A model generated the notes under the pieces. It made no database searches and was not told the DNA's origin. It saw only the letters and a list, made by a program, of their open reading frames with translations. A stretch of DNA of 64,000 nucleotides from the NCBI GenBank assembly GCA_030651575.1, contig JAUSFB010000027.1, forward strand, positions 62,001 to 126,000, read 5' to 3'. The translations under genes were made by a program, and so were the position numbers. Positions 1 to 64,000 of this stretch are shown one piece after another (positions within the stretch are counted from its first letter, which is position 1; every line of letters begins with the position of its first letter). Source of the DNA: Phaeospirillum sp. (GTDB taxonomy: Bacteria; Pseudomonadota; Alphaproteobacteria; Rhodospirillales; Magnetospirillaceae).

Positions 1-1
1 G

Positions 2-1096
2 CGGGTGCTGGCCCTGCTGGACGACGCCGGCATCCACGCCATTCCCACCGGCATCGATCACGGCACCGTCACCGCCGTGATCGGCAAGGCTCATTTCGAG
101 ATCACCACCTTGCGGCGCGATGTGGAGAGCTTTGGCCGGCATGCCCGCATCGAATACACCGACGACTGGCGCATCGACGCCTCGCGGCGCGATTTTACCA
201 TGAACGCCCTGTCCGCCGACCCCCAGGGCCGCATCTACGACCCGTTCGACGGCTTGGCCGATCTGGGCGCCGGCCGGGTGTGCTTCGTGGGAGACCCATT
301 CCAGCGCATCGAGGAAGACGCGCTGCGCCTGCTGCGTTTCTTCCGCTTCCATGCCCATTACGGCCGGCGGACCAATATGGACGACCGCGCCCTGGTCGCC
401 TGCCGCAAGATGGCACATAGACTGACCGGTCTGTCCGGAGAGCGGGTGGCCGGCGAGTTGCTGCGGCTGCTGCTGGCCGATGACCCGGCCTCGGTGCTGC
501 TGACCATGCATGGTCAGGGCATTCTCGAACCCCTGCTGCCCGAAGCGAATAATTTCGGCCGCTTGCGGGTGCTGTCCTGGCTGGAAAGCCGGGGGCTGGC
601 CCGCGACGATGTCCATCCCGACGCCATCCGCCGGCTGGCCGCCATGCTGACCACCGGCAGGGCCGGGGCCGAGGCCATCGGCGAACGGTTGAAGCTGTCG
701 GGGGTTCAGACCCGCCGGTTGGCCGCCATGGCGGCTCCGCGCGCGACGGTCGGGCCGGGGCTCGATTCCGTCGCCGCGCGACGGATCTTGCGACATGTGG
801 GAGCGGCCGAGCTTCGAGATCTGGCGCTGTTGAGCTGGGCGGAGCGGCGCAGCCTGAACGCCAAGCCTTCCGCCGCCGAGACCGAGGGCTGGACCAGGCT
901 GCTGAATGCCGCCCGCGACTGGGTGCCGGTTGAACTGCCGGTCAAGGGCCGCGACGTCCTGGCGCTGGGCATCGCCCACGGCCCCGATGTCGGGCGCCTG
1001 CTGGCCAGGGTTGAAGCATGGTGGGAAGATCGCGACTACCGCCCCGACCGCGCCGCCTGCATGGCGGAACTCGGCCGGATGGTGGCGCAGGCCTGA
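2..1096 (+). CDS. cca: CCA tRNA nucleotidyltransferase (5' end outside window)
   Basis: Adds or repairs the 3'-terminal CCA of tRNAs in the cytoplasm, using CTP and ATP. The frame is open to the left window edge, so the start is missing. The catalytic head with the GG and DxD motifs, probably some 60-70 residues, lies outside the window. What is visible begins just before the GIDHGTVTAVI strand. It continues through the RRD-type nucleotide-binding segment (DASRRDFTMNAL), the DPF-DG-DL motif and the EDALRLLRFFRF helix, which are hallmarks of the poly(A) polymerase/CCA-adding family. The C-terminal RNA-binding part is helical. The family assignment is firm; separate CC- or A-adding activity cannot be excluded without the head domain. 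Confidence 0.93.
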   Translation, partial: RVLALLDDAGIHAIPTGIDHGTVTAVIGKAHFEITTLRRDVESFGRHARIEYTDDWRIDASRRDFTMNALSADPQGRIYDPFDGLADLGAGRVCFVGDPFQRIEEDALRLLRFFRFHAHYGRRTNMDDRALVACRKMAHRLTGLSGERVAGELLRLLLADDPASVLLTMHGQGILEPLLPEANNFGRLRVLSWLESRGLARDDVHPDAIRRLAAMLTTGRAGAEAIGERLKLSGVQTRRLAAMAAPRATVGPGLDSVAARRILRHVGAAELRDLALLSWAERRSLNAKPSAAETEGWTRLLNAARDWVPVELPVKGRDVLALGIAHGPDVGRLLARVEAWWEDRDYRPDRAACMAELGRMVAQA

Positions 1097-1342
1097 TCAC
1101 AGCCCAAAAGCGGCGCTGCCATCCATATCGGCCTCCAGGCGCTCCAGCGCGGGAAATCCGGATAGCCGTCCCTTGCGGGCGAGGGACAGAAACCTCTCCA
1201 GGGCCTGCTCGCTGCACCGCACGCACTGCCTGCAACCACGCCCGGACGCGCATCGAAGGACCAGATGCAGGTCTTCCAACTCCAGTTCCGCGGTTCGCTG
1301 CTCCCAACCGCAGGGGCCTTCTTTTGGGCCTAATTTCGTCAT
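1097..1342 (-). CDS. Small Cys-rich hypothetical protein
   Basis: This 81-residue ORF starts at an ATG (minus strand, position 1342) and ends directly against the cca stop on the other strand. I do not recognise a family. Its centre carries a compact C-x5-C-x2-C-x2-C cluster (CASGRGCRQCVRC), which could bind zinc or an iron-sulfur centre, followed by an amphipathic helix-like stretch. A TTG at 1357 would add five residues, but the ATG is preceded by a purine-rich GGTGG. Codon third positions are GC-rich like the neighbours, which supports a real gene. It is separated from the upstream tldD by that gene's terminator, so it would need its own promoter. It could still be a chance ORF. Confidence 0.4.
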   Translation of the reverse strand: MTKLGPKEGPCGWEQRTAELELEDLHLVLRCASGRGCRQCVRCSEQALERFLSLARKGRLSGFPALERLEADMDGSAAFGL

Positions 1343-1354
1343 AACCACCGACCC

Positions 1355-1389
1355 CAAAATAAAAGGGGCGTCGCCAATGGCGAGCCCCG
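1355..1389 (-). terminator. Rho-independent terminator of tldD
   Basis: Read on the minus strand, a GGGGC/TCGCC stem (1365-1388, one bulged base, AAT loop) is followed by TTTTATTTT at 1364-1355. It lies about 110 bases past the tldD stop. Confidence 0.7.
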
Positions 1390-1500
1390 TCCGCTTTCAA
1401 GGTTAAGGGCATGAAGAAATTATGGATATGCGGGCATTGGTATATAACCGGATGATAATCCGACCATTGGAAGTAGAAAAACCGAAACCACCACTGAAAC

Positions 1501-2934
1501 TCACACGGCCGTTCCACCAACCGTCAGCCCATCCATGCGCAACGTCGGCTGGCCGACGCCCACCGGCACGCCCTGGCCGTCCTTGCCGCAGGTGCCGATT
1601 CCCGGATCGAGCAGCAGGTCGGTGCCGATCATGGAAACGCGGGTCAGCGCATCGGGGCCGTTGCCGATCAGGGTGGCGCCCTTGACCGCCTGACCGACCT
1701 TGCCATTCTCGATCAGATAGGCCTCGGAGGCCGAAAACACGAACTTGCCGCTGGTGATGTCCACCTGACCGCCGCCGAAATTGACGGCGTAGATCCCCTT
1801 GGACACCGAGGCGATGATCTCGGCCGGGTCCTTGTCGCCGGCCAGCATGAAGGTGTTGGTCATGCGCGGAATCGGAGCATGGGCATAGGACTGGCGGCGA
1901 CCGTTGCCGGTGGGCGCAACCCCCATCAGGCGGGCGTTCATGCGGTCCTGGAGGTAGCCCACCAGGATGCCGTCCTCGATCAGCACATTGCGCGCCGAGG
2001 GCGTGCCCTCGTCGTCGATGGAGATCGAGCCGCGACGGTCGGGAATGGTGCCGTCATCGACCACGGTGACGCCGGGCGAGGCGACTCTTTGGCCGATCTT
2101 GCCCGAGAAGGCGGAGGTGGATTTGCGATTGAAATCGCCCTCCAGACCGTGGCCCACCGCCTCGTGCAGCATGACGCCGGGCCAGCCCGGACCCAGCACC
2201 ACCGGCATCTCGCCCGCCGGGGCGGGAATCGAGCCCAGATTGATGTCGGCCTGTCGCAGCGCCTCGTCCACGCAGTGCCGCCAGTCGGCAAGACCCATCA
2301 GCGCGCCATAGGCGATGCGACCGCCGATACCGTGCCCGCCGGTTTCCATGCGGTCGCCCTCGCCCAGCACGACGCTGACGTTCAGACGCACCATGGGCCG
2401 GATATCGGCGGCCAGAGCGCCGTCGGCCCGCAGGATGCAGACCGCCTGCCACGACCCGGATAACGAGGCCGAGACCTGACGCGCCCGCGAATCCTTGGCC
2501 CTGGCATAGGCGTCGATCTCTTCCAGCAGCTTGACCTTGTCCTCGAACGGCACCTGCGCCAGCGGATTGAGCGAGGTGTAAAGCGGCCGGGCGACCCGGT
2601 GCGGCCCCTGGGCCGCCTTGCCCGAATGCCCCGAGCGCACCGCCCTGACCGTCTCGGCGGCGCGGCGGATGGCGGCTTCGGTCAGTTCTGTTCCGTGAGC
2701 GTAGCCATGCGCCTCGCCCGCCACGGCGCGCAGGCCAAAGCCCTGGGCGGTGTCGAAGCTGGCGCTTTTGATCTGACGGTCGTCCAGCACCACCGTCTCG
2801 GACTGGCGGTATTCCAAAAACAACTCGCCGTCATCGGCTCCCACCAGGGACTCGGCCACCGCGCGGCGGATCGCCGCCTCGTCGAGGCCGGCGCGATCAA
2901 AGAACAATTCATGGGCCATGGCGGAGTGGGGCAT
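1501..2934 (-). CDS. tldD: Metalloprotease TldD
   Basis: TldD is the active-site subunit of the TldD/TldE (PmbA) peptidase, a cytoplasmic metalloprotease that trims unfolded or modified peptides such as CcdA and microcin precursors. The zinc motif HEAVGH is at about residues 257-262, followed by the typical GLEGDFNRKSTSAF segment. The C-terminal half carries the conserved Gly-rich strands (NFGGGQVDITSGKFVFS). I chose the ATG at 2934 because AGGAG sits eight bases upstream and the resulting 477 residues match the family. A frame extension to 2997 only adds low-complexity sequence. It is divergent from the DUF3422 gene. No pmbA/tldE partner is in the window. Confidence 0.95.
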   Translation of the reverse strand: MPHSAMAHELFFDRAGLDEAAIRRAVAESLVGADDGELFLEYRQSETVVLDDRQIKSASFDTAQGFGLRAVAGEAHGYAHGTELTEAAIRRAAETVRAVRSGHSGKAAQGPHRVARPLYTSLNPLAQVPFEDKVKLLEEIDAYARAKDSRARQVSASLSGSWQAVCILRADGALAADIRPMVRLNVSVVLGEGDRMETGGHGIGGRIAYGALMGLADWRHCVDEALRQADINLGSIPAPAGEMPVVLGPGWPGVMLHEAVGHGLEGDFNRKSTSAFSGKIGQRVASPGVTVVDDGTIPDRRGSISIDDEGTPSARNVLIEDGILVGYLQDRMNARLMGVAPTGNGRRQSYAHAPIPRMTNTFMLAGDKDPAEIIASVSKGIYAVNFGGGQVDITSGKFVFSASEAYLIENGKVGQAVKGATLIGNGPDALTRVSMIGTDLLLDPGIGTCGKDGQGVPVGVGQPTLRMDGLTVGGTAV

Positions 2935-3020
2935 GGGAGCTCCTGAAGGGAATTGGCGGCGCGGCGACGATGGGTGTACACCTGAAACCATAAGCATCTC
3001 TCATCGGAGATATATGGGCA

Positions 3021-4313
3021 ATGACGGAAGGTGTACCAGTCCGGACGGTGAGCTTCCGCGAACACTCCCAGCGCCGCATCCTGGCCGGCGAGGTCCATGC
3101 GCGGCCCTACGAAGTTCTAACCGCCCCCGTGCGCGCCTCGCAACTGGCCCTGGTCCATGCCGACCCCGAGGCCGAACGCGCCCATCTCGCCCTGCTGCTG
3201 GCCAGCCACGGCGCCGAGCCGCCGGGTGACGGCGCCAGCTACTTCATCCGCGACCTGGGCGGCTTTCGCCTGCGCTGGGAACGGCACAGCGAGTTCTCTA
3301 CCTATACCATCTTGCGCACCGACCCGTTCGAGACCCCGTTTCTGACCACCGCCCTGGATCTGATCCCCGCCGACTGGCTGGAAAGCCTGCCGGGCGAGAT
3401 GATGACCGGTGTCCATGTGGCGGTGGCGGCGGACCTGCCCCAGGATCTGGGGCCGCTGTTCGACGGCAATTCCCTGATCGGAGCCAAGGTGCTGTGGGGA
3501 GCCGGCGAGGCCTGGACCGATTTCCGCCTGCATGCCGACGGCTTTGGCCGCTTCGTGCTGCGCGACCTCGGCCTGTCCCGAGGGCAGACCGGCCGGCTGG
3601 TGCAACGACTGCTGGAAATCGAGACCTACCGCATGATGGCCCTGCTGGCCTTCCCGCTGGCCCGTCACGCCGCTGGCGAGATCGCCCGCATCGACCGCGA
3701 CCTGGGCGGCATCGTCACCCAGTTGGCCGACCCCGAGGTGCGGCAAAACGACCGTGAACTGCTGGAGCACCTGACCCGCCTCGCCGCCGAGGCCGAGCAG
3801 TTGGATGCCGCCACCAGCTTTCGTCTGTCCGCCGCCAAGGCCTATTACGCCATCGTCGGCCAACGCATCGCCGAACTGCGCGAAGACCGCATTCCCGGCT
3901 TTCAGACCTTCGCCGAATTCATCGACCGCCGGCTGGGACCGGCCATGAAGACCTGCGAATCGGTGTCCGAGCGGCAACAACTGCTATCCACCCGCGTGTC
4001 GCGGGCCGGCGACCTGCTGCGGACCCGCGTCGATATCGCGCTGGAAGAAAAAAACCGCGACCTGCTCAACTCCATGAACCGCCGGGCCGAGTCGCAATTG
4101 CGCCTGCAAGAAACGGTGGAAGGTCTGTCGGTGGTGGCGATCAGCTACTATCTGCTGGGCCTGATCGGGTACCTGGCCAAGGGCCTGAAATCCGCCGGCC
4201 TGCCCGTCAACGCCGACCTCGCCGGCCTGATCGGCCTGCCGGTGGTCGCCGGCGCGGTCTGGCTGGGCGTCCGCCGCCTGCGCAAGGCGATCGCCCAAAG
4301 AGAAGGGGAATAG
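3021..4313 (+). CDS. DUF3422 family membrane-anchored protein
   Basis: This 430-residue protein of the DUF3422 family has unknown biochemical function. The N-terminal half shows the family signature around EVHARPYEVLTAP and a soluble alpha/beta region. Residues about 230-340 are predicted coiled or helical (EKNRDLLNSMNRRAESQLRLQETVEGLSVVAIS). Two hydrophobic segments near the C-terminus (around SVVAISYYLLGLIGYLAKGL and LIGLPVVAGAVWLGV) suggest an inner-membrane anchor, as in CorA-like architectures. A GGAG lies 11 bases before the ATG. It is transcribed divergently from tldD, with an 86-base gap that holds a GGTGTACACC palindrome at 2972-2981. Confidence 0.8.
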   Translation: MTEGVPVRTVSFREHSQRRILAGEVHARPYEVLTAPVRASQLALVHADPEAERAHLALLLASHGAEPPGDGASYFIRDLGGFRLRWERHSEFSTYTILRTDPFETPFLTTALDLIPADWLESLPGEMMTGVHVAVAADLPQDLGPLFDGNSLIGAKVLWGAGEAWTDFRLHADGFGRFVLRDLGLSRGQTGRLVQRLLEIETYRMMALLAFPLARHAAGEIARIDRDLGGIVTQLADPEVRQNDRELLEHLTRLAAEAEQLDAATSFRLSAAKAYYAIVGQRIAELREDRIPGFQTFAEFIDRRLGPAMKTCESVSERQQLLSTRVSRAGDLLRTRVDIALEEKNRDLLNSMNRRAESQLRLQETVEGLSVVAISYYLLGLIGYLAKGLKSAGLPVNADLAGLIGLPVVAGAVWLGVRRLRKAIAQREGE

Positions 4314-4352
4314 CCGCCGCGATCCGTCAAACGGCAAGAATCGGCTTCGCTC

Positions 4353-4380
4353 TTCCCCTCGGCTTCCGCCGTGCTATAGT
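4353..4380 (+). promoter_or_regulatory. Possible promoter of bamD-recN
   Basis: TTCCCC (4353-4358) and TATAGT (4375-4380) are separated by 16 bases, 40 bases before bamD. The -10 is good and the -35 is weak. Confidence 0.35.
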
Positions 4381-4419
4381 TCGGCTTCCTCGCAGGCAGC
4401 CTCTTCCGAACGAGATTTC

Positions 4420-5340
4420 ATGACCTTTACATCGTTGTCAGATCATTCCAAGGCGCTCGCGCTGGTCGCGCTGGTTTTCCTCGGCGGCTGCTCCGCCAAG
4501 AAGGAGGACTATGTCGAGCGTCCGGTGGAGGAACTCTACAACGCCGCCATGGATTCCGTCGACGCCAAGGAATACTACAAGGCGGCCCAGGCCTTCGACG
4601 AGGTGGACCGCCAGCATCCCTACTCGGTCTGGGCGACCAAGGCGCAGCTGATGGGGGCCTATGCGCTGTACGAGCGCAACAAGTACGATGACGCCATCAT
4701 CGGCCTCGACCGCTTCATCCAGCTGCATCCCGGCAGCCGCGACGCCGCCTACGCCTATTACCTCAAGAGTCTGTGCTACTACGAACAGATCACCGACGTG
4801 TCGCGCGACCAGAAGATGACCGAGCTGGCGCTAAAGACGCTGCAAGAGGTGGTGGACCGCTTTCCCGCCAGCAGCTACGCCCGCGACGCCAAGCTGAAGA
4901 TCGACCTCGCCCGCGACCATATCGCCGGCAAGGAAATGGCGGTGGGACGCTATTACCTGACGATCAAGCAATATCTGGCCGCCCTCAACCGCTTCAAGTC
5001 GGTGGCCGAGCAGTATCAGACCACCACCCACGTCCCCGAGGCGCTCCACCGCATGGTCGAGATCTACGCCACCCTGGGCCTGGAAGCCGAAGCACAACGG
5101 ACCGCCTCGGTGCTGGGACACAACTTCCCCGGCAGCGAATGGTACGACGACACCTATTCCATCATCGAACGCGGCAACACCGACCCCTCGAACCGCAAGG
5201 AACGGGACAAGACCTGGGTCGATTCGCTGACCTTCTGGTCCAAGGACAAGGCCGAGGTCGAGGCCCCGCCCCCGCCGAAGAAGCCCGACGATCCCGCCAC
5301 GACCAGCGGCGGTTGGTTCAACTGGGCCAAGTTCTGGTAG
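4420..5340 (+). CDS. bamD: Outer membrane assembly lipoprotein BamD
   Basis: BamD (ComL) is the essential lipoprotein of the BAM complex that inserts beta-barrel proteins into the outer membrane. A type II signal peptide ends in the lipobox LGGC, giving a lipidated Cys at about residue 24. It is followed by about five TPR-like repeats: ELYNAAMDSVDAKEYYKAAQAFDEV, then the HPYSVWATKAQ and HPGSRDAAYAYYLKSLCYYEQI segments typical of BamD. The C-terminal tail is Pro/Lys-rich. It abuts recN without a gap (recN ATG follows the TAG directly), so the two are co-transcribed. In many alphaproteobacteria this pair follows ftsZ-lpxC; here it stands apart from the dcw cluster. Confidence 0.94.
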   Translation: MTFTSLSDHSKALALVALVFLGGCSAKKEDYVERPVEELYNAAMDSVDAKEYYKAAQAFDEVDRQHPYSVWATKAQLMGAYALYERNKYDDAIIGLDRFIQLHPGSRDAAYAYYLKSLCYYEQITDVSRDQKMTELALKTLQEVVDRFPASSYARDAKLKIDLARDHIAGKEMAVGRYYLTIKQYLAALNRFKSVAEQYQTTTHVPEALHRMVEIYATLGLEAEAQRTASVLGHNFPGSEWYDDTYSIIERGNTDPSNRKERDKTWVDSLTFWSKDKAEVEAPPPPKKPDDPATTSGGWFNWAKFW

Positions 5341-7002
5341 ATGTTGATCTCGCTATCGATCCGCGACGTTGTTCTGATCGAGCGCCTCGACCTGTCCTTC
5401 GCCGCCGGCCTGTCGGTGTTCACCGGCGAGACCGGCGCCGGTAAGTCCATCTTGCTCGACTCGCTGGGGCTGGCGCTGGGCGCCCGCGCCGAGTCCGGGC
5501 TGGTGCGCCACGGCGTCGCCCAGGCCTCCGTCACCGCCGAATTCGACCCCGCCCCCGGCCATCCCGCCCGCGCCCTGCTGATCGAGCAGGACATGGATGC
5601 CGGCGACGCGCCGCTGGTGCTGCGCCGGGTGTTGACCGCCGATGGCCGTTCCCGCGCCTATGTCAACGACCAGCCGGTCAGCGTCGGGCTGCTGCGCCGC
5701 GTCGGCGACGAATTGGTCGAGATCCACGGCCAGTTCGAAAGCCACGGCCTGCTGGATTCCACCACCCATCTGGGCGTGCTGGACGCCTTTGGCGGGCTGG
5801 CCGCGCCAAAGGCCCGGACAACAGCGGCCTGGACCGGCTGGCGCGCCGCCAAGACCGCCCGGGCCGAGGCCGAGGCCTCGCTGGCCAAGGCCCGCGCCGA
5901 GGAAGAGACCCTGCGCCAGATGTTCGAGGATCTGGACGAACTGGACCCCAAGCCGGGCGAGGAAGCCGCCCTGGCCCAATCGCGCGCCGTCATGATGCAT
6001 GGCGAAAAGCTGCTGGAGGCCATGAACGCCGCCCAGACCGCCCTGACCGAACGCGGCGAGGTCGAAGCCGCCCTGCGCTCTGCCCAACGCTCGCTGGCGC
6101 GGGTGGCCGAACGGGCCGAGGGCAAGCTGGACGGCGTCATCGCCGCCCTGGACCGTGCCGCCGTGGAAGCCGCCGAGGCCACCGGCCTGCTGGAGCGCGC
6201 CTCGGCCGAAATCGACCTCGACCCCCGCCACCTGGAAAAGGTGGAAGAACGCCTGTTCGCCCTGCGCTCCGCCGCCCGCAAGCACGCGGTCTCCGCCGAC
6301 GAACTGGTGCTGCTGAAGGACCGCCTGGGCCGCCAACTGGCCGAACTGGAGGGCGGCGGCAACGACCTCGCCCGGCTGGCCCGCGAGGAACAGGCCGCCC
6401 GCACCGCCTATGTGGAGCAGGCCCGCGCCCTGTCCAAATCCCGCTGCGCCGCCGCTTCGGCCCTGGACACCGCCGTGGCGGCGGAACTGCCGCCGCTGAA
6501 GCTGGAAAAAGCCCGGTTCCAAACCCGCGTCGCCCCCCAGGACGAAGCCGCCTGGGGAGCCGGCGGCCTGGACAGCGTCGGCTTCGAGGTCGCCACCAAT
6601 CCCGGCAGCCCCCCCGGCCCGCTGGGCAAGATCGCATCCGGCGGCGAGCTGTCACGCTTCATGCTGGCGCTGAAAGTGGTGCTGGCCCGCGTGTCGCCCA
6701 CCCCCACGATCGTGTTCGACGAAGTGGATTCCGGCATCGGCGGCGCGGTGGCGGCGGCGGTGGGCGAACGCCTCGGCCGCCTCGCCGAAACCCTTCAGAT
6801 CCTGGTGGTGACCCACTCGCCCCAGGTGGCGGCGCGCGGCGCCCACCACTACCGGGTCGCCAAGACCGAAAGCAACGGCGCGGTCTTCACCGGCGTCGAC
6901 CAGCTTCCCGCCTCCGCCCGCCAGGAGGAAATCGCCCGCATGCTGTCCGGCGAAACCGTCACCGACCACGCCAGGGCGGCGGCGGCGGCGCTGATGGGGT
7001 AA
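5341..7002 (+). CDS. recN: DNA repair protein RecN
   Basis: RecN is an SMC-like cytoplasmic ATPase that acts at double-strand breaks and assists RecA repair. Walker A is GETGAGKS at about residues 29-36. A long coiled-coil region (about 150-370) separates it from the ABC signature ASGGELSRFMLALK and Walker B TIVFDEVDSGIGG near residue 460, followed by the His-switch strand LVVTHSPQVAA. Its 553 residues are normal for the family. The start touches the bamD stop and no separate promoter is visible. Confidence 0.96.
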   Translation: MLISLSIRDVVLIERLDLSFAAGLSVFTGETGAGKSILLDSLGLALGARAESGLVRHGVAQASVTAEFDPAPGHPARALLIEQDMDAGDAPLVLRRVLTADGRSRAYVNDQPVSVGLLRRVGDELVEIHGQFESHGLLDSTTHLGVLDAFGGLAAPKARTTAAWTGWRAAKTARAEAEASLAKARAEEETLRQMFEDLDELDPKPGEEAALAQSRAVMMHGEKLLEAMNAAQTALTERGEVEAALRSAQRSLARVAERAEGKLDGVIAALDRAAVEAAEATGLLERASAEIDLDPRHLEKVEERLFALRSAARKHAVSADELVLLKDRLGRQLAELEGGGNDLARLAREEQAARTAYVEQARALSKSRCAAASALDTAVAAELPPLKLEKARFQTRVAPQDEAAWGAGGLDSVGFEVATNPGSPPGPLGKIASGGELSRFMLALKVVLARVSPTPTIVFDEVDSGIGGAVAAAVGERLGRLAETLQILVVTHSPQVAARGAHHYRVAKTESNGAVFTGVDQLPASARQEEIARMLSGETVTDHARAAAAALMG

Positions 7003-7014
7003 GGGCTTCCTGCC

Positions 7015-7044
7015 TTGACAGTATCAATAGTGATACCGTATTTA
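7015..7044 (+). promoter_or_regulatory. Promoter with inverted-repeat operator of the hicA/hicB-like locus
   Basis: TTGACA (7015-7020, perfect -35) and TATTTA (7039-7044) lie 18 bases apart. The spacer holds a perfect inverted repeat, GTATCA-ATAG-TGATAC (7021-7036). An operator between -35 and -10 is the arrangement expected for autorepression by the ribbon-helix-helix antitoxin encoded downstream. Confidence 0.72.
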
Positions 7045-7045
7045 G

Positions 7046-7298
7046 CCCATAGGGACCATCGACCAGGTAATCGAGGACATGCGGCAAAACCCGGCTCACG
7101 TTCGGTTCGCCGACTTGTCCAGGGTATGCGAGCCGTTCTTTGGTCCGCCGCGCCAGTCTGGCACAAGCCATACGCTCTACAAGATGCCGGGCCGGGCGAT
7201 CCCCGCGTCAACATCCAGGCGGCAAGGCGTATCAGGTCAAGCAAGTCCTTCAGGCCATCGACAAGCTGAAGGCCATGCCGGAGAGCTCAAAGAAATGA
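7046..7298 (+). pseudogene. Decayed HicA-like toxin gene
   Basis: Three reading frames together spell a HicA-like toxin of the type found before hicB genes. The first reads IDQVIEDMRQNPAHVRFADL through RQSGTSHTLYKMP. A frame shift near 7190 gives GPGDPRVNIQ, and a second near 7215 gives GKAYQVKQVLQAIDKLKAM to a TGA at 7296-7298. The first shift is explained by one lost base after the KMP codons. No standard start codon lies between the in-frame TAG at 7043 and the ATG at 7079; an ATA at 7049 sits where a start would be expected. The toxin is therefore almost certainly dead. Its old stop overlaps the antitoxin ATG (ATGA), the usual coupling in such operons. Family recognition is from memory of related sequences. 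Confidence 0.7.
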
Positions 7299-7618
7299 CG
7301 ACCGACCGCTACACCTATCGCGTCACATGGTCCGCCGAGGATCAGGAATACCTCGGCACCTGCATCGAATTTCCAAGCCTGTCATGGCTGGACGAAGACG
7401 AGGACGAGGCCTTCCGAGGCATTCGCAAGCTGGTGCGCGAGGTTGTCGCCGACATGCAGGCCAATGATGAAACAATTCCGCCCCCCCTATCCGAAAAACG
7501 CTACTCCGGTAAGTTTCAGATTCGGACGACGCCGGAAATTCACCGCAAACTCGCCATCGAAGCCGCCGAAGCCCACGTTTCCATCAACCGATGGATCAAC
7601 TCCAAGCTGGCCGGCTAG
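7295..7618 (+). CDS. hicB: HicB-family antitoxin
   Basis: This 107-residue protein has the HicB layout. An N-terminal RNase-H-like fold (YTYRVTWSAEDQEYLGTCIEFPSLSWLDEDEDEAFRGI) is followed by a short linker. A C-terminal ribbon-helix-helix domain (KFQIRTTPEIHRKLAIEAAEAHVSINRWINSKL) would bind DNA. The ATG at 7295 overlaps the stop of the broken toxin gene, and the palindromic operator upstream is intact. With the toxin frame destroyed, this is an orphan antitoxin that may persist as an autoregulator or protect against related toxins. ligA starts 15 bases downstream, so readthrough from this promoter could affect ligA. Confidence 0.85.
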   Translation: MTTDRYTYRVTWSAEDQEYLGTCIEFPSLSWLDEDEDEAFRGIRKLVREVVADMQANDETIPPPLSEKRYSGKFQIRTTPEIHRKLAIEAAEAHVSINRWINSKLAG

Positions 7619-9823
<2,205 letters not shown>

Positions 9824-9866
9824 ACCTGTTGCCGTCCGGGCCGCTCTCCCGTATACGGTTGAAGTT

Positions 9867-11441
9867 ATGGCGGATGAAGACGACAAGAAAGCGGAACGGC
9901 TGCGGCGGGCTCGGGAACTGACGGCCTCGCGCGGGGCTGGCGCGCCCGCCCCGTCGGCTCCGCCGACCGCCGCCCCCGCCAGCCGGCCCGAGCCGGCCCG
10001 CGACGCGCAGACGCCGCCTCGGAAATCGCCGGGGCTGCTGGACATCATCGTCAGCCTGTTCAAGCCCAAGCCGGCCTCGCTGCCGGCTCCGGTCCAGACC
10101 GCCACCGGAATCGAGCCGCCGGCCTTCACCGTGCTGGTCGCGGCCCTGGCCGGCGATGCCGACGGAGCCGCCGCCACCTTTCTCAATCAGGCGCTGACCG
10201 CGCGGCCCACCCTCAAGGTCAAGGCCTTGGGCAAGGTCTTTCAGCTCGACAATCTGGAAGACCCCTCGCTGGTGTCGTCGGTGGTGACGAACACCCGTCA
10301 CGCCGTGGCCGAGGAAGACGCCGACCTGCTGGTCTGGGGCGAATTCGGCAAGGACGGCTACCGCCTGCGGCTGGCCACCGCCACCACCGATGACGAGCGC
10401 GCCGCCGCCTTTGGCCCGGCCACCCGCGTCGAGCTGCCCAAGACCTTCGCCGAGCCGGCCAATAACCTCCTTTACGCCGCCATCCTGTCGGCCATGGATC
10501 CGGTCTCCGAGGCGCAAAAAGTCGCCTTGAAGCGCCAGTTGCCCGCCGCCGCCACCGCCGCCGAAGCCCTGGCGGCCCGGCCGCCGGTTCAGATGTCCAT
10601 GCCGCAGCAACGCTCGGTCCAACTGGTTTTCGGCCATGTGGCCACCGCCGCCGCGCTGGTGATGCCGGCGGAAGAAACCGCCATCTGGTTCGATAAGGCG
10701 ATCAACGCCTATCGCCAGGCCCAGCGCCGGCTGGCCCGCACCGATGCCGGCTGGGAAGCCGGACTCATCCACAAGCACATCGCCGCCACCCTGGTGGCCA
10801 AGGCCGAACGCACCAAGGAGCTGTCGGCCCCCATCTGGGAAGAAGCCATCACGGAATGGCGCTTGGCGGTGGAAAGCCTGCCGCGCGCCCTGATGCCCCA
10901 GGAATGGGCCTCGTCCCAGGTCCGCCTGGGCGGGGCGCTGTACCGGCTTGACCTGCTGACCGGCCAGACCGAATTGCTGCGCGAGGCGCTTCAGGCGCTT
11001 CAGGCGACACTTCAGGTCTATTCCCGCACCGAAACGCCGCAGCGCTGGGCCGAGATCATGCACACCGTCGCCCAGGTGCTGGAGGTCTACGGCGACCAGA
11101 TCAAGAATACCGAAGTTTTGCAGCGCGCCGTCGACGCCTGTCACTCGGTGCTGGAAATCCGCACCCGCGAACGCGGCCCGCTGGCCTGGGCCGCCACCCA
11201 GAACACCCTGGGGGGAGCCCTGTTCCTGCTGGATCGCCACAGCGAGGGCGGCACCCATCTCGCCGAGGCGGAAACCGCCCTGGCCTCGGCGTTGGAAGTG
11301 TTCCAGGCCCACGGCGCCAAAGGCCCCGCCAAGGTCGCCGCCAAGAACCTGAACCATGTGCGCAAGCTGGCCGAGACCCGCAAGACCCGCCACGGGGTCG
11401 ATCCCCACTGGCTGGACGACCCCGGCGAAGGCCGGAGGTAG
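9867..11441 (+). CDS. TPR-like protein of unknown function
   Basis: This 524-residue protein has no assignable enzyme motif. Residues 1-60 are charged, then Ala/Pro-rich (probably disordered). About 75-190 form an alpha/beta domain (FTVLVAALAGDADGAAATFLNQAL, then EEDADLLVWGEFGKDGYRLRL) resembling a FlgO/CsgG-type or adenylate-sensor fold, though I cannot name it. Residues 270-510 are helical repeats with TPR character (AITEWRLAVESLP, LREALQALQATLQVYSRTETPQRWAEIMHTVAQVL, AWAATQNTLGGALFLL). There is no signal peptide or membrane segment, so it is presumably cytoplasmic. It stands alone, 43 bases after ligA, and ends convergently six bases from the pse-locus fusion gene. Confidence 0.7.
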   Translation: MADEDDKKAERLRRARELTASRGAGAPAPSAPPTAAPASRPEPARDAQTPPRKSPGLLDIIVSLFKPKPASLPAPVQTATGIEPPAFTVLVAALAGDADGAAATFLNQALTARPTLKVKALGKVFQLDNLEDPSLVSSVVTNTRHAVAEEDADLLVWGEFGKDGYRLRLATATTDDERAAAFGPATRVELPKTFAEPANNLLYAAILSAMDPVSEAQKVALKRQLPAAATAAEALAARPPVQMSMPQQRSVQLVFGHVATAAALVMPAEETAIWFDKAINAYRQAQRRLARTDAGWEAGLIHKHIAATLVAKAERTKELSAPIWEEAITEWRLAVESLPRALMPQEWASSQVRLGGALYRLDLLTGQTELLREALQALQATLQVYSRTETPQRWAEIMHTVAQVLEVYGDQIKNTEVLQRAVDACHSVLEIRTRERGPLAWAATQNTLGGALFLLDRHSEGGTHLAEAETALASALEVFQAHGAKGPAKVAAKNLNHVRKLAETRKTRHGVDPHWLDDPGEGRR

Positions 11442-11447
11442 CCCCCC

Positions 11448-13484
11448 TTACCTCACCTTGAACACCGGCATCACCGCCGGGCAGGGCAGGCGCTCTTCCA
11501 GTCTGCCGGTGGCCAGTTCCTCGGCGACCTTGGCCAGGGCGATGTCCCAGGCGGTCAGCACCCGGTTGATATCCTCGGCGTCATGGGCGTAGCAGACATT
11601 GTGGCTGGCGAGGAACAGCACGCCGGCCCGCAGCATCTCGCGCGCGAACAGGGTCTTGATCGCTTCCTTGCGGGCGGTGGGGTGATCCTGCACCGCCAGA
11701 ATCATCCACGGCGCGCGGCCCAGCAGGCCGAACACCTCGGACAGGCCGTGGCCGGCGGCCAGCTTGGCCACTTCGGTCGCCAGCAGGGCGCCGGTGCGCC
11801 ACAACGTCTCGATCACCGGCTCGCGCTTCATCTTGTCGATGGTGGCGATGGAGGCCGCCAGGGACAGCGCCTCGCCGCCGAACGTGCCGGAAATGAAGAC
11901 GTTTTCCATCTCATGCATGATGTCGGCGCGGCCCATCACCGCGGAAATCGGCATGCCGTTGCCCATGGACTTGCCGAACGAAGCCAGGTCCGGCGTCACC
12001 CCGAACAGCGACTGCGCCCCGCCCAGAGCATAACGGAAGCCGGTGATGACCTCGTCGAACACCAGCAGCGCCCCGTTGGCGTGGCACAGCGCCTTCAACT
12101 CGGCCAGATAGCCCGGCTCTGGGTCGGTGGCGTTCATGGGCTCCATGATCAGGGCCGCCATCTCGCCGGGATGGTCCTTGAACAGCTGACGGGCGGAATC
12201 CAGATTGTTGTAGGCGAAGGTGTGGGTCAACCCCTGCACCGCCGCTGGTACGCCTTTGTTGCGGGTGGTGGAGCCGATATACCAGTCCTGCCAGCCGTGA
12301 TAGCCGCACACCGCCACCCGGTCGCGGCCGGTGAAGGCGCGGGCGAGGCGGATGGCGGCGCTGGTGGCGTCGGTACCGTTCTTGCCGAACCGGACCATCT
12401 CGGCGCAGGGGATCAGTTCGACCAGCCGTTCGGCCAGTTCGGTCTCCAAGGTGGAGGCGAGGCTGAACGAAATGCCGCTGGTCAGCTGCGCCCGGATGGC
12501 GGCGTCCACATCGGGGTCCTGATAGCCCAACACCACCGGCAGCAGACCGCAGACCATGTCGACGTAACAGTTTCCGTCCACGTCCCAGACCTTGCCGCCC
12601 TGGCCGTGGGTCAGGAACATGGGCGAGTCGGCGGGATATTGCAGGCGGCTTTTGGAGAAGGTCTGGCTGCCCAGCGGAATCACCGCCTCGGCCCGCTTCA
12701 GCAGGACGGCGCTGGTCGCCGCGCCGTTCCAGGGCGGCAGGCCCTCCTTGCGCAGGGTTTTGACGAAGCCTTCGTTGCGGGTGATGCGGGCGTTGATGTC
12801 GCGCAGTTGGGGCCGCGCGTCGAGCGCCGCCAGCACATCCAGGTAGGACGGCCGCTCGGGGACATGCTCGACCACCGCTTCGAGGAAACGGAAATCGGAC
12901 TCCTCGTCCAGGGTCCAACGCTCGGTATCGAGGCCGGGCAGCGGGCAGACCAGACTGGCATGGGCAAAGCGGTGGCGGCGGTCGCGCAGGAAAACGGTAA
13001 CGTGCTCGCGCTCGGCCGGGCGGGTGGCCTCGGCAGCGGCGGCGTCCAGGGCGGCGCGGGTAAAGGCCTCGCAGTCGAGCCCGTCGGGCCAGGACGGCGG
13101 ACTGGCATTGCTGGCATAGGACGCCCCCGTCCGCTTCAGCAAGGCCAGCACTTCGCCGCAGACCTGGGGGTCGAGCAACGGACAATCGGCGGTCAGGCGC
13201 ATGATGATGTCGGCGTTCTCGGCCTTCGCCGCCTGGGCGAAACGCTCCAGCACGTCGTCCAGCGGGCCGCGGTGGCAGGCGACGCCGGCCCCTTTGGCCC
13301 AGGCGGCGACGGCATCGTCATCGGCTCCGATGCTGGTGGCCACCACCACCTTGTCGATGCCGGGAATGGCCTGGGCGGCGCGGACCACCCATTCCAGTAC
13401 CGGGCGGCCCTTCAGCGGCAGCAGAACCTTGCCGGGCAGGCGGGTCGAGGACAGGCGGGCCTGAATGACGGCGACAGCGGTCAT
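11448..13484 (-). CDS. SpsF-like cytidylyltransferase / class III aminotransferase fusion
   Basis: A two-domain protein of 678 residues. Residues 1 to about 235 are a nucleotidyltransferase of the SpsF/CMP-Kdo-synthetase-like family (AVIQARLSSTRLPGKVLLPLKGRPVLEW, then RLTADCPLLDP). Residues about 260-678 are a class III PLP enzyme resembling glutamate-1-semialdehyde aminomutase (FGKNGTDATSAAIRLARAFTGRD, DEVITGFR, and the PLP Lys in SFGKSMGNGMP). The ATG at 13484 overlaps the upstream oxidoreductase stop (ATGA); an in-frame extension upstream is only shadow sequence. It is the last gene of the leftward pse set. A role in making or activating a modified amino sugar is inferred from context. It may stand in for the missing PseF, or build a second sugar. 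Confidence 0.85.
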   Translation of the reverse strand: MTAVAVIQARLSSTRLPGKVLLPLKGRPVLEWVVRAAQAIPGIDKVVVATSIGADDDAVAAWAKGAGVACHRGPLDDVLERFAQAAKAENADIIMRLTADCPLLDPQVCGEVLALLKRTGASYASNASPPSWPDGLDCEAFTRAALDAAAAEATRPAEREHVTVFLRDRRHRFAHASLVCPLPGLDTERWTLDEESDFRFLEAVVEHVPERPSYLDVLAALDARPQLRDINARITRNEGFVKTLRKEGLPPWNGAATSAVLLKRAEAVIPLGSQTFSKSRLQYPADSPMFLTHGQGGKVWDVDGNCYVDMVCGLLPVVLGYQDPDVDAAIRAQLTSGISFSLASTLETELAERLVELIPCAEMVRFGKNGTDATSAAIRLARAFTGRDRVAVCGYHGWQDWYIGSTTRNKGVPAAVQGLTHTFAYNNLDSARQLFKDHPGEMAALIMEPMNATDPEPGYLAELKALCHANGALLVFDEVITGFRYALGGAQSLFGVTPDLASFGKSMGNGMPISAVMGRADIMHEMENVFISGTFGGEALSLAASIATIDKMKREPVIETLWRTGALLATEVAKLAAGHGLSEVFGLLGRAPWMILAVQDHPTARKEAIKTLFAREMLRAGVLFLASHNVCYAHDAEDINRVLTAWDIALAKVAEELATGRLEERLPCPAVMPVFKVR

Positions 13485-14434
13485 GACGGTAATCCAGCGA
13501 GAGAACGGGTGAGCAGGATGCCTTCCAGCACCGCCAGCGCCTCGCGCCCGCCGCAAACGGCGGGAGCACCGCGCAAGGCGGCCAGGAAGGCCGACATTTC
13601 GGTGACGTAATCGTCGGCATAGCCGCCGGGAAGACTTTGGTCGATCACCGCCTCGCCATCCTGGCCCAGGCAGCGGAAGTGGCGACGGTCGAGGTCCACA
13701 TGAATCAGCCCTTCGGTCCCGGCCAGGGTAAAGCCGCGCAGACGGGGCCGGGTGACATAATCCACATGCACGGTGGAGGTGACACCGCCGGGATGCTCCA
13801 GGATGGCGTCGGCCACATCCTCGGAATCGAGGCCCAGCGTGCCGGAGCGGCGCGCCACGCAGGCGGCGGGGCGAAAGCCGCCCAACAGATGGGCGGCCAG
13901 ATCGAATTCATGGATATAGTCGAAGATCGCCCCGCCGGTGCGCGGATCGTTGGCGTAACCCTGCCGCCAATCCTGGCCGGGCCGCCAGTCGGGCAAGTAG
14001 AGGGCGGCGAGAAAGCGGCCCCACAGCATTTGCCCCAACCGACCCTCGGCGATGGCGTGGCGGGCCAGCAGGACGCAGGGGTGAACCCGCAGATTAAGGG
14101 CGGCGGCGATCACCAGACCGGCGCGGTCGGCCTGATCCAGCAATTCGGGCAGCCGGCCGACCCGATGGCCGATGGGCTTTTCCACCAGAGCGTGACGGCC
14201 GGCGGCGATGGCGGCGGCCAGATCATCCTCGTGACGGTCGGACGGGCTGGCGATCACCACCGCCTGGGCGGCCGCCAGGGCGGCGTCACGACTGTCGGTG
14301 ATGGCGGCGCCCTCGGCCTCGGCCAGGGCGCGGCGCTCCGGCGACGGATCGAAGCCGATCACCGCCTCCCCCAGGGCGAGGGCGTTACGGGCATGGCGCA
14401 GACCGATACTGCCAAGACCGAGAACCGCGATCAT
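13481..14434 (-). CDS. Gfo/Idh/MocA-family sugar oxidoreductase
   Basis: An NAD(P)-dependent oxidoreductase of 317 residues. The N-terminus MIAVLGLGSIGLRH is the Rossmann GxGxxG fingerprint. EKPIGHRV contains the family EKP motif, and the GGAIFDYIHEFDLAAHLLG segment supplies the catalytic His region of the C-terminal alpha/beta domain. The start ATG (14434) overlaps the pseC stop by ATGA, and its own stop overlaps the next gene the same way, so the three are translationally coupled. Its substrate is unknown; in flagellin or capsule sugar clusters such enzymes oxidise or reduce a nucleotide sugar or polyol. Confidence 0.85.
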   Translation of the reverse strand: MIAVLGLGSIGLRHARNALALGEAVIGFDPSPERRALAEAEGAAITDSRDAALAAAQAVVIASPSDRHEDDLAAAIAAGRHALVEKPIGHRVGRLPELLDQADRAGLVIAAALNLRVHPCVLLARHAIAEGRLGQMLWGRFLAALYLPDWRPGQDWRQGYANDPRTGGAIFDYIHEFDLAAHLLGGFRPAACVARRSGTLGLDSEDVADAILEHPGGVTSTVHVDYVTRPRLRGFTLAGTEGLIHVDLDRRHFRCLGQDGEAVIDQSLPGGYADDYVTEMSAFLAALRGAPAVCGGREALAVLEGILLTRSLAGLPS

Positions 14435-15630
14435 CCCAGGATCTCCCCGACCGCCTCGACGACGCGCCCGACCTCGTCCCCGGTCATGCCGACGAACAGC
14501 GGCAGGGTCAGGCAGCGGTCGTAATAGGCATCCGCGCCGGGCAGGTTCACATCCGGGTAGCGTTGGCGGTAATAGGGCTGGCGATGAACCGGCAGGTAGT
14601 GAACCTGGGTGAAGATTTCCCGCTGGGCCAGCGCCCGCATCAACTGGGCGCGGCTGACGTCTCCGGCGGCAAAGTCGATCAGCGCCACCTGGATATGCCA
14701 GGCCGGCTGGCAATGCCCGACCCGGTGAACCGGCGTCACCCGTGGAGCCAACGGGGCCAGGGCCGCGTCATAGGCGGCGACCAGCTCGGCCCGGCGGGCG
14801 ACGAAACGGTCCAGCTTGCCCAGCTGGCTGGCGCCCAGGGCGCAGGAAATATCGCTGGCCCGGTAGTTGAAACCGGGCGCGGCCATCTCGTAATACCAGG
14901 GATTGGGACAGCCATCGGAATCAAAGGCCTCCCCCGCCTGGATGAAGCGGGTGGGATCGCGCTCCATGCCATGGCTGCGCAGGGACCGCAGCCGGGCGGC
15001 AAGCCGGGCGTCACGGGTGGTGATCGCGCCGCCCTCGCCCATGGCCACCGTCTTGACCGGATGAAACGAAAAAACCGCCATATCCGACGCGCCGCAGGCC
15101 CCGGTGGGCTGCCAGCCGCCGGACAGCTCCTGCCAGCTGCCCAGGGCATGGCAGGAATCCTCGACGATGGCGAGGCCATGCTGTCGGGCGGTCTCGGCCA
15201 GCGCCGCCATATGGACGCACTGGCCGTTGAGGTGAACCGGAAACACCGCCCTGGGGCGCAAGCCGCCACAGCGGGTCAGAGCCTCTTCCAGGTGTTGCGG
15301 TCCCATCAGGCCGGTCGCCGGGTCCACATCGGCGAACACCACCTCGGCCCCCACATAGCGGGCGGCGTTGGCGGTGGCGAGGAAGGTGAGGCTGGGCACC
15401 ACCACGGCGTCGCCGGGGCCAAGGTCCAGCGCCAAGGCCGCCAGATGCAACGCGGCGGTGCCCGACGAACACACCACCGCCTGGGGGGCGGCGGCGACCC
15501 GGCCCAACGCCGCCTCGAAGGCGGTGACGGCCGGGCCGGTGGTCAGAGTGTCGGACTTCAGCGCCGCCACCACGGCGGCGATATCGTCATCATCGATGAC
15601 CTGACGTCCATAGGGCAGCGGACGAGTCAT
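14431..15630 (-). CDS. pseC: UDP-4-amino-4,6-dideoxy-N-acetyl-beta-L-altrosamine transaminase PseC
   Basis: A DegT/DnrJ/EryC1-family PLP aminotransferase of 399 residues and the second step of pseudaminic acid synthesis: it aminates the 4-keto sugar made by PseB. The PLP Lys lies in SFHPVKTVAMGEGGA, the form characteristic of PseC. Other family marks are SSGTAALHLA, FPVHLNGQ, the EDSCHALGS aspartate segment and GFNYRASDISCALG. It follows pseB by 21 bases and overlaps the oxidoreductase gene. The specific PseC call rests on the Lys motif together with the flanking pseB. Confidence 0.92.
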   Translation of the reverse strand: MTRPLPYGRQVIDDDDIAAVVAALKSDTLTTGPAVTAFEAALGRVAAAPQAVVCSSGTAALHLAALALDLGPGDAVVVPSLTFLATANAARYVGAEVVFADVDPATGLMGPQHLEEALTRCGGLRPRAVFPVHLNGQCVHMAALAETARQHGLAIVEDSCHALGSWQELSGGWQPTGACGASDMAVFSFHPVKTVAMGEGGAITTRDARLAARLRSLRSHGMERDPTRFIQAGEAFDSDGCPNPWYYEMAAPGFNYRASDISCALGASQLGKLDRFVARRAELVAAYDAALAPLAPRVTPVHRVGHCQPAWHIQVALIDFAAGDVSRAQLMRALAQREIFTQVHYLPVHRQPYYRQRYPDVNLPGADAYYDRCLTLPLFVGMTGDEVGRVVEAVGEILG

Positions 15631-15651
15631 ACCGGAGACCCTTTACCTCAA

Positions 15652-16689
15652 TCAAAGATCCAGATTGATCCGGCTGATCATGCCCAGCAATTCGGGCTCG
15701 GACAGCCACCACGTATTGGTGTTGCTGGCGTAGCGGAAATCTTCCGGTACCGGCTCGCCCTCCATGACGTCGTCCTTGGACCAGTAGGACAGCATGGGAT
15801 AGATCACATAACGGTCGGCCAGCTCGCGGGTGGTGCGGGCCTCCTCCTCGTTGACCATGACCTCGTGCAGCTTCTCGCCGGGACGGATGCCGACGATCTT
15901 TTGCGGCATATGCGGCGCCATGGTCGTGGCCAGATCGGTCATCTTCATGCTGGGAATCTTGGGGATGAAGATCTCGCCGCCCTTCATCATGCACATGGAG
16001 GACAGCACGAAATCGACGCCCTGCTGCAAGGTGATCCAGAACCGGGTCATGCGGTCGTCGGTAATGGGCAGGAACTCGGCCTTCTGGGCGATCAGGTCGT
16101 GGAAGAACGGAACCACCGACCCGCGCGAGCCGACCACGTTGCCGTAGCGCACCGCGCCGAACCGGGTCTGCGACTTGCCGGACAGATTATTGGCGGCGCA
16201 AAATACCTTCTCGGCGGCCAGCTTGGAGGCGCCATAGAGGTTGACCGGACTGACCGCCTTGTCGGTGGACAGGGCCATGACGGTCTCGACCCCGTTATCC
16301 AGGGCGGCGCGAACCACGTTCTCGGCCCCCCACACATTGGTGCGCAGGCATTCGGTCGGGTTGTACTCCGCCAGTGGGACGTGCTTCTGGGCGGCGGCGT
16401 GAATGATGATATCGACGCCGCGAAAGGCCATCTGCAACCGCTCCAGATCGCGGACATCGCCCAGGAAATAGCGGATGGCGGGATATTTGGAATCGGGGAA
16501 TTCCCGCATCATGTCGAAATGCTTCTGCTCGTCGCGCGACAGCACGATCAGGCGCCGGACGCAATCCAGCCCCAGGACGGTGCGGACGAATTGCTTGCCG
16601 AACGATCCGGTCCCGCCGGTAACCAGGATGGATTTTCCGGCCAGTCTCTCGCGGATGTCGTCGCGCCGAAAGGAGTTCAATAGCGTCAC
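15652..16689 (-). CDS. pseB: UDP-N-acetylglucosamine 4,6-dehydratase (inverting) PseB
   Basis: The first step of pseudaminic acid synthesis: C5-inverting dehydration of UDP-GlcNAc. The extended-SDR Rossmann motif is TGGTGSFGKQF. The catalytic set lies in STDKAVSPVNLYGASKLAAEK (Asp-Lys and Tyr-x3-Lys), as in the FlaA1/PseB enzymes. The C-terminal IFIPKIPSMKMTDLA and GIRPGEKLHEVMVNEEEARTT segments are diagnostic. It has 345 residues, normal for the family. It is transcribed leftward between the pseG/H fusion and pseC. Confidence 0.96.
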   Translation of the reverse strand: MTLLNSFRRDDIRERLAGKSILVTGGTGSFGKQFVRTVLGLDCVRRLIVLSRDEQKHFDMMREFPDSKYPAIRYFLGDVRDLERLQMAFRGVDIIIHAAAQKHVPLAEYNPTECLRTNVWGAENVVRAALDNGVETVMALSTDKAVSPVNLYGASKLAAEKVFCAANNLSGKSQTRFGAVRYGNVVGSRGSVVPFFHDLIAQKAEFLPITDDRMTRFWITLQQGVDFVLSSMCMMKGGEIFIPKIPSMKMTDLATTMAPHMPQKIVGIRPGEKLHEVMVNEEEARTTRELADRYVIYPMLSYWSKDDVMEGEPVPEDFRYASNTNTWWLSEPELLGMISRINLDL

Positions 16690-16741
16690 GATGGGGGTTC
16701 CTTCGAAGAGAGGCGATTGGCGTCAGCGTGCCGGGAAATGG

Positions 16742-18238
16742 TTAAGATATCGCTTCCGCCGACACCGGCGGGCCAGCGGAGCGGCGGTAATAGAGCACAC
16801 CATCGTCGGCGTCGCTCCGATCAAAGCCGCAAGCCTCGAAAATCCGCTGACTGGGACGGTTCTCGGCGCGGATCTCGGCGTAAAGGACTCCCGGCCCGCG
16901 CTCGCGCTCCAGCCGCAAGATGGCGGCGGACAGCAAAGCGCCGCCCAAACCGCCGCCCCGCGCGACGGGGGCCACCGAAATCGAGACCCGCCACTCGCCC
17001 GCGCAACAACTGTTGAACCGCACCGTGCCAAGCTTGACCCCTCCCCGCTCGGCGATCAGCAGCACGCACTCCGGATCGCCCAGCACCCGCTCCATCCAGG
17101 CGAAATGGTGGTCGCGGTCCACCTCGGCGGTGTCGAGCGAATTGGCCCGCGTGACCGGATCGTTGCGCCACCTCAGCAGATCCTCGCCATCCCCGGCCAC
17201 AGCCGGACGCAGCGTCAGGCCCATGAGACCGGCCAGCCGCCCGGCCCCGCCGCCGTCGCACAGCGCCATACCCCGCTCCGCCATCCCACGGCGCGCTTCG
17301 GCATCGCCGGCCAGGGCGGCAAGCTGTCGGGCGATGGAATCGGTGTCCAACTCCACCACCCGCGCCGCGCCGGCCTGTTCCAGCCCCGCCGCGACCATGC
17401 GCTGATTGTCGGCGATCACCAGCAACAGGGTCGGCAGCCCAAGGCAACAACGCTCCAGCGCCGAGGTGCCGGCCGCCCCCACCGCCAGATCGCAGGCGGC
17501 CATCAGGTCTGCCATATGGGCGAGGTCCACCACCACCTCGGCCGGCGGCCGCAACCGGCCGGCCTGGGCACGCACCTGCTCCAGGAAGGGGGCCGCGCCG
17601 CCCATCGCCACGGTGGCTGCAAGCCCCAGATCGGCCCGGTCCAAGGCGTCCAGCACGGTGGCGGTGGCGTTGACCGGATCGGTGCCGCCCAGCGATATCA
17701 AGAGCCTCGGAACGTCCCCCGAGCGCCGGGCCGGTCCCCTGGCTTTCGCCGCATGGGCGGCGGCGAAGTCGGGACGCAGCAGGGCGTGCCTCGCCCCGGC
17801 CAGGACCAGGGCCGAGGCCGGAATCAAACCGGCATAGTCCCGCCTTTGCCGCCCTACCGTCTGGTCCAGCAAGATGTCGCAGTCGTGACGGCGATCGACC
17901 AGGTCGTCGATCACCAGAATCCGGTCGGCCCAGGGCCGCAAGCCCCGCTCATAGGCCGCGTCCAGGCGGTAATGATCGATCACCGCCCAATCCGTCGGAG
18001 GCAGGGCGCGAAGGGCGGCGGGGTCGCCCCCGGCCCCCTCGGGCAGCACCGTCACCTCGACAGGAGCGGCGCGCAGGGCGGCGACGGTGTCGAGCGTCTC
18101 CTTCGTACAGGCGAAGCGGCAACGGCAGCCGTGCTCGGCGAGGGCCGCCGCCAGGGTCAGGCAGCGCATGACATGACCGATCCCCAGGCCGGGGGAGGCA
18201 TCGGCGCGAAACAATACGGAAAGGGCGGCGTTCCACAT
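16742..18238 (-). CDS. pseG: PseG-PseH fusion: sugar-nucleotide hydrolase plus N-acetyltransferase
   Basis: This 498-residue protein joins two pseudaminate enzymes. Residues 1 to about 335 are PseG, which removes UDP from UDP-2,4-diacetamido-trideoxy-altropyranose: FRADASPGLGIGHVMRCL holds the catalytic His (His22), and the GT-B-like C-lobe shows LLISLGGTDPVNAT and AVGAAGTSALERCCLGLPTL. Residues about 340-490 are a GNAT domain like PseH (LRPAVAGDGEDLLRWRND, then SISVAPVARGGGLGGALLSAAI and the acetyl-CoA loop), which would acetylate the 4-amino group. It is the first gene of the leftward set, with the divergent pseI about 100 bases away. Both domains appear complete. Confidence 0.93.
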   Translation of the reverse strand: MWNAALSVLFRADASPGLGIGHVMRCLTLAAALAEHGCRCRFACTKETLDTVAALRAAPVEVTVLPEGAGGDPAALRALPPTDWAVIDHYRLDAAYERGLRPWADRILVIDDLVDRRHDCDILLDQTVGRQRRDYAGLIPASALVLAGARHALLRPDFAAAHAAKARGPARRSGDVPRLLISLGGTDPVNATATVLDALDRADLGLAATVAMGGAAPFLEQVRAQAGRLRPPAEVVVDLAHMADLMAACDLAVGAAGTSALERCCLGLPTLLLVIADNQRMVAAGLEQAGAARVVELDTDSIARQLAALAGDAEARRGMAERGMALCDGGGAGRLAGLMGLTLRPAVAGDGEDLLRWRNDPVTRANSLDTAEVDRDHHFAWMERVLGDPECVLLIAERGGVKLGTVRFNSCCAGEWRVSISVAPVARGGGLGGALLSAAILRLERERGPGVLYAEIRAENRPSQRIFEACGFDRSDADDGVLYYRRSAGPPVSAEAIS

Positions 18239-18341
18239 GCCCCGATCATCACCGCAAATCCCGGCATGATCAATATCGGGATGGCCAATGGCAGGATGGA
18301 TAATGTTGTCGCCTTCCGGGTGGCGGGATTACACTGTCGCC

Positions 18342-19394
18342 ATGGATGATATCGTGATCGACGGCCGTTCCATCGGGCCGAACTCCCCCCCCTATGTGGT
18401 CGCCGAGATGTCGGGCAACCACAACGGCGACATCAACCGCGCCTTCGCGCTGCTGGAGGCGGCCAAGACCTCGGGGGCCGATGCGGTCAAGTTGCAGACC
18501 TACACCGCCGACACCATCACCATCGACCATGACGGGCCGGACTTCGTCATCGCGGGCGGGCCGTGGGGCGGGCGGACGCTGCACGACCTTTATCGCGAGG
18601 CTCATACCCCGTGGGAGTGGCACGCGCCGCTGTTCCAGCGCGCCCGGTCGCTGGGCCTGTCCATCTTCTCGTCGCCGTTCGACGGCTCCGCCGTGGACCT
18701 GCTGGAGGGATTGGGAGCGCCGGCTTACAAGATCGCCTCGTTCGAGCTGATCGACCTGCCGCTGGTGCGCCGGGTCGCCGCCACCGGCAAGCCGCTGATC
18801 ATGTCCACCGGCATGGCCCATCTGGGCGAGATCCAAGAGGCGGTGGCGGCGGCGCGGGGGGCCGGCTGCCGCGACCTGATCTTACTGCATTGCGTCTCGG
18901 GCTATCCCACCCGTCCCGAGGATTCCAACCTGCGCACCATTCCCCATCTGGCCCAGGCCTTCGGGGTCCAGACCGGCCTGTCCGATCATACGCTGGGGGT
19001 GGCGGTCTCGGTCGCCTCGGTGGCATTGGGCGCGACCTTCATCGAAAAGCACTTCACCTTGAAGCGCACCGATGGCGGCCCCGACGCCGCCTTCTCGCTG
19101 GAGCCCGACGAACTGAACGCGCTGGTGGAAGGAGTCCGCACGGCCTGGGCGGCGCTGGGTCGGGTGTCTTACGATCTGGCCCCGTCCGAGCGAGACAACC
19201 TTCAGTTCCGCCGCTCGCTTTACGTGGTGGCGGACATGGCGGCGGGCGAGGCGTTTACCGAGGCCAATCTTCGCTCGATCCGGCCCGGCCACGGCATGGC
19301 GCCAAAGCACCTGCCGGACATCATCGGCCGCCGCGCCACCCGCGCCGTGGCGCGCGGCACGCCGCTGTCATGGAATATGGTGACGGAGATTTAA
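18342..19394 (+). CDS. pseI: Pseudaminic acid synthase PseI
   Basis: Condenses 2,4-diacetamido-2,4,6-trideoxy-L-altrose with phosphoenolpyruvate to pseudaminic acid. It has a NeuB-type TIM barrel (VVAEMSGNHNGDINRAFALLEAAKTSGADAVKLQTYTADT, FSSPFDGSAVDLLEGLGAPAYKIASFELID, GLSDHTLGVAVSVASVALGATFIEKHFTL). A C-terminal SAF/antifreeze-like domain follows (LRSIRPGHGMAPKHLPDIIGRRA). The ATG at 18342 gives 350 residues, matching the family; an upstream extension adds a non-homologous stretch. It is divergent from the pseG/H gene. A poor TTGTCG-17-TTACAC pair at 18306-18334 is the best promoter I see. Confidence 0.95.
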   Translation: MDDIVIDGRSIGPNSPPYVVAEMSGNHNGDINRAFALLEAAKTSGADAVKLQTYTADTITIDHDGPDFVIAGGPWGGRTLHDLYREAHTPWEWHAPLFQRARSLGLSIFSSPFDGSAVDLLEGLGAPAYKIASFELIDLPLVRRVAATGKPLIMSTGMAHLGEIQEAVAAARGAGCRDLILLHCVSGYPTRPEDSNLRTIPHLAQAFGVQTGLSDHTLGVAVSVASVALGATFIEKHFTLKRTDGGPDAAFSLEPDELNALVEGVRTAWAALGRVSYDLAPSERDNLQFRRSLYVVADMAAGEAFTEANLRSIRPGHGMAPKHLPDIIGRRATRAVARGTPLSWNMVTEI

Positions 19395-19425
19395 CCCCGG
19401 CAGCCTCCTTCGAAACGCCGGCGTC

Positions 19426-19842
19426 CTAATCCTCGCGGTGGGTGCGTTCCAACCGCTCGTGGCGCTCCTGCGCCTCGATGGACAGGGTGGCGATGGGGCG
19501 CGCTTCCAGCCGGCGGATACTGATGGGTTCGCCGGTCTCCTCGCAATAGCCGTAGCTGCCATCCTCGATCCGCTGCATGGCGGCGTCGATCTTGGAGATC
19601 AGCTTGCGTTCGCGGTCGCGGGTGCGCAACTCCAAAGCCCGGTCGGCCTCGGCGGAAGCACGGTCGGCGATGTCGGGCTCCTGCATCCCGCCTTCCTGGA
19701 GGTGTTGCAGAGTCTCATCCGATTCGCGCAACAGCTCTGCCCGCCAACGGAGCAGCTTCTGGCGGAAATATTCCTTCATGTTTTCGGTCATGAAGGGCTC
19801 ATCCTCGGCGGGACGGTAATCCGGCGGCAACGTGACGGTCAT
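19426..19842 (-). CDS. dksA: RNA polymerase-binding transcription factor DksA
   Basis: DksA binds the RNA polymerase secondary channel and works with ppGpp in stringent control. This 138-residue protein has the long coiled coil (MKEYFRQKLLRWRAELLRESDETLQHLQ, then DRASAEADRALELRTRDRERKLISKID) with the acidic tip DIADRAS. The zinc region retains only one Cys (YGYCEETGEPISIRRLEARPIATLS), as in the Cys-poor DksA forms of many alphaproteobacteria, so it probably does not need zinc. I prefer the ATG at 19842 because GAGGA is six bases upstream; the ATG at 19848 would sit directly on that Shine-Dalgarno sequence. Confidence 0.93.
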   Translation of the reverse strand: MTVTLPPDYRPAEDEPFMTENMKEYFRQKLLRWRAELLRESDETLQHLQEGGMQEPDIADRASAEADRALELRTRDRERKLISKIDAAMQRIEDGSYGYCEETGEPISIRRLEARPIATLSIEAQERHERLERTHRED

Positions 19843-19883
19843 TAACATTCCTCGATGTCACGGTCGGGCGTAAGTCGCTGCGC

Positions 19884-19912
19884 AATATATGGATAGGGGC
19901 GCACCCCCGCAA
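19884..19912 (-). promoter_or_regulatory. Likely dksA promoter
   Basis: On the minus strand, TTGCGG (19912-19907) and TATATT (19889-19884) are 17 bases apart, about 40 bases before the dksA start. A CGCAATTGCG palindrome (19914-19923) lies just upstream of the -35 and might be a regulator site. Confidence 0.5.
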
Positions 19913-19967
19913 GCGCAATTGCGTTTCGCCACATATTAGAATGCGGAAGGGAATTGGGAAAGCAGGC

Positions 19968-20399
19968 CTAGCGGTCGCGCGACAGCTTGGCCAGTTCGAC
20001 CTCGACCCGCAGCTCGATTTCGTCGAGCAGGGCGCCCAGGCGCGGGTCGCCGCAGTTCTCGCGACGCGAGCGGACCGACTGGGCCAGGGCGATCATCTTG
20101 TCCTTGGGGATCTCGCCCATCAACAGGCCGTGGCGCAGGTCTTCCAGTCCGTCCAGCAATTCCTCGCCCCGGCGGACCAGACGCCGACGCGCCTCGCGCT
20201 CGGTCGAGCTGTCGACCTGCTGGATCATGAGCAAGGCGTCGATGGAGCCGACCGCGGCCGGCGCCTCGACGGCATGAGGCCCCGCCACCGCGTCCATGGA
20301 CTCGATGAGCGCGGCCTTGAACTCGCCCTTGCTGTCGGTCTTCTCGGCCTTGCGGGCGCCGCTGGCAGCGCCCTTGGAGCCGACTCCGGAAATTTTCAT
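19968..20399 (-). CDS. fliX: Flagellar assembly regulator FliX
   Basis: FliX is an alphaproteobacterial checkpoint protein. In Caulobacter it couples assembly of the early flagellar structure to the sigma-54 activator FlbD, and is needed for P-ring assembly. The 143 residues begin MKISGVGSKG and include the conserved GSIDALLMIQQVDSSTEREARRRLVRRGEELLDGLEDLRHGLL core and a helical C-terminus. It is divergent from flgI across a 263-base gap that holds a sigma-54-like site, consistent with its known role. FlbD and the other early flagellar genes are not in the window. Confidence 0.9.
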   Translation of the reverse strand: MKISGVGSKGAASGARKAEKTDSKGEFKAALIESMDAVAGPHAVEAPAAVGSIDALLMIQQVDSSTEREARRRLVRRGEELLDGLEDLRHGLLMGEIPKDKMIALAQSVRSRRENCGDPRLGALLDEIELRVEVELAKLSRDR

Positions 20400-20598
20400 G
20401 TGTCCCCGGTGCGGGATTTAAGCAAGCCCCGATCCTAGCCGCTGGGGCCGGATAAGGATACGCGCTATTTCGCCAGACGGCGGCCTCGCGGTCAACTGGG
20501 CAGGTTTTGCCGGGTCAGGGGGGATGGAACGACCCGGCAGGAACGGTAAAAGCCGACGGGGGCGGGCCAGAACGGGCGGATCGTCTGGCATTCGAAGT

Positions 20599-20614
20599 TG
20601 GCACGGGTTTCGCA
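20599..20614 (+). promoter_or_regulatory. Sigma-54-type promoter of the flgI operon
   Basis: TGGCACG at 20599-20605, four bases, then TCGCA at 20610-20614. The -24 GG and -12 GC are exactly ten bases apart. The site lies about 50 bases before flgI. It is a near-consensus RpoN site with one mismatch in the -12 box. Confidence 0.65.
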
Positions 20615-20662
20615 GAGAACTTGCTGCACGACTGTGACCCGCCTGTTTGGGGATAGACCGCC

Positions 20663-21838
20663 ATGACCCGCATCAACGTTGCCGCCGTCTCCTTCACCGC
20701 CCCGCTCCGCGCCTTGCTGCTGGCCGCGTCGCTGGTCGCGGTGACGCTTGGAATGATGCCGAATGAGGCCTTCGGGGCCTCGCGCATCAAGGACATCGCC
20801 GATTTCGAAGGCGTCCGCGACAATATGCTGGTGGGCTACGGCCTGGTGGTCGGCCTCAACGGCACCGGCGACTCGCTGACCAACGCGCCCTTCACCAAAG
20901 AAAGCCTGGTCGGCATGCTGGAGCGCCTGGGCGTCAACATCCGCGACAAGACCGGCGCCATCACCTCGGTCAGCCCCAAGAACGTCGCCGCCGTCATGGT
21001 CACCGCCTCGCTGCCGCCCTTCGCCCGTCAGGGTACCCGCATCGACACCAACGTCTCGGCCATGGGCGACGCCAAGGACCTGCGCGGCGGCACCTTGCTG
21101 GTCACCCCGCTGATCGGCGCCGATGGCGAGGTCTACGCGGTCAGTCAGGGTCAGGTCGCCACCGGCGGCTTTTCCGCTTCGGGCGCTTCCGGCTCCTCCG
21201 TCGTCAAGGGCGTCCCCACCGCCGGCCGCATCGCCAACGGAGCGATCGTCGAGCGCGAGTTGCCGTTCGAGATGGCCCATCTGGAATCGGTCAAGGTCTC
21301 CCTGCGCAATCCCGACTTCACCACCTCGCGCCGCATCGCCCAGGCGATCAACTCTTATCTGGGCGGCGACATGGCGCGCCCGGTCGATCCCGGCACCGTC
21401 CAGGTCCTGGTTCCGCCCACCTATCGCGGCAACGTGGTCGGCCTGCTGACCGATGTAGAGCAATTGCGGGTCGAGCCCGATCAGATCGCCCGCGTGGTGA
21501 TCGACGAGGTTTCCGGCACCATCGTCATGGGCGAGAACGTGCGCATCAGCACGGTCGCCATCGCCCAGGGTCAGTTGACCATCCGCATCACCGAGACGCC
21601 GCAAGTGTCGCAGCCCTCGCCCTTCTCCGACGCCGGCACCACCACCACCGTGCAGCGGAGCGACATCCAGGTCGACGAGGGCGCCGGCAACAAGCTGGCG
21701 GTCGTCCCCCACAAGGTCACGCTGCAAGAGCTGGTCGAGGGCCTCAACAGCCTTGGCATCGGCCCGCGCGACCTGATCAGCATCTTGCAGGCCATCAAGG
21801 CTGCGGGCGCTCTCCAGGCCGAGTTGGAGGTTCTGTAA
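20663..21838 (+). CDS. flgI: Flagellar P-ring protein FlgI
   Basis: FlgI forms the periplasmic P ring around the rod at the peptidoglycan layer. A Sec signal peptide (hydrophobic ALLLAASLVAVTLGMM, cleavage near AFGA) is followed by the family start SRIKDIADFEGVRDNMLVGYGLVVGLNGTGDSL. The C-terminal PHKVTLQELVEGLNSLGIGPRDLISILQAIKAAGALQAELEVL is diagnostic. Its 391 residues are normal. It is first in a rightward operon with the rod-binding protein, FlgN-like chaperone, flgK and flgL, behind a sigma-54-like promoter. The usual flgH/flgA partners are not adjacent. Confidence 0.96.
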   Translation: MTRINVAAVSFTAPLRALLLAASLVAVTLGMMPNEAFGASRIKDIADFEGVRDNMLVGYGLVVGLNGTGDSLTNAPFTKESLVGMLERLGVNIRDKTGAITSVSPKNVAAVMVTASLPPFARQGTRIDTNVSAMGDAKDLRGGTLLVTPLIGADGEVYAVSQGQVATGGFSASGASGSSVVKGVPTAGRIANGAIVERELPFEMAHLESVKVSLRNPDFTTSRRIAQAINSYLGGDMARPVDPGTVQVLVPPTYRGNVVGLLTDVEQLRVEPDQIARVVIDEVSGTIVMGENVRISTVAIAQGQLTIRITETPQVSQPSPFSDAGTTTTVQRSDIQVDEGAGNKLAVVPHKVTLQELVEGLNSLGIGPRDLISILQAIKAAGALQAELEVL

Positions 21839-21839
21839 C

Positions 21840-22169
21840 ATGGCCATGTCCGTCACTCCCTCATTCGACCCCGCGCAGACGGCGCCAAAGCTTCCGTCCA
21901 TGCACGCCCCCGACAAAGCGACCGCAGCCAAGGTCGGCAGGCAGTTCGAGGCCCAGTTCGTGTCGCAGATGTTTCAGCACATGTTCGAGGGCATCAAGAC
22001 CGACGGCGTGTTCGGCGGCGGCAGCGGCGAGGAAATGTTTCGGTCCCTGCTGACCGACGAATACGGTAAAATGGTCGCCAATCGCGGCGGCCCCAACGGC
22101 AAAGGCAGCGGGTTCGGCATCAATGCCGCCGTGCAGAAGATGCTGCTGAAGCACCAGGAGGTGCAGTGA
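21840..22169 (+). CDS. FlgJ-type rod-binding protein (no muramidase domain)
   Basis: A 109-residue protein with only the rod-binding part of FlgJ: AAKVGRQFEAQFVSQMFQHMFEGIKTDGVFGGGSGEEMFRSLLTDEYGKMVANRGG matches the N-terminal domain that caps the growing rod. The C-terminal peptidoglycan hydrolase of enterobacterial FlgJ is absent, as is normal in alphaproteobacteria, where a separate lytic enzyme is used. It starts two bases after the flgI stop, and its TGA overlaps the next ATG, so it is tightly coupled in the operon. Confidence 0.88.
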   Translation: MAMSVTPSFDPAQTAPKLPSMHAPDKATAAKVGRQFEAQFVSQMFQHMFEGIKTDGVFGGGSGEEMFRSLLTDEYGKMVANRGGPNGKGSGFGINAAVQKMLLKHQEVQ

Positions 22170-22672
22170 TGTCCCAGATGATCCATGACGACGAAGACTT
22201 CCCCGCCGAGGACGAGTTTCTCGACGCGGAGGCCGCCCAAAGCGGCCCGATCATCGCCTTTGACGATCTGATCTTCGCCTGCACCAATCTGTGCGACCTG
22301 CTGGAGATCGAGAACGAGGCCCTGGCCAATCACGATCCGGACACCGTCAAGATCCTGACAGAGAACAAGCTTGCCCTGGCCAAGCTGTACGAACAGGCGG
22401 TCCAGCCGCTGATCGTCACCCCGGAGCTGGCCGAAACCCTGGAACCCGAGCAGCGCGACGAACTGGTGGCGGTGGGGACGCGGCTGAAGGAACTGATGGG
22501 GATCAACGAAATACGCCTGCGGGCCGAAATGGAAGCCTATCAGCGTGTGATGGACATCCTGGCCGACGCCGCCAAGAAGCAGGCCACCAACGTGACCACC
22601 TACGGGCGGGCGGGCACCTTCGATCACGCCAGCGGCGTCGGTGGGTCGCTGTCGTTCAACAAGTCGCTCTAA
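22169..22672 (+). CDS. FlgN-like flagellar export chaperone
   Basis: A 167-residue, mostly helical acidic protein between the rod-binding protein and flgK. An antiparallel helical core (FDDLIFACTNLCDLLEIENEALANHDPDTVKILTENKLALAKLYEQAV, then RDELVAVGTRLKELMGINEIRLRAEMEAYQRVMDILADAAK) precedes a flexible tail ending TYGRAGTF and SLSFNKSL. That layout and position fit FlgN, the chaperone that delivers FlgK and FlgL to the export gate. I start at the ATG 22169, seven bases after a strong AGGAGG. The FlgN call is by pattern and context; sequence similarity in this family is low. Confidence 0.75.
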   Translation: MSQMIHDDEDFPAEDEFLDAEAAQSGPIIAFDDLIFACTNLCDLLEIENEALANHDPDTVKILTENKLALAKLYEQAVQPLIVTPELAETLEPEQRDELVAVGTRLKELMGINEIRLRAEMEAYQRVMDILADAAKKQATNVTTYGRAGTFDHASGVGGSLSFNKSL

Positions 22673-22696
22673 CGCCAGAACGGCGGGGAGAATATC

Positions 22697-25324
22697 ATGG
22701 GTATGACACTCGGCCTCAGCACGGCGCTCTCGGGACTGCTGACGAACCAGAAGGGTCTGGACGTCATTTCCCAGAACGTCGTCAACGTCAACACCAAGGG
22801 CTATGTCCGCAAGGTGATGACGCCGGAATCAGTCTCGGTCAACGGCATGGGCGCCGGCGTCCAGAGCGGGGCCATCGTGCGGTCGGTCGATGAAGGCCTG
22901 ATGAAGGACATCCGCCGCCAGACCTCCGCCCAGGGCACCTTCGACGCCCTTGGGGAATACTATCCCCGCGTCCAGGATATGTTCGGCCGGGTCGGCGACA
23001 ACAACTCCATCGCCCACAAGGTCGAGACGCTGAAAACGTCGTTCGAGACCCTGGCCGCCCAGGTCAACACCTCCGCCCTTCAGACATCGGTGGTGCAGAC
23101 CACCTTGGACACCACCGACCAGCTCGGCCAGATGACCTCCTCGCTGCAAAACCTGCGGCTGGAGGCCGATCGCGGCCTGCAAGATACGGTCGGCCTGGTC
23201 AACGAGCAGTTGGCGAACATCTTCGACCTCAATCAGAAGATCGTGCGCGGCGGGGCCATCGGCGCCGATATCGGCGACCTCAAGGATAAGCGCGACAACG
23301 CCCTTACCACCCTGTCGGGTTTCATGGACGTCCAGTATTTTGAGCGGGGCGACGGGTCCATCGGCGTCTACACCAATTCCGGAAAGACCCTGGTGGAAAA
23401 GACCGCCTCGGTCCTCAGCCATGTGGCGACCACCATCACCGATTCGTGGATGACGGCGGCGGCCGGCAACTTCAACACCATCGGCCTGTCATCCGTCGCC
23501 TCCGGCATCGATATCGCCTCGGACATCTCCGACGGCAAGATCCGCGCCCTGCTGGAGATGCGCGACAACATCCTGCCCAACCTTCAGGCCCAGATCGACG
23601 AGTTGGCCAGCAAGATGAAGGATATCGTCAATCAGGTTCATAACCGCGGCACGTCCTTTCCGACCCCGACCTCGCTGATGACCGGGACGCGCCAGTTGAT
23701 CGACCCCAACAACCCCACCATCAACGGCGGCCTGATCCCGGCCGGCCTCACTCCCAATCCGCAAAAGATCTGGTTGAGCGGCGCCAGCGACGTCACCATC
23801 GCCATCTTCGACCCCACCGGCAACGAATTGGCCAGCACCACGCTGAAGACCATCATGTCCAGCACGTCCTACAACGCCGCTGGCGACGCCGCCGGAGCGG
23901 GCGCCGCCGGAACCGCCACCTCACTCGACATTTCGGCGACGCCCGGCGTCAAGATGACCGATCTGGCCGCCAAGATTCAGAGCTGGATGCAGGGCCAGAC
24001 CTATCAGAACAATCCGCTCAGCTCGGCCAGCGCCTCGGTCACCTCCGGAACCCTCGTGATCAATACCGCCAATACGGCGGTATCGCTGGGGTTCCGCGAT
24101 CAGGTCTCGTCCACCAAGGGCGCCGTCGCCGGCGACGCCACCATTAATTTCGACGTGGATGGCGACGGCAAGCTCGACCAGACGGTCAGCGGCTTTTCCA
24201 ACTTCTTTGGTTTAAACGACCTGCTCACCAAGACGGTTCCGAACAATATCAGCGACTCGCAGATCCTGGACGCCACCCACACCACGACCACCTCGCGGGC
24301 CTTCCGCCTGCTTGATCCGTCGGGCCAGATCGGCAACACCATCAACATTTCGGCAGGTTCGTCCCTAAGCTCCATCGCCACGACGATCAACAACCAGACC
24401 CAGACCAACGAGTCCTCGATTCTGTCCAGCACCTCCCTGGCGCTGACCTCCAACGCGACCATCACCATTTCGGACTCCTCCGGCACCATCACCGGCTTTC
24501 CCCTGAGCCTTGTCGCCGGCGCCACCACCGACCTGAACACGATCGCCGCCGCCATCGACGGGGTTTCCGGCTCGGTTCAGGCCAAAGTGGTCCAAAACGG
24601 CCCCAACAGCTTTCAGCTGCGGGTCTGGGACAGCCGGGGTCAGCCGCTGACCGTGGACGTATCGGGCGGCGCCATCGGCACCAACACCCTCGGCAGCTAT
24701 CTGGGGATGAAGCAGACTCATCTGATCCAGGCCTCGGTCGTTCCCGATGGATCGGGCTATCGCCTGCGCATTCGCCAAAGCAGCGACAAGGAGCTGTATG
24801 TGGGCGCCACGCCCGACTCGCAGACTCCTCCCGGCAGCATCATCACCGATCTGGGCTTGCACGCCTCGGCGGCCCGGACCGCCGGCGCCATTTCGGTTCG
24901 CCGCGACATTCAGGGATCGCCATCGCTGATCGCCCGCGGAGCCATGCAGTACAACACGGATCTGGACAAGTATTCCTTGTCCGAAGGCGACAACACCACG
25001 ACCATGGCCATCGCCAAGGCGATGGAAACCAAGACGGTCATGGCCTCCGCCGGCGACATCTATTCCGGCAGTTACAATTTCGCGGAATATGCCGCCGCCA
25101 GCATTTCCGTGGTTTCGACCAATGCCGCCCACTCGAAGGAGCAGCAGACCTATCAGGCTTCCCTGGGGCAGTCATTGAACACCCAATACACCTCCTTCAG
25201 CGGCGTCAACCTCGACGAAGAGGTGGCAAATATGATTAACTTCCAACAGGCTTATTCGGCCTCGGCGAAGGTGATCGCGACGCTTCAGCAGATGCTCGAT
25301 ACCCTGGTTAACATTATTCGTTAG
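22697..25324 (+). CDS. flgK: Flagellar hook-associated protein 1 FlgK
   Basis: FlgK forms the first hook-filament junction ring. The N-terminus has the rod/hook-family motif (LSTALSGLLTNQKGLDVISQNVVNVNTKGYVRKVM). The C-terminus ends with the D0 helix SFSGVNLDEEVANMINFQQAYSASAKVIATLQQMLDTLVNIIR. At 875 residues it is far longer than typical FlgK (about 450-650). The excess lies in the middle, about residues 340-780, a Ser/Thr/Ala-rich beta segment containing DVDGDGKLDQ (a calcium-loop-like stretch) and several repeated-looking strands (INISAGSSLSSIATTINNQTQT). This part should face outward on the junction. The start has GGGGAG 11 bases upstream. Confidence 0.95.
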   Translation: MGMTLGLSTALSGLLTNQKGLDVISQNVVNVNTKGYVRKVMTPESVSVNGMGAGVQSGAIVRSVDEGLMKDIRRQTSAQGTFDALGEYYPRVQDMFGRVGDNNSIAHKVETLKTSFETLAAQVNTSALQTSVVQTTLDTTDQLGQMTSSLQNLRLEADRGLQDTVGLVNEQLANIFDLNQKIVRGGAIGADIGDLKDKRDNALTTLSGFMDVQYFERGDGSIGVYTNSGKTLVEKTASVLSHVATTITDSWMTAAAGNFNTIGLSSVASGIDIASDISDGKIRALLEMRDNILPNLQAQIDELASKMKDIVNQVHNRGTSFPTPTSLMTGTRQLIDPNNPTINGGLIPAGLTPNPQKIWLSGASDVTIAIFDPTGNELASTTLKTIMSSTSYNAAGDAAGAGAAGTATSLDISATPGVKMTDLAAKIQSWMQGQTYQNNPLSSASASVTSGTLVINTANTAVSLGFRDQVSSTKGAVAGDATINFDVDGDGKLDQTVSGFSNFFGLNDLLTKTVPNNISDSQILDATHTTTTSRAFRLLDPSGQIGNTINISAGSSLSSIATTINNQTQTNESSILSSTSLALTSNATITISDSSGTITGFPLSLVAGATTDLNTIAAAIDGVSGSVQAKVVQNGPNSFQLRVWDSRGQPLTVDVSGGAIGTNTLGSYLGMKQTHLIQASVVPDGSGYRLRIRQSSDKELYVGATPDSQTPPGSIITDLGLHASAARTAGAISVRRDIQGSPSLIARGAMQYNTDLDKYSLSEGDNTTTMAIAKAMETKTVMASAGDIYSGSYNFAEYAAASISVVSTNAAHSKEQQTYQASLGQSLNTQYTSFSGVNLDEEVANMINFQQAYSASAKVIATLQQMLDTLVNIIR

Positions 25325-25335
25325 GGAGGCCGGTC

Positions 25336-27462
25336 ATGACACGCATCGGCACGCTTGGGGCCAATACCGCCTATGTTGATCGGATTCTCGACATCCAGAG
25401 CCGGATCAACGACACCCAGATCCAGGTCTCGACCGGCCTGAAATCCGAGAGCTATGCCGGCATCGCCACCGACGCGAATACGTTGCTGAATTTCGAGACC
25501 GAGAAGGCCTCCGCCGAGCAGTTCATCAAGGGCAACACCTCGATCGGCACCAAGCTCAGCGCCGCGGCCAAGACGGTGGACGGCATCCAGACCTCGCTGA
25601 AGAACTTCAACAAGAACCTCACGACATTCTTTGGCGGCAACACGACCGACCAGAAAAATGTCGAGCAGATACAGACCTTCGCCTTCCAGACGATGATCGA
25701 CATACAGTCGTATCTGTCGGCCAACGTCAATGGTCAGTACCTGTTCTCCGGTGGACGGCTCAGTACCGAGCCGGTGGTTCTTCCCGCCTCGACGCTGACG
25801 GGGTTCCAGGCGCTCTATGATGGCGACAACAAGACCTGGCCGACCAGCAGGGCCGCCCAATTGCTGGAGACCACGATCCCCCGGCAGGAAACCACGAAGC
25901 TGACCTTCACGCCGGCCACCGGGACCATCCGCGCCGCCGACGCCAACGCCCTGACGCCGCTGGCGACCGGTTCCGTCGTCAGCGTCACCAACAGCGTCTC
26001 CAACAACACCGACTATCAGGTCCGCAGCCACGCCGCCATGAATGTCGGCGGCACCGCCCTGGCGGAAGGCACCACCGCTTCGGCTACCACCGTCAGCTAT
26101 GGCAGCACGCCGACCAACCTGACCAGCGGCGCCAATACCGGCGCCCTGACCTTCGCCTTCATGCCCAACGGCAACATGAAGATCACCCCGGCCACCGCCA
26201 ATTCGCTGTCCAACCTGACGGCGGGGACCACCTTCACCATCAACGGCTCGACCAGTTGGGATGGGGCCTACAAGGTGATCACCAACCTGAACGGCGCCGT
26301 CGAACTCGCCATCGACACCGATCAGGCCAAGTCCGAAACCATCGGCCAGACCGCCGCCGCCGTACCGCTGTCGATCAAGCTGGCCGGCGTCGCTCAGGCC
26401 CTGACCTTTCCCGGCACGGCGACGATCACCGCCACCCCATCGGCCGCGTCCGACAAGACCCTGGTGACCATCACCGGGGGAGCCGGCGATTTCTCCGGTT
26501 TTGCCGCCATCGGCGGCGAGGTCCTGACCATCGGTGGATCTTCCAGCCATAACGGCACCTTCACCACCGTGTCGGCCACCGCCAATTCGGTTACCTTCGC
26601 GATCAATTCCGACGCGCTGCGGGTCAGCAAGTTCCTGCCCCAGACCGGCCGCACCGACGTCACCGTTTCATTCGATGCCCCCGTCGGCACCCCGCCCGCC
26701 AGCCTTGTCACCTCCGCCGCCTACACCTCCCTCAGTTTCAGCCCGATCGGCACCACCGGCGAGCGGATCACCGCCACCGGCGGCGCGACCTCGTTCCAGG
26801 ACGCCCTCGGCAATCCTTATCCGGCGGTGGGCAAGGTCATCACCCTGACCAGCACCAGCGGCGTCAATGACGGGGTCTATAAGGTCACCGCCAATAACGG
26901 CAGCAATATCGAGGTCGAAAGCGTCCAGATGACCGCCGAGGCCGGCGTGACCACGGCCGATCTCGCCACCACGTCCTGGTACAAGGGCGACAGCTTGCAG
27001 ATCCAGCACCGCATCGATCAGGACCGGCAGGTGAATGTGGGCGTCTATGCCTCCGACACCGCCTTCGAGAAGGCGTTCCGGGCCTTGGGGTTGATTGCCC
27101 AGGGAACCTTCGGAACCTCGGGCGGGCTGGACAGCAACCAAAGCCGGATCACCCAGGCCATGTATCTTCTGAACGACTCGTTGCAGTCTCCGGCGGCGGG
27201 AACGCCTCCGTTCGGGACGGAACTGCGCGGCGACATCACGACGGTGCAGCAAAATCTGGGCTTCGTCCAGCAGGTGATCAACAACAAGAACGACAAGCAC
27301 AAGAACTTCATCGGCTTCCTCGGCGCCCGCATCGCCACCATCGAGCAGATCGATAAGAACGAAGCGGTCACCGGGCTGCTGAGCGACTCGAACGCGCTTC
27401 AGGCCAGCTATCAGGCCCTAGCCAAGGTCCAGGGACTTAGCCTCATGAATTACCTGAAGTAA
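25336..27462 (+). CDS. flgL: Flagellar hook-associated protein 3 FlgL, expanded
   Basis: FlgL forms the second junction layer, to which the filament attaches. The N-terminal flagellin-like helices (MTRIGTLGANTAYVDRILDIQSRINDTQIQVSTGLKSESYAGIATDANTLLNFE) and the YLFSGGRLSTEPVVLP strand are typical. The C-terminal helix (KNFIGFLGARIATIEQIDKNEAVTGLLSDSNALQASYQALAKVQGLSLMNYLK) completes the core. At 708 residues it is about twice the usual length. Residues about 265-533 hold three copies of a beta-rich module with the theme T-I-x-G-S-S-x-D/N-G-x-Y/F-K-V, probably surface-exposed domains. GGGAGG lies shortly before the ATG. It follows flgK by 11 bases. Confidence 0.93.
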   Translation: MTRIGTLGANTAYVDRILDIQSRINDTQIQVSTGLKSESYAGIATDANTLLNFETEKASAEQFIKGNTSIGTKLSAAAKTVDGIQTSLKNFNKNLTTFFGGNTTDQKNVEQIQTFAFQTMIDIQSYLSANVNGQYLFSGGRLSTEPVVLPASTLTGFQALYDGDNKTWPTSRAAQLLETTIPRQETTKLTFTPATGTIRAADANALTPLATGSVVSVTNSVSNNTDYQVRSHAAMNVGGTALAEGTTASATTVSYGSTPTNLTSGANTGALTFAFMPNGNMKITPATANSLSNLTAGTTFTINGSTSWDGAYKVITNLNGAVELAIDTDQAKSETIGQTAAAVPLSIKLAGVAQALTFPGTATITATPSAASDKTLVTITGGAGDFSGFAAIGGEVLTIGGSSSHNGTFTTVSATANSVTFAINSDALRVSKFLPQTGRTDVTVSFDAPVGTPPASLVTSAAYTSLSFSPIGTTGERITATGGATSFQDALGNPYPAVGKVITLTSTSGVNDGVYKVTANNGSNIEVESVQMTAEAGVTTADLATTSWYKGDSLQIQHRIDQDRQVNVGVYASDTAFEKAFRALGLIAQGTFGTSGGLDSNQSRITQAMYLLNDSLQSPAAGTPPFGTELRGDITTVQQNLGFVQQVINNKNDKHKNFIGFLGARIATIEQIDKNEAVTGLLSDSNALQASYQALAKVQGLSLMNYLK
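26134..26934 (+). repeat. Three diverged repeat modules within flgL
   Basis: Protein-level repeats at about 26134-26320, 26413-26613 and 26722-26934. Each ends with a similar strand-turn-strand: TINGSTSWDGAYKVITN, TIGGSSSHNGTFTTVSA and LTSTSGVNDGVYKVTAN. The DNA copies are well diverged, so the duplication is old. Confidence 0.65.
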
Positions 27463-27469
27463 CCGGCAC

Positions 27470-29218
27470 ATGGATCTTGAACAGGAACTGAGCCAGGGTC
27501 TCGAATGCCATCGGATGGGAAAGCTGGGCGACGCGGTCCGACACTATCGGACCGTGCTGACCCATGACCCCCGGAATGTGGACGCCCTCAATCTGATGAG
27601 CGTCCTGGCGCTGACCTCCGGCGATGGACCGACGGCGGCCACGCTGGCCACCACCGCCGTCGAGGAGCAGCCCGACTGGTTCCTGTCCTACATCAATCTG
27701 GGCAACGCCCTGCAATCCCTGGGGCGGGTTCCCGAGGCGATCGATTGCTTCCAGAAGGCGATCACCTTGAACCCGCAATCGGCCGAGGCCTATATCAATC
27801 TGTCGGGGGCCTTGAATTTCGCCGGACAGCACGACATGGCGACCCATATGGCGGTTCAGGCTATCCTGATCAATCCCGAGATGGCCGAGGCCCATGTGAA
27901 TTTCGGCAATGCCCTGCTGTCGCTGGATAGTCCCGGCGAGGCGGTGGAGGCCTATTTTAACGCGACCCGCCTCGACCCCGGCAACGGGCTGGCGTGGTTC
28001 AACATGGGCGTCGCCTATGCCTCCCTGAGCGCCTACGACGCGGCGATCAGCAATTTCCGCCGCGCCATCGCCCTGGCCGACAGTGCGGAGCGCCAGTACA
28101 ATCTGGGCAACGCCCTTTACGCCGTCCTACGCCTGGACGAGGCCGAGGAAGCCTTCACCCAGGCCCTCGTCCATGACCCCGGAAACCTGGACGCCGCCGT
28201 CAATCTGTCGGCGGTGCAACGGGACCGGGGCCGCCTGACCGAGGCCGAGGCCACCTTGCGCCAAGCCCTGGATCACGCTCCCGACGAACCCGACCTGCAC
28301 TGGAATCTGGCCCTGGTTCTGCTGACCCGGGGCGACTATGTCCAAGGATGGCGGGAATACGAGTGGCGCTGGCGGACGGCTCACTTTAGCCGCTTCATCC
28401 GCGACTTTCCCTCGACGCCGTGGCGGGGCGAGTCTCTCGAAGGCCTCTCCCTGCTGGTCCATACCGAACAGGGCTTTGGCGATGCGCTGGAGATGTGCCG
28501 CTATGTCCCCCTGCTGGTCGAGCGCGCCGCCTCGGTGACGCTGGAGTGCCGCAAGGGGTTGGGACGGCTGTTCCGGACATTGCACCCCCGGCTGACGGTG
28601 ATCGAGGAGGGCATAGCCCCTCTTCCCGCCTGCGACCGCCATGTGGCGCTGATGTCGCTGCCCCATCTGCTTCAAACGACGCTGGAGACGATTCCGGCCA
28701 CCATCCCCTATCTCCGCGTTCCCAAGGCCGTCGCCGACTTCTCGGACGTGGCGGGACAAGACGGACTCAAGATCGGGGTGGTCTGGAGCGGCAGCGCCAC
28801 CCGACGCGACAATCAGTCACGATCCTTCGAACCGCACGACTTGGCCGGACTGCCCGGTTGCCGGTTGTTCTCGCTTCAAAAGGGAGATCCGGCGGCGAAG
28901 GCCTCCGACCTGTTCGATCACGGCCGCATGGTGGATCTTGGCCCCCGGCTGTCGGACTTCGCCGATAGCGCGGCTGCCATCGCCGCCCTTGATCTGGTGA
29001 TCACCGCCGATACGGCGGTGGCGCATCTGGCGGGGGCGCTGGGCAAGCCGGTCTGGATCATCCTGGCCAACCCGACCGGCGCCTTCCTGTGGATGACCGG
29101 ACGGTCGGACAGCCCGTGGTATCCCACCGCCCGACTGTTCCGACAGGCCCAGCCGGGCGATTGGAGCGGCGTGATGGCCGAATTGCGTCAGGCCGTGGCG
29201 GGGTTCGCCTTGTTGTAG
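27470..29218 (+). CDS. TPR protein with GT9-like glycosyltransferase domain
   Basis: This 582-residue protein has about eight TPRs in residues 1-300 (for example SYINLGNALQSLGRVPEAIDCFQKAITLNPQSAEAYINLSGAL). A C-terminal half resembling heptosyltransferase-type GT-B folds follows (LKIGVVWSGSATRRDNQSRSFE and ITADTAVAHLAGALGKPVWIIL). The trimmed GT-B lobe lacks an obvious N-terminal acceptor lobe apart from LLVHTEQGFGDALEMCRYVPLLVERA. Such proteins are frequent beside flagellar and polysaccharide genes, but their substrates are unknown. It follows flgL by seven bases, so it belongs to the flagellar operon. Its 3' end overlaps flbT by 31 bases in convergent orientation. Confidence 0.8.
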   Translation: MDLEQELSQGLECHRMGKLGDAVRHYRTVLTHDPRNVDALNLMSVLALTSGDGPTAATLATTAVEEQPDWFLSYINLGNALQSLGRVPEAIDCFQKAITLNPQSAEAYINLSGALNFAGQHDMATHMAVQAILINPEMAEAHVNFGNALLSLDSPGEAVEAYFNATRLDPGNGLAWFNMGVAYASLSAYDAAISNFRRAIALADSAERQYNLGNALYAVLRLDEAEEAFTQALVHDPGNLDAAVNLSAVQRDRGRLTEAEATLRQALDHAPDEPDLHWNLALVLLTRGDYVQGWREYEWRWRTAHFSRFIRDFPSTPWRGESLEGLSLLVHTEQGFGDALEMCRYVPLLVERAASVTLECRKGLGRLFRTLHPRLTVIEEGIAPLPACDRHVALMSLPHLLQTTLETIPATIPYLRVPKAVADFSDVAGQDGLKIGVVWSGSATRRDNQSRSFEPHDLAGLPGCRLFSLQKGDPAAKASDLFDHGRMVDLGPRLSDFADSAAAIAALDLVITADTAVAHLAGALGKPVWIILANPTGAFLWMTGRSDSPWYPTARLFRQAQPGDWSGVMAELRQAVAGFALL

Positions 29219-29598
29219 GCGTCCAGGACCTGAGCCTCGTGTTTCAGCAGCTTGCGGGCCAGTTTCAGCGCCTTGTAATACTCGCTGTTCGCCACGGCGG
29301 TCCGAAGTTCCTCGGCAAGCGTCGCCGCGCTGGCGCACGATGCCACATAGTCCTCGATACAGTGCTCGAACAGGCCGATATACCTCTCCCGGCTACTGGG
29401 AAAGATATAAGCATTCTGAACAAAGAAATAAACCCGACCAGCCGGGGTGATATTATCACCATCGGCAATGATATCCTTCTCTCGAAGAATGTTGCAGTCA
29501 TTCAGAACCCGGATCTTGGTGGAATGCCCGGCATTCTCGATAACAGCACCGTTGACGATCACCTTTTCGCCGGGTTTCAGGTCAATAAGTAGCGGCAT
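29188..29598 (-). CDS. flbT: Flagellin mRNA regulator FlbT
   Basis: FlbT is an alphaproteobacterial post-transcriptional regulator. In Caulobacter it binds the 5' leader of flagellin mRNA and promotes its decay until the hook is complete. The 136 residues start MPLLIDLKPGEKVIVNGAVIEN and contain the conserved VYFFVQNAYIFPSSRERYIGLFEHCIEDYVASC. A GGGGAG lies 9-10 bases before the ATG. Its counterpart FlaF is at 58.1 kb, next to flagellin, so the flaF-flbT pair often seen together is split here. The 5' half is AT-richer than its surroundings. Confidence 0.92.
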   Translation of the reverse strand: MPLLIDLKPGEKVIVNGAVIENAGHSTKIRVLNDCNILREKDIIADGDNITPAGRVYFFVQNAYIFPSSRERYIGLFEHCIEDYVASCASAATLAEELRTAVANSEYYKALKLARKLLKHEAQVLDAYNKANPATA

Positions 29599-29688
29599 GT
29601 CTTTAATCTCCCCGGACGGTAACCTGTGTTTGGATTTGTAAGGCGTCGGATCGCTGCTGGCAATGTCCTCGCACGGGGATGATGGAAA

Positions 29689-30282
29689 TCACCAGCCGCC
29701 GCTCTTCACCCAGTCCTCGACCATGGCCAGCCGGTCGGCTCCCCAAAAGCCTTCGCCATCGACGATGAAGAACGGCGAGCCGAACACTCCGGCGGCAATG
29801 GCGGCCTCGGTCTCATCCCTCAGGCGCTGCTTCCAGACGGAGTCCTGGGCCGCCGCTTCCAGCTCGGCGGCGTCGAGCCCCAGCGGAACCGCCAGTCGCG
29901 CCGCCACCGCCAAATCCGAAATGTCGCGGTTCTCGGCGAAATAGGCGTGGTAGACCGCACCGGCATAGCGCCGGGCCAGGGCCTCGTCGCGGTCGTTCAG
30001 CCACCAGAACGCCCGTGCCGGCGGCAGCGACGGCACGGGAAAGCGGTCGGGCAGCCGATAGGGCGCTTTCAGCATGCGGGCCATCCGCTCCCAGTCGTGG
30101 CGGGAGTAATCGCCCTTGAGCGGCTGATCCACCAGCGGACGGTTCCCCGACGCCTTGAAGGCGCTGCCGATCATGATCGCCTTCCACCGCACCTCGCATC
30201 CACAGCGAGCCCCCAGCGCCTCGGCCTGGAGCGCCGCGAAATAGCCGTAGGGGGACGAGAAGTCGAAGTAGAACTCAATCAT
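29689..30282 (-). CDS. 2-hydroxychromene-2-carboxylate isomerase-like DsbA-family protein
   Basis: A 197-residue thioredoxin-fold protein of the HCCA isomerase/kappa-GST family. It begins MIEFYFDFSSPYGYFAALQAEAL, with the Ser of FDFSSPY in the glutathione-activating position. It ends with the cis-Pro region GVFGSPFFIVDGEGFWGADRLAMVEDWV. Characterised relatives isomerise naphthalene-degradation intermediates in a glutathione-dependent way, but many family members act on unknown substrates. No aromatic-degradation genes flank it. It follows the SDR gene by 13 bases on the same strand. Confidence 0.85.
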   Translation of the reverse strand: MIEFYFDFSSPYGYFAALQAEALGARCGCEVRWKAIMIGSAFKASGNRPLVDQPLKGDYSRHDWERMARMLKAPYRLPDRFPVPSLPPARAFWWLNDRDEALARRYAGAVYHAYFAENRDISDLAVAARLAVPLGLDAAELEAAAQDSVWKQRLRDETEAAIAAGVFGSPFFIVDGEGFWGADRLAMVEDWVKSGGW

Positions 30283-30295
30283 ATGGGGCTGCTCC

Positions 30296-30964
30296 CTACC
30301 AATCGAGCCGGCGTCCGTCGTAATGCATCAGGCAGCCGCTGGTCTCCGGCGTCAGACCGGCCAGCACCTTGCGCATTCCGGCTACCGCCTCCGGCGGCTC
30401 CAGCGGAGCGTCGGGGCCGCCCATATCGGTTCGGACCCAGCCGGGCGACAGCGCCACGGTCAGGATGCCGCGCGGGGCCAGATCGACGGCAAGGCCCTTG
30501 ATGACCATGTTCAGCGCCGCCTTGGCGGCGCGGTAGGCATAAGACCCGCCAGAGGTATTGTCGGACACGGACCCCATGTTGGACGACACCGCCGCGAAGA
30601 TCCTGGCGCCGCACAAACGGTCGGCCAAAGCCTCGGCCACCTTGAGCGGGGCCAGGGCGTCGATCCGCATGACCCTCAGGAATTCGTCGGGATCAACCGC
30701 GCCGAACTGCTGACGCTCGCCATAAATGCCGGCGCTGTGCAGCACGATGTCAAGCCCGGTCTGAGCCAGATCGGCCGCCAGCCGCTGGACCGAGGCGAGA
30801 TCCGCGATATCACAGATATAGACCTCGGCCCCGGCCTCGGATACGGCGCGGCCTTGCGCGATGTTGCGCACCGTCGCCAGGACCCGCCACCCCTCGGCGG
30901 CGTATTGCCGGACGAATTCCAGACCCAGCCCCCGGCTGGCTCCGATAATCAGGATGGTGGGCAT
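30296..30964 (-). CDS. SDR-family oxidoreductase
   Basis: A classical short-chain dehydrogenase of 222 residues related to C-factor-type SDRs. The cofactor motif GASRGLGLEFV is at the N-terminus, an NxAG-type HSAGIYG motif is in the middle, and the catalytic Ser and YxxxK are present (SSNMGSV and YAYRAAKAALN). The substrate is unknown. It lies between ridA (15 bases upstream) and the isomerase gene in one leftward set. Confidence 0.88.
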   Translation of the reverse strand: MPTILIIGASRGLGLEFVRQYAAEGWRVLATVRNIAQGRAVSEAGAEVYICDIADLASVQRLAADLAQTGLDIVLHSAGIYGERQQFGAVDPDEFLRVMRIDALAPLKVAEALADRLCGARIFAAVSSNMGSVSDNTSGGSYAYRAAKAALNMVIKGLAVDLAPRGILTVALSPGWVRTDMGGPDAPLEPPEAVAGMRKVLAGLTPETSGCLMHYDGRRLDW

Positions 30965-30979
30965 GGCGGGGCTCCGGCC

Positions 30980-31381
30980 TTAGTCGCAGCGCGGGGTATG
31001 GGCGGCCGGCCCGGTCAGGGCGGTCACTTCGATCTCGACCTTCATGCGGGGATCGACCAGACCGCAGACGATGGTGGTGTTGGCCGGCCGGATACCCTTG
31101 AAGGCCTTGCCCAGCACCGGCGCGATCTGCTCGAAGAAGGCGGCTTCGGTGATATAGGCCTTGACCCGGACCACGTCGGCCAGCGTCGCGCCAGCCTGTT
31201 CCAGCGCCGCCGCGATGGTGGCCATACACTGCTCGGCCTGGGCGACCACGCCGTCAGCGATCTGACCGTCCTTGAAGCCGGAAGTGCCGGAAACGAACAC
31301 CCAGGGGTCTTGCTGAACCGCGCGGGAATAGCCGGCAATTTCTTCAAACGAGGAACCGGAGGAAATCAGGCGACGAGTCAT
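30980..31381 (-). CDS. RidA-family (YjgF) protein
   Basis: A 133-residue RidA/YjgF/UK114-family protein, probably a trimeric deaminase that clears reactive enamine/imine intermediates or a relative with another ligand. The core FVSGTSGFKDGQIADGVVAQAEQCMATIAAALEQAGATLADVVRVKAYITEAAFFEQIAPVL is clear. The C-terminal MKVEIEVTALTG supplies the usual VEIEVxA strand, but without the catalytic Arg context typical of RidA proper (NTTIVCGLVDPRMKVEIE has an Arg before MKVEIE). It is first in the leftward ridA-SDR-isomerase set. Confidence 0.88.
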   Translation of the reverse strand: MTRRLISSGSSFEEIAGYSRAVQQDPWVFVSGTSGFKDGQIADGVVAQAEQCMATIAAALEQAGATLADVVRVKAYITEAAFFEQIAPVLGKAFKGIRPANTTIVCGLVDPRMKVEIEVTALTGPAAHTPRCD

Positions 31382-31481
31382 TCGTTCGATCCTTTGTCAG
31401 GGGGGGGCTGAGACTGCGAGTCATAACCGATTTATCGTCGGGGGCAAGAAGAAGCCGCGAGGATCGCGGGGAACATCCCCA

Positions 31482-31823
31482 TTATGAAAGAATCCGGTCC
31501 AGGAAGGGGACGCGGCCCCGACGGTCCTCGATCTCCAGCACCCACAGATCGCAGTCGCGCTCGCGCTGGCGGCTGATATAGGCGTCGGCCTTGGCTTCCT
31601 CCACCGGGTCCGGTCCGGTGGCGCGCAGCCAGGCCGCTTCCCCGGCTCCGTCGCGGACCTGGGTGAAGACCTCGCAGCCGGTGGCGCCCCGGTTGAGCTT
31701 GACCAGCACGGCGCCGGCATCCTCGTCGCCCTTCCTTACCACCATGGCCGGAATGGCGAGGACGCCGCATTGGCGGATCACCGCATGGACCCACAACTTT
31801 GCCTTCAAGCGGGGCTCGCTCAC
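31482..31823 (-). CDS. DUF1491 family protein
   Basis: A 113-residue protein of the alphaproteobacterial DUF1491 family, of unknown function. Recognisable segments are LKAKLWVHAVIRQCGVLAIPAMVVRKGDEDAGAVLVKLNR and the C-terminal DRDLWVLEIEDRRG-like stretch, here with Cys for Arg, ending PFLDRIL. It starts at a GTG that overlaps the stop of the ion-channel gene (GTGA), so the two are translationally coupled. Confidence 0.8.
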   Translation of the reverse strand: MSEPRLKAKLWVHAVIRQCGVLAIPAMVVRKGDEDAGAVLVKLNRGATGCEVFTQVRDGAGEAAWLRATGPDPVEEAKADAYISRQRERDCDLWVLEIEDRRGRVPFLDRILS

Positions 31824-32995
31824 GCCTTGGTGTCTCCCGGGTAGTCATGGAGAACGGGGGCGGAGGGGTCCATGGCCATGCGTTGCCGCGCCGTCTCCCA
31901 GATCACTTCCAGCAGGGCGTGATCGTGGGCGACGAATTTATGGAAGTCGCGGGCATCCAGGATCAGCAGCTGGCAACGGCTGGCCGCCTTGACGGTGGCG
32001 GTCCGGGGGCAACGCTCGATCAAGGCGATCTCGCCGAAGAAGTCGCCGTTCTTGAGGATGAAGGTGCCGGCCTTGCCCTTGACCTCGACCTGACCGCTGA
32101 CGATGAAGTACATGCACTCGCCGGTATCGCCCTCGCGCATCAGCACCTCGCCCTTGATGGCGCGGCTGAGTTTCAACAGGCCGGCGATCTCGGCGATCTG
32201 ATTGGCCTGCAATCGGGCGAAGAACGGCACCTTGGCGACCAGATGCCAGGTGGAAACGAAATTCTGCCGCCGCATCTCCTCGGAAAAACCCGAGGCCAGG
32301 ATCGAGGCCGGCAGCGCGAACATGCACAGGCCCAACACCGCGACCACGCTGCCCAGCAGCTTGCCCACCGGGGTGGACGGCACCACGTCGCCATAGCCGA
32401 GGGTGCTGAGGGTGATGATGGCCCACCACATGGCGTTGGGCACCGAGCTGAAGCCGGGATTGACCGTGCGCTCGGCGAAATACAGCATGGTGGAAGCCGA
32501 AATCGCCAGCAGCAGCATGATGAACAGCGCCGCCAGCAACGGCCGCAACTCGTGCAGGACCACGACGCCCAGGGTCTCCAGGGCCGGCGAATACCGAGCC
32601 AGCTTGAGAAAGCGCAAAATACCGAACACGGTTTCGATATCGGGAGTCAGGCTAAAGGCCTCGCCCACCAGAAACGGCACCACCGCCATGAAATCAAAGA
32701 TGCCATAGGGGCTCAGGGCATAGCGCAGGATCGCCGCGCCGCCCGACTCGTCCTCGGCCCGGGCCGAACCGGCAACGATCAGGCGCAAGACGTAATCGGC
32801 GGTCAGCACCGCCAGCAGCAAACCGCCGACGATCTGAACCAACCGCTGATGGGGCGTCCAGATATCGGGAACGGTATCGATCATGGCGATGGCGGTGGAC
32901 AAGACGATGCAGACCACCAGAAGCGAACGGAAAATCACCGCGCGCCGTGGTGGAAATGGTCCTTCGACGATCAGCCCCTTCAACCACTCGATCAT
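31820..32995 (-). CDS. Cyclic-nucleotide-gated potassium channel (MloK1/MmaK type)
   Basis: A 391-residue inner-membrane channel. Six transmembrane segments occupy about residues 15-225, with the K+ selectivity filter TLGYGD at residues 198-203. The S4-like stretch (GILRFLKLARY) has few positive charges, as in MloK1, so voltage gating is doubtful. A C-terminal cyclic-nucleotide-binding domain (about 250-370) contains the phosphate-binding cassette GDFFGEIALIERCPRTATV with the conserved Gly-Glu and Arg. Homologues from Mesorhizobium and Magnetospirillum are cAMP-gated K+ channels. AAGGGGA lies five bases before the ATG. The coupled DUF1491 gene follows. Confidence 0.93.
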   Translation of the reverse strand: MIEWLKGLIVEGPFPPRRAVIFRSLLVVCIVLSTAIAMIDTVPDIWTPHQRLVQIVGGLLLAVLTADYVLRLIVAGSARAEDESGGAAILRYALSPYGIFDFMAVVPFLVGEAFSLTPDIETVFGILRFLKLARYSPALETLGVVVLHELRPLLAALFIMLLLAISASTMLYFAERTVNPGFSSVPNAMWWAIITLSTLGYGDVVPSTPVGKLLGSVVAVLGLCMFALPASILASGFSEEMRRQNFVSTWHLVAKVPFFARLQANQIAEIAGLLKLSRAIKGEVLMREGDTGECMYFIVSGQVEVKGKAGTFILKNGDFFGEIALIERCPRTATVKAASRCQLLILDARDFHKFVAHDHALLEVIWETARQRMAMDPSAPVLHDYPGDTKA

Positions 32996-33083
32996 TGAGT
33001 TCCCCTTGATGGAGAAGAACTATAACGTCAGTCGTAGGGCGATGCCACCCACCAGCTGCGATCCCCGAGGAATTGCGATGCGG

Positions 33084-34082
33084 TCAGGAAGCGCCGGGAA
33101 CGGCGAACTCGGCCACCATGGGGGCATGATAGCTTTCGGGGGTGCCGTGAATGGTGGCGGGAGAGACCAGTTCGTCACCCAGGGACTCGTTGTGGATCTC
33201 GACGCCGCAATACCAGCCCAGCAACTGCCGCGACATCAAGATATGATCCAGCATCACCGGGCGGCCGTGATGGATGACCGAGAAGCGGACCGCCTCGGGC
33301 AGGGTGCGCTCGGCCGGCACCAGCATGTGCATGGCCAGATGGCCGTTGCCGGTGTCTTCCTCGTCGCCGCGAATGATACGCAACGCGGCCTCACGGTCGG
33401 AGGCGTTGAAATCGCCGCACACCGTGATCAGCGCCTCGGGCTCGTCCTCCAGGATGCGCTCGACCAGCAGCCGGACCTCCAGCGCCTGCCCCGCCTGCTT
33501 GATGCTGGCCAGAAAGAACCCCTCGGCCCACCCCCCCACCGACAGCCAGCGGCCGGGGCGTTCCTTTTGCCCCGCCAGCCACACCGCCCGGGGTGCGCGC
33601 AGGTGGACGTTGACCACATGCAGGCGCCGGTCCTGGGGCAATTGCAGCACCGCGTGCAGAATCGGCCGGTCCCATTCCACCGGTTCTGGCGTCAGGGGCG
33701 GCGGCAGCGGCCGGGTCGGCCGCCAGTTACAGGGCGCCACCAGATCGTGCCAGACCTGATCGTGCGACAACACCGGCAGCCGGGAGATGATGATCAGATT
33801 GTGCTTGTCGGCCGGATGGCGGCCGCCCCGGTTAAGGCTGGTCACCCGCTGCCAGCCTTCGTAGCCGGTGCCTTCCAGCAGCCGGTCCAGGGCAGAGAAC
33901 AGCCGAGGGCCGCTTTTGGAGACGGGATGCGCGTTGATTTCCTGCAAACACAGCACATCGGCGCGCAGACGCAAAAGCTGCGGCCGCAATACCGCGACGC
34001 GATCATCGAAATCGATGGCGCCCTGGGGGCGATCATCCAGGTTTTCCAGGTTGAAGGTGGCGATGCGCAAAACGTGTCTCAT
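33084..34082 (-). CDS. Endonuclease/exonuclease/phosphatase-family protein
   Basis: A 332-residue member of the EEP superfamily (DNase I/APE1 fold). Motifs in order are RIATFNLENLDD, LCLQEINAHP (metal-binding Glu), HVVNVHLRAPR, TVCGDFNASD (Asp/Asn pair) and ESYHAPMVAEF near the end (catalytic His). It has no signal peptide, so it is presumably cytoplasmic. The substrate (DNA, phospholipid or nucleotide) cannot be told. The ATG at 34082 starts the conserved MRHVLRIATFNLEN; an in-frame ATG at 34109 would add nine residues and cannot be excluded. Confidence 0.85.
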   Translation of the reverse strand: MRHVLRIATFNLENLDDRPQGAIDFDDRVAVLRPQLLRLRADVLCLQEINAHPVSKSGPRLFSALDRLLEGTGYEGWQRVTSLNRGGRHPADKHNLIIISRLPVLSHDQVWHDLVAPCNWRPTRPLPPPLTPEPVEWDRPILHAVLQLPQDRRLHVVNVHLRAPRAVWLAGQKERPGRWLSVGGWAEGFFLASIKQAGQALEVRLLVERILEDEPEALITVCGDFNASDREAALRIIRGDEEDTGNGHLAMHMLVPAERTLPEAVRFSVIHHGRPVMLDHILMSRQLLGWYCGVEIHNESLGDELVSPATIHGTPESYHAPMVAEFAVPGAS

Positions 34083-34219
34083 GCCGACGAGTCTACCCCA
34101 AATGCCCATGATCTAAAATGTCGAGACGGCCTGAAGGATGCGATTACCCAAGGATGGCGGGGCAAGTCGATACGGGCGACACGCTCCTATAACCTTGGCG
34201 GTGCCTTCATCCTCCGCGC

Positions 34220-34247
34220 TTGTGCCGGGGCAGGGCTACGGTATATT
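34220..34247 (+). promoter_or_regulatory. Likely promoter of the hemerythrin-cheZ pair
   Basis: TTGTGC (34220-34225) and TATATT (34242-34247) with a 16-base spacer, 50 bases before the hemerythrin start. A GTCGTC...GACGAC inverted repeat (34258-34280) lies in the predicted leader. Confidence 0.45.
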
Positions 34248-34297
34248 GATTCCAGGGTCGTCTCTGGGGAGGGACGACGGGGGGTGTGGGGGTGGGA

Positions 34298-34711
34298 ATG
34301 GCGTGGGTGGAATGGAGCGAGTCCTTCAGGGTCGGCAATACCCTGCTGGATTCCGATCATCGCATTATCTTCGATCTTCTGGATCAATTGCACGACGCCA
34401 TGGAAACCGGCCAAAGCCGGGATGTGATTGGAAGTGTGGTCTCTGTGCTGGCGGAATATGTCCAGCACCACTTCCGGCGCGAAGAGGCGATCATGAGGGC
34501 CTCCGGCTTTCCCGAACTGGATCGCCACCGCGAGGAGCATCTTGACCTTGAACGGCGGGTGATCGAACTTCGCAACCGCTATCAGGCGGGAGAGCGGGGG
34601 GTTTTGGGCGAGGATGTCGTCGATTTACTGAAGAAGTGGTTGACCGGACACATCCTGGTTTCGGATAACTCGTATCGGCCATGGGTAGAGCGGGTGAACA
34701 GCGGCGAATAA
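34298..34711 (+). CDS. Bacteriohemerythrin
   Basis: A 137-residue single-domain hemerythrin that binds O2 at a di-iron site. The ligand pattern is present: LLDSDHRIIFDLLDQLH (His), HHFRREEAIM (His and Glu), HREEHLDLE (two His) and HILVSDNSY (His and Asp). The ATG at 34298 follows a purine-rich GGGGGTGGGA; an upstream GTG would add four residues. It is a soluble stand-alone domain, as is frequent in magnetotactic and other microaerophilic spirilla. It precedes cheZ by 38 bases on the same strand, which suggests a shared transcript and a link to aerotaxis; that link is inference. Confidence 0.92.
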   Translation: MAWVEWSESFRVGNTLLDSDHRIIFDLLDQLHDAMETGQSRDVIGSVVSVLAEYVQHHFRREEAIMRASGFPELDRHREEHLDLERRVIELRNRYQAGERGVLGEDVVDLLKKWLTGHILVSDNSYRPWVERVNSGE

Positions 34712-34749
34712 AAGCCATCGGAGATGGCGGAAAGGGGCGGCATCTAATC

Positions 34750-35472
34750 ATGACTACCGAACGCAAGCTGTTCACTGCTGAAATCAAACGCCTTCAGGAA
34801 CGGGGCGGGGCGGCCCCGAACGCCTCCAATGCCGAAGTGCTGAAGGCGATCAGCGATCTGCGGGCCGATCTGCGGCATCTGGTTGCCGGAGGAGAGTCGC
34901 CGCCGCCGGTCAGCGTGCCGGTCGAAGAGGCGCAGGCCTCCAAGATGGCCGAGGTGTCCATGCTCAAGACCGAGCTGCGGGCGCTGGCGGTCTGCATCGA
35001 GCACACCAAGGCCGAAATCGCCGCCCTGAAGCCTCGGGAAGCGGATGACGACCGCCTGATCGCCGTGACCTTCGAACTGGACGCCATCGTCTCGTCCACC
35101 GAACGCGCCACCGAACAGATTCTGGAGGCCTCGGAAAAGATTGAGGCCATCGGCAAGGAAATCCAGGCCCACGCCGCCGACGGCTATATCAGCCGTCTGG
35201 TCGAAGATATCGGCGACACCATCGGCACGATCTTCGAGGCCTGCAACTTCCAAGATATTACCGGCCAGCGGATCACCAAGGTCGTCAAGACCTTGAAATA
35301 TGTCGAGGACCGCATCAACGCCATGATCGAAATCTGGGGCTCGGAGAACATCGCCGATGTCTCGCCCAAGATTTTCGAGGAACATCGCGACGACGACTCC
35401 AAGCTTCTCAACGGACCGCAGCTGGAAAACAAGGGGATTTCCCAAGCCGAAATCGACAACCTGTTCGGCTGA
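34750..35472 (+). CDS. cheZ: Chemotaxis phosphatase CheZ
   Basis: CheZ dephosphorylates CheY-P at the flagellar motor. This 240-residue helical protein has the catalytic motif QDITGQ at residues 168-173 (Gln173 being the catalytic residue), inside EACNFQDITGQRITKVVKTLKYVEDRINAMI. The C-terminal CheY-binding peptide ISQAEIDNLFG is preceded by a flexible linker. I start at the ATG 34750, where homology begins; the frame is open further upstream into the hemerythrin 3' end. Many alphaproteobacteria lack CheZ, so its presence is informative. Other che genes are not in the window. Confidence 0.93.
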   Translation: MTTERKLFTAEIKRLQERGGAAPNASNAEVLKAISDLRADLRHLVAGGESPPPVSVPVEEAQASKMAEVSMLKTELRALAVCIEHTKAEIAALKPREADDDRLIAVTFELDAIVSSTERATEQILEASEKIEAIGKEIQAHAADGYISRLVEDIGDTIGTIFEACNFQDITGQRITKVVKTLKYVEDRINAMIEIWGSENIADVSPKIFEEHRDDDSKLLNGPQLENKGISQAEIDNLFG

Positions 35473-35484
35473 TCAGGACCAACC

Positions 35485-35518
35485 AAGTAAAGATCAGGTA
35501 TCGACACGATCTTTACTT
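35485..35518 (+). other. Perfect 11-base inverted repeat after cheZ
   Basis: AAGTAAAGATC (35485-35495) and GATCTTTACTT (35508-35518) around a 12-base loop. It is AT-rich, immediately precedes the GC-rich terminator, and could itself act as a 3' stabiliser or a protein site. Confidence 0.6.
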
Positions 35519-35532
35519 GCCAACACTCCGCC

Positions 35533-35566
35533 AAGGCCCCCGCATGTCGGGGGCCTTGTGCATTTT
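35533..35566 (+). terminator. Rho-independent terminator of cheZ
   Basis: A perfect ten-base stem AAGGCCCCCG/CGGGGGCCTT (35533-35557, five-base loop) is followed by GTGCATTTT. It insulates rnpB from cheZ. Confidence 0.8.
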
Positions 35567-35576
35567 GCCGATGGGC

Positions 35577-35605
35577 TTGACGCGGCTCCCGTTCCGGGGG
35601 CAAAG
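35577..35605 (+). promoter_or_regulatory. rnpB promoter
   Basis: TTGACG (35577-35582), a 17-base spacer, then GCAAAG (35600-35605). The predicted 5' end of the RNase P RNA at 35613 lies seven bases after the -10. The -35 is good; the -10 is poor, as at some stringently controlled promoters. Confidence 0.5.
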
Positions 35606-35612
35606 TCCCTGC

Positions 35613-36026
<414 letters not shown>

Positions 36027-36377
36027 ATTCTTAAATTATCCCTCAGTCGACCGGGCGGCCACATCCGTGGCCCTTGGCTTTCGCGCCACGGGGCGCGTCC
36101 CGCGACATATAGGTCGCTCGGATCTAGGGGCCGGCCCTTGGCCGCAACTCCGAGCCAAGGGCTCGTCGAGCCTATTCTCAACCAAAACGCGGACATCCGC
36201 GCCCATCGCCGGTGTTCTTGGTATGCCCCAAGACCTTCGGCAGGGGCGCATTTTCATGCAAAATCGAAAGATCACAGCGAATCAACGGATTGCATCGGTT
36301 TCCTCTAGTACTTTAATAAAAACTGTACGGAATTGCAGAACAGCGTCCGGTTCCCATTGTTTTACTATGCGAATCCA
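36027..36377. other. Intergenic stretch with five palindromes, no gene seen
   Basis: No convincing ORF, tRNA or known RNA. It holds perfect inverted repeats at 36057-36072 (GGCCAC/GTGGCC), 36082-36097 (CGCGCC/GGCGCG), 36134-36162 (GCCCTTGGC/GCCAAGGGC), 36188-36201 (CGCGGA/TCCGCG) and 36216-36233 (TCTTGG/CCAAGA). The second half (36240-36377) is AT-richer and leads into the dcw promoter. A weak TTGCAT-17-TTAATA pair is at 36290-36318. Confidence 0.55.
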
Positions 36378-36406
36378 TTGACTCCCATGTTTTCCCATGA
36401 TATCCC
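36378..36406 (+). promoter_or_regulatory. Candidate mraZ/dcw promoter
   Basis: TTGACT (36378-36383, five of six matches to consensus) and TATCCC (36401-36406) with a 17-base spacer, about 85 bases before mraZ. The spacer and -10 are covered by the MraZ-type repeats, as expected for a repressed promoter. Confidence 0.5.
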
Positions 36407-36418
36407 AATAGTACCCAC
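36384..36418 (-). promoter_or_regulatory. MraZ box: four TGGGN repeats at ten-base intervals
   Basis: On the plus strand CCCAT, CCCAT, CCCAA and CCCAC begin at 36384, 36394, 36404 and 36414; read on the minus strand these are TGGGN elements with five-base spacers, the published binding pattern of MraZ. A degenerate fifth copy (TCCAT) is in phase at 36374. Confidence 0.8.
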
Positions 36419-36489
36419 CGAATGATGCCCAGGGGCTATGTGCGTCGCGGTGTTGGGTCCGAACAATTTGGCAGCAGGGGTGGACGAGG

Positions 36490-36957
36490 GTGGCGCTGTT
36501 CCTTTCCACATTCGTCAATAAGGTCGACAAGAAGGGCCGGGTCTCGGTCCCCTCGACCTTTCGGGCTGCCTTGTCCGGACAGGCCTTCCAGGGAATCGTC
36601 GCCTACCGTTCGTTCACCGGCGCCTGCATCGAAGGGTGCGGCATGGACTTCATGGAGCGCCTGTCCGATGGCGCCCAAAGCCTCGACGCCTTCAGCCCCG
36701 AACAGGAGAACCTCTCCGCCCTGATTTTTGCCGACGCCCGCCAGCTGCCCTGGGATCCCGAGGGCCGCATCGTCCTGCCCGAGGACGTCTTGGCCCATGC
36801 CGGCATCGCCGAGACGGTGGCCTTCGTCGGCAAGGGCCAGACCTTCCAGATCTGGCAGCCCGACACCTATAAGGTGGTCGAGGCCGAGATCCGCGCCCGC
36901 GCCCTGCAATCCCGTCCGACCTTGCCGCTGCGTCCCAAACCCCCGGCGGGGGTTTGA
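36490..36957 (+). CDS. mraZ: Transcriptional regulator MraZ
   Basis: MraZ is the ring-forming DNA-binding protein that opens the dcw cluster and represses its promoter. The 155 residues contain two AbrB-like swapped-hairpin domains, each with the loop motif: NKVDKKGRVSVPSTFR (about residues 10-25) and PWDPEGRIVLPEDVLAHAGI (about 88-107). It starts with GTG at 36490 with GA-rich sequence upstream. The four-copy TGGGN box lies 70-105 bases upstream, so autoregulation is very likely. rsmH follows four bases after the stop. Confidence 0.94.
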   Translation: MALFLSTFVNKVDKKGRVSVPSTFRAALSGQAFQGIVAYRSFTGACIEGCGMDFMERLSDGAQSLDAFSPEQENLSALIFADARQLPWDPEGRIVLPEDVLAHAGIAETVAFVGKGQTFQIWQPDTYKVVEAEIRARALQSRPTLPLRPKPPAGV

Positions 36958-36961
36958 CGCC

Positions 36962-37930
36962 ATGACCTCCTCTCCCCACATCCCGGTCCTGCTGGCCGAA
37001 GTGCTGGAGGCCCTGGCGCCGCGCGCCGGCGGCGTCTATGTGGACGGAACCTTTGGGGCCGGCGGCTACACCACGGCAATGCTCGACGCCGCCGATTGCT
37101 CGGTCGTCGCCATCGACCGCGACCCCAGCGCCGTGGCGCGGGGCCGTGCGCTGGAAGCGGCGCGGCCCGGCCGCTTCACCATGATCGAAGGCCGCTTCGG
37201 CGAGATGGACGCGCTGCTGCTAGCCCATGGGATCGAGCGGGTGGACGGCATCGCGCTGGATATCGGCGTGTCGTCCATGCAGATCGACGAGGCCGCGCGC
37301 GGCTTTTCCTTCTCCAAGGACGGCCCGCTGGACATGCGCATGGAGCAGGCGGGCGCCAGCGCCGCCGACATGGTCAACCGCACCGAGGAAGAGGCGCTGG
37401 CCGACATCATCTATCGCTATGGCGAAGAACGGCTGTCGCGCCGGATCGCCAAGGCCATCGTCATGGCCCGCAAGGACAAGCCGTTCGAGCGCACCTACGA
37501 GTTGGCCTCCGTGGTCCGCCGGGTGGTGCCCAAGCATGCCGACGGCATCGACCCGGCGACCCGGACCTTCCAGGCCCTGCGCATCGCCGTCAACGACGAG
37601 CTGGGCGAGTTGGAGCGCGGCCTGATCGCCGCCGAACAGATGTTGGCTCCCGCCGGCCGTCTGGCGGTGGTGACCTTTCATTCGCTGGAAGACCGGGTGG
37701 TCAAGGGCTTCCTCAAGAGCCGCAGCGGCGAGGAGGCCCAGCCGTCGCGCCATCTGCCGGCCGCCATCAGCGGTCCCGCCCCCAGCTTCAGCCAGTTGCA
37801 TCGCCGCGCCGTCAAGGCCGGCGAGGACGAGACCCGGCGCAACCCACGCTCGCGCTCGGCCAAGCTGCGCGCCGCTATCCGGACCGAGGCGGCGCCCTGG
37901 CCTTCCTCCGGCCGCGGGAGGCGCTCATGA
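36962..37930 (+). CDS. rsmH: 16S rRNA (cytosine-1402-N4)-methyltransferase RsmH
   Basis: Methylates N4 of C1402 in 16S rRNA (formerly MraW). SAM-binding motif I is VDGTFGAGGYTTAML, followed by VVAIDRDPSA. The family motifs DGIALDIGVSSMQIDEAARGFSFSKDGPLDMRM and VVTFHSLEDRVVK are intact. The N-terminus HIPVLLAEVLEAL sets the ATG at 36962; the frame is open upstream through mraZ. It has 322 residues. Its TGA overlaps the ftsL ATG. Confidence 0.96.
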   Translation: MTSSPHIPVLLAEVLEALAPRAGGVYVDGTFGAGGYTTAMLDAADCSVVAIDRDPSAVARGRALEAARPGRFTMIEGRFGEMDALLLAHGIERVDGIALDIGVSSMQIDEAARGFSFSKDGPLDMRMEQAGASAADMVNRTEEEALADIIYRYGEERLSRRIAKAIVMARKDKPFERTYELASVVRRVVPKHADGIDPATRTFQALRIAVNDELGELERGLIAAEQMLAPAGRLAVVTFHSLEDRVVKGFLKSRSGEEAQPSRHLPAAISGPAPSFSQLHRRAVKAGEDETRRNPRSRSAKLRAAIRTEAAPWPSSGRGRRS

Positions 37931-38541
37931 TCCGCGGAATTTTCGGCACCATCTTGTGGGGCTGCGTCGCCGCCTGCATCGGGGTCGGACTGTTCTTCAT
38001 CAAGCACGAGGTCAAGGACCAGGAACGCCACCTGACCTCCCTGAACACCGAGATCCAGCGCAACCAGGAGACCATCCACGTCCTGCGGGCGGAGTGGAGC
38101 TATCTCAACGATCCGGCCCGGCTGCGGGCGCTGTCGGAAAAGCATCTCGGCATGCATCCGGTGATGCCGACCCAGGTCGCGACCCTGGACAGCGTGCTGC
38201 GCAACGGCCTGCCGACCGGCGCCATGCTAGCCTCGGCTGCGCCGATCCGGCCCTCGGCCCAGGCCGTCATCCAGACGCCGTCACCCATGGCGCGGGTGGC
38301 GGAACCGGCCCCCCGGCAGCAGATCAAGCTGGTCGACAGCCAGTCCCGGCCGCGCCCGATCGATATGGGCAAGCCGGCGGCTCCCAAGCCGCAGCCGTCC
38401 AAGCCGGGCGGCGTCACCCTGGCCAACTCGGCGCCGCCGCCGACTCCGGTGGTCTCGGCGGCCACCACGCCGGCTCGCGGCGGCAAGATCATCATCGTTC
38501 AATCGCCGGCCCTGGCCCAAAGTGATGGGGAGGGCCGGTAA
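37927..38541 (+). CDS. ftsL: Cell division protein FtsL
   Basis: A small bitopic protein of the FtsQLB divisome complex. A single transmembrane segment (about residues 5-24, IFGTILWGCVAACIGVGLFFIK) is followed by a leucine-zipper-like coiled coil (HEVKDQERHLTSLNTEIQRNQETIHVLRAEWSYLNDPARL). The short motif ALSEKHLGMHPVMPTQVATLDSVL is typical of alphaproteobacterial FtsL. The remaining ~100 residues are a Pro/Ala-rich periplasmic tail with low complexity. The position between rsmH and ftsI confirms the call. It has 204 residues, longer than E. coli FtsL because of the tail. Confidence 0.9.
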   Translation: MIRGIFGTILWGCVAACIGVGLFFIKHEVKDQERHLTSLNTEIQRNQETIHVLRAEWSYLNDPARLRALSEKHLGMHPVMPTQVATLDSVLRNGLPTGAMLASAAPIRPSAQAVIQTPSPMARVAEPAPRQQIKLVDSQSRPRPIDMGKPAAPKPQPSKPGGVTLANSAPPPTPVVSAATTPARGGKIIIVQSPALAQSDGEGR

Positions 38542-38543
38542 TC

Positions 38544-40304
38544 ATGTTTTCCGCCAAGCCCCGCCGCCCCGGCTTTCATGCCGGCGACGACCTTCAGGCC
38601 GGAGCCGCGCTGCGCCTGGACGGCGTGCGGATGCAGGCGTTGGAGACCGGCCGTTCGCGCCTGATCGCCACCGCGCTGATCTTCCTGATCGCCTTCGGCG
38701 TCCTGGGGCTGCGCATGGTTGACGTCTCGGTGCTCGACCGCAATCCGGCCCGACCCGGCATCGCTCCCCAGGCCCGTGTGGATGGGTTGGAGATGGAGCG
38801 GGCCGACATCGCCGACCGCAGCGGCGTGCTGCTGGCCTCGTCGCTGCCCACCGTGTCGCTGCACGCCCGCCCCGAGGACCTCAAGGCCGCCAAGGTCGAT
38901 GTGGAGGCCGCCGCCGCCAAGCTGGTCGCGGTGTTGCCCGATCTCGACCTGGAAGAGACCATCGGGCACCTGTCCTCGACCCGCCAGTTCGTCTACCTGA
39001 AGCGCAATCTGACGCCGCGCCAGCAATACGACGTCAACGGTCTCGGCATTCCGGGCCTGCTGTTCGAGAAGGGCGAGCGCCGCGTCTACCCCCACGGCAG
39101 CCTGTTGTCCCATGTGGTCGGCATGACCGATGTGGACAACAAGGGTATCGCCGGCATCGAAAAGCGATTCGAGAACGCCCTGAAGGAAAGCCGCGAGCCG
39201 CTGGGTCTGTCCATCGACATCCGGGTTCAGACCATCTTGCGCAACGAGCTGGCTCGCTCGGTGGACGAGTTCTCGGCGGTCGGCGGCACCGGCATGGTGA
39301 TGGATGTGCGCACCGGCGAGTTGGTCGCCATGGTCAGCCTGCCCGACTTCGACCCCAACGACCCGCCGCCGGTCACCGATCCCTCCATGTTCAACCGCGC
39401 CACCAAGGGCGCCTACGAGATGGGCAGCACCTTCAAGCTGTTCAACACCGCCATGGCGCTGGACTCCGGGCGGATCAACATGAATTCCAGCTTCGACGCC
39501 TCCAAGCCGCTGGTCTTCGCCAGCCACACCATCCATGACGATCACGCGCTGAACCGCTGGCTGACCGTGCCGGAGATCCTGGTTCATTCGTCCAATATCG
39601 GGTCGGCGCGCATGGCGCTCGACATCGGCACCGAGGGACAGCGCGCCTTCATGTCGCGCATCGGTATGCTGTCGCCGTCCGCGGTGGAACTGCCGGAAGT
39701 GGGCGCGCCGCTGGTCCCCAATCCCTGGCGCGAGATCAGCACCGTGACCATCGCCTTCGGCCATGGCCTGTCGGTGACGCCGCTGCAACTGCTGGCCGGC
39801 GTCGCCACCCTGGTCAATGGTGGCGAGTACCATCCGCCGACCTTGCTGGCGCGCGCTCCCGACGATCCGACTCCCGGCATGCGGATCATCAAGGCGAAAA
39901 CCTCCGAGCAGATGCGCACCCTGATGCGCATGGTGGTCACCGAGGGCACCGGCCGCAAGGCCGACGTGGCCGGCTACGAGGTCGGCGGCAAGACCGGTAC
40001 CGCCGAAAAGGCGGGGCATGGCGGCTATCGCAAAAAGGCGGTGCTGTCCTCCTTCGTCGCCGCCTTTCCCATGGATAACCCGCGCTACGCCATCCTGATC
40101 ATGATCGACGAGCCGCAGGGCACCAGGGAAACCCACGGATTCATCACGGCCGGCTGGACGGCGGCGCCCGCCGTCAGCCGGGTGATCGCCCAGATCGCCC
40201 CCTTGATGGGGCTGATGCCAAAGACCATGACGGCGCCTATGCCCCTGGCGGGGCCAAAGCCCGTCTCCAACAGGGGGAGCAGGGAAGTTGCGGCGGTTGA
40301 CTGA
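38544..40304 (+). CDS. ftsI: Peptidoglycan transpeptidase FtsI (PBP3)
   Basis: Septal peptidoglycan cross-linking enzyme. A membrane anchor lies at about residues 40-60. The PBP dimerisation domain (RADIADRSGVLLASSLPTVSLHARPEDL) precedes the transpeptidase domain. Catalytic motifs are Ser295-T-F-Lys298, Ser349-S-Asn351 and Lys483-T-Gly485. Its 586 residues are normal. The 3' end overlaps the murE start by 17 bases. It follows ftsL by two bases. Confidence 0.96.
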   Translation: MFSAKPRRPGFHAGDDLQAGAALRLDGVRMQALETGRSRLIATALIFLIAFGVLGLRMVDVSVLDRNPARPGIAPQARVDGLEMERADIADRSGVLLASSLPTVSLHARPEDLKAAKVDVEAAAAKLVAVLPDLDLEETIGHLSSTRQFVYLKRNLTPRQQYDVNGLGIPGLLFEKGERRVYPHGSLLSHVVGMTDVDNKGIAGIEKRFENALKESREPLGLSIDIRVQTILRNELARSVDEFSAVGGTGMVMDVRTGELVAMVSLPDFDPNDPPPVTDPSMFNRATKGAYEMGSTFKLFNTAMALDSGRINMNSSFDASKPLVFASHTIHDDHALNRWLTVPEILVHSSNIGSARMALDIGTEGQRAFMSRIGMLSPSAVELPEVGAPLVPNPWREISTVTIAFGHGLSVTPLQLLAGVATLVNGGEYHPPTLLARAPDDPTPGMRIIKAKTSEQMRTLMRMVVTEGTGRKADVAGYEVGGKTGTAEKAGHGGYRKKAVLSSFVAAFPMDNPRYAILIMIDEPQGTRETHGFITAGWTAAPAVSRVIAQIAPLMGLMPKTMTAPMPLAGPKPVSNRGSREVAAVD

Positions 40305-41742
40305 GCTTTTTGGGGGCGCTCTTGCCATGGACGTGGAAATCGCCGGTCTGACCGCCGATTCCCGTGCGGTCGGGCGCGGCTTCCTGTTCGCCGCCCTGGT
40401 GGGAACCAAGGCCGATGGCGGCGCGTTCGTGCCCGCCGCCATCGCCAACGGAGCCGTCGCCATCCTCGCCGCCGAAGGCTCCCGCTTCGACCTGCCCGAA
40501 GACGTGGCGCTGATCACCGACCCTAATCCGCGCCGCCGCCTCGCCCTGATGGCCGCCGCCTTCCATGGCCGCCAGCCCGAAACCATGGTGGCGGTCACCG
40601 GCACCAACGGCAAAACCTCGACCGCCATGTTCTACCGCCGGATCATGGAGCTGTTGGGCGTCAAGGCCGCCGCCATCGGCACCCTGGGCATCATCGCCGA
40701 GGGCTGGGACAATACCGGCGGCCTGACCACCCCCGATCCCTCCGCCCTGCACGCCGACCTCGCCCGGCTGGCGGCGTTCGGCGTCACCCATGCCTGCATG
40801 GAGGCTTCCAGCCACGGCCTCGACCAGTACCGCCTGGACGGCGTCCGGCTGAAGGCGGCGGCGTTCACCAACCTGACCCGCGACCATCTTGACTATCACG
40901 GCGACATGGACGGCTATGGCGGGGCCAAGCTGCGGCTGTTCACCGAGCTGCTGCCCCAAGACGGAATCGCCGTCATCAACATGGACAGCGAAGCCGCGCC
41001 ACGCTTTGCCGAAGCCTGCGCCAAGCGCGGCGTCCAGGTGATCGGCTATGGCGGGACCGGGACCGAACTGCGGCTGATCGAGGCCCGCGCCGTGCCCGCC
41101 GGCCAGGAGCTGCGGCTGGAGGCGTTCGGCCAGGCCGTCACCGTCACCCTGCCGCTGGCCGGCCTGTTCCAGGCCTACAACGCCCTGGCCGCCCTGGGTC
41201 TGGCCCTGGCCACCGGCGCCGACCGGGATCGGGCCGTGGCGGCGCTGGAATCGCTCGACGGCGTGCCCGGACGGCTGCAAAAGGTGGCCGAGCGCGCCAA
41301 CGGGGCCGCCATCTATGTGGACTACGCCCATACCCCCGACGCGCTGAAGACGGTGCTGGAGGCGCTGAAGCCCCATGCCGCCCGCCGACTGGTGGCGGTG
41401 TTCGGCTGTGGCGGCGACCGCGACCCCGGCAAGCGGCCGCAGATGGGAGCCATCGCCTGCCGGCTGGCCGACGCCATGATCGTCACCGACGACAACCCCC
41501 GCACCGAGGCCCCGGACGCGATCCGCGCCGCCGTGCTGGAGGCCTGCCGCGGCGCCATCGAGATCGCCGACCGGCGCGAGGCGATCCGCACCGCCGTCGC
41601 CGGGTTGCAACACGGCGACCTGCTGGTGATCGCCGGCAAGGGTCACGAAACCGGCCAGATCGTCGGCGACGCCGTTCACCATTTCGACGATGCCGAGGAA
41701 GCGCGCTCCGCCGTGTTGGCCGCCGATGGGAGGGTGTCATGA
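40288..41742 (+). CDS. murE: UDP-MurNAc-L-Ala-D-Glu:meso-DAP ligase MurE
   Basis: Adds the third residue to the peptidoglycan stem peptide in the cytoplasm. The ATP loop is VTGTNGKTST, and DHLDYHGDM carries the Mur ligase His/Asp segment. The DNPR motif at about residues 402-405 marks meso-diaminopimelate rather than lysine as substrate. I use the TTG at 40288, inside the end of ftsI, with GGGGGAG eight bases upstream. It gives 484 residues. Its stop overlaps the murF start. Confidence 0.95.
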   Translation: MRRLTELFGGALAMDVEIAGLTADSRAVGRGFLFAALVGTKADGGAFVPAAIANGAVAILAAEGSRFDLPEDVALITDPNPRRRLALMAAAFHGRQPETMVAVTGTNGKTSTAMFYRRIMELLGVKAAAIGTLGIIAEGWDNTGGLTTPDPSALHADLARLAAFGVTHACMEASSHGLDQYRLDGVRLKAAAFTNLTRDHLDYHGDMDGYGGAKLRLFTELLPQDGIAVINMDSEAAPRFAEACAKRGVQVIGYGGTGTELRLIEARAVPAGQELRLEAFGQAVTVTLPLAGLFQAYNALAALGLALATGADRDRAVAALESLDGVPGRLQKVAERANGAAIYVDYAHTPDALKTVLEALKPHAARRLVAVFGCGGDRDPGKRPQMGAIACRLADAMIVTDDNPRTEAPDAIRAAVLEACRGAIEIADRREAIRTAVAGLQHGDLLVIAGKGHETGQIVGDAVHHFDDAEEARSAVLAADGRVS

Positions 41743-43130
41743 CCGCTTCCATCCTGTGGACCTCGTCCGAAGCCGCCACCGCCACCGGGGGAACTCCGTC
41801 GGGCGGCATGTGGGAGGCCTCCGGCGTTTCCATCGACAGCCGCACCGTCCAGCCGGGCGACCTGTTCATCGCCCTGGCAGGCCCCAACCACGACGGTCAC
41901 GACCATGTGGCCGGCGCCCTGGCGGTGGGAGCCGCCGGCGCCCTGGTCCACCGCCTGCCGGCCGGAGTGCCCGAGGACGCGCCGCTGCTGCTGGTCAAGG
42001 ACACCATGGAAGCGTTGCAGGATCTGGGCATCGCCGCCCGCAACCGCTCCGCCGCCACCATCGTCGCCGTCACCGGCAGCGTCGGCAAGACCGGCACCAA
42101 GGAAATGCTGCGTCTGGTCTTGTCCGAACAAGGGCCGACCCATGCCAGCATCGGCAGCTTCAACAATCACTGGGGCGTACCGCTGTCGCTGGCCCGCATG
42201 CCCAGGGGCGTACGGTTCGCCGTGTTCGAGCTGGGCATGAACCATGCCGGCGAGTTGATCCCGCTGACCCGCATGGTGCGGCCGCATGTGGCGGCGATCA
42301 CCACGGTGGAAGCGGTTCATATGGAGTTCTTCGCCTCCACCGAGGCCATCGCCGACGCCAAGGCCGAAATCTTCGCCGGGCTGGAAACGGGCGGAATCGC
42401 CGTCCTGCCCCGCGACAACCGCCACTACGGCCGGCTGACAGCCGCCGCCGGGGCCGCCCGCATCCAGTCGTTCGGCAGCCATATCGACGCCACCGCCCGC
42501 CTGCTCGACTGCGGCGTCGATCCCGGCTCGACCGCCGTGTTCGCCCTGATCGACGATCAGGCGCTGTCCTATCGCATCGGCATTCCCGGCCTGCATTGGG
42601 CCATGAACTCGCTGGCGGTGCTGCTGATCGTCAAGGCGCTGGGCGGCGACGTCCTGGCCGCCGCCCATGCCCTGGCCGGCATGACCGCGCCCAAGGGACG
42701 CGGCGAGCGCCGCTCCGTCGCGGTGGCCGGCGGCAACGTCGAACTAATCGACGAAAGCTATAACGCCTCGCCGGTTTCCATGCGGGCCGCCATCGCCACC
42801 CTGGCCTCGGCCAAGCCGGCCAAGGGAGCGCGGCGCATCGCGGTGCTGGGCGACATGCGCGAATTGGGCGAGACATCGGCGGCGCTGCATCGGGGCCTCG
42901 CCGAGACCCTCGACAACTGGAACATCGATCTGGTGTTCACCGCCGGTCCGCTGATGGCCCATCTCCATCAGGCTTTGGCCGAACAGCGCCGCGGCGGCCA
43001 TGCCGGGGATTCCGAAGCCCTGGCGCCGCTGGTGCGCGCCGCGATCCGGGCCGGCGACGTGGTGATGGTCAAGGGCTCGGCGGGCAGCCGCATGGGCCGC
43101 GTGGTTCAAGCTCTGGCCGAGGGGAGCTAG
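41739..43130 (+). CDS. murF: UDP-MurNAc-tripeptide:D-Ala-D-Ala ligase MurF
   Basis: Adds D-Ala-D-Ala to complete the pentapeptide. The N-terminal domain GVSIDSRTVQPGDLFIALAGPNHDGHDHV binds the UDP-sugar. The ATP loop is AVTGSVGKTGTKEML, and FNNHWGVPLSLARMP and ELGMNHAGEL are MurF-specific. The C-terminal domain has DESYNASPVSMRAAIATL. It has 463 residues and starts four bases inside murE. Confidence 0.95.
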   Translation: MTASILWTSSEAATATGGTPSGGMWEASGVSIDSRTVQPGDLFIALAGPNHDGHDHVAGALAVGAAGALVHRLPAGVPEDAPLLLVKDTMEALQDLGIAARNRSAATIVAVTGSVGKTGTKEMLRLVLSEQGPTHASIGSFNNHWGVPLSLARMPRGVRFAVFELGMNHAGELIPLTRMVRPHVAAITTVEAVHMEFFASTEAIADAKAEIFAGLETGGIAVLPRDNRHYGRLTAAAGAARIQSFGSHIDATARLLDCGVDPGSTAVFALIDDQALSYRIGIPGLHWAMNSLAVLLIVKALGGDVLAAAHALAGMTAPKGRGERRSVAVAGGNVELIDESYNASPVSMRAAIATLASAKPAKGARRIAVLGDMRELGETSAALHRGLAETLDNWNIDLVFTAGPLMAHLHQALAEQRRGGHAGDSEALAPLVRAAIRAGDVVMVKGSAGSRMGRVVQALAEGS

Positions 43131-43136
43131 GAAGAC

Positions 43137-44225
43137 ATGCTCTACATTTTCCTCTATCCCCTGGCCGATCAGGTTCCCGTGTTCAACCTGTTCAAATACC
43201 TGACCTTCCGCACCGGCGGCGCGGTGCTGACGGCGCTGGTGGTGTCATTCCTGCTGGGACCGATGATCATCGCCTGGCTGCGCAAGTGGCAAAAGCAAGG
43301 CCAGCCCATCCGCGCCGACGGCCCGGAAAGCCACCTGCTGACCAAAAAGGGCACGCCCACCATGGGCGGCTTCCTGATCCTGATCGCGCTGTCGGTCTCG
43401 ACCCTGCTCTGGGCCGATCTGCGCAATCACTATGTGTGGATCGTCTTGCTGGTGACCCTGGGCTACGGGCTGATCGGCTTCCTCGACGACTACCTCAAAG
43501 TGTCCAAGAAAAACACCAAGGGCATGCCCGGCAAGATGAAGCTGGTCTGCGAGGTCGTCATCGGCCTGGGGGCCGCCGTATGGGTGCTGTCGTTGCAGCG
43601 CGAGCCCCTGGCCGGCGCATTGGCTGTGCCGTTCCTCAAGACCGTGCTGTTGCAGCTGTCGTGGTTCTACCTGCCCTTCGCCGTATTCATCATCGTCGGC
43701 GCTGGCAATGCGGTGAACCTGACCGATGGGCTGGACGGGCTGGCCATCGTGCCGGTGATGATCGCGTCCGGCGTGTTCGCCATCATCTCCTATCTGGTCG
43801 GCCACGCCGTCTTCGCCAATTACCTTCAGATTCACTACGTCACCGGCTCGGGCGAACTGGCGGTGTTCTGCGGCGCGCTGGTGGGGGCGGGCCTCGGCTT
43901 CCTGTGGTTCAACGCCCCTCCCGCCATGGTGTTCATGGGCGACACCGGCAGCCTTGCCCTGGGCGGGGCGCTGGGGGCCATCTCGGTGGTGACCAAGCAC
44001 GAGTTGGTGCTGGGCATCGTCGGCGGCCTGTTCGTGCTGGAGACCGTCTCGGTAATCGTCCAGGTCGCCTCGTTCAAGCTGACCGGCAAACGGGTGTTCC
44101 GCATGGCGCCACTGCACCACCACTTCGAAAAGAAGGGCTGGGCCGAGCCGACCGTGGTCATCCGCTTTTGGATCATCGCCACCATCTTGGCCCTGATCGG
44201 CCTTTCCACCCTGAAGCTGAGGTAG
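43137..44225 (+). CDS. mraY: Phospho-MurNAc-pentapeptide transferase MraY
   Basis: An integral membrane enzyme that makes lipid I from UDP-MurNAc-pentapeptide and undecaprenyl phosphate. About ten transmembrane helices are visible. Signature segments are [29 protein letters not shown] (catalytic Asp pair), [13 protein letters not shown] and the C-terminal [13 protein letters not shown]. It has 362 residues. It lies seven bases after murF. Confidence 0.97.
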
Positions 44226-44232
44226 ACCCATC

Positions 44233-45606
44233 ATGATTCCGGTTCCCTTTCTGGCAGGTAAGCGCGTCGCGGTAATGGGCCTGGGCAAATCCGGGACCGC
44301 GACCGTGCGGGCTCTGCTGGCCAGCGGCGTCGGCGTCATGGCCTGGGACGACGACGAGGGCGCCCGGCGGGTGGCGTCCGAGGACGGCGTGCCCATCGGC
44401 GACCCCATGGCGATCAATCTGGCCAAGGCCGACCTGATGGTGTGGAGCCCCGGCATCCCCCACACCCATCCCAAGCCCCATCCGGTGGCCGACAAGGCCC
44501 GCGCCGCCAATGTGCCCATGGTCTGCGACGTAGAGCTACTGGCCCGCGCCAAGCCCGACCATCGCTTTCTGGCGGTAACCGGCACCAACGGCAAGTCCAC
44601 CACCACCACCCTGCTGACCCATGTGCTAACCGAGGCCGGCGCGCCCGCCGCCGCCGGCGGCAATCTCGGCACCGCCGCGCTGGACCTGCCGGAACTGCCC
44701 GGCGACGGCCGCTATGTGCTGGAATTATCGTCCTATCAGCTGGAGCTGGTCCACAGCCTGAATCTGGGCGTCGGCATCCTGCTCAACATCACCCCCGACC
44801 ATCTCGGCCGTCACGGCGGCATGGAAGGTTATATCGCGGCCAAGCGCCGAATGTTCGACTTCATGATTCCCGGCGGCGCGGCGGTGATCGGCGTCGATGA
44901 CGGCGCGTCCAAATCCATGGCGGCCGAGCTGTCGCGCCTGGGCGTGCGGGTGGTGCGGATTTCGGTCAAGCACGAGTTGCCGGACGGCGTCTCTGCCCCC
45001 GAAGGCGTACTGCTGGACAACGGCAAGCCGGTCTGCGACCTGAAGGACTTCCCGCATCTGCCGGGCAAGCACAACTGGCAGAACGCCTGCGCCGTCTACG
45101 CCGCCGCCCGCGCCGAAGGCATCCCCACCAAGGCGATCGTCGCCGGTCTGGCCACCTATCCCGGCTTGGCCCATCGCCAGGAACTGATCGCCACCAGCGA
45201 CGGCGTCGCCTGGATCAACGATTCCAAGGCCACCAACGCCGACGCGGTGGAAAAGGCGCTGGTCTGCTACGACCACGTCTACTGGATCGCCGGCGGTCAG
45301 GCCAAGGAAGGCGGCATCAAGGCGCTGGAAAAGCATTTCGACCGCATCGAGCACGCTTTCCTGATCGGCGAGGCGGCCGGGGACTTCGCCGCCACCCTGG
45401 AGGGCAAGGTCCGCTACACCCGCTGCGTCACCCTGGACAAGGCGGTGGCCGCCGCCCGCAATCTGGCGGTGTCCGACGCCATCGACGGCGCGGTGGTGCT
45501 GTTGTCGCCGGCCTGCGCGTCGTGGGATCAGTTCAAGTCGTTCGAGCATCGCGGCGACACGTTCCGCGAACTGGTCCAGGCCTTCGCCGGGGGAGGGACC
45601 GCATGA
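44233..45606 (+). CDS. murD: UDP-MurNAc-L-Ala:D-Glu ligase MurD
   Basis: Adds D-glutamate to UDP-MurNAc-L-Ala. The N-terminal Rossmann-like GLGKSGTATVRALLASG, the ATP loop VTGTNGKSTTTTLL, the ITPDHLGRHGGMEGYIAAK segment and the C-terminal NDSKATNADAVEKAL with WIAGGQAKEGG are all in place. It has 457 residues. Its stop overlaps the ftsW ATG. Confidence 0.96.
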   Translation: MIPVPFLAGKRVAVMGLGKSGTATVRALLASGVGVMAWDDDEGARRVASEDGVPIGDPMAINLAKADLMVWSPGIPHTHPKPHPVADKARAANVPMVCDVELLARAKPDHRFLAVTGTNGKSTTTTLLTHVLTEAGAPAAAGGNLGTAALDLPELPGDGRYVLELSSYQLELVHSLNLGVGILLNITPDHLGRHGGMEGYIAAKRRMFDFMIPGGAAVIGVDDGASKSMAAELSRLGVRVVRISVKHELPDGVSAPEGVLLDNGKPVCDLKDFPHLPGKHNWQNACAVYAAARAEGIPTKAIVAGLATYPGLAHRQELIATSDGVAWINDSKATNADAVEKALVCYDHVYWIAGGQAKEGGIKALEKHFDRIEHAFLIGEAAGDFAATLEGKVRYTRCVTLDKAVAAARNLAVSDAIDGAVVLLSPACASWDQFKSFEHRGDTFRELVQAFAGGGTA

Positions 45607-46733
45607 GTGTGACATTCGGCCGCACCGATACCTCGACCCTGGGCCGCTGGTGGTGGACGGTGGACCGCTGGACCATCGCGGCGCTGTTCCTGCTGGCGGC
45701 GGTGGGCGCGCTTTTGACCATGGCGGCCAGCCCGGCGGTGGCCGAGCGCATCGGAGTGCAGAGCTTTCACTTCGTGCGCCGTCAATTCATATTCCTGGCT
45801 CCCGCCCTGGTGATCATGGTGGGGGTGTCGCTGCTGACGCCAAAGCAGGTGCGCCGGCTGGCGGTGCTGGGCCTGATCGCCTCGGTGGCGCTGCTGGTGC
45901 TGGTGCCGCTGTTGGGGGCCGAGGTCAAGGGGGCCAAACGCTGGCTGACCATCGCCGGCGTCTCCATTCAGCCGTCCGAGTTCGTCAAGCCGATGTTCGC
46001 GGTGGTCGGAGCCTGGATGTTCGCCTCGGCGCGGGTGGAAGACGGCTTCCCCGGCCGGATCATCGCCACCGGCCTGTTCGGGCTGATCGCCGCCCTGCTG
46101 CTGGTCCAGCCCGATGTGGGGCAGACCGTCGTCATCACCGCCATCTGGGCGACCCAGTTCTTCCTGGCCGGGCTGTCCATGGCCTGGGTGGTCGGGCTGG
46201 GGCTGGCGGCGCCGGTGGGGGCCATGGCCGCGTACTACGCCTTTCCCCATGTCACATCCCGCGTCGACAAGTTCCTCGACCCCTCAGGAGCCGGCAGCTA
46301 TCAGGTCACGACAGCGCTCAACGCCTTCAGAAATGGCGGCCTGTTCGGCAAAGGCCCCGGCGAGGGCCGCGTCAAGCTGGTGCTGCCCGACGCCCATACC
46401 GACTTCATCCTGGCGGTGGGCGGCGAGGAGTTCGGCGTGGTGCTGTGCCTGTTCATCCTGGCGCTGTTCGCCTTCATCGTACTGCGCGGTTTTTCGCGCG
46501 TGCTGAAGGACGACAACCTGTTCGTGGTCTTGGCCACCGCCGGCCTGCTGGTCCAGTTCGGGCTGCAAGCCATCGTCAACATGGCCTCGACGCTGCGGCT
46601 GATGCCGGCCAAGGGCATGACCCTGCCGTTCATCTCCTATGGCGGCTCGTCCATAGTGGCGCTGGCTCTCGGCATGGGCATGGTGCTGGCTCTGACCCGC
46701 ACCCGCTATGGCAGGGAGGGCCAGGACGCATGA
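45603..46733 (+). CDS. ftsW: Septal peptidoglycan glycosyltransferase FtsW
   Basis: A SEDS-family polymerase that works with FtsI at the septum. This 376-residue polytopic protein has about ten helices. Hallmarks are the KGAKRWLTIAGVSIQPSEFVKP loop, the QPDVGQTVVI segment with the catalytic Asp, and the C-terminal MPAKGMTLPFISYGGSS motif. The ATG at 45603 overlaps the murD stop; the frame is open further upstream but without homology. Position before murG supports FtsW rather than RodA. Confidence 0.95.
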   Translation: MSVTFGRTDTSTLGRWWWTVDRWTIAALFLLAAVGALLTMAASPAVAERIGVQSFHFVRRQFIFLAPALVIMVGVSLLTPKQVRRLAVLGLIASVALLVLVPLLGAEVKGAKRWLTIAGVSIQPSEFVKPMFAVVGAWMFASARVEDGFPGRIIATGLFGLIAALLLVQPDVGQTVVITAIWATQFFLAGLSMAWVVGLGLAAPVGAMAAYYAFPHVTSRVDKFLDPSGAGSYQVTTALNAFRNGGLFGKGPGEGRVKLVLPDAHTDFILAVGGEEFGVVLCLFILALFAFIVLRGFSRVLKDDNLFVVLATAGLLVQFGLQAIVNMASTLRLMPAKGMTLPFISYGGSSIVALALGMGMVLALTRTRYGREGQDA

Positions 46734-47842
46734 GCACGCCTCCCCTCATCGCCCTGGCGGCCGGCGGCACCGGCGGTCACGTCTTCCCCGCCGAAGCCCT
46801 GGCCGGCGTGCTGCTGGAACGCGGCTATCGGCTGGCGCTGGTGACCGACCGCCGCGGCGCGGCCTATGGCGGCACCCTGGGCCTGCTGGAGACTCATCGG
46901 ATTACCGCCGGCGGCATCGCCGGACGTGGCAAACTGGCCAAGATCCGCGCCGTGGCCGAGCTTGGTCTCGGTGTGTTGCAGGCGCGCGCGCTGCTGGGGC
47001 GCATCCATCCCGCCGTGATGGTGGGCTTTGGCGGTTACGCCTCGGTGCCCGGCATGGTCGCGGCGGTGCTGGCCGGCATTCCCACCGCCATCCACGAACA
47101 GAACGCGGTGCTGGGCCGTGCCAATCGCCTGCTGGCCGGCCGGGTCGGACGCATCGCCACCTCCTTCGCCGAGGTCAGTCATGTGGACGCCCGGCTGCTG
47201 CCAAAGCTGGTTCATACCGGCATGCCGGTGCGCGCCGCCATCGCCGCCCTGCGCGACGCGGCCTATTCGCCGCTGAACGAATCCGGCCCGATCGAGCTGC
47301 TGGTGCTGGGCGGCAGCCAGGGCGCGCGGGTGCTGTCCGAGGTGGTGCCGGCGGCGCTGGCCGGGCTGCCCGAAGCCTTGCGCCGCCGCATCCGCATCGC
47401 CCAGCAATGCCGGCCCGAGGATCTCGACGCCGTCACCAAGGCCTATGAGGGAACCGGCATCGCCTGCGCCTTGCAAAGCTTCTTCACCGACGTGCCCGAG
47501 CGCCTGGCCGCCGCCCATCTGGTGATCGGCCGCGCCGGGGCCTCGACCGTGGCCGAGCTGACCGCCCTGGGGCGTCCCGCCATCCTGGTGCCCTATCCCT
47601 TCGCCATCGACGACCACCAGACCGCCAACGCCCATGCCATCGAGGACAGCGGCGGAGCCTGGCTGATGCAACAGGACGCCTTTACCGCCGAGGCGCTGAC
47701 CGCGCGCCTGGAATCGTTGTTCACCCAGCCCGGAACCCTGGCGCGCACCGCAGAATGCGCCGCCAAGGCCGGTCGCGCCGATGCGGCGCAGCGTCTGGCC
47801 GATCTGGTCACCGGGCTGATCCCCGCCGAGAAAAGGACCTGA
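46730..47842 (+). CDS. murG: Lipid II-forming GlcNAc transferase MurG
   Basis: A GT28 enzyme at the inner membrane face that adds GlcNAc to lipid I. The [14 protein letters not shown] loop is at the N-terminus. [40 protein letters not shown] and [34 protein letters not shown] follow in family order. The start at 46730 overlaps the ftsW stop. It has 370 residues. Confidence 0.97.
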
Positions 47843-47847
47843 CCGCC

Positions 47848-49262
<1,415 letters not shown>

Positions 49263-49266
<4 letters not shown>

Positions 49267-50186
49267 TGGCCACGCGGCGCACCCATGACTGGCGCGATGC
49301 CCTGCCCGCCGTGCGCGGACGGATCAGCTTCGACGCGCCCATGGCGCCGTTCACCTGGTTCCGGGTCGGCGGCCCGGCCGAGGCGCTGTTCCGTCCCGCC
49401 GACATGGACGACCTGATCACCTTCCTGACCGGTCTGTCTCCCGAAGTGCCGGTAACCACCATCGGAGTCGGCTCCAACCTGCTGGTGCGGGATGGCGGCG
49501 TGCCGGGCGTGGTCATTAGACTGACCGGTCGGTTCGCCGAGATCGAGACCCAGGCGAACACCATCACCGCCGGGGCCGGGGCGCTGGACCTCACCGTGGC
49601 CCGCGCCGCCCAGGAAGCCGGCATTGCCGGGCTGGAATTCCTGTCCGGGGTTCCGGGCACCATCGGCGGGGCGCTGCGCATGAATGCCGGGGCCTACGGC
49701 GCCGAAATGAAGGATGTCACCGTCTCTGCCCAGGCGTTGGACCGCGACGGCCAGTTGCAGATTCTCAGCCTCTCCGATTTTGGCTTCACCTACCGTCATT
49801 GCGGCGTGGACGACAGCTGGATCTTCCTGGCCGCCACCCTGAAGGGCCGCCCCGGCAAGGCGGGCGAGATCGCGGCGCGCATGACCGAAATCAAGGCCAG
49901 CCGCGAGAAGGCCCAGCCGACCCGCGCCCGGACCGGCGGCTCCACCTTCGCCAACCCGCCCGGACACAGCGCCTGGAAGCTGATCGACGCCGCCGGATGC
50001 CGGGGCCTGACGATGGGCGAGGCCCAGGTCAGCGAAAAGCACTGCAATTTCCTGCTCAATCTGGGCGACGCCACCGCCGCTCATATCGAGGATCTGGGTG
50101 AAGAAGTCCGCCGCCGGGTTCTGGAAACCAGCGGCGTCGAACTGCGGTGGGAAATCCAGCGGATCGGGGTGAGGAAAGCGTCATGA
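49263..50186 (+). CDS. murB: UDP-N-acetylenolpyruvylglucosamine reductase MurB
   Basis: A flavoenzyme that reduces the enolpyruvyl group to make UDP-MurNAc. The FAD-binding motif [23 protein letters not shown] and the [27 protein letters not shown] segment are clear. [26 protein letters not shown] supplies the catalytic Ser, and the C-terminal Glu falls in [10 protein letters not shown]. Two adjacent ATGs (49263, 49266) are possible starts. It has 307 residues, the type IIa-like compact form usual in alphaproteobacteria. It is coupled to ddl by ATGA. Confidence 0.95.
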
Positions 50187-51103
50187 ACCAGCCTAAGCGC
50201 GTCACCGTATTGATGGGGGGAGCCTCGGCCGAGCGCGACGTCTCCCTGCGCTCGGGCCATGCCGCCGCCGCCGCGCTGGAGACGGCCGGTTACGCCGTGA
50301 CCCTGGTGGATGCCGGCCGCGACCCGGGCGAACTGGTCCGCGCCGTGGTCGAAACCCAGCCCGAGGTGGTGTTCAACGCCCTGCACGGCCGGTTCGGCGA
50401 AGATGGCTGCGTCCAGGGCGTGCTGAACCTGCTGGGAGTCCCCTATACCCATTCCGGCCTGCTGGCCTCGGCCGCCGCCATGGACAAAGCCTTTGCCCGC
50501 TGCCTGTTCGAAAGCGCCGGCATCCCGGTGGCCAAGGGCCGGGTGGTCCGCCGGGGCGAAGCCTCGCCCCTGCCGCGCCCCCATGTGGTCAAGCCGCTGA
50601 ACGAGGGCTCGTCGGTGGGAGTCTATATCCTTCAGGATGGCGACGCCCGCGACCCGCTGGGCGACTGGCCGTTCGACTCCGACGAAGTGCTGGTGGAGGA
50701 GTTCATCCCCGGCCGCGAGATCACCGTGGCGGTGATGGGCGACCGGGCGCTGGGCGCGCTGGAAATCACCTCCGACCGGGGCTTTTACGACTACGAGGCC
50801 AAATACGCCCCCGGCGGATCGCGCCACATCATGCCGGCCCCCCTGCCCCAGTCCGACTATGCCGAGGCCTGCCGTCTGGCGCTGGCCGCCCATCGGGCGC
50901 TGGGTTGCCGGGGCGTATCGCGGGCCGATCTGCGCTACGACGACACCAAGGCGGGCGAGACGCCCCGCCTGATCATGCTGGAGGTCAACACCCAACCGGG
51001 CATGACCGCCACCTCGCTGGTGCCGGAAATCGCCGCCCATGCCGGGATAAGCTTTCCCGAACTGGTGCGCTGGATGGTGGAGAACGCGCGATGCGACGCA
51101 TGA
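50183..51103 (+). CDS. ddl: D-alanine--D-alanine ligase Ddl
   Basis: An ATP-grasp enzyme making the D-Ala-D-Ala dipeptide for MurF. Motifs are LMGGASAERDVSLRSG, FNALHGRFGEDGCVQGVLNLLGVPYTHSG, PHVVKPLNEGSSVGVYI, EEFIPGREITVAVMG and MLEVNTQPGMTATSLVPEIAAHAG. The ATG at 50183 follows GAGGAAAG. It has 306 residues. Its 3' end overlaps ftsQ. Confidence 0.96.
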   Translation: MNQPKRVTVLMGGASAERDVSLRSGHAAAAALETAGYAVTLVDAGRDPGELVRAVVETQPEVVFNALHGRFGEDGCVQGVLNLLGVPYTHSGLLASAAAMDKAFARCLFESAGIPVAKGRVVRRGEASPLPRPHVVKPLNEGSSVGVYILQDGDARDPLGDWPFDSDEVLVEEFIPGREITVAVMGDRALGALEITSDRGFYDYEAKYAPGGSRHIMPAPLPQSDYAEACRLALAAHRALGCRGVSRADLRYDDTKAGETPRLIMLEVNTQPGMTATSLVPEIAAHAGISFPELVRWMVENARCDA

Positions 51104-52011
51104 ACCCATCCGATATCGTCGTCAATCCCGACGACCGGCCGGGCGGCACGAGCGCTTCCCCGCGCGCCGAGGCTCCTCGCGCCAAGGCCAAAAGCAAGCG
51201 CAAGCCGCCCCGCCTGCGGCTGAACGTCACCCCGCTACAAAAACTGGCCGGCATCGGCGTGCTGACGACGGCGCTGCTGGTCGGTGGCGCGGTGCTGTGG
51301 CGCTCCGGCGCCCCCCATCGTCTGGCCCGCGATACCGGCGCGGCCCTGCTGAAGGCGACGGCCGACAGCGGCTTTCGCATCTCCGAGATCACCGTCACTG
51401 GGCGCAGGCGCACCCCCACCGGCCAGATCGTCACCGCCCTGGCCGCCCACCATGGCGACCCCATCCTGGGCTTGGACATCGGCGCCGCCAAGGACCGGCT
51501 GGAGGCCCTGCCCAGCGTGCGGGCCGCCGCCATCGAGCGACGCCTGCCGGGCGCGCTGCACCTGTCCATCGTCGAGCGCCAGCCAGTGGCGCTGTGGCAG
51601 AGCGGCGGCGTCTTCGTCCTGGTCGACCGCGACGGCCACCAGATTCCCGGCGCCATCGAGGGGTTCGAGGATCTGCCGCTGGTGGTGGGCGACGGCGCCC
51701 CCTCACGCGCGGATGAACTGTTCACCATGCTGGCATCCGAGCCCAAGATGGCGGCCCGCGTCAAGGCGGCGACCCGCGTCGGCAATCGCCGCTGGAACCT
51801 GAGGCTGGACGACATCGAACGCGGCATGGAAGTCCGCCTGCCCGAATTGGAGACCGAGGCCGCATGGCGCCGGCTGGCCGAGCTGGAACGCAATCGCGGG
51901 CTGTCGGCCAAGCAGATCACCATGATCGACCTCCGCATTCCCGACCGTCTGGTGCTGAAAAGCGAACAGCAGCAGGCCGCCGCCATCCCCCAGCCTCGCA
52001 AGGAGGACTGA
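51091..52011 (+). CDS. ftsQ: Cell division protein FtsQ
   Basis: A bitopic divisome protein linking FtsL/FtsB to FtsA. A basic, disordered cytoplasmic tail (residues 1-45, AKAKSKRKPPRLRLN) precedes one transmembrane helix (about 50-70, AGIGVLTTALLVGGAVLW). The POTRA domain (about 90-160, FRISEITVTGRRRTPTGQIVTALAAHHGDPILGLDI) is followed by the beta domain (ERRLPGALHLSIVERQPVALWQSGGVFVLVDRDGHQI). The ATG at 51091 has GGAG upstream; the ATG at 51100, which overlaps the ddl stop, is an equally good alternative. Confidence 0.93.
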   Translation: MRRMNPSDIVVNPDDRPGGTSASPRAEAPRAKAKSKRKPPRLRLNVTPLQKLAGIGVLTTALLVGGAVLWRSGAPHRLARDTGAALLKATADSGFRISEITVTGRRRTPTGQIVTALAAHHGDPILGLDIGAAKDRLEALPSVRAAAIERRLPGALHLSIVERQPVALWQSGGVFVLVDRDGHQIPGAIEGFEDLPLVVGDGAPSRADELFTMLASEPKMAARVKAATRVGNRRWNLRLDDIERGMEVRLPELETEAAWRRLAELERNRGLSAKQITMIDLRIPDRLVLKSEQQQAAAIPQPRKED

Positions 52012-52012
52012 C

Positions 52013-53251
52013 ATGGCAATCCGCAATGGTCTGGTCGCCGCCGTCGATGTGGGCACCACCAAGGTGTGCTGCTTCATCGCGCGCGTCCAAGATGACGGAA
52101 CGCCCCGGATCATCGGCATCGGCCATCAGTTGGCGCGCGGCATGCGCAATGGCGGCGTCGTTGACATGGAGGAGTTGGAAACCTCGATCCGCGCCTCGGT
52201 GGACGCCGCGGAGGACATGGCGGGCGAGCGCATCCGGACCGTCGCCGTCAACATCTCGGGCGGCCATCCCACTTCGACCAACGTCAAGGTCGAGGTGTCC
52301 ACCAACGGTCACCCGGTCAACGAAGCCGATATCCGCCGCATGTTGGAACACGGCTGCGCCCATCACGAAAGCCATGACCGCGAACTGATCCACGCCATTC
52401 CGGTGGATTACACCATCGACGGCAACGAAGGCATCAAGGATCCACGCGGCATGTTCGGCGACCGGCTGGGCGTCGCCATTCATGTCATTTCCGCCGGAAT
52501 CGGGCAGGTCCGCAACCTGTCCACCGTGGTCAACCGCTGCCACCTCGACATCGAGGCCCGCGTGGTCAGTCCCTATGCCGCCGGCCTCGCCTGTCTGGTC
52601 GATGACGAAAAGCAGCTGGGCGTCACCTGCATCGACATGGGCGGCGGCACCACCTCGATCGCCGTGTTCCTGGGCGGTCAGCTGGTTCATACCGACGTCA
52701 TCGCCGTGGGCGGCGCCCATGTCACCAGCGACATCGCACGGGGCCTGTCGACGCCGCTGGTCCATGCCGAACGCATGAAGACGCTGTACGGCTCGGCCAT
52801 TCCCAGCCCGTCCGACGACCGCGAGACCCTGAAGGTGCCGCTGGTCGGCGAGGACGAGGACGGAGCGACCAACCAGGTGCCGCGCTCCATGCTGATCCAG
52901 ATCATCCAGCCCCGGATCGAGGAAACCTTCGAGCTGGTGCGCTCGCACCTGGAAGATAGCGGTTTCGACAAGATGGCTGGGCGACGCGTGGTGCTGACCG
53001 GCGGCGCCAGCCAGATGCAGGGCGTGCGCGACCTCGCCGGCCTGGTGCTCGACAAGCAGGTGCGGCTGGGCCGCCCCGTTGGATTGCAGGGTCTCCCCGA
53101 AGCCTTGGGCGGCCCCGCCTTCTCGACCTGCGCCGGCCTGATTCGCTACGCCATGGGGCACGTCCCCGCGCCGACGCGCGGCCGGAACGCGGCCGGTGTG
53201 GGCGGTGCGGGCTGGGGACGTTTAGGGTCTTGGCTTAAGCGGAATTTCTAA
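52013..53251 (+). CDS. ftsA: Cell division protein FtsA
   Basis: An actin-like ATPase that tethers FtsZ to the membrane. Motifs are VAAVDVGTTKVCCFIARV (phosphate 1), the 1C domain around RTVAVNISGGHPTSTNV, the TCIDMGGGTTSIAVFLGG phosphate 2 loop and VVLTGGASQMQGVRDLAG for adenosine binding. The C-terminal amphipathic membrane helix is GWGRLGSWLKRNF. It has 412 residues, with AGGAGG just before the ATG. A CGGCCG/CGGCCG hairpin (53262-53282) lies in the gap to ftsZ. Confidence 0.96.
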   Translation: MAIRNGLVAAVDVGTTKVCCFIARVQDDGTPRIIGIGHQLARGMRNGGVVDMEELETSIRASVDAAEDMAGERIRTVAVNISGGHPTSTNVKVEVSTNGHPVNEADIRRMLEHGCAHHESHDRELIHAIPVDYTIDGNEGIKDPRGMFGDRLGVAIHVISAGIGQVRNLSTVVNRCHLDIEARVVSPYAAGLACLVDDEKQLGVTCIDMGGGTTSIAVFLGGQLVHTDVIAVGGAHVTSDIARGLSTPLVHAERMKTLYGSAIPSPSDDRETLKVPLVGEDEDGATNQVPRSMLIQIIQPRIEETFELVRSHLEDSGFDKMAGRRVVLTGGASQMQGVRDLAGLVLDKQVRLGRPVGLQGLPEALGGPAFSTCAGLIRYAMGHVPAPTRGRNAAGVGGAGWGRLGSWLKRNF

Positions 53252-53305
53252 ATTTAACCGACGGCCGACATCGAAGCGGCCGGAATCAGCGCGGAGGACG
53301 ATGAC

Positions 53306-54952
53306 ATGCTGACTTTCCTTCCTGGAGCCCATCAAGAGCTCAAGCCTCGCATCACCGTGATCGGTGTGGGCGGCGCCGGCGGCAACGCCGTCAACAACAT
53401 GATCCTGTCTCGGCTCGAAGGCGTCGAATTCATCGTCGCCAACACCGACTCCCAGTCGCTGGGCCAAAGCCGGACCGAACGCCGGATCCAGCTGGGCAAT
53501 CAGGTCACGCAGGGCCTGGGCGCCGGGTCGCGCCCCGATGTGGGCCGCGCCGCCGCCGAGGAAAGCCTGGAAGAAATCCTGGCCCAGATCCACGGCGCCA
53601 ACATGGTATTCATCACCGCCGGCATGGGCGGCGGCACCGGTTCGGGCGCAGCGCCCGTCATCGCCAGGGCCGCGCGCGAGCAGGGCATCCTGACCGTCGG
53701 CGTGGTGACCAAACCGTTCCACTTCGAAGGCGCGCGCCGCATGCGCACCGCCGAGGGCGCCATCGAGGAGCTGCAACAGTTCGTCGATACCCTGATCATC
53801 ATCCCGAACCAGAATCTGTTCCGGGTCGCCACCGAACGCACCACCTTCGCCGACGCCTTCAAAATGGCCGACGACGTGCTGTATTCCGGCGTACGCGGCG
53901 TCACCGATCTGATGATCATGCCCGGCCTGATCAATCTGGATTTCGCCGATATCCGCACCGTCATGAGCGAAATGGGCAAGGCGATGATGGGAACCGGCGA
54001 GGCCGAGGGCGACAAGCGCGCCATCGACGCCGCCGAAGCCGCCATCTCCAACCCGCTGCTGGACGATACCTCCATGAAGGGGGCCAAGGGCGTCCTGATC
54101 AACATCACCGGCGGCGCCGACATGGCCCTGTTCGAGGTCGATGAAGCCGCCAACCGCATTCGCGACGAGGTCGATCCCGAGGCCAACATCATCTTCGGCT
54201 CGACCTTCGACGAGAAGCTGAACGGCAAGATGCGGGTTTCCGTGGTCGCCACCGGCATCGCCGGCGAAGCCGCCGCCCAGCCCAAACCCACCGTGATCTC
54301 GCTGGTCGGCACCCAGCAGCCGGCGCCGCAGCCGACCGCCGTCGCCCCGCAGACCCGCCCGACGGCCCCGCCGGCGGCTGCCGCCACGGTGGTGTCCCAG
54401 CCGCATTTCCGCCCCCAGGCGACGATGACGCCGCCGCCGGTCGCCCAGCCCCAGGTCCAGCAGCACGCCGCCTCGGCATCGGCCGCCCATGGCCCGCACC
54501 ACCATCCGCATGTCCGGTCGCAGGCGGCCATGGCCGCCGCCGCGCGTGAGCCCGAGTTGGATATCCGTCAGCCCGAACCGCAGATGCGGGCCGAGCCCCA
54601 GATGCGGCCCGAGCCGTCCCTGGGACGCCAGCCGTCCTATCTCGACTCCAATGAACACGATATGGACGCCATGCAAAAGGCGCTGTCCGGCATCAGCGGG
54701 ACCAACCCCGACATGTCGCCCCAGCACCAGCCCCAGCATCAGCCCCAACCCCAGGTCGAGACCCGCCGAAGCGGCAGCCTGCTGGATCGTCTGGTCAATC
54801 GTGGCCGTCAGGCCGTCTCCTCGGCCCCCGCCACCCGCACACCCGAGCCGCAGATGCCGCAGCCGCGCATGGAGGCCCGCCGCGAGACGACCGCGCCGCG
54901 CTCCGGCGAGGATCTTGATATTCCGGCCTTCCTCCGCCGTCAGGCGAACTAG
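53306..54952 (+). CDS. ftsZ: Cell division protein FtsZ
   Basis: The tubulin-like GTPase that forms the Z ring. The nucleotide loop [13 protein letters not shown], the tubulin signature [15 protein letters not shown] and the T7 loop [11 protein letters not shown] are intact. After the GTPase domain (about residue 325) comes a ~200-residue linker rich in Pro, Gln, His and Ala with short repeats ([26 protein letters not shown]). The C-terminal peptide [13 protein letters not shown] for FtsA binding closes it. The 548 residues are long but usual for alphaproteobacteria with extended linkers. GGAGG lies eight bases before the ATG. It is the last dcw gene. Confidence 0.97.
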
Positions 54953-55003
54953 GACCGGGACGACGACCGCGGGGGGCGACCCCCGCCCGTGCTGAAAACT
55001 TCA

Positions 55004-55039
55004 ACGGCCCAACCGGCTTGTCCGGGTGGGCCGTTTTTT
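55004..55039 (+). terminator. Rho-independent terminator of the dcw cluster
   Basis: Stem ACGGCCCA/TGGGCCGT plus CCGG/CCGG with one A-G mismatch (55004-55034), CTTGT loop, then six T residues. Confidence 0.88.
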
Positions 55040-55124
55040 CTTGCGCCCACGCCGAAAGCAACGGGCGGCGCGAAGAAACCGGGCGGGTACCATATTTTTA
55101 ATATATCCCTCCTAATGTAGAGGG

Positions 55125-55142
55125 TCATTCCTGATGGAATGA
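55125..55142. other. Inverted repeat in an AT-rich leader
   Basis: TCATTCC (55125-55131) and GGAATGA (55136-55142) around TGAT, 58 bases before the acyltransferase gene, within AT-rich DNA (55090-55350) that contrasts with the surrounding sequence. It could be an operator or an RNA hairpin. Confidence 0.45.
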
Positions 55143-55199
55143 TCAAGCTTCTTACCACGAAGAACTACGCCGTCAGATGACAGGGGAGCAATCAAAATC

Positions 55200-56585
55200 A
55201 TGCTACGGGAAAAGCCCCGCCCAGTTAATGAATTAGATGCAGCAATTCTCAGGGCGTTTTCAGAAAAAGACATATCTGTTCTTAATATTTTACGAACTAA
55301 ATTATCACAATCACTTATAAGCTTTATGGAACAGTTGCTACAGAGCGAAAGAGATGGCGCTTGTAATTGGGAAAAACTTGCCGATGAACTGCTGGCAGCC
55401 GGGCTGACGGCCTCGGCGCTATCCGCCCTGGATATGGTCATCGACAACGAAAAAGACCTCTATGCCCGGGCCATCTCCTATGACCGCATGGGAGAGGTCG
55501 AGCATAAGCTGAATATGGAATGGGCTGCCGCCGCGGATCATCGGGTGGCGAATCGCCTCCGTGGCATTCCAAACCCCCAGGCGCCCTATCTCGAACTGGA
55601 TGACGGCGAGCTGACGGTCCTGAGCGCCCATAACAATCCCGAGATCTTTGAACGCATAATGGCGTCGTTGCCGAACTCGCCGCTGCTGAACGACCCGATG
55701 CGGGACCCCACCCTCTCCAAGCGCGCCGCCATGGAGGTGCCCAAGCCGGGCCATGGACCGGCGACGGATGATTGCTCATTCTTCGTCCTGGACCTGGATG
55801 ATCGCCCGATCCTTCAAGTCGAGGCGGACGTCACCGGCGACCGCTTTCTCGGATGCCGCCAGACAGCAATTCTCCTGACCAAGGTCGCCCCCGACCACCC
55901 CCAAATCCCGCAGGCGGAAAACCTTGCCGTGCGCCAGCTCATCGTCGCCCTGGAATGGTCAGGCTGCAAGAACGCCGTGTTCGAGATGTATCCGCCCGAC
56001 ACCCTTCCGCCCATCTTGCACAAATGGGTCACCAATTCGGGAATCCGAACCATCCCCTTGACCGCGGCATGGATCGACTTATCCCTCGACGCCGAGGAAA
56101 TCGAGCGACGGTATCGCAGCGCCCACCGCCAAAGCCTGCGCTGGGGCAGAAACAACATGCGGGTCGCCAAGACCTCGACCCCGGATCCGGTCCTGCTGGG
56201 GTATTACCAGCAGGTTCACGACGAACTCCACCGCATCCCGGGGCTCCCGGTCGAATCGGTCATACGATACCTCGACGAAGGACGCCTCAATCTGTACATC
56301 GGATTTTACGAGGACAAGCCCGTGGTTGCGCTGCTGTCGTCCCGACACGGCACCACCACCTACTATGCGGCCAGTGCAAAAATCCCCATCGGCAACAAAC
56401 CGCTGGGCCATGTGGTCTTGCATCAGGCAATCATGGATGCCAAGGCGGAAGGCCAAAAGCGCTTTGATTTTGGCGGGCTGAACACGGACAAGTACTTCAG
56501 TGAAAAGCTACGCGGCATCGCGCTATACAAAAGCGGCTTCGCGACTCACACTCAGAACTACGTTCACTACCTCGTTAAACTGTGA
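55200..56585 (+). CDS. FemAB/GNAT-like acyltransferase with flagellin locus
   Basis: This 461-residue protein has a C-terminal acyltransferase domain (about 290-455) of the FemAB/BioF2-like GNAT group: IERRYRSAHRQSLRWGRNNMRVAKTSTPDP, then LNLYIGFYEDKPVVALLSSRHGTTTYYAASAKIPIGNKPLGHVVLHQAIMDAKAEGQKRFDFGGL. Residues 1-110 are a separate helical domain (TPR-like, LADELLAAGLTASALSALDMVI) encoded by AT-richer DNA. Relatives transfer aminoacyl or acetyl groups to amino sugars or peptides. Lying just upstream of flagellin and near two glycosyltransferases, it may acylate the flagellin sugar; that is inference. Expression is separate from ftsZ, since a strong terminator intervenes. Confidence 0.72.
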   Translation: MLREKPRPVNELDAAILRAFSEKDISVLNILRTKLSQSLISFMEQLLQSERDGACNWEKLADELLAAGLTASALSALDMVIDNEKDLYARAISYDRMGEVEHKLNMEWAAAADHRVANRLRGIPNPQAPYLELDDGELTVLSAHNNPEIFERIMASLPNSPLLNDPMRDPTLSKRAAMEVPKPGHGPATDDCSFFVLDLDDRPILQVEADVTGDRFLGCRQTAILLTKVAPDHPQIPQAENLAVRQLIVALEWSGCKNAVFEMYPPDTLPPILHKWVTNSGIRTIPLTAAWIDLSLDAEEIERRYRSAHRQSLRWGRNNMRVAKTSTPDPVLLGYYQQVHDELHRIPGLPVESVIRYLDEGRLNLYIGFYEDKPVVALLSSRHGTTTYYAASAKIPIGNKPLGHVVLHQAIMDAKAEGQKRFDFGGLNTDKYFSEKLRGIALYKSGFATHTQNYVHYLVKL

Positions 56586-56733
56586 AAGCCTGAATTCAGA
56601 TTTTGAAGTCGCGGACGTCACCCCGTGTCCAGAGCCCCGCCGCCGCCCCTGAACCGCCTGTAAATGAAGCTTGCCGCCCCCTGGCGATTCGTATAGAATG
56701 CGAAGCTATAGGGTGAAATTAACCATCCTTGGC

Positions 56734-56749
56734 TGGCCTTTGGTCCGCT
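56734..56749 (+). promoter_or_regulatory. Possible sigma-54 promoter of flagellin
   Basis: TGGCC at 56734-56738 and TCCGCT at 56744-56749. The GG and GC doublets are exactly ten bases apart, about 65 bases before the flagellin ATG. The -24 half is good and the -12 half is weaker than consensus TTGC. Confidence 0.45.
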
Positions 56750-56812
56750 AGAAGTGGCGCAACCTCAGAGGCTTGCGAGTGTCAAACGGCTACATCCAGA
56801 AAGGATACCGCC

Positions 56813-57925
56813 ATGGCTGAAGTAGTTCTATCTTCCGCAATCCGCAGCAATCTGCTCTCCTTGCAGGCGACCGGCAGCCTTGTCGATCGCACCAATGCTC
56901 GTCTGAACACGCGCTTGAAGGTCAGCGAGGCCACCGACGACGCCGTCGCTTACTTCCAGAACAAGTCCTTGAAGGATCGCGCCGGTGATTTGGCGAGTCG
57001 CAAGAACGACATCGATCAGGGCATCAGCTCGCTGAAGACCGCCGTCAACGGTTTGTCCTCGGTTGAGTCGCTGCTGGGCCAGATGAAGGGTCTTATTCTG
57101 TCCGCCAAGTCGGCCAGCGCCTCGGATCGCGCCTCTCTCGGCACGCAGCTTTCGTCGCTCGGCGCTCAATTGAACTACCTCGCGAACGATACGTCGTATC
57201 AGGGCCTGAACCTGATCAATGCGACCACCGCGAACATCAAGGTGCAGTTCTCCGAAAAGACCGCCGCGGTTCTCCAGGTCGACGGCGTTGATGTCCGCAT
57301 CTCCTCCGCCCTCATGATGACCGCCAACGGCGCTTACGGCGCGACTCTGATCGCCGACGGCCACCAGTTGATCTCCATCGGCGGCAGCCAGGTCACCGGC
57401 ACCACCTCCTGCACGATCCCTGGCGTCACCATCGCCGGCATCACCTTCACCACGATCACCGTGGCCACCACCGTGTACGGCGGCGTCACCACCGGCACCA
57501 CCGTCGGCAATATCAACGGCGTCGGCTTCACCATGGGCGTCATCACCGCCGCCACCACCGTGTACGGCGGCGTCACCACCGGCATCACCACCTCCGGCAC
57601 CACGTCCGGCATGGTCGGGTTCTCGGATGTCGGCACGAACGTGTCGATCTTCGACGGCTACATCGCGATGTTCGACTCGGGCATCTCCTCGGTCCGGACC
57701 AGCACCAAGACCATCGGCGCATCGGTGGCCCTGCTGCAAAGCCGTGCCGACTTCACCAAGACCTACATCAATACCCTGCAGAGCGGCGGCGACAAGCTCG
57801 TCAATGCCGATCTGAACGAAGAAGGCGCCAACCTGGTGTCCCTGCAGACCAGTCAGCAGTTGGGCATTCAGGCTCTGTCCTTTGCCAACCGGTCGGAGCA
57901 GGGCATCCTGTCCCTCTTCCGGTAA
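56813..57925 (+). CDS. Flagellin
   Basis: The filament subunit, 370 residues. The N-terminal D0/D1 helices are MAEVVLSSAIRSNLLSLQATGSLVDRTNARLNTRLKVSEATDDAVAYFQNKSLKDRA. The C-terminal D1/D0 is NEEGANLVSLQTSQQLGIQALSFANRSEQGILSLFR. The middle (about 195-270) is a Thr/Gly/Val-rich segment with a direct repeat of ATTVYGGVTTG and many Thr, a plausible outward-facing and O-glycosylated region. I chose the ATG at 56813 (AAAGGA ten bases upstream). It is followed by a terminator, flaF and two glycosyltransferase genes, and preceded by an acyltransferase. Regulation by FlbT/FlaF is expected from the family. Confidence 0.96.
   Translation: MAEVVLSSAIRSNLLSLQATGSLVDRTNARLNTRLKVSEATDDAVAYFQNKSLKDRAGDLASRKNDIDQGISSLKTAVNGLSSVESLLGQMKGLILSAKSASASDRASLGTQLSSLGAQLNYLANDTSYQGLNLINATTANIKVQFSEKTAAVLQVDGVDVRISSALMMTANGAYGATLIADGHQLISIGGSQVTGTTSCTIPGVTIAGITFTTITVATTVYGGVTTGTTVGNINGVGFTMGVITAATTVYGGVTTGITTSGTTSGMVGFSDVGTNVSIFDGYIAMFDSGISSVRTSTKTIGASVALLQSRADFTKTYINTLQSGGDKLVNADLNEEGANLVSLQTSQQLGIQALSFANRSEQGILSLFR
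57464..57584 (+). repeat. Direct repeat within the flagellin gene
   Basis: An identical 34-base block occurs at 57464-57497 and 57551-57584, offset by 87 bases (29 codons), encoding ATTVYGGVTTG twice. Exact identity suggests a recent or conversion-maintained duplication. Confidence 0.85.
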
Positions 57926-57956
57926 TCTTCCGGCGGGTTAAACAGCTACTGAACGA

Positions 57957-57986
57957 GGCGGGGGGTGTAATGCTCCCCGCCTTTTT
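57957..57986 (+). terminator. Rho-independent terminator after flagellin
   Basis: GGCGGGG (57957-57963) pairs with CCCCGCC (57975-57981), followed by TTTTT. It would make flagellin mainly monocistronic, with flaF lower. Confidence 0.85.
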
Positions 57987-58087
57987 CATGCGTTCCCGAC
58001 TCGGCTCCGGCGGGTCGAGGCAACGCAATCTTAACTAAACAACGTCCACAATTGACCATCGCGTTGTGATGTTGGAGGTTCTGATAA

Positions 58088-58516
58088 ATGGCCTATCCGA
58101 ATGCCGAACAAGGCAAATATAGGTCTGTTTCGGCGGGGGGGAACCCACGCGAGACAGAGGCCCGGGCGTTGACGGAGACCGCACGGCGCATGTCGGTGGC
58201 CCAATCCGAATCTGTCGATATCGAGGAATTCCTGGCTGCGATTCGCCTGAATTGGCGGCTATGGACGATCTTCCAGGCTGATCTGTCGACGGAGGAAAGT
58301 GAAGTTCCCCAAGACATCCGCCTGAACGTGCTGGCCCTGAGCAACTTTGTCGATGCACGGTCGGTTGAAATCATCTCCACGCACAACCGGGGGCTGGCCT
58401 CGGCCCTGATTTCAATAAACCGAAATCTGGCCAGCGGCCTGTTCACGGCGGTTCCGTCCGCGACCGATAGCCCGCAGACATCCGAGCCGGTCACCTCCGC
58501 CAACGAAACTATCTAA
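58088..58516 (+). CDS. flaF: Flagellar biosynthesis regulator FlaF
   Basis: FlaF is the alphaproteobacterial partner of FlbT. In Caulobacter it acts as a flagellin secretion chaperone and is needed for flagellin translation. The 142 residues contain the conserved core LTETARRMSVAQSE, FLAAIRLNWRLWTIFQADL and LNVLALSNFVDARSVEIISTHNRGLASALISINRNLASGL. GGAGG lies eight to nine bases before the ATG. It is between flagellin and the FlmG-like gene. Confidence 0.92.
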   Translation: MAYPNAEQGKYRSVSAGGNPRETEARALTETARRMSVAQSESVDIEEFLAAIRLNWRLWTIFQADLSTEESEVPQDIRLNVLALSNFVDARSVEIISTHNRGLASALISINRNLASGLFTAVPSATDSPQTSEPVTSANETI

Positions 58517-58556
58517 CCGATCAAAGCTGAAACTCAGACGTCAAGGGGGATAGGGC

Positions 58557-60461
58557 GTGAGCGATTCCATGCAGGGCCGTACGGCCGATACTCTTAGAAA
58601 GATAGAAGATCTTTTGTTGAGAGGCCTGGACCAAGAGGCGTTAGAATTAGCGGAATCTGCGCTGGGCGATGCCGAGTCCCGGCCCAGGATTCTCTGCGCC
58701 ATGGCGGCTCTTCATTACCGTGCCGGCGCGCTGGGTTATGCCATCCAATTGCTGGCGTCGCTCCTGGATCAGCCGGGCTGTCCCGTGGATGTTCCCGAAG
58801 TTCTCGCCGTCCTCTACAGTCAGGCGGGTTGCGTGTCCGACGCGCTCTACTACGCCAAACTCTCGACCACCCAGGGCGCCGACAGGTCCGTCCAGCGCCT
58901 GTTCGGCTCGGACTTTCCCCCATTCAACGAAGCCTTCGCGCAGGCCCGCCCCAAGCCGCTCCTGGGCAACGGCATGATGGCGCTGGAGGCCGGCAATCTG
59001 GATCGGGCGCGTTTCCTGGTCGAACAGCACCTCACCTTGCTTCCCGACGATGTTGAAGCCCTCGATATCTACGCCAAGATCATGATCCGGTCAGGCAAGA
59101 TCAACGAGGCCATCGGGTTGCTGCGGACGGTCTCCACCCTGGCCGGCCCCTCGGCGACGCTGCTTAGCCGCCTGGCGAACTGCCTGATCTGGTCGGGTCA
59201 ATTCATCGAAGGCCTCGCCTGCCATCACGAAGCCATCGCCCGCGCCCCGGATTCCCTGACGATCCTGGGCTCCGCGGTCAACGACCTCGGATACTTCGGC
59301 AAGGCCGAGGCGGAGGCTTCGGGGATCATTCAGATCTGGCAGGATGAACTTACCAAGGCCTCCCCGAAAAAGGTCCGTCCGGCTCCGAAATATACCGGAG
59401 CCACACCGATCCGGCTCTGCTACCTCTGCACCGCGCTGGACAGCGACGAATTGAAGTCCATGGTCGGCAGCATTGCCCAGGCGCACGACCGCTCGCGGTT
59501 CAGCGTGGTCGCTTTTGGCTGGGGCGAAATGGACCACCCGTCCAACCAGTGGGCTCGTGGCGCATTCGATCAGTGGCGCGACATCTCCTCTTTGGATGTC
59601 ACGACCCTGGGCGCGGTGATCCGTGGCGAGGGCATCCACATCCTGATCGACGCCGATGGCCGGTTGGCCCCGGAAATGCGCACCTTGTTCGTGCGCAATT
59701 CCGCACCGCTACAGCTGGCCTGGCTGAACCCGGAGATCGCCTCCAAGGTTCCCGGCGCCTATCTGATGGCGGTGCCCGGCACGGGCGAGGCCGCCGCCGA
59801 CGAATTGGCGCTGCCCGCCGGTCGCTACTTCATGGGCAATTCCGCCGGAAGTCCTCCGATAAAGACCCCGGCTCCGGTCGAAAGCGCCCGCAACATCACC
59901 TTCGGAGCGGAACTGATCCGACCCGAGTTGAACCCGCGGCTGGCCATGGTTTGGGGACGCATCTTGCAGTCGGTGCCCAATTCGGTGCTGCTGCTGCGCG
60001 ACAACGGCATCTTCGCCGAATCCACCAATGTGGATGCCCTGATATCCATGTTCGGCAATGCCGGCGTCGCCCACCGCATCGAAGTGATCCGTGACATCGA
60101 CAGGGCCGGCTTCGCCGCCAGCATCGACATCGCCCTGATGCCGTTCCCGGCCGGCAACATCCTGACCTACGCCGAATTTCTCCGAAACGGGGTGCCCGTG
60201 GTGACGACAAGTTCGTGCCCCGCCGGTGCCGATATGGCGGCCTTCCTCTCTGCCGCCGGCCTGGAAAAATCCCTTGTCAACGCGGATACCGCAGCCTATG
60301 CGGCCTCGGCAATCGCACTGGCGCTGGACGTTCCGGCCCTGGTGGCGTTACGCGACCGTCTGCCGGAATGTGTCGCCGGCGTCCCAGCCTTCTCAGCCAA
60401 AGGCTTTGCCAAAATGTTCGAAGATGCCGTCGTCGCCGCACTAACGCAGTCGCCGACATGA
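58557..60461 (+). CDS. FlmG-like TPR/OGT-type flagellin glycosyltransferase
   Basis: A 634-residue protein with about six TPRs in residues 1-250 (for example MMALEAGNLDRARFLVEQHLTLLPDDVEALDIYAKIMIRSGKINEAI). Its C-terminal half is like the SPINDLY/O-GlcNAc transferase catalytic region: IRLCYLCTALDSDELKSMVGSI, ITFGAELIRPELNPRLAMVWGRILQSVPNSVLLLRDN and SIDIALMPFPAGNILTYAEFLRNGVPVVT. This matches the layout of Caulobacter FlmG, which binds flagellin through TPRs and attaches pseudaminic acid. Orthology is inferred from domains and from the flaF/flagellin/pse context. Its stop overlaps the maf start. Confidence 0.82.
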   Translation: MSDSMQGRTADTLRKIEDLLLRGLDQEALELAESALGDAESRPRILCAMAALHYRAGALGYAIQLLASLLDQPGCPVDVPEVLAVLYSQAGCVSDALYYAKLSTTQGADRSVQRLFGSDFPPFNEAFAQARPKPLLGNGMMALEAGNLDRARFLVEQHLTLLPDDVEALDIYAKIMIRSGKINEAIGLLRTVSTLAGPSATLLSRLANCLIWSGQFIEGLACHHEAIARAPDSLTILGSAVNDLGYFGKAEAEASGIIQIWQDELTKASPKKVRPAPKYTGATPIRLCYLCTALDSDELKSMVGSIAQAHDRSRFSVVAFGWGEMDHPSNQWARGAFDQWRDISSLDVTTLGAVIRGEGIHILIDADGRLAPEMRTLFVRNSAPLQLAWLNPEIASKVPGAYLMAVPGTGEAAADELALPAGRYFMGNSAGSPPIKTPAPVESARNITFGAELIRPELNPRLAMVWGRILQSVPNSVLLLRDNGIFAESTNVDALISMFGNAGVAHRIEVIRDIDRAGFAASIDIALMPFPAGNILTYAEFLRNGVPVVTTSSCPAGADMAAFLSAAGLEKSLVNADTAAYAASAIALALDVPALVALRDRLPECVAGVPAFSAKGFAKMFEDAVVAALTQSPT

Positions 60462-62470
60462 AAGTCGCTAAAAAGACGCTGCTTCAGCGGAATATGGAAT
60501 TGTTCCGGACGTATTTCCCGGACATCCACGCCCGTATTTCCGCCATCACCCATCCCGTAACCTCGATTATCGAGGAAGACGGGGTACCGGTGGATATCGA
60601 CCTGGGGGTGGGCCGCCTCTATAAAACAGACGGGCGGGCCTTGGCCCTCAAGCAGGCCGAGGATTTCATCAAGACGCCGCGACAGGTGGGTTACGAGGTT
60701 AAAAACGCCATGTCGGGCGACAGCCCAGTGTCGGAGCGCCTGTTCAACAGCGTGATCGCCAGCGCCAAAAGGCATAAGGCGACGGTGGAATCCGGCCCGC
60801 CGGTTGGGCGCAGCGGGTTCCTCTTTGTGTTCGGCCTGGGCCTTGGACACCACGTCCCGCTTCTGGTCAAGAACCTTGACGTCGACTGGGTCGTGATCGT
60901 TGAAACCATCGACGAATTCGTATTGCAGTCCCTGTCGACCATCGACTGGACCGCCATCGTCAAGACCTGCACGAGCAACAAGACCAAGCTGTCACTGATC
61001 ATTGGCGAAATGCCGGGCGAATTGACTGCCCAAATTACAGGCATGGTCGCCATCAATGGCGAATTGGCCCTGGATGGATCGTACTACTACCGACACTACC
61101 CATCGTGGGCGCTGGACCAGGCCTTTGAAAACGTCGTCAACAATATTCCGCTGAGAATGATTCAGCGTGGGTATTATGAAGACGAACGCAAGATGATCAG
61201 AAACGCAATTACAAACCTTCAAAAGTTTAATTGCTATATGCTGGCGGGCTCGTTCAAACCTTTGATCGTAGCCCCGACCTTCATGGTCACCTCCGGCCCA
61301 TCCGTCGACAACGATATCGAATACATCAAGCAATGGCGCGATAAGGTTATCGTCTTCTCCGGGGGATCATCGCTTCAGGTGCTGCTGGCCCATGGCATCA
61401 TTCCGGACTATCACGTCGAGTTGGAAAACGCGGTTCAGGTCTGGGATTTCTGCCAGCACATTTTGGAACTGAACCAGGACAAGTTCCCCGATGGCAAGTT
61501 CACCGGCATCAAGCTGATCGCCTCGGTGACGCTCAACCCTCGGGTTACCCCCCTGTTCGACGAGACGTATTACTTTTTCCGCGACAGCGTCAGTTCCTCC
61601 ATCTGCTTTGGCAACGACATCCCGCTCATGACGGCGATCGGCCCCAACGTGGCGAACACCATCGTGGCGGTGGGGGCGCGCATCGGCTTTCGCCATATCT
61701 ATATGTTCGGTATGGATTGTGGCTGGCGCGATGGCGAGGACCACCACTCTCGCGATACGGCCTATTACACCTCCCAGGAATTCAAGACCGGCAGGGCTGA
61801 AGGCACCCACACCCATCCCGGCAACTTTGGCGGCACCATCCACTCAACGATGGTTCTGTCCTGGACCCGGGACATGCTTGAAGACAAGGTCCAGAAATTC
61901 CACCTGAACGCCTTCAATTGCAGCGACGGCGCCCTGATCAGGGGGGCGGTGCCCAAGCTGTCCGAGACGATCGACTTATCCAAGACGGAAATCGACCGGG
62001 AGAAGATCTTTGATCGGGTCCGGGCGGATTCGCTCCATTTCGAGCTTGGCTCGTATCTGGCGGATTACAACTTTGACGACGTGATCGCTCAGATCGATCT
62101 GTACGCGCGGCTGATCGATAAGTTGTGTGTGAAGGCCATGAAAAAAGGCAGGGACTTCCACTGGATGCTCCGGGAAATCACCAACTTCCTGAACAACGCG
62201 ACCGCGGGCGGATACGCCAAGGCCTACCCGATATTTCAAGGCCCGACCCTGGGTATGGCCAAATGCGCCTGCGTCTTCCTCAACCGCGTCGAAGACGAGA
62301 CCAATCGCCGCCTGATGTACGAGGATTTCGTCACCGAATATCGGCAGATCCACAAAGAAATAACGAAAGAAATGCGAGACATCTTCACCGACGCCAAGGA
62401 CTGGATCCATGGCGGTCCCGAGCCAAGCTGGACGTCCGGCCTACAAACTATGCCGGGCTACACCTTCTAG
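60458..62470 (+). CDS. maf: Motility-associated factor glycosyltransferase Maf
   Basis: A 670-residue Maf-family enzyme (DUF115/MAF_flag10), which puts nonulosonic acids on flagellin before export. The N-terminal domain includes FLFVFGLGLGHHVPLLVKNLDVDWVVIVE. The central DUF115 catalytic domain shows PTFMVTSGPSVDNDIEYIKQWRDKVIVFSGGSSLQVLLAHGIIPDYHVELEN and ARIGFRHIYMFGMDCGWRDGEDHHSRDTAYY. A C-terminal helical domain follows. The Magnetospirillum magneticum homologue is needed for flagellum formation. The ATG at 60458 overlaps the upstream stop, so it is translationally coupled to the FlmG-like gene. Confidence 0.93.
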   Translation: MKVAKKTLLQRNMELFRTYFPDIHARISAITHPVTSIIEEDGVPVDIDLGVGRLYKTDGRALALKQAEDFIKTPRQVGYEVKNAMSGDSPVSERLFNSVIASAKRHKATVESGPPVGRSGFLFVFGLGLGHHVPLLVKNLDVDWVVIVETIDEFVLQSLSTIDWTAIVKTCTSNKTKLSLIIGEMPGELTAQITGMVAINGELALDGSYYYRHYPSWALDQAFENVVNNIPLRMIQRGYYEDERKMIRNAITNLQKFNCYMLAGSFKPLIVAPTFMVTSGPSVDNDIEYIKQWRDKVIVFSGGSSLQVLLAHGIIPDYHVELENAVQVWDFCQHILELNQDKFPDGKFTGIKLIASVTLNPRVTPLFDETYYFFRDSVSSSICFGNDIPLMTAIGPNVANTIVAVGARIGFRHIYMFGMDCGWRDGEDHHSRDTAYYTSQEFKTGRAEGTHTHPGNFGGTIHSTMVLSWTRDMLEDKVQKFHLNAFNCSDGALIRGAVPKLSETIDLSKTEIDREKIFDRVRADSLHFELGSYLADYNFDDVIAQIDLYARLIDKLCVKAMKKGRDFHWMLREITNFLNNATAGGYAKAYPIFQGPTLGMAKCACVFLNRVEDETNRRLMYEDFVTEYRQIHKEITKEMRDIFTDAKDWIHGGPEPSWTSGLQTMPGYTF

Positions 62471-62506
62471 CGCTCCCGATCTTTCGGCCACCACCGCCGA
62501 TATGTC

Positions 62507-62535
62507 ACGGCCCCCACCTTTGGTGGGGGCCGTTC
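62507..62535. terminator. Bidirectional terminator between maf and the methyltransferase gene
   Basis: A perfect 12-base stem ACGGCCCCCACC/GGTGGGGGCCGT with a TTT loop (62507-62533) lies between convergent genes. The T-tract is short, so termination strength is uncertain. Confidence 0.65.
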
Positions 62536-62556
62536 GACATCGTAAGGGGGACTCAC

Positions 62557-63468
62557 TCAGACGGCGCGCACCACGAAACAGGCGGCTTGTGGGGCGGTTT
62601 CCTGGTTCGACTGGATGATGTAGGCGGGGAAGTTGGCCTCGGCCACCACGGCAAAGCCGGCGCCGCGCAGTTGGGCCGCCACCGTTTCCATGTCGCGATA
62701 CAGGTAGATGTGGTCGCGGTTGGGGGCGTCCAGGGCGGCGGTGATCAGGCCGGGAGCCCCAACGCGGACGCTGGCGCGCAAGGCGGCCAGGAAGTCCGGC
62801 GGGCTTTCCAGATGCTCCAGCAATTCGACCGAGACGAAGGCGTCAAAGCCCCCCTCGACCTCGGCCGCAACCTCGCGCCGGCACAAGGTATAACGCTCCG
62901 ACAGCCCCCAGCGGTCCAGCAGGCGACCGGTATGCAGGATCGACGCGTCGCTGATGTCGTATCCCCAGCCCCGGATGCCCGGAACGGCGGCCAGGATTTC
63001 CTTGGAATAAAAGCCGGTGCCGATGCCCACGTCGCAGAAGGTGGCGGCCTTGACCGCCCGCAGCTCCGGGACGAAATGGTCATGGACCCACAGAAGCTGG
63101 CGGTAGTGGTGCGGCCACAGGTAATGGGACAGCAACAGGGCCGGCAGGTAGGTTCCCAGCATATAGTCCATGTTGCCATAGACCTCGGCCACCGCTTCCT
63201 CGTAGGACATGGCGGCGTAGGACAGCGTCTTGGTGAAGCGTTTTTGCAGCATCATCGCTTCGATGGAGAATTGGCCATAGCCCTCCACCGTGCGCTCGAC
63301 CGCCGCCTGATCACTGCCGAAATAAACCTCGATCTCGCGCTCGAATCGCTCGACCCAGGCTGGCCCGAACTCATCGACGCGAGCGCCGACGGTCTTGCGC
63401 AGCAAGGGAAAGCGGGCGGCCAGGGCGGCAGAGACCGCCGCGACGCGGGGCGTGATCAGGTCGCTCAC
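62557..63468 (-). CDS. SAM-dependent methyltransferase
   Basis: A 303-residue class I methyltransferase. Motif I is FCDVGIGTGFYSKEIL (about residues 142-157), followed by WGYDISDASI (motif II acid) and DAFVSVELLEHLESPPDFLAALR (motif IV/V). The N-terminal 130 residues are a separate helical region (YEEAVAEVYGNMDYMLGTYLPALLLSHYLWPHHYRQLLWVHDHFVPEL) seen in methyltransferases of polyketide-like or sugar clusters. It overlaps the acyl carrier protein gene stop (ATGA), so it probably acts on the carrier-bound or derived product. The acceptor is unknown. Confidence 0.82.
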   Translation of the reverse strand: MSDLITPRVAAVSAALAARFPLLRKTVGARVDEFGPAWVERFEREIEVYFGSDQAAVERTVEGYGQFSIEAMMLQKRFTKTLSYAAMSYEEAVAEVYGNMDYMLGTYLPALLLSHYLWPHHYRQLLWVHDHFVPELRAVKAATFCDVGIGTGFYSKEILAAVPGIRGWGYDISDASILHTGRLLDRWGLSERYTLCRREVAAEVEGGFDAFVSVELLEHLESPPDFLAALRASVRVGAPGLITAALDAPNRDHIYLYRDMETVAAQLRGAGFAVVAEANFPAYIIQSNQETAPQAACFVVRAV

Positions 63469-63710
63469 GCCGGGACTTTCGCGCGCACCGCCAGCTCGAT
63501 CAGGCGCAGACTGAGCAGGTCGACCACCTCCTGATCATCGAACTCGATGCCGAATTCCTGTTCGAGAGTCATGACCAGCTTCATGTGCTTGAGCGAGTCC
63601 CAGGCCTTGATGGTATCCATGGAAGCATCGTCGCCGATCTGGTCGCGGGAGACATCCAAGATGGCCGCCATGACCTCGATGATGGTGTTGTGGATGGTAA
63701 TCGTGTCCAT
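63465..63710 (-). CDS. Acyl carrier protein
   Basis: An 81-residue stand-alone carrier protein. The phosphopantetheine Ser is in the motif WDSLKHMKLVMTLEQEFGIEF (about residues 37-57). This DSLKHM form is typical of carrier proteins in secondary or surface-glycan clusters rather than the DSLDTVE of fatty-acid AcpP. It is coupled to the methyltransferase by ATGA and lies 44 bases after the FkbH-like gene. It probably carries a glyceryl or short acyl unit. Confidence 0.9.
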   Translation of the reverse strand: MDTITIHNTIIEVMAAILDVSRDQIGDDASMDTIKAWDSLKHMKLVMTLEQEFGIEFDDQEVVDLLSLRLIELAVRAKVPA

Positions 63711-63754
63711 TGCAGCCGTCCCCTTGTGCCGGCAGGCCCCCGATCTGGCCTGCC

Positions 63755-64000
63755 TTAATTGTCTATCTTGCGAATATAGTCGAATATTTTTGGCTGGTAG
63801 GCCGCCAGTTCAAGGACATAGTGACGCACCCCGTCCTCGACCCGTTCCAGGGCGAAACCGGCGTTGTCGAAGAAGGTCTCCGCCGGCTTGTTCTTGGCCG
63901 AAGGCACGAAGCAGGCGCGCAGCCGCGACACCCGCCAGCGGCGGCGGGCCTCGCCGATGACATGATCGAGCATGACGTATTCCAGATTGCGCTCGAACAC
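63755..64000 (-). CDS. C-terminal end of an FkbH-like protein (5' end outside window)
   Basis: The frame is open to the right window edge; only the last ~81 residues are visible. The segment (RNLEYVMLDHVIGEARRRWRVSRLRACFVPSAKNKPAETFFDNAGF) matches the C-terminal acetyltransferase-like part of FkbH/HAD-IIIC proteins, with the typical PSAKNKPAETFFDNAGF. Full-length FkbH enzymes dephosphorylate 1,3-bisphosphoglycerate and load a glyceryl unit on an acyl carrier protein, and an ACP gene follows directly. The HAD domain must be outside the window, so this is a moderate call. Confidence 0.65.
   Translation of the reverse strand: MFERNLEYVMLDHVIGEARRRWRVSRLRACFVPSAKNKPAETFFDNAGFALERVEDGVRHYVLELAAYQPKIFDYIRKIDN

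Follow-up and report, generated by a model that had tools for sequence, protein, structure and literature searches.

Introduction

Two modes of flagellin recognition by Maf glycosyltransferases have been described. Maf-1 binds flagellin through its own TPR domain, and Maf-2 enters a ternary complex with flagellin only with the help of the co-encoded GlfM (Unay, Kint, Viollier 2024, doi 10.1016/j.cub.2024.05.058, as cited in PMC13317340). In Caulobacter, from whose species C. crescentus Maf is reported absent, FlmG comprises 596 residues, with TPRs at the N terminus and a domain of the GT-B type at the C terminus (PMC7591256). The same report describes acceptor choice by cytoplasmic O-glycosylation enzymes as poorly understood. 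Here we analyze a flagellin–maf locus of Phaeospirillum sp. within a stretch of 64,000 nucleotides (GCA_030651575.1, contig JAUSFB010000027.1, positions 62,001 to 126,000), hereafter the window, and its counterparts in related genomes.

Materials and methods

The surroundings of 101 Mafs were examined, comprising 39 from the family of the window, 42 from its order and 20 from its class. The order beyond the family was covered by 40 of its 77 Maf genomes and the class by 20 regions in 19 of 25 genomes; mostly the best-scoring Maf of each genome was taken there, which may favor flagellar Mafs. Outside the class, 18 of 19 phylum genomes were examined. L003, L006 and L007 were dropped as duplicates (the genes of L002, L005 and L004), as was L034 (identical to A_G003). 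L069 and L088, which contain no Maf, and L086, where the contig ends within the partner gene, were also dropped.

The GT41 alignment contained 77 proteins encoded at most 3.5 kb from a Maf (28 from the family, 49 from the order and class) and 14 GT41 controls from the family, chosen by search score and blind to residues. Four sites were scored, corresponding to SPINDLY H495, N661 and K665 and the invariant Thr of the phosphate motif. The L244 protein, a canonical-looking GT41 encoded on the opposite strand, keeps three of these residues and was left out of the partner set. The reference FlmG gene of Caulobacter vibrioides (L111:5919-7709), located through its flagellin neighbors, adjoins flaF and the fljK cluster and encodes a protein of the published length.

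Results

Downstream of ftsA-ftsZ, the window encodes a FemAB-like protein, flagellin, FlaF, a protein with TPRs and a GT41-like part (hereafter the partner) and Maf, in this order (Table 1). The first-pass annotation had described this gene order, and the open reading frames and Pfam domain matches bear it out. They likewise confirm the overlap of the last two genes at ATGA (60458-60461) and the identity of maf, whose product carries both expected domains and keeps the consensus in 38 of the 38 columns conserved at 93% or more among 100 Mafs. The FemAB-like enzyme may add an acyl group, as the first-pass annotation suggested; a similar gene also occurs close to flagellin or flaF in certain relatives (L086, L094, L095 and L096).

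Table 1. Features of the window at the flagellin–maf locus and at the related upstream loci.
Feature	Position	Strand	Details
Pseudaminic acid genes: PseC, PseB (-); PseG with PseH-like part (-); PseI (+)	14431..19394	mixed	NCBIfam
TPR + GT9-like gene behind flgL, FlmG class of the window	27470..29218	+	full-length alignment to Caulobacter FlmG
FemAB/GNAT-like acyltransferase gene	55200..56585	+	461 aa; Pfam Acetyltransf_6 21.7 bits (cut-off 22); FemAB weak
Flagellin, presumed acceptor	56813..57925	+	370 aa; Flagellin_N 1.2e-11, Flagellin_C 2.8e-7, both over cut-off
Thr-rich flagellin middle, likely acceptor stretch	57323..57667	+	aa 171-285, 23% Thr
flaF	58088..58516	+	Pfam FlaF 1.1e-23
TPR + degenerate GT41-like protein, proposed Maf partner (pseudo-OGT)	58557..60461	+	634 aa, GTG start; Glyco_transf_41 32.1 bits (cut-off 25)
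Lys101 codon, invariant in partner family	58857..58859	+	76/76 partners covering the site
Asp297 codon, replaces GT41 His (SPINDLY H495, human OGT H558)	59445..59447	+	alignment
Glu457 codon, replaces GT41 Lys (SPINDLY K665, human OGT K842)	59925..59927	+	alignment
maf, proposed sole transferase of the operon	60458..62470	+	670 aa; Maf_flag10_N 1.6e-52, MptE-like 1.7e-30

The genome of the window contains one Maf_flag10_N gene and two flagellin-like genes, and Pfam detects no TPR in the window Maf. Since PseB, PseC, PseG and PseI exceed the NCBIfam cut-offs in the window, with the PseH part below its own, the sugar moved by this Maf is probably pseudaminic acid. The role of PseF might be filled by a CTP_transf_3 domain that is joined to a class-III aminotransferase (11448-13556). 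The Thr-rich middle of the flagellin holds a 77-nt repeat at 81% and is a likely glycan acceptor stretch. In the close relatives L089, L091, L092 and L094, the flagellins comprise 297–300 aa and lack this middle.

The GT41 domain of the partner is recognized both by Pfam and by matches to solved GT41 structures, of which 5djs (E = 8.7e-30) and SPINDLY (1.9e-21) are the nearest; TPR_19 matches its N-terminal part (5.4e-9). An AlphaFold model of the partner alone, computed from a single sequence, was too poor for use (mean pLDDT 43.8). All 14 controls possess the His, Asn, Lys and Thr at the four scored sites. Among the partners, the His is kept in 1/77, the Asn in 0/76, the Lys in 1/76 and the Thr in 6/76, so that 69 proteins retain none of the four residues and eight retain one. 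The latter include the window protein, in which D297, L453 and E457 occupy the first three sites and only T537 is kept. This loss matters because published mutants at these sites are impaired or dead. K842M abolished and H558A reduced glycosylation by human OGT (PMC4840301); SPINDLY is inactivated by mutation of K665 or H495, and its N661, K665 and T748 touch the phosphates (PMC9715652). In the GT41 tree, the partners stand apart from the controls (98/94), and the topology, which has no outgroup, is compatible with one or two losses. From the residue loss, we infer that the partner is a catalytically dead OGT relative. The first-pass annotation had suggested two active flagellin transferases and had named in advance an alignment for lost catalytic residues as a check that could refute this. 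Such loss is what the alignment revealed in the OGT-like protein; as the protein also falls outside the FlmG class (see below), two active transferases are not supported.

The partner nevertheless appears to be maintained. In four close pairs (dS 0.65–1.8), dN/dS was 0.21–0.40 in its TPR part and 0.20–0.38 in its GT41 part, and 0.14–0.23 in the MptE-like part of Maf, values that are rough because dS is high. By these ratios, the partner is under purifying selection in both parts. In addition to the invariant Lys101, Tyr or Phe occurs at position 98 in 76/76 partners. No control has Lys at position 101, the controls being aligned only loosely in the TPR part. Thr350 is found in 74/77 partners versus 2/14 controls. 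The GT41 structural residues Asp524 (76/76), Pro547 (75/77, one gap), Trp389 and Trp466 are also kept, and with the fold thus preserved, the protein may have kept the ability to bind a donor or sugar. The partner may accordingly be read as a working transferase that uses a different donor and different catalytic residues to place a second sugar on flagellin or on the Maf glycan. Purifying selection on the GT41 part and the kept Asp524 and Pro547 agree with this reading, and losing the residues for a UDP- or GDP-sugar alone would leave another donor possible. However, the residues at the His, Asn, Lys and Thr sites are scattered among the partners, with no new fixed set in their place. Conservation across the GT41 part averages 1.41 bits in the partners versus 2.57 in the controls, a difference that is indicative only, as the controls are fewer and more alike. 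We consider an active transferase unlikely, while regarding it as the strongest of the alternatives.

Maf matches occur in 30/55 genomes of the family, 107/317 of the order, 26/385 of the class sample and 21/398 of the phylum sample. Where flagellin or flaF lies in the region (82 Mafs), the partner is adjacent on the same strand in 61 cases, within 4 kb in 77 and within the region in 79. The five Mafs with no partner within 4 kb are L082, L193 and L250, with none in the region, and L211 and L227, where it lies farther off; L250 has an adjacent 611-aa gene found by the full-length partner profile only. The other 19 Mafs, whose regions contain neither flagellin nor flaF, divide into 12 with no partner at all and seven with an adjacent partner, four of which are on a short stretch or contig (L072, L195, L212 and L217). 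In L234, L236 and L249, Maf and its partner occur together in a region where neither flagellin nor flaF was found. Among the 70 adjacent cases, 55 have the partner upstream of maf and 15 downstream; L205 and L250, included in the 70, fail the stricter count. Seven of the partnerless Mafs, all from the same genus, group in a single clade of the Maf tree (SH-aLRT 100), the other eight are scattered, and the label requires nine changes. The presence of the partner within 4 kb of 77/82 flagellin-linked Mafs takes the pairing beyond chance. The pairing is old and specific, and the coupling of the OGT-like gene to maf proposed in the first-pass annotation extends well beyond the overlapping genes of the window.

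Outside Alphaproteobacteria, no GT41-like partner was found in the 18 Maf regions. Two of these loci encode TPR proteins: one near Maf in L267, and a TPR-only protein of 235 aa between maf and flagellin in L268. The latter was considered as a partner devoid of the GT41 part and is only noted here, as its match is confined to profile positions past Lys101. Of the 25 family genomes without Maf, one (G028) has an orthologue-grade partner (E = 1.6e-111), in which the contig ends within the gene. Plasmid matches, mostly in Azospirillum, were dropped; the two annotated regions examined list no flagellin or Maf, and L269 is unannotated. The window Maf matched no plasmid.

This distribution also bears on a role after glycosylation, in which the partner would pass flagellin from Maf to FlaF or the export gate and have no part in acceptor choice. 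TPR proteins frequently serve as chaperones, and in the window, as in many relatives, flaF directly precedes the partner gene. However, the protein was not found beside flagellin genes in Maf-less genomes or in any of the 18 Maf regions from outside the class, so it follows Maf and not flagellin. A post-glycosylation role is therefore improbable, and somewhat more so than an active transferase.

The first-pass annotation had labeled the partner FlmG-like, a label that did not hold. Caulobacter FlmG aligns along its length with the TPR + GT9-like protein encoded behind flgL (26% of 592 columns, E = 2e-26) and with the partner only in an 82-column TPR piece (E = 0.011). In Caulobacter FlmG, Pfam detected GT9 below threshold (E = 0.16) and GT41 not at all, and a GT41-domain profile, run with an E limit of 10, matched none of 37 FlmG-like ORFs from Caulobacterales loci. 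The partner was thus ruled out as an FlmG, since its catalytic domain shows no homology to that of the Caulobacter protein. We make no claim for a TPR module common to the partner and the TPR-GT9 proteins, as the N-terminal profile matches TPRs generally. By its full-length alignment, the gene behind flgL is a member of the FlmG class. This class is large, with matches in 54/55 family genomes and 12 in that of the window, the best of which is another gene (C71:219498-220889); the gene behind flgL thus need not be the FlmG orthologue. In 20 Caulobacterales genomes with FlmG-type loci, the whole Maf search was silent (0/20), whereas the same family matches 30/55 genomes of the window's family. 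The outline of TPRs and a GT-B domain and the coupled genes recall a second nonulosonic acid transferase, of the FlmG type, that acts together with Maf, but the lack of an FlmG match in the GT domain, the lost GT41 residues and the lack of a Maf match in those 20 Caulobacterales genomes make this very improbable.

Discussion

We propose that the operon encodes a single transferase, Maf, with a catalytically dead OGT relative as its acceptor-specificity partner, and place the probability of this reading at about two in three. Chance neighborhood or hitchhiking with no joint function is the least credible alternative: close relatives often keep bacterial gene order, but the pairing spans the family, order and class samples in both gene orders, and the partner lies beside none of the nine non-flagellar family Mafs other than L072.

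In the proposed mechanism, Maf would attach a nonulosonic acid to Ser/Thr of flagellin in the cytoplasm, probably pseudaminic acid, the product of the pse genes that lie some 40 kb upstream. The partner, a relative of the GT41 O-GlcNAc/O-fucose transferases, consists by sequence of TPRs followed by a GT41 fold devoid of the residues that hold the nucleotide sugar. Its TPR part, including the invariant Lys101, may hold flagellin or Maf, while the GT41 part, no longer catalytic in this scheme, may act as a scaffold, bringing the partner, Maf and flagellin into one complex. The TPR function present in cis in Maf-1 would thereby be supplied in trans. A TPR protein serving Maf was among the options listed in the first-pass annotation and is the best supported of them; linkage, residue loss and selection all point to this role. 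Reports that Mafs of other lineages function in E. coli with no partner of this kind (PMC7591256) count against this reading.

With slightly less confidence, we also favor a broader view, in which an unnamed family of dead O-GlcNAc-transferase relatives is a standing acceptor-specificity subunit of alphaproteobacterial flagellar Maf. It would represent a third mode of flagellin recognition beside the cis TPR of Maf-1 and the trans-acting GlfM of Maf-2, and the missing part of the AMB-1 Maf system, the enzyme of which has a solved structure. A search of largely open-access literature yielded no account of an OGT-like partner of Maf. If correct, this view would name the partner of Maf in a large part of one bacterial class, including magnetotactic model strains, single out Lys101 as a residue for mutation and provide a case of an O-GlcNAc-transferase fold converted to a non-enzyme. 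It would also caution against annotating such genes as second glycosyltransferases.

The window Maf matches PDB 5mu5, which we take to be the Maf of Magnetospirillum magneticum, over 8-524 (E = 3.5e-67). The Maf of G039, from the genus of the window, matches all 666 chain residues of 5mu5 with two visible differences, and G039 is thus AMB-1 or closely related to it. PMC11339370 mentions a single public Maf structure, from M. magneticum. In the AMB-1-type locus (L104), the partner is present directly behind maf, in reversed order relative to the window, and is followed by a short TPR + GT9 gene, unlike at the window locus.

FlmG of Caulobacter shares with the window partner the N-terminal TPRs, a C-terminal transferase-like part and a flagellar locus (PMC7591256), but its C-terminal part is GT9-like and it works without Maf, whereas the GT41-like partner accompanies Maf. 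O-GlcNAc transferase, SPINDLY and 5djs have, by sequence, the same TPR + GT41 fold, and the window protein lacks their His, Asn and Lys. GtfA/GtfB of streptococcal adhesins pair an active transferase with a dead, transferase-like, acceptor-binding subunit; these families are unrelated to Maf and its partner, and the analogy is one of general background. GlfM is a small four-helix bundle with an invariant Asp, a description that sets it apart from the 634-aa TPR + GT41-like partner. Nevertheless, in flagellin O-sialylation by Maf-2/GlfM, as at the window locus, a Maf is accompanied by a co-encoded factor (PMC13317340). By this analogy, the window partner may be functionally like GlfM on another fold and may likewise enter a ternary complex with Maf and flagellin.

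Flagellin operon and its surroundings

The flagellin operon of the window is immediately preceded by ftsA-ftsZ of a cell-division gene cluster. The direct repeat of the flagellin gene sits within the Thr-rich middle of the protein, and this Thr-rich middle is missing from the flagellins of the close relatives in regions L089, L091, L092, and L094. The second flagellin-like gene, located on another region of the window's own genome, is distant from flaF. Within the pse gene cluster lies the cytidylyltransferase-aminotransferase fusion gene. The GNAT part of the PseG fusion is PseH-like, with a score under the PseH cut-off.

Features within the window and in compared genomic regions (L-numbers)
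Feature	Position	Remark
Cytidylyltransferase domain + class-III aminotransferase fusion	window 11448-13556	
PseG + GNAT part, fused	window 16742-18238	
TPR + GT9-like gene, FlmG class	window 27470-29218	behind flgL
ftsA-ftsZ	window 52013-54952	
77-nt direct repeat, flagellin gene	window 57426-57502 and 57513-57589	81% identity between copies
Second flagellin-like gene, 274 aa	L069:6780-7604 (G000:C68)	adjoins recA
Short TPR + GT9-like gene	L104:11914-12936 and the like	after maf and partner
Maf, 1245 aa	L251:5416-9153	two Maf_flag10_N stretches
TPR-only protein, 235 aa	L268:9928-10635	between maf and flagellin

Maf loci and TPR + GT9-like genes in other genomic regions

Paralogous Mafs of the same genus that lack the TPR + GT41-like partner (L078, L079, and L081-L085) form one clade, in which six of the seven have neither flagellin nor flaF in the region; a flagellin-like gene is present 1.8 kb from the Maf of L082. 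The genomes that encode the TPR-only protein and the 1245-aa Maf both belong outside Alphaproteobacteria.

Relatives of the FlmG-class gene of the window, sharing 48-54% identity with it, are located some kb before flagellin in L086 and L095-L101. Flanking of maf by GT9-like genes is also observed in L207, L208, L212, and L214. In the AMB-1-type loci, maf and the partner are followed by the short TPR + GT9-like gene.
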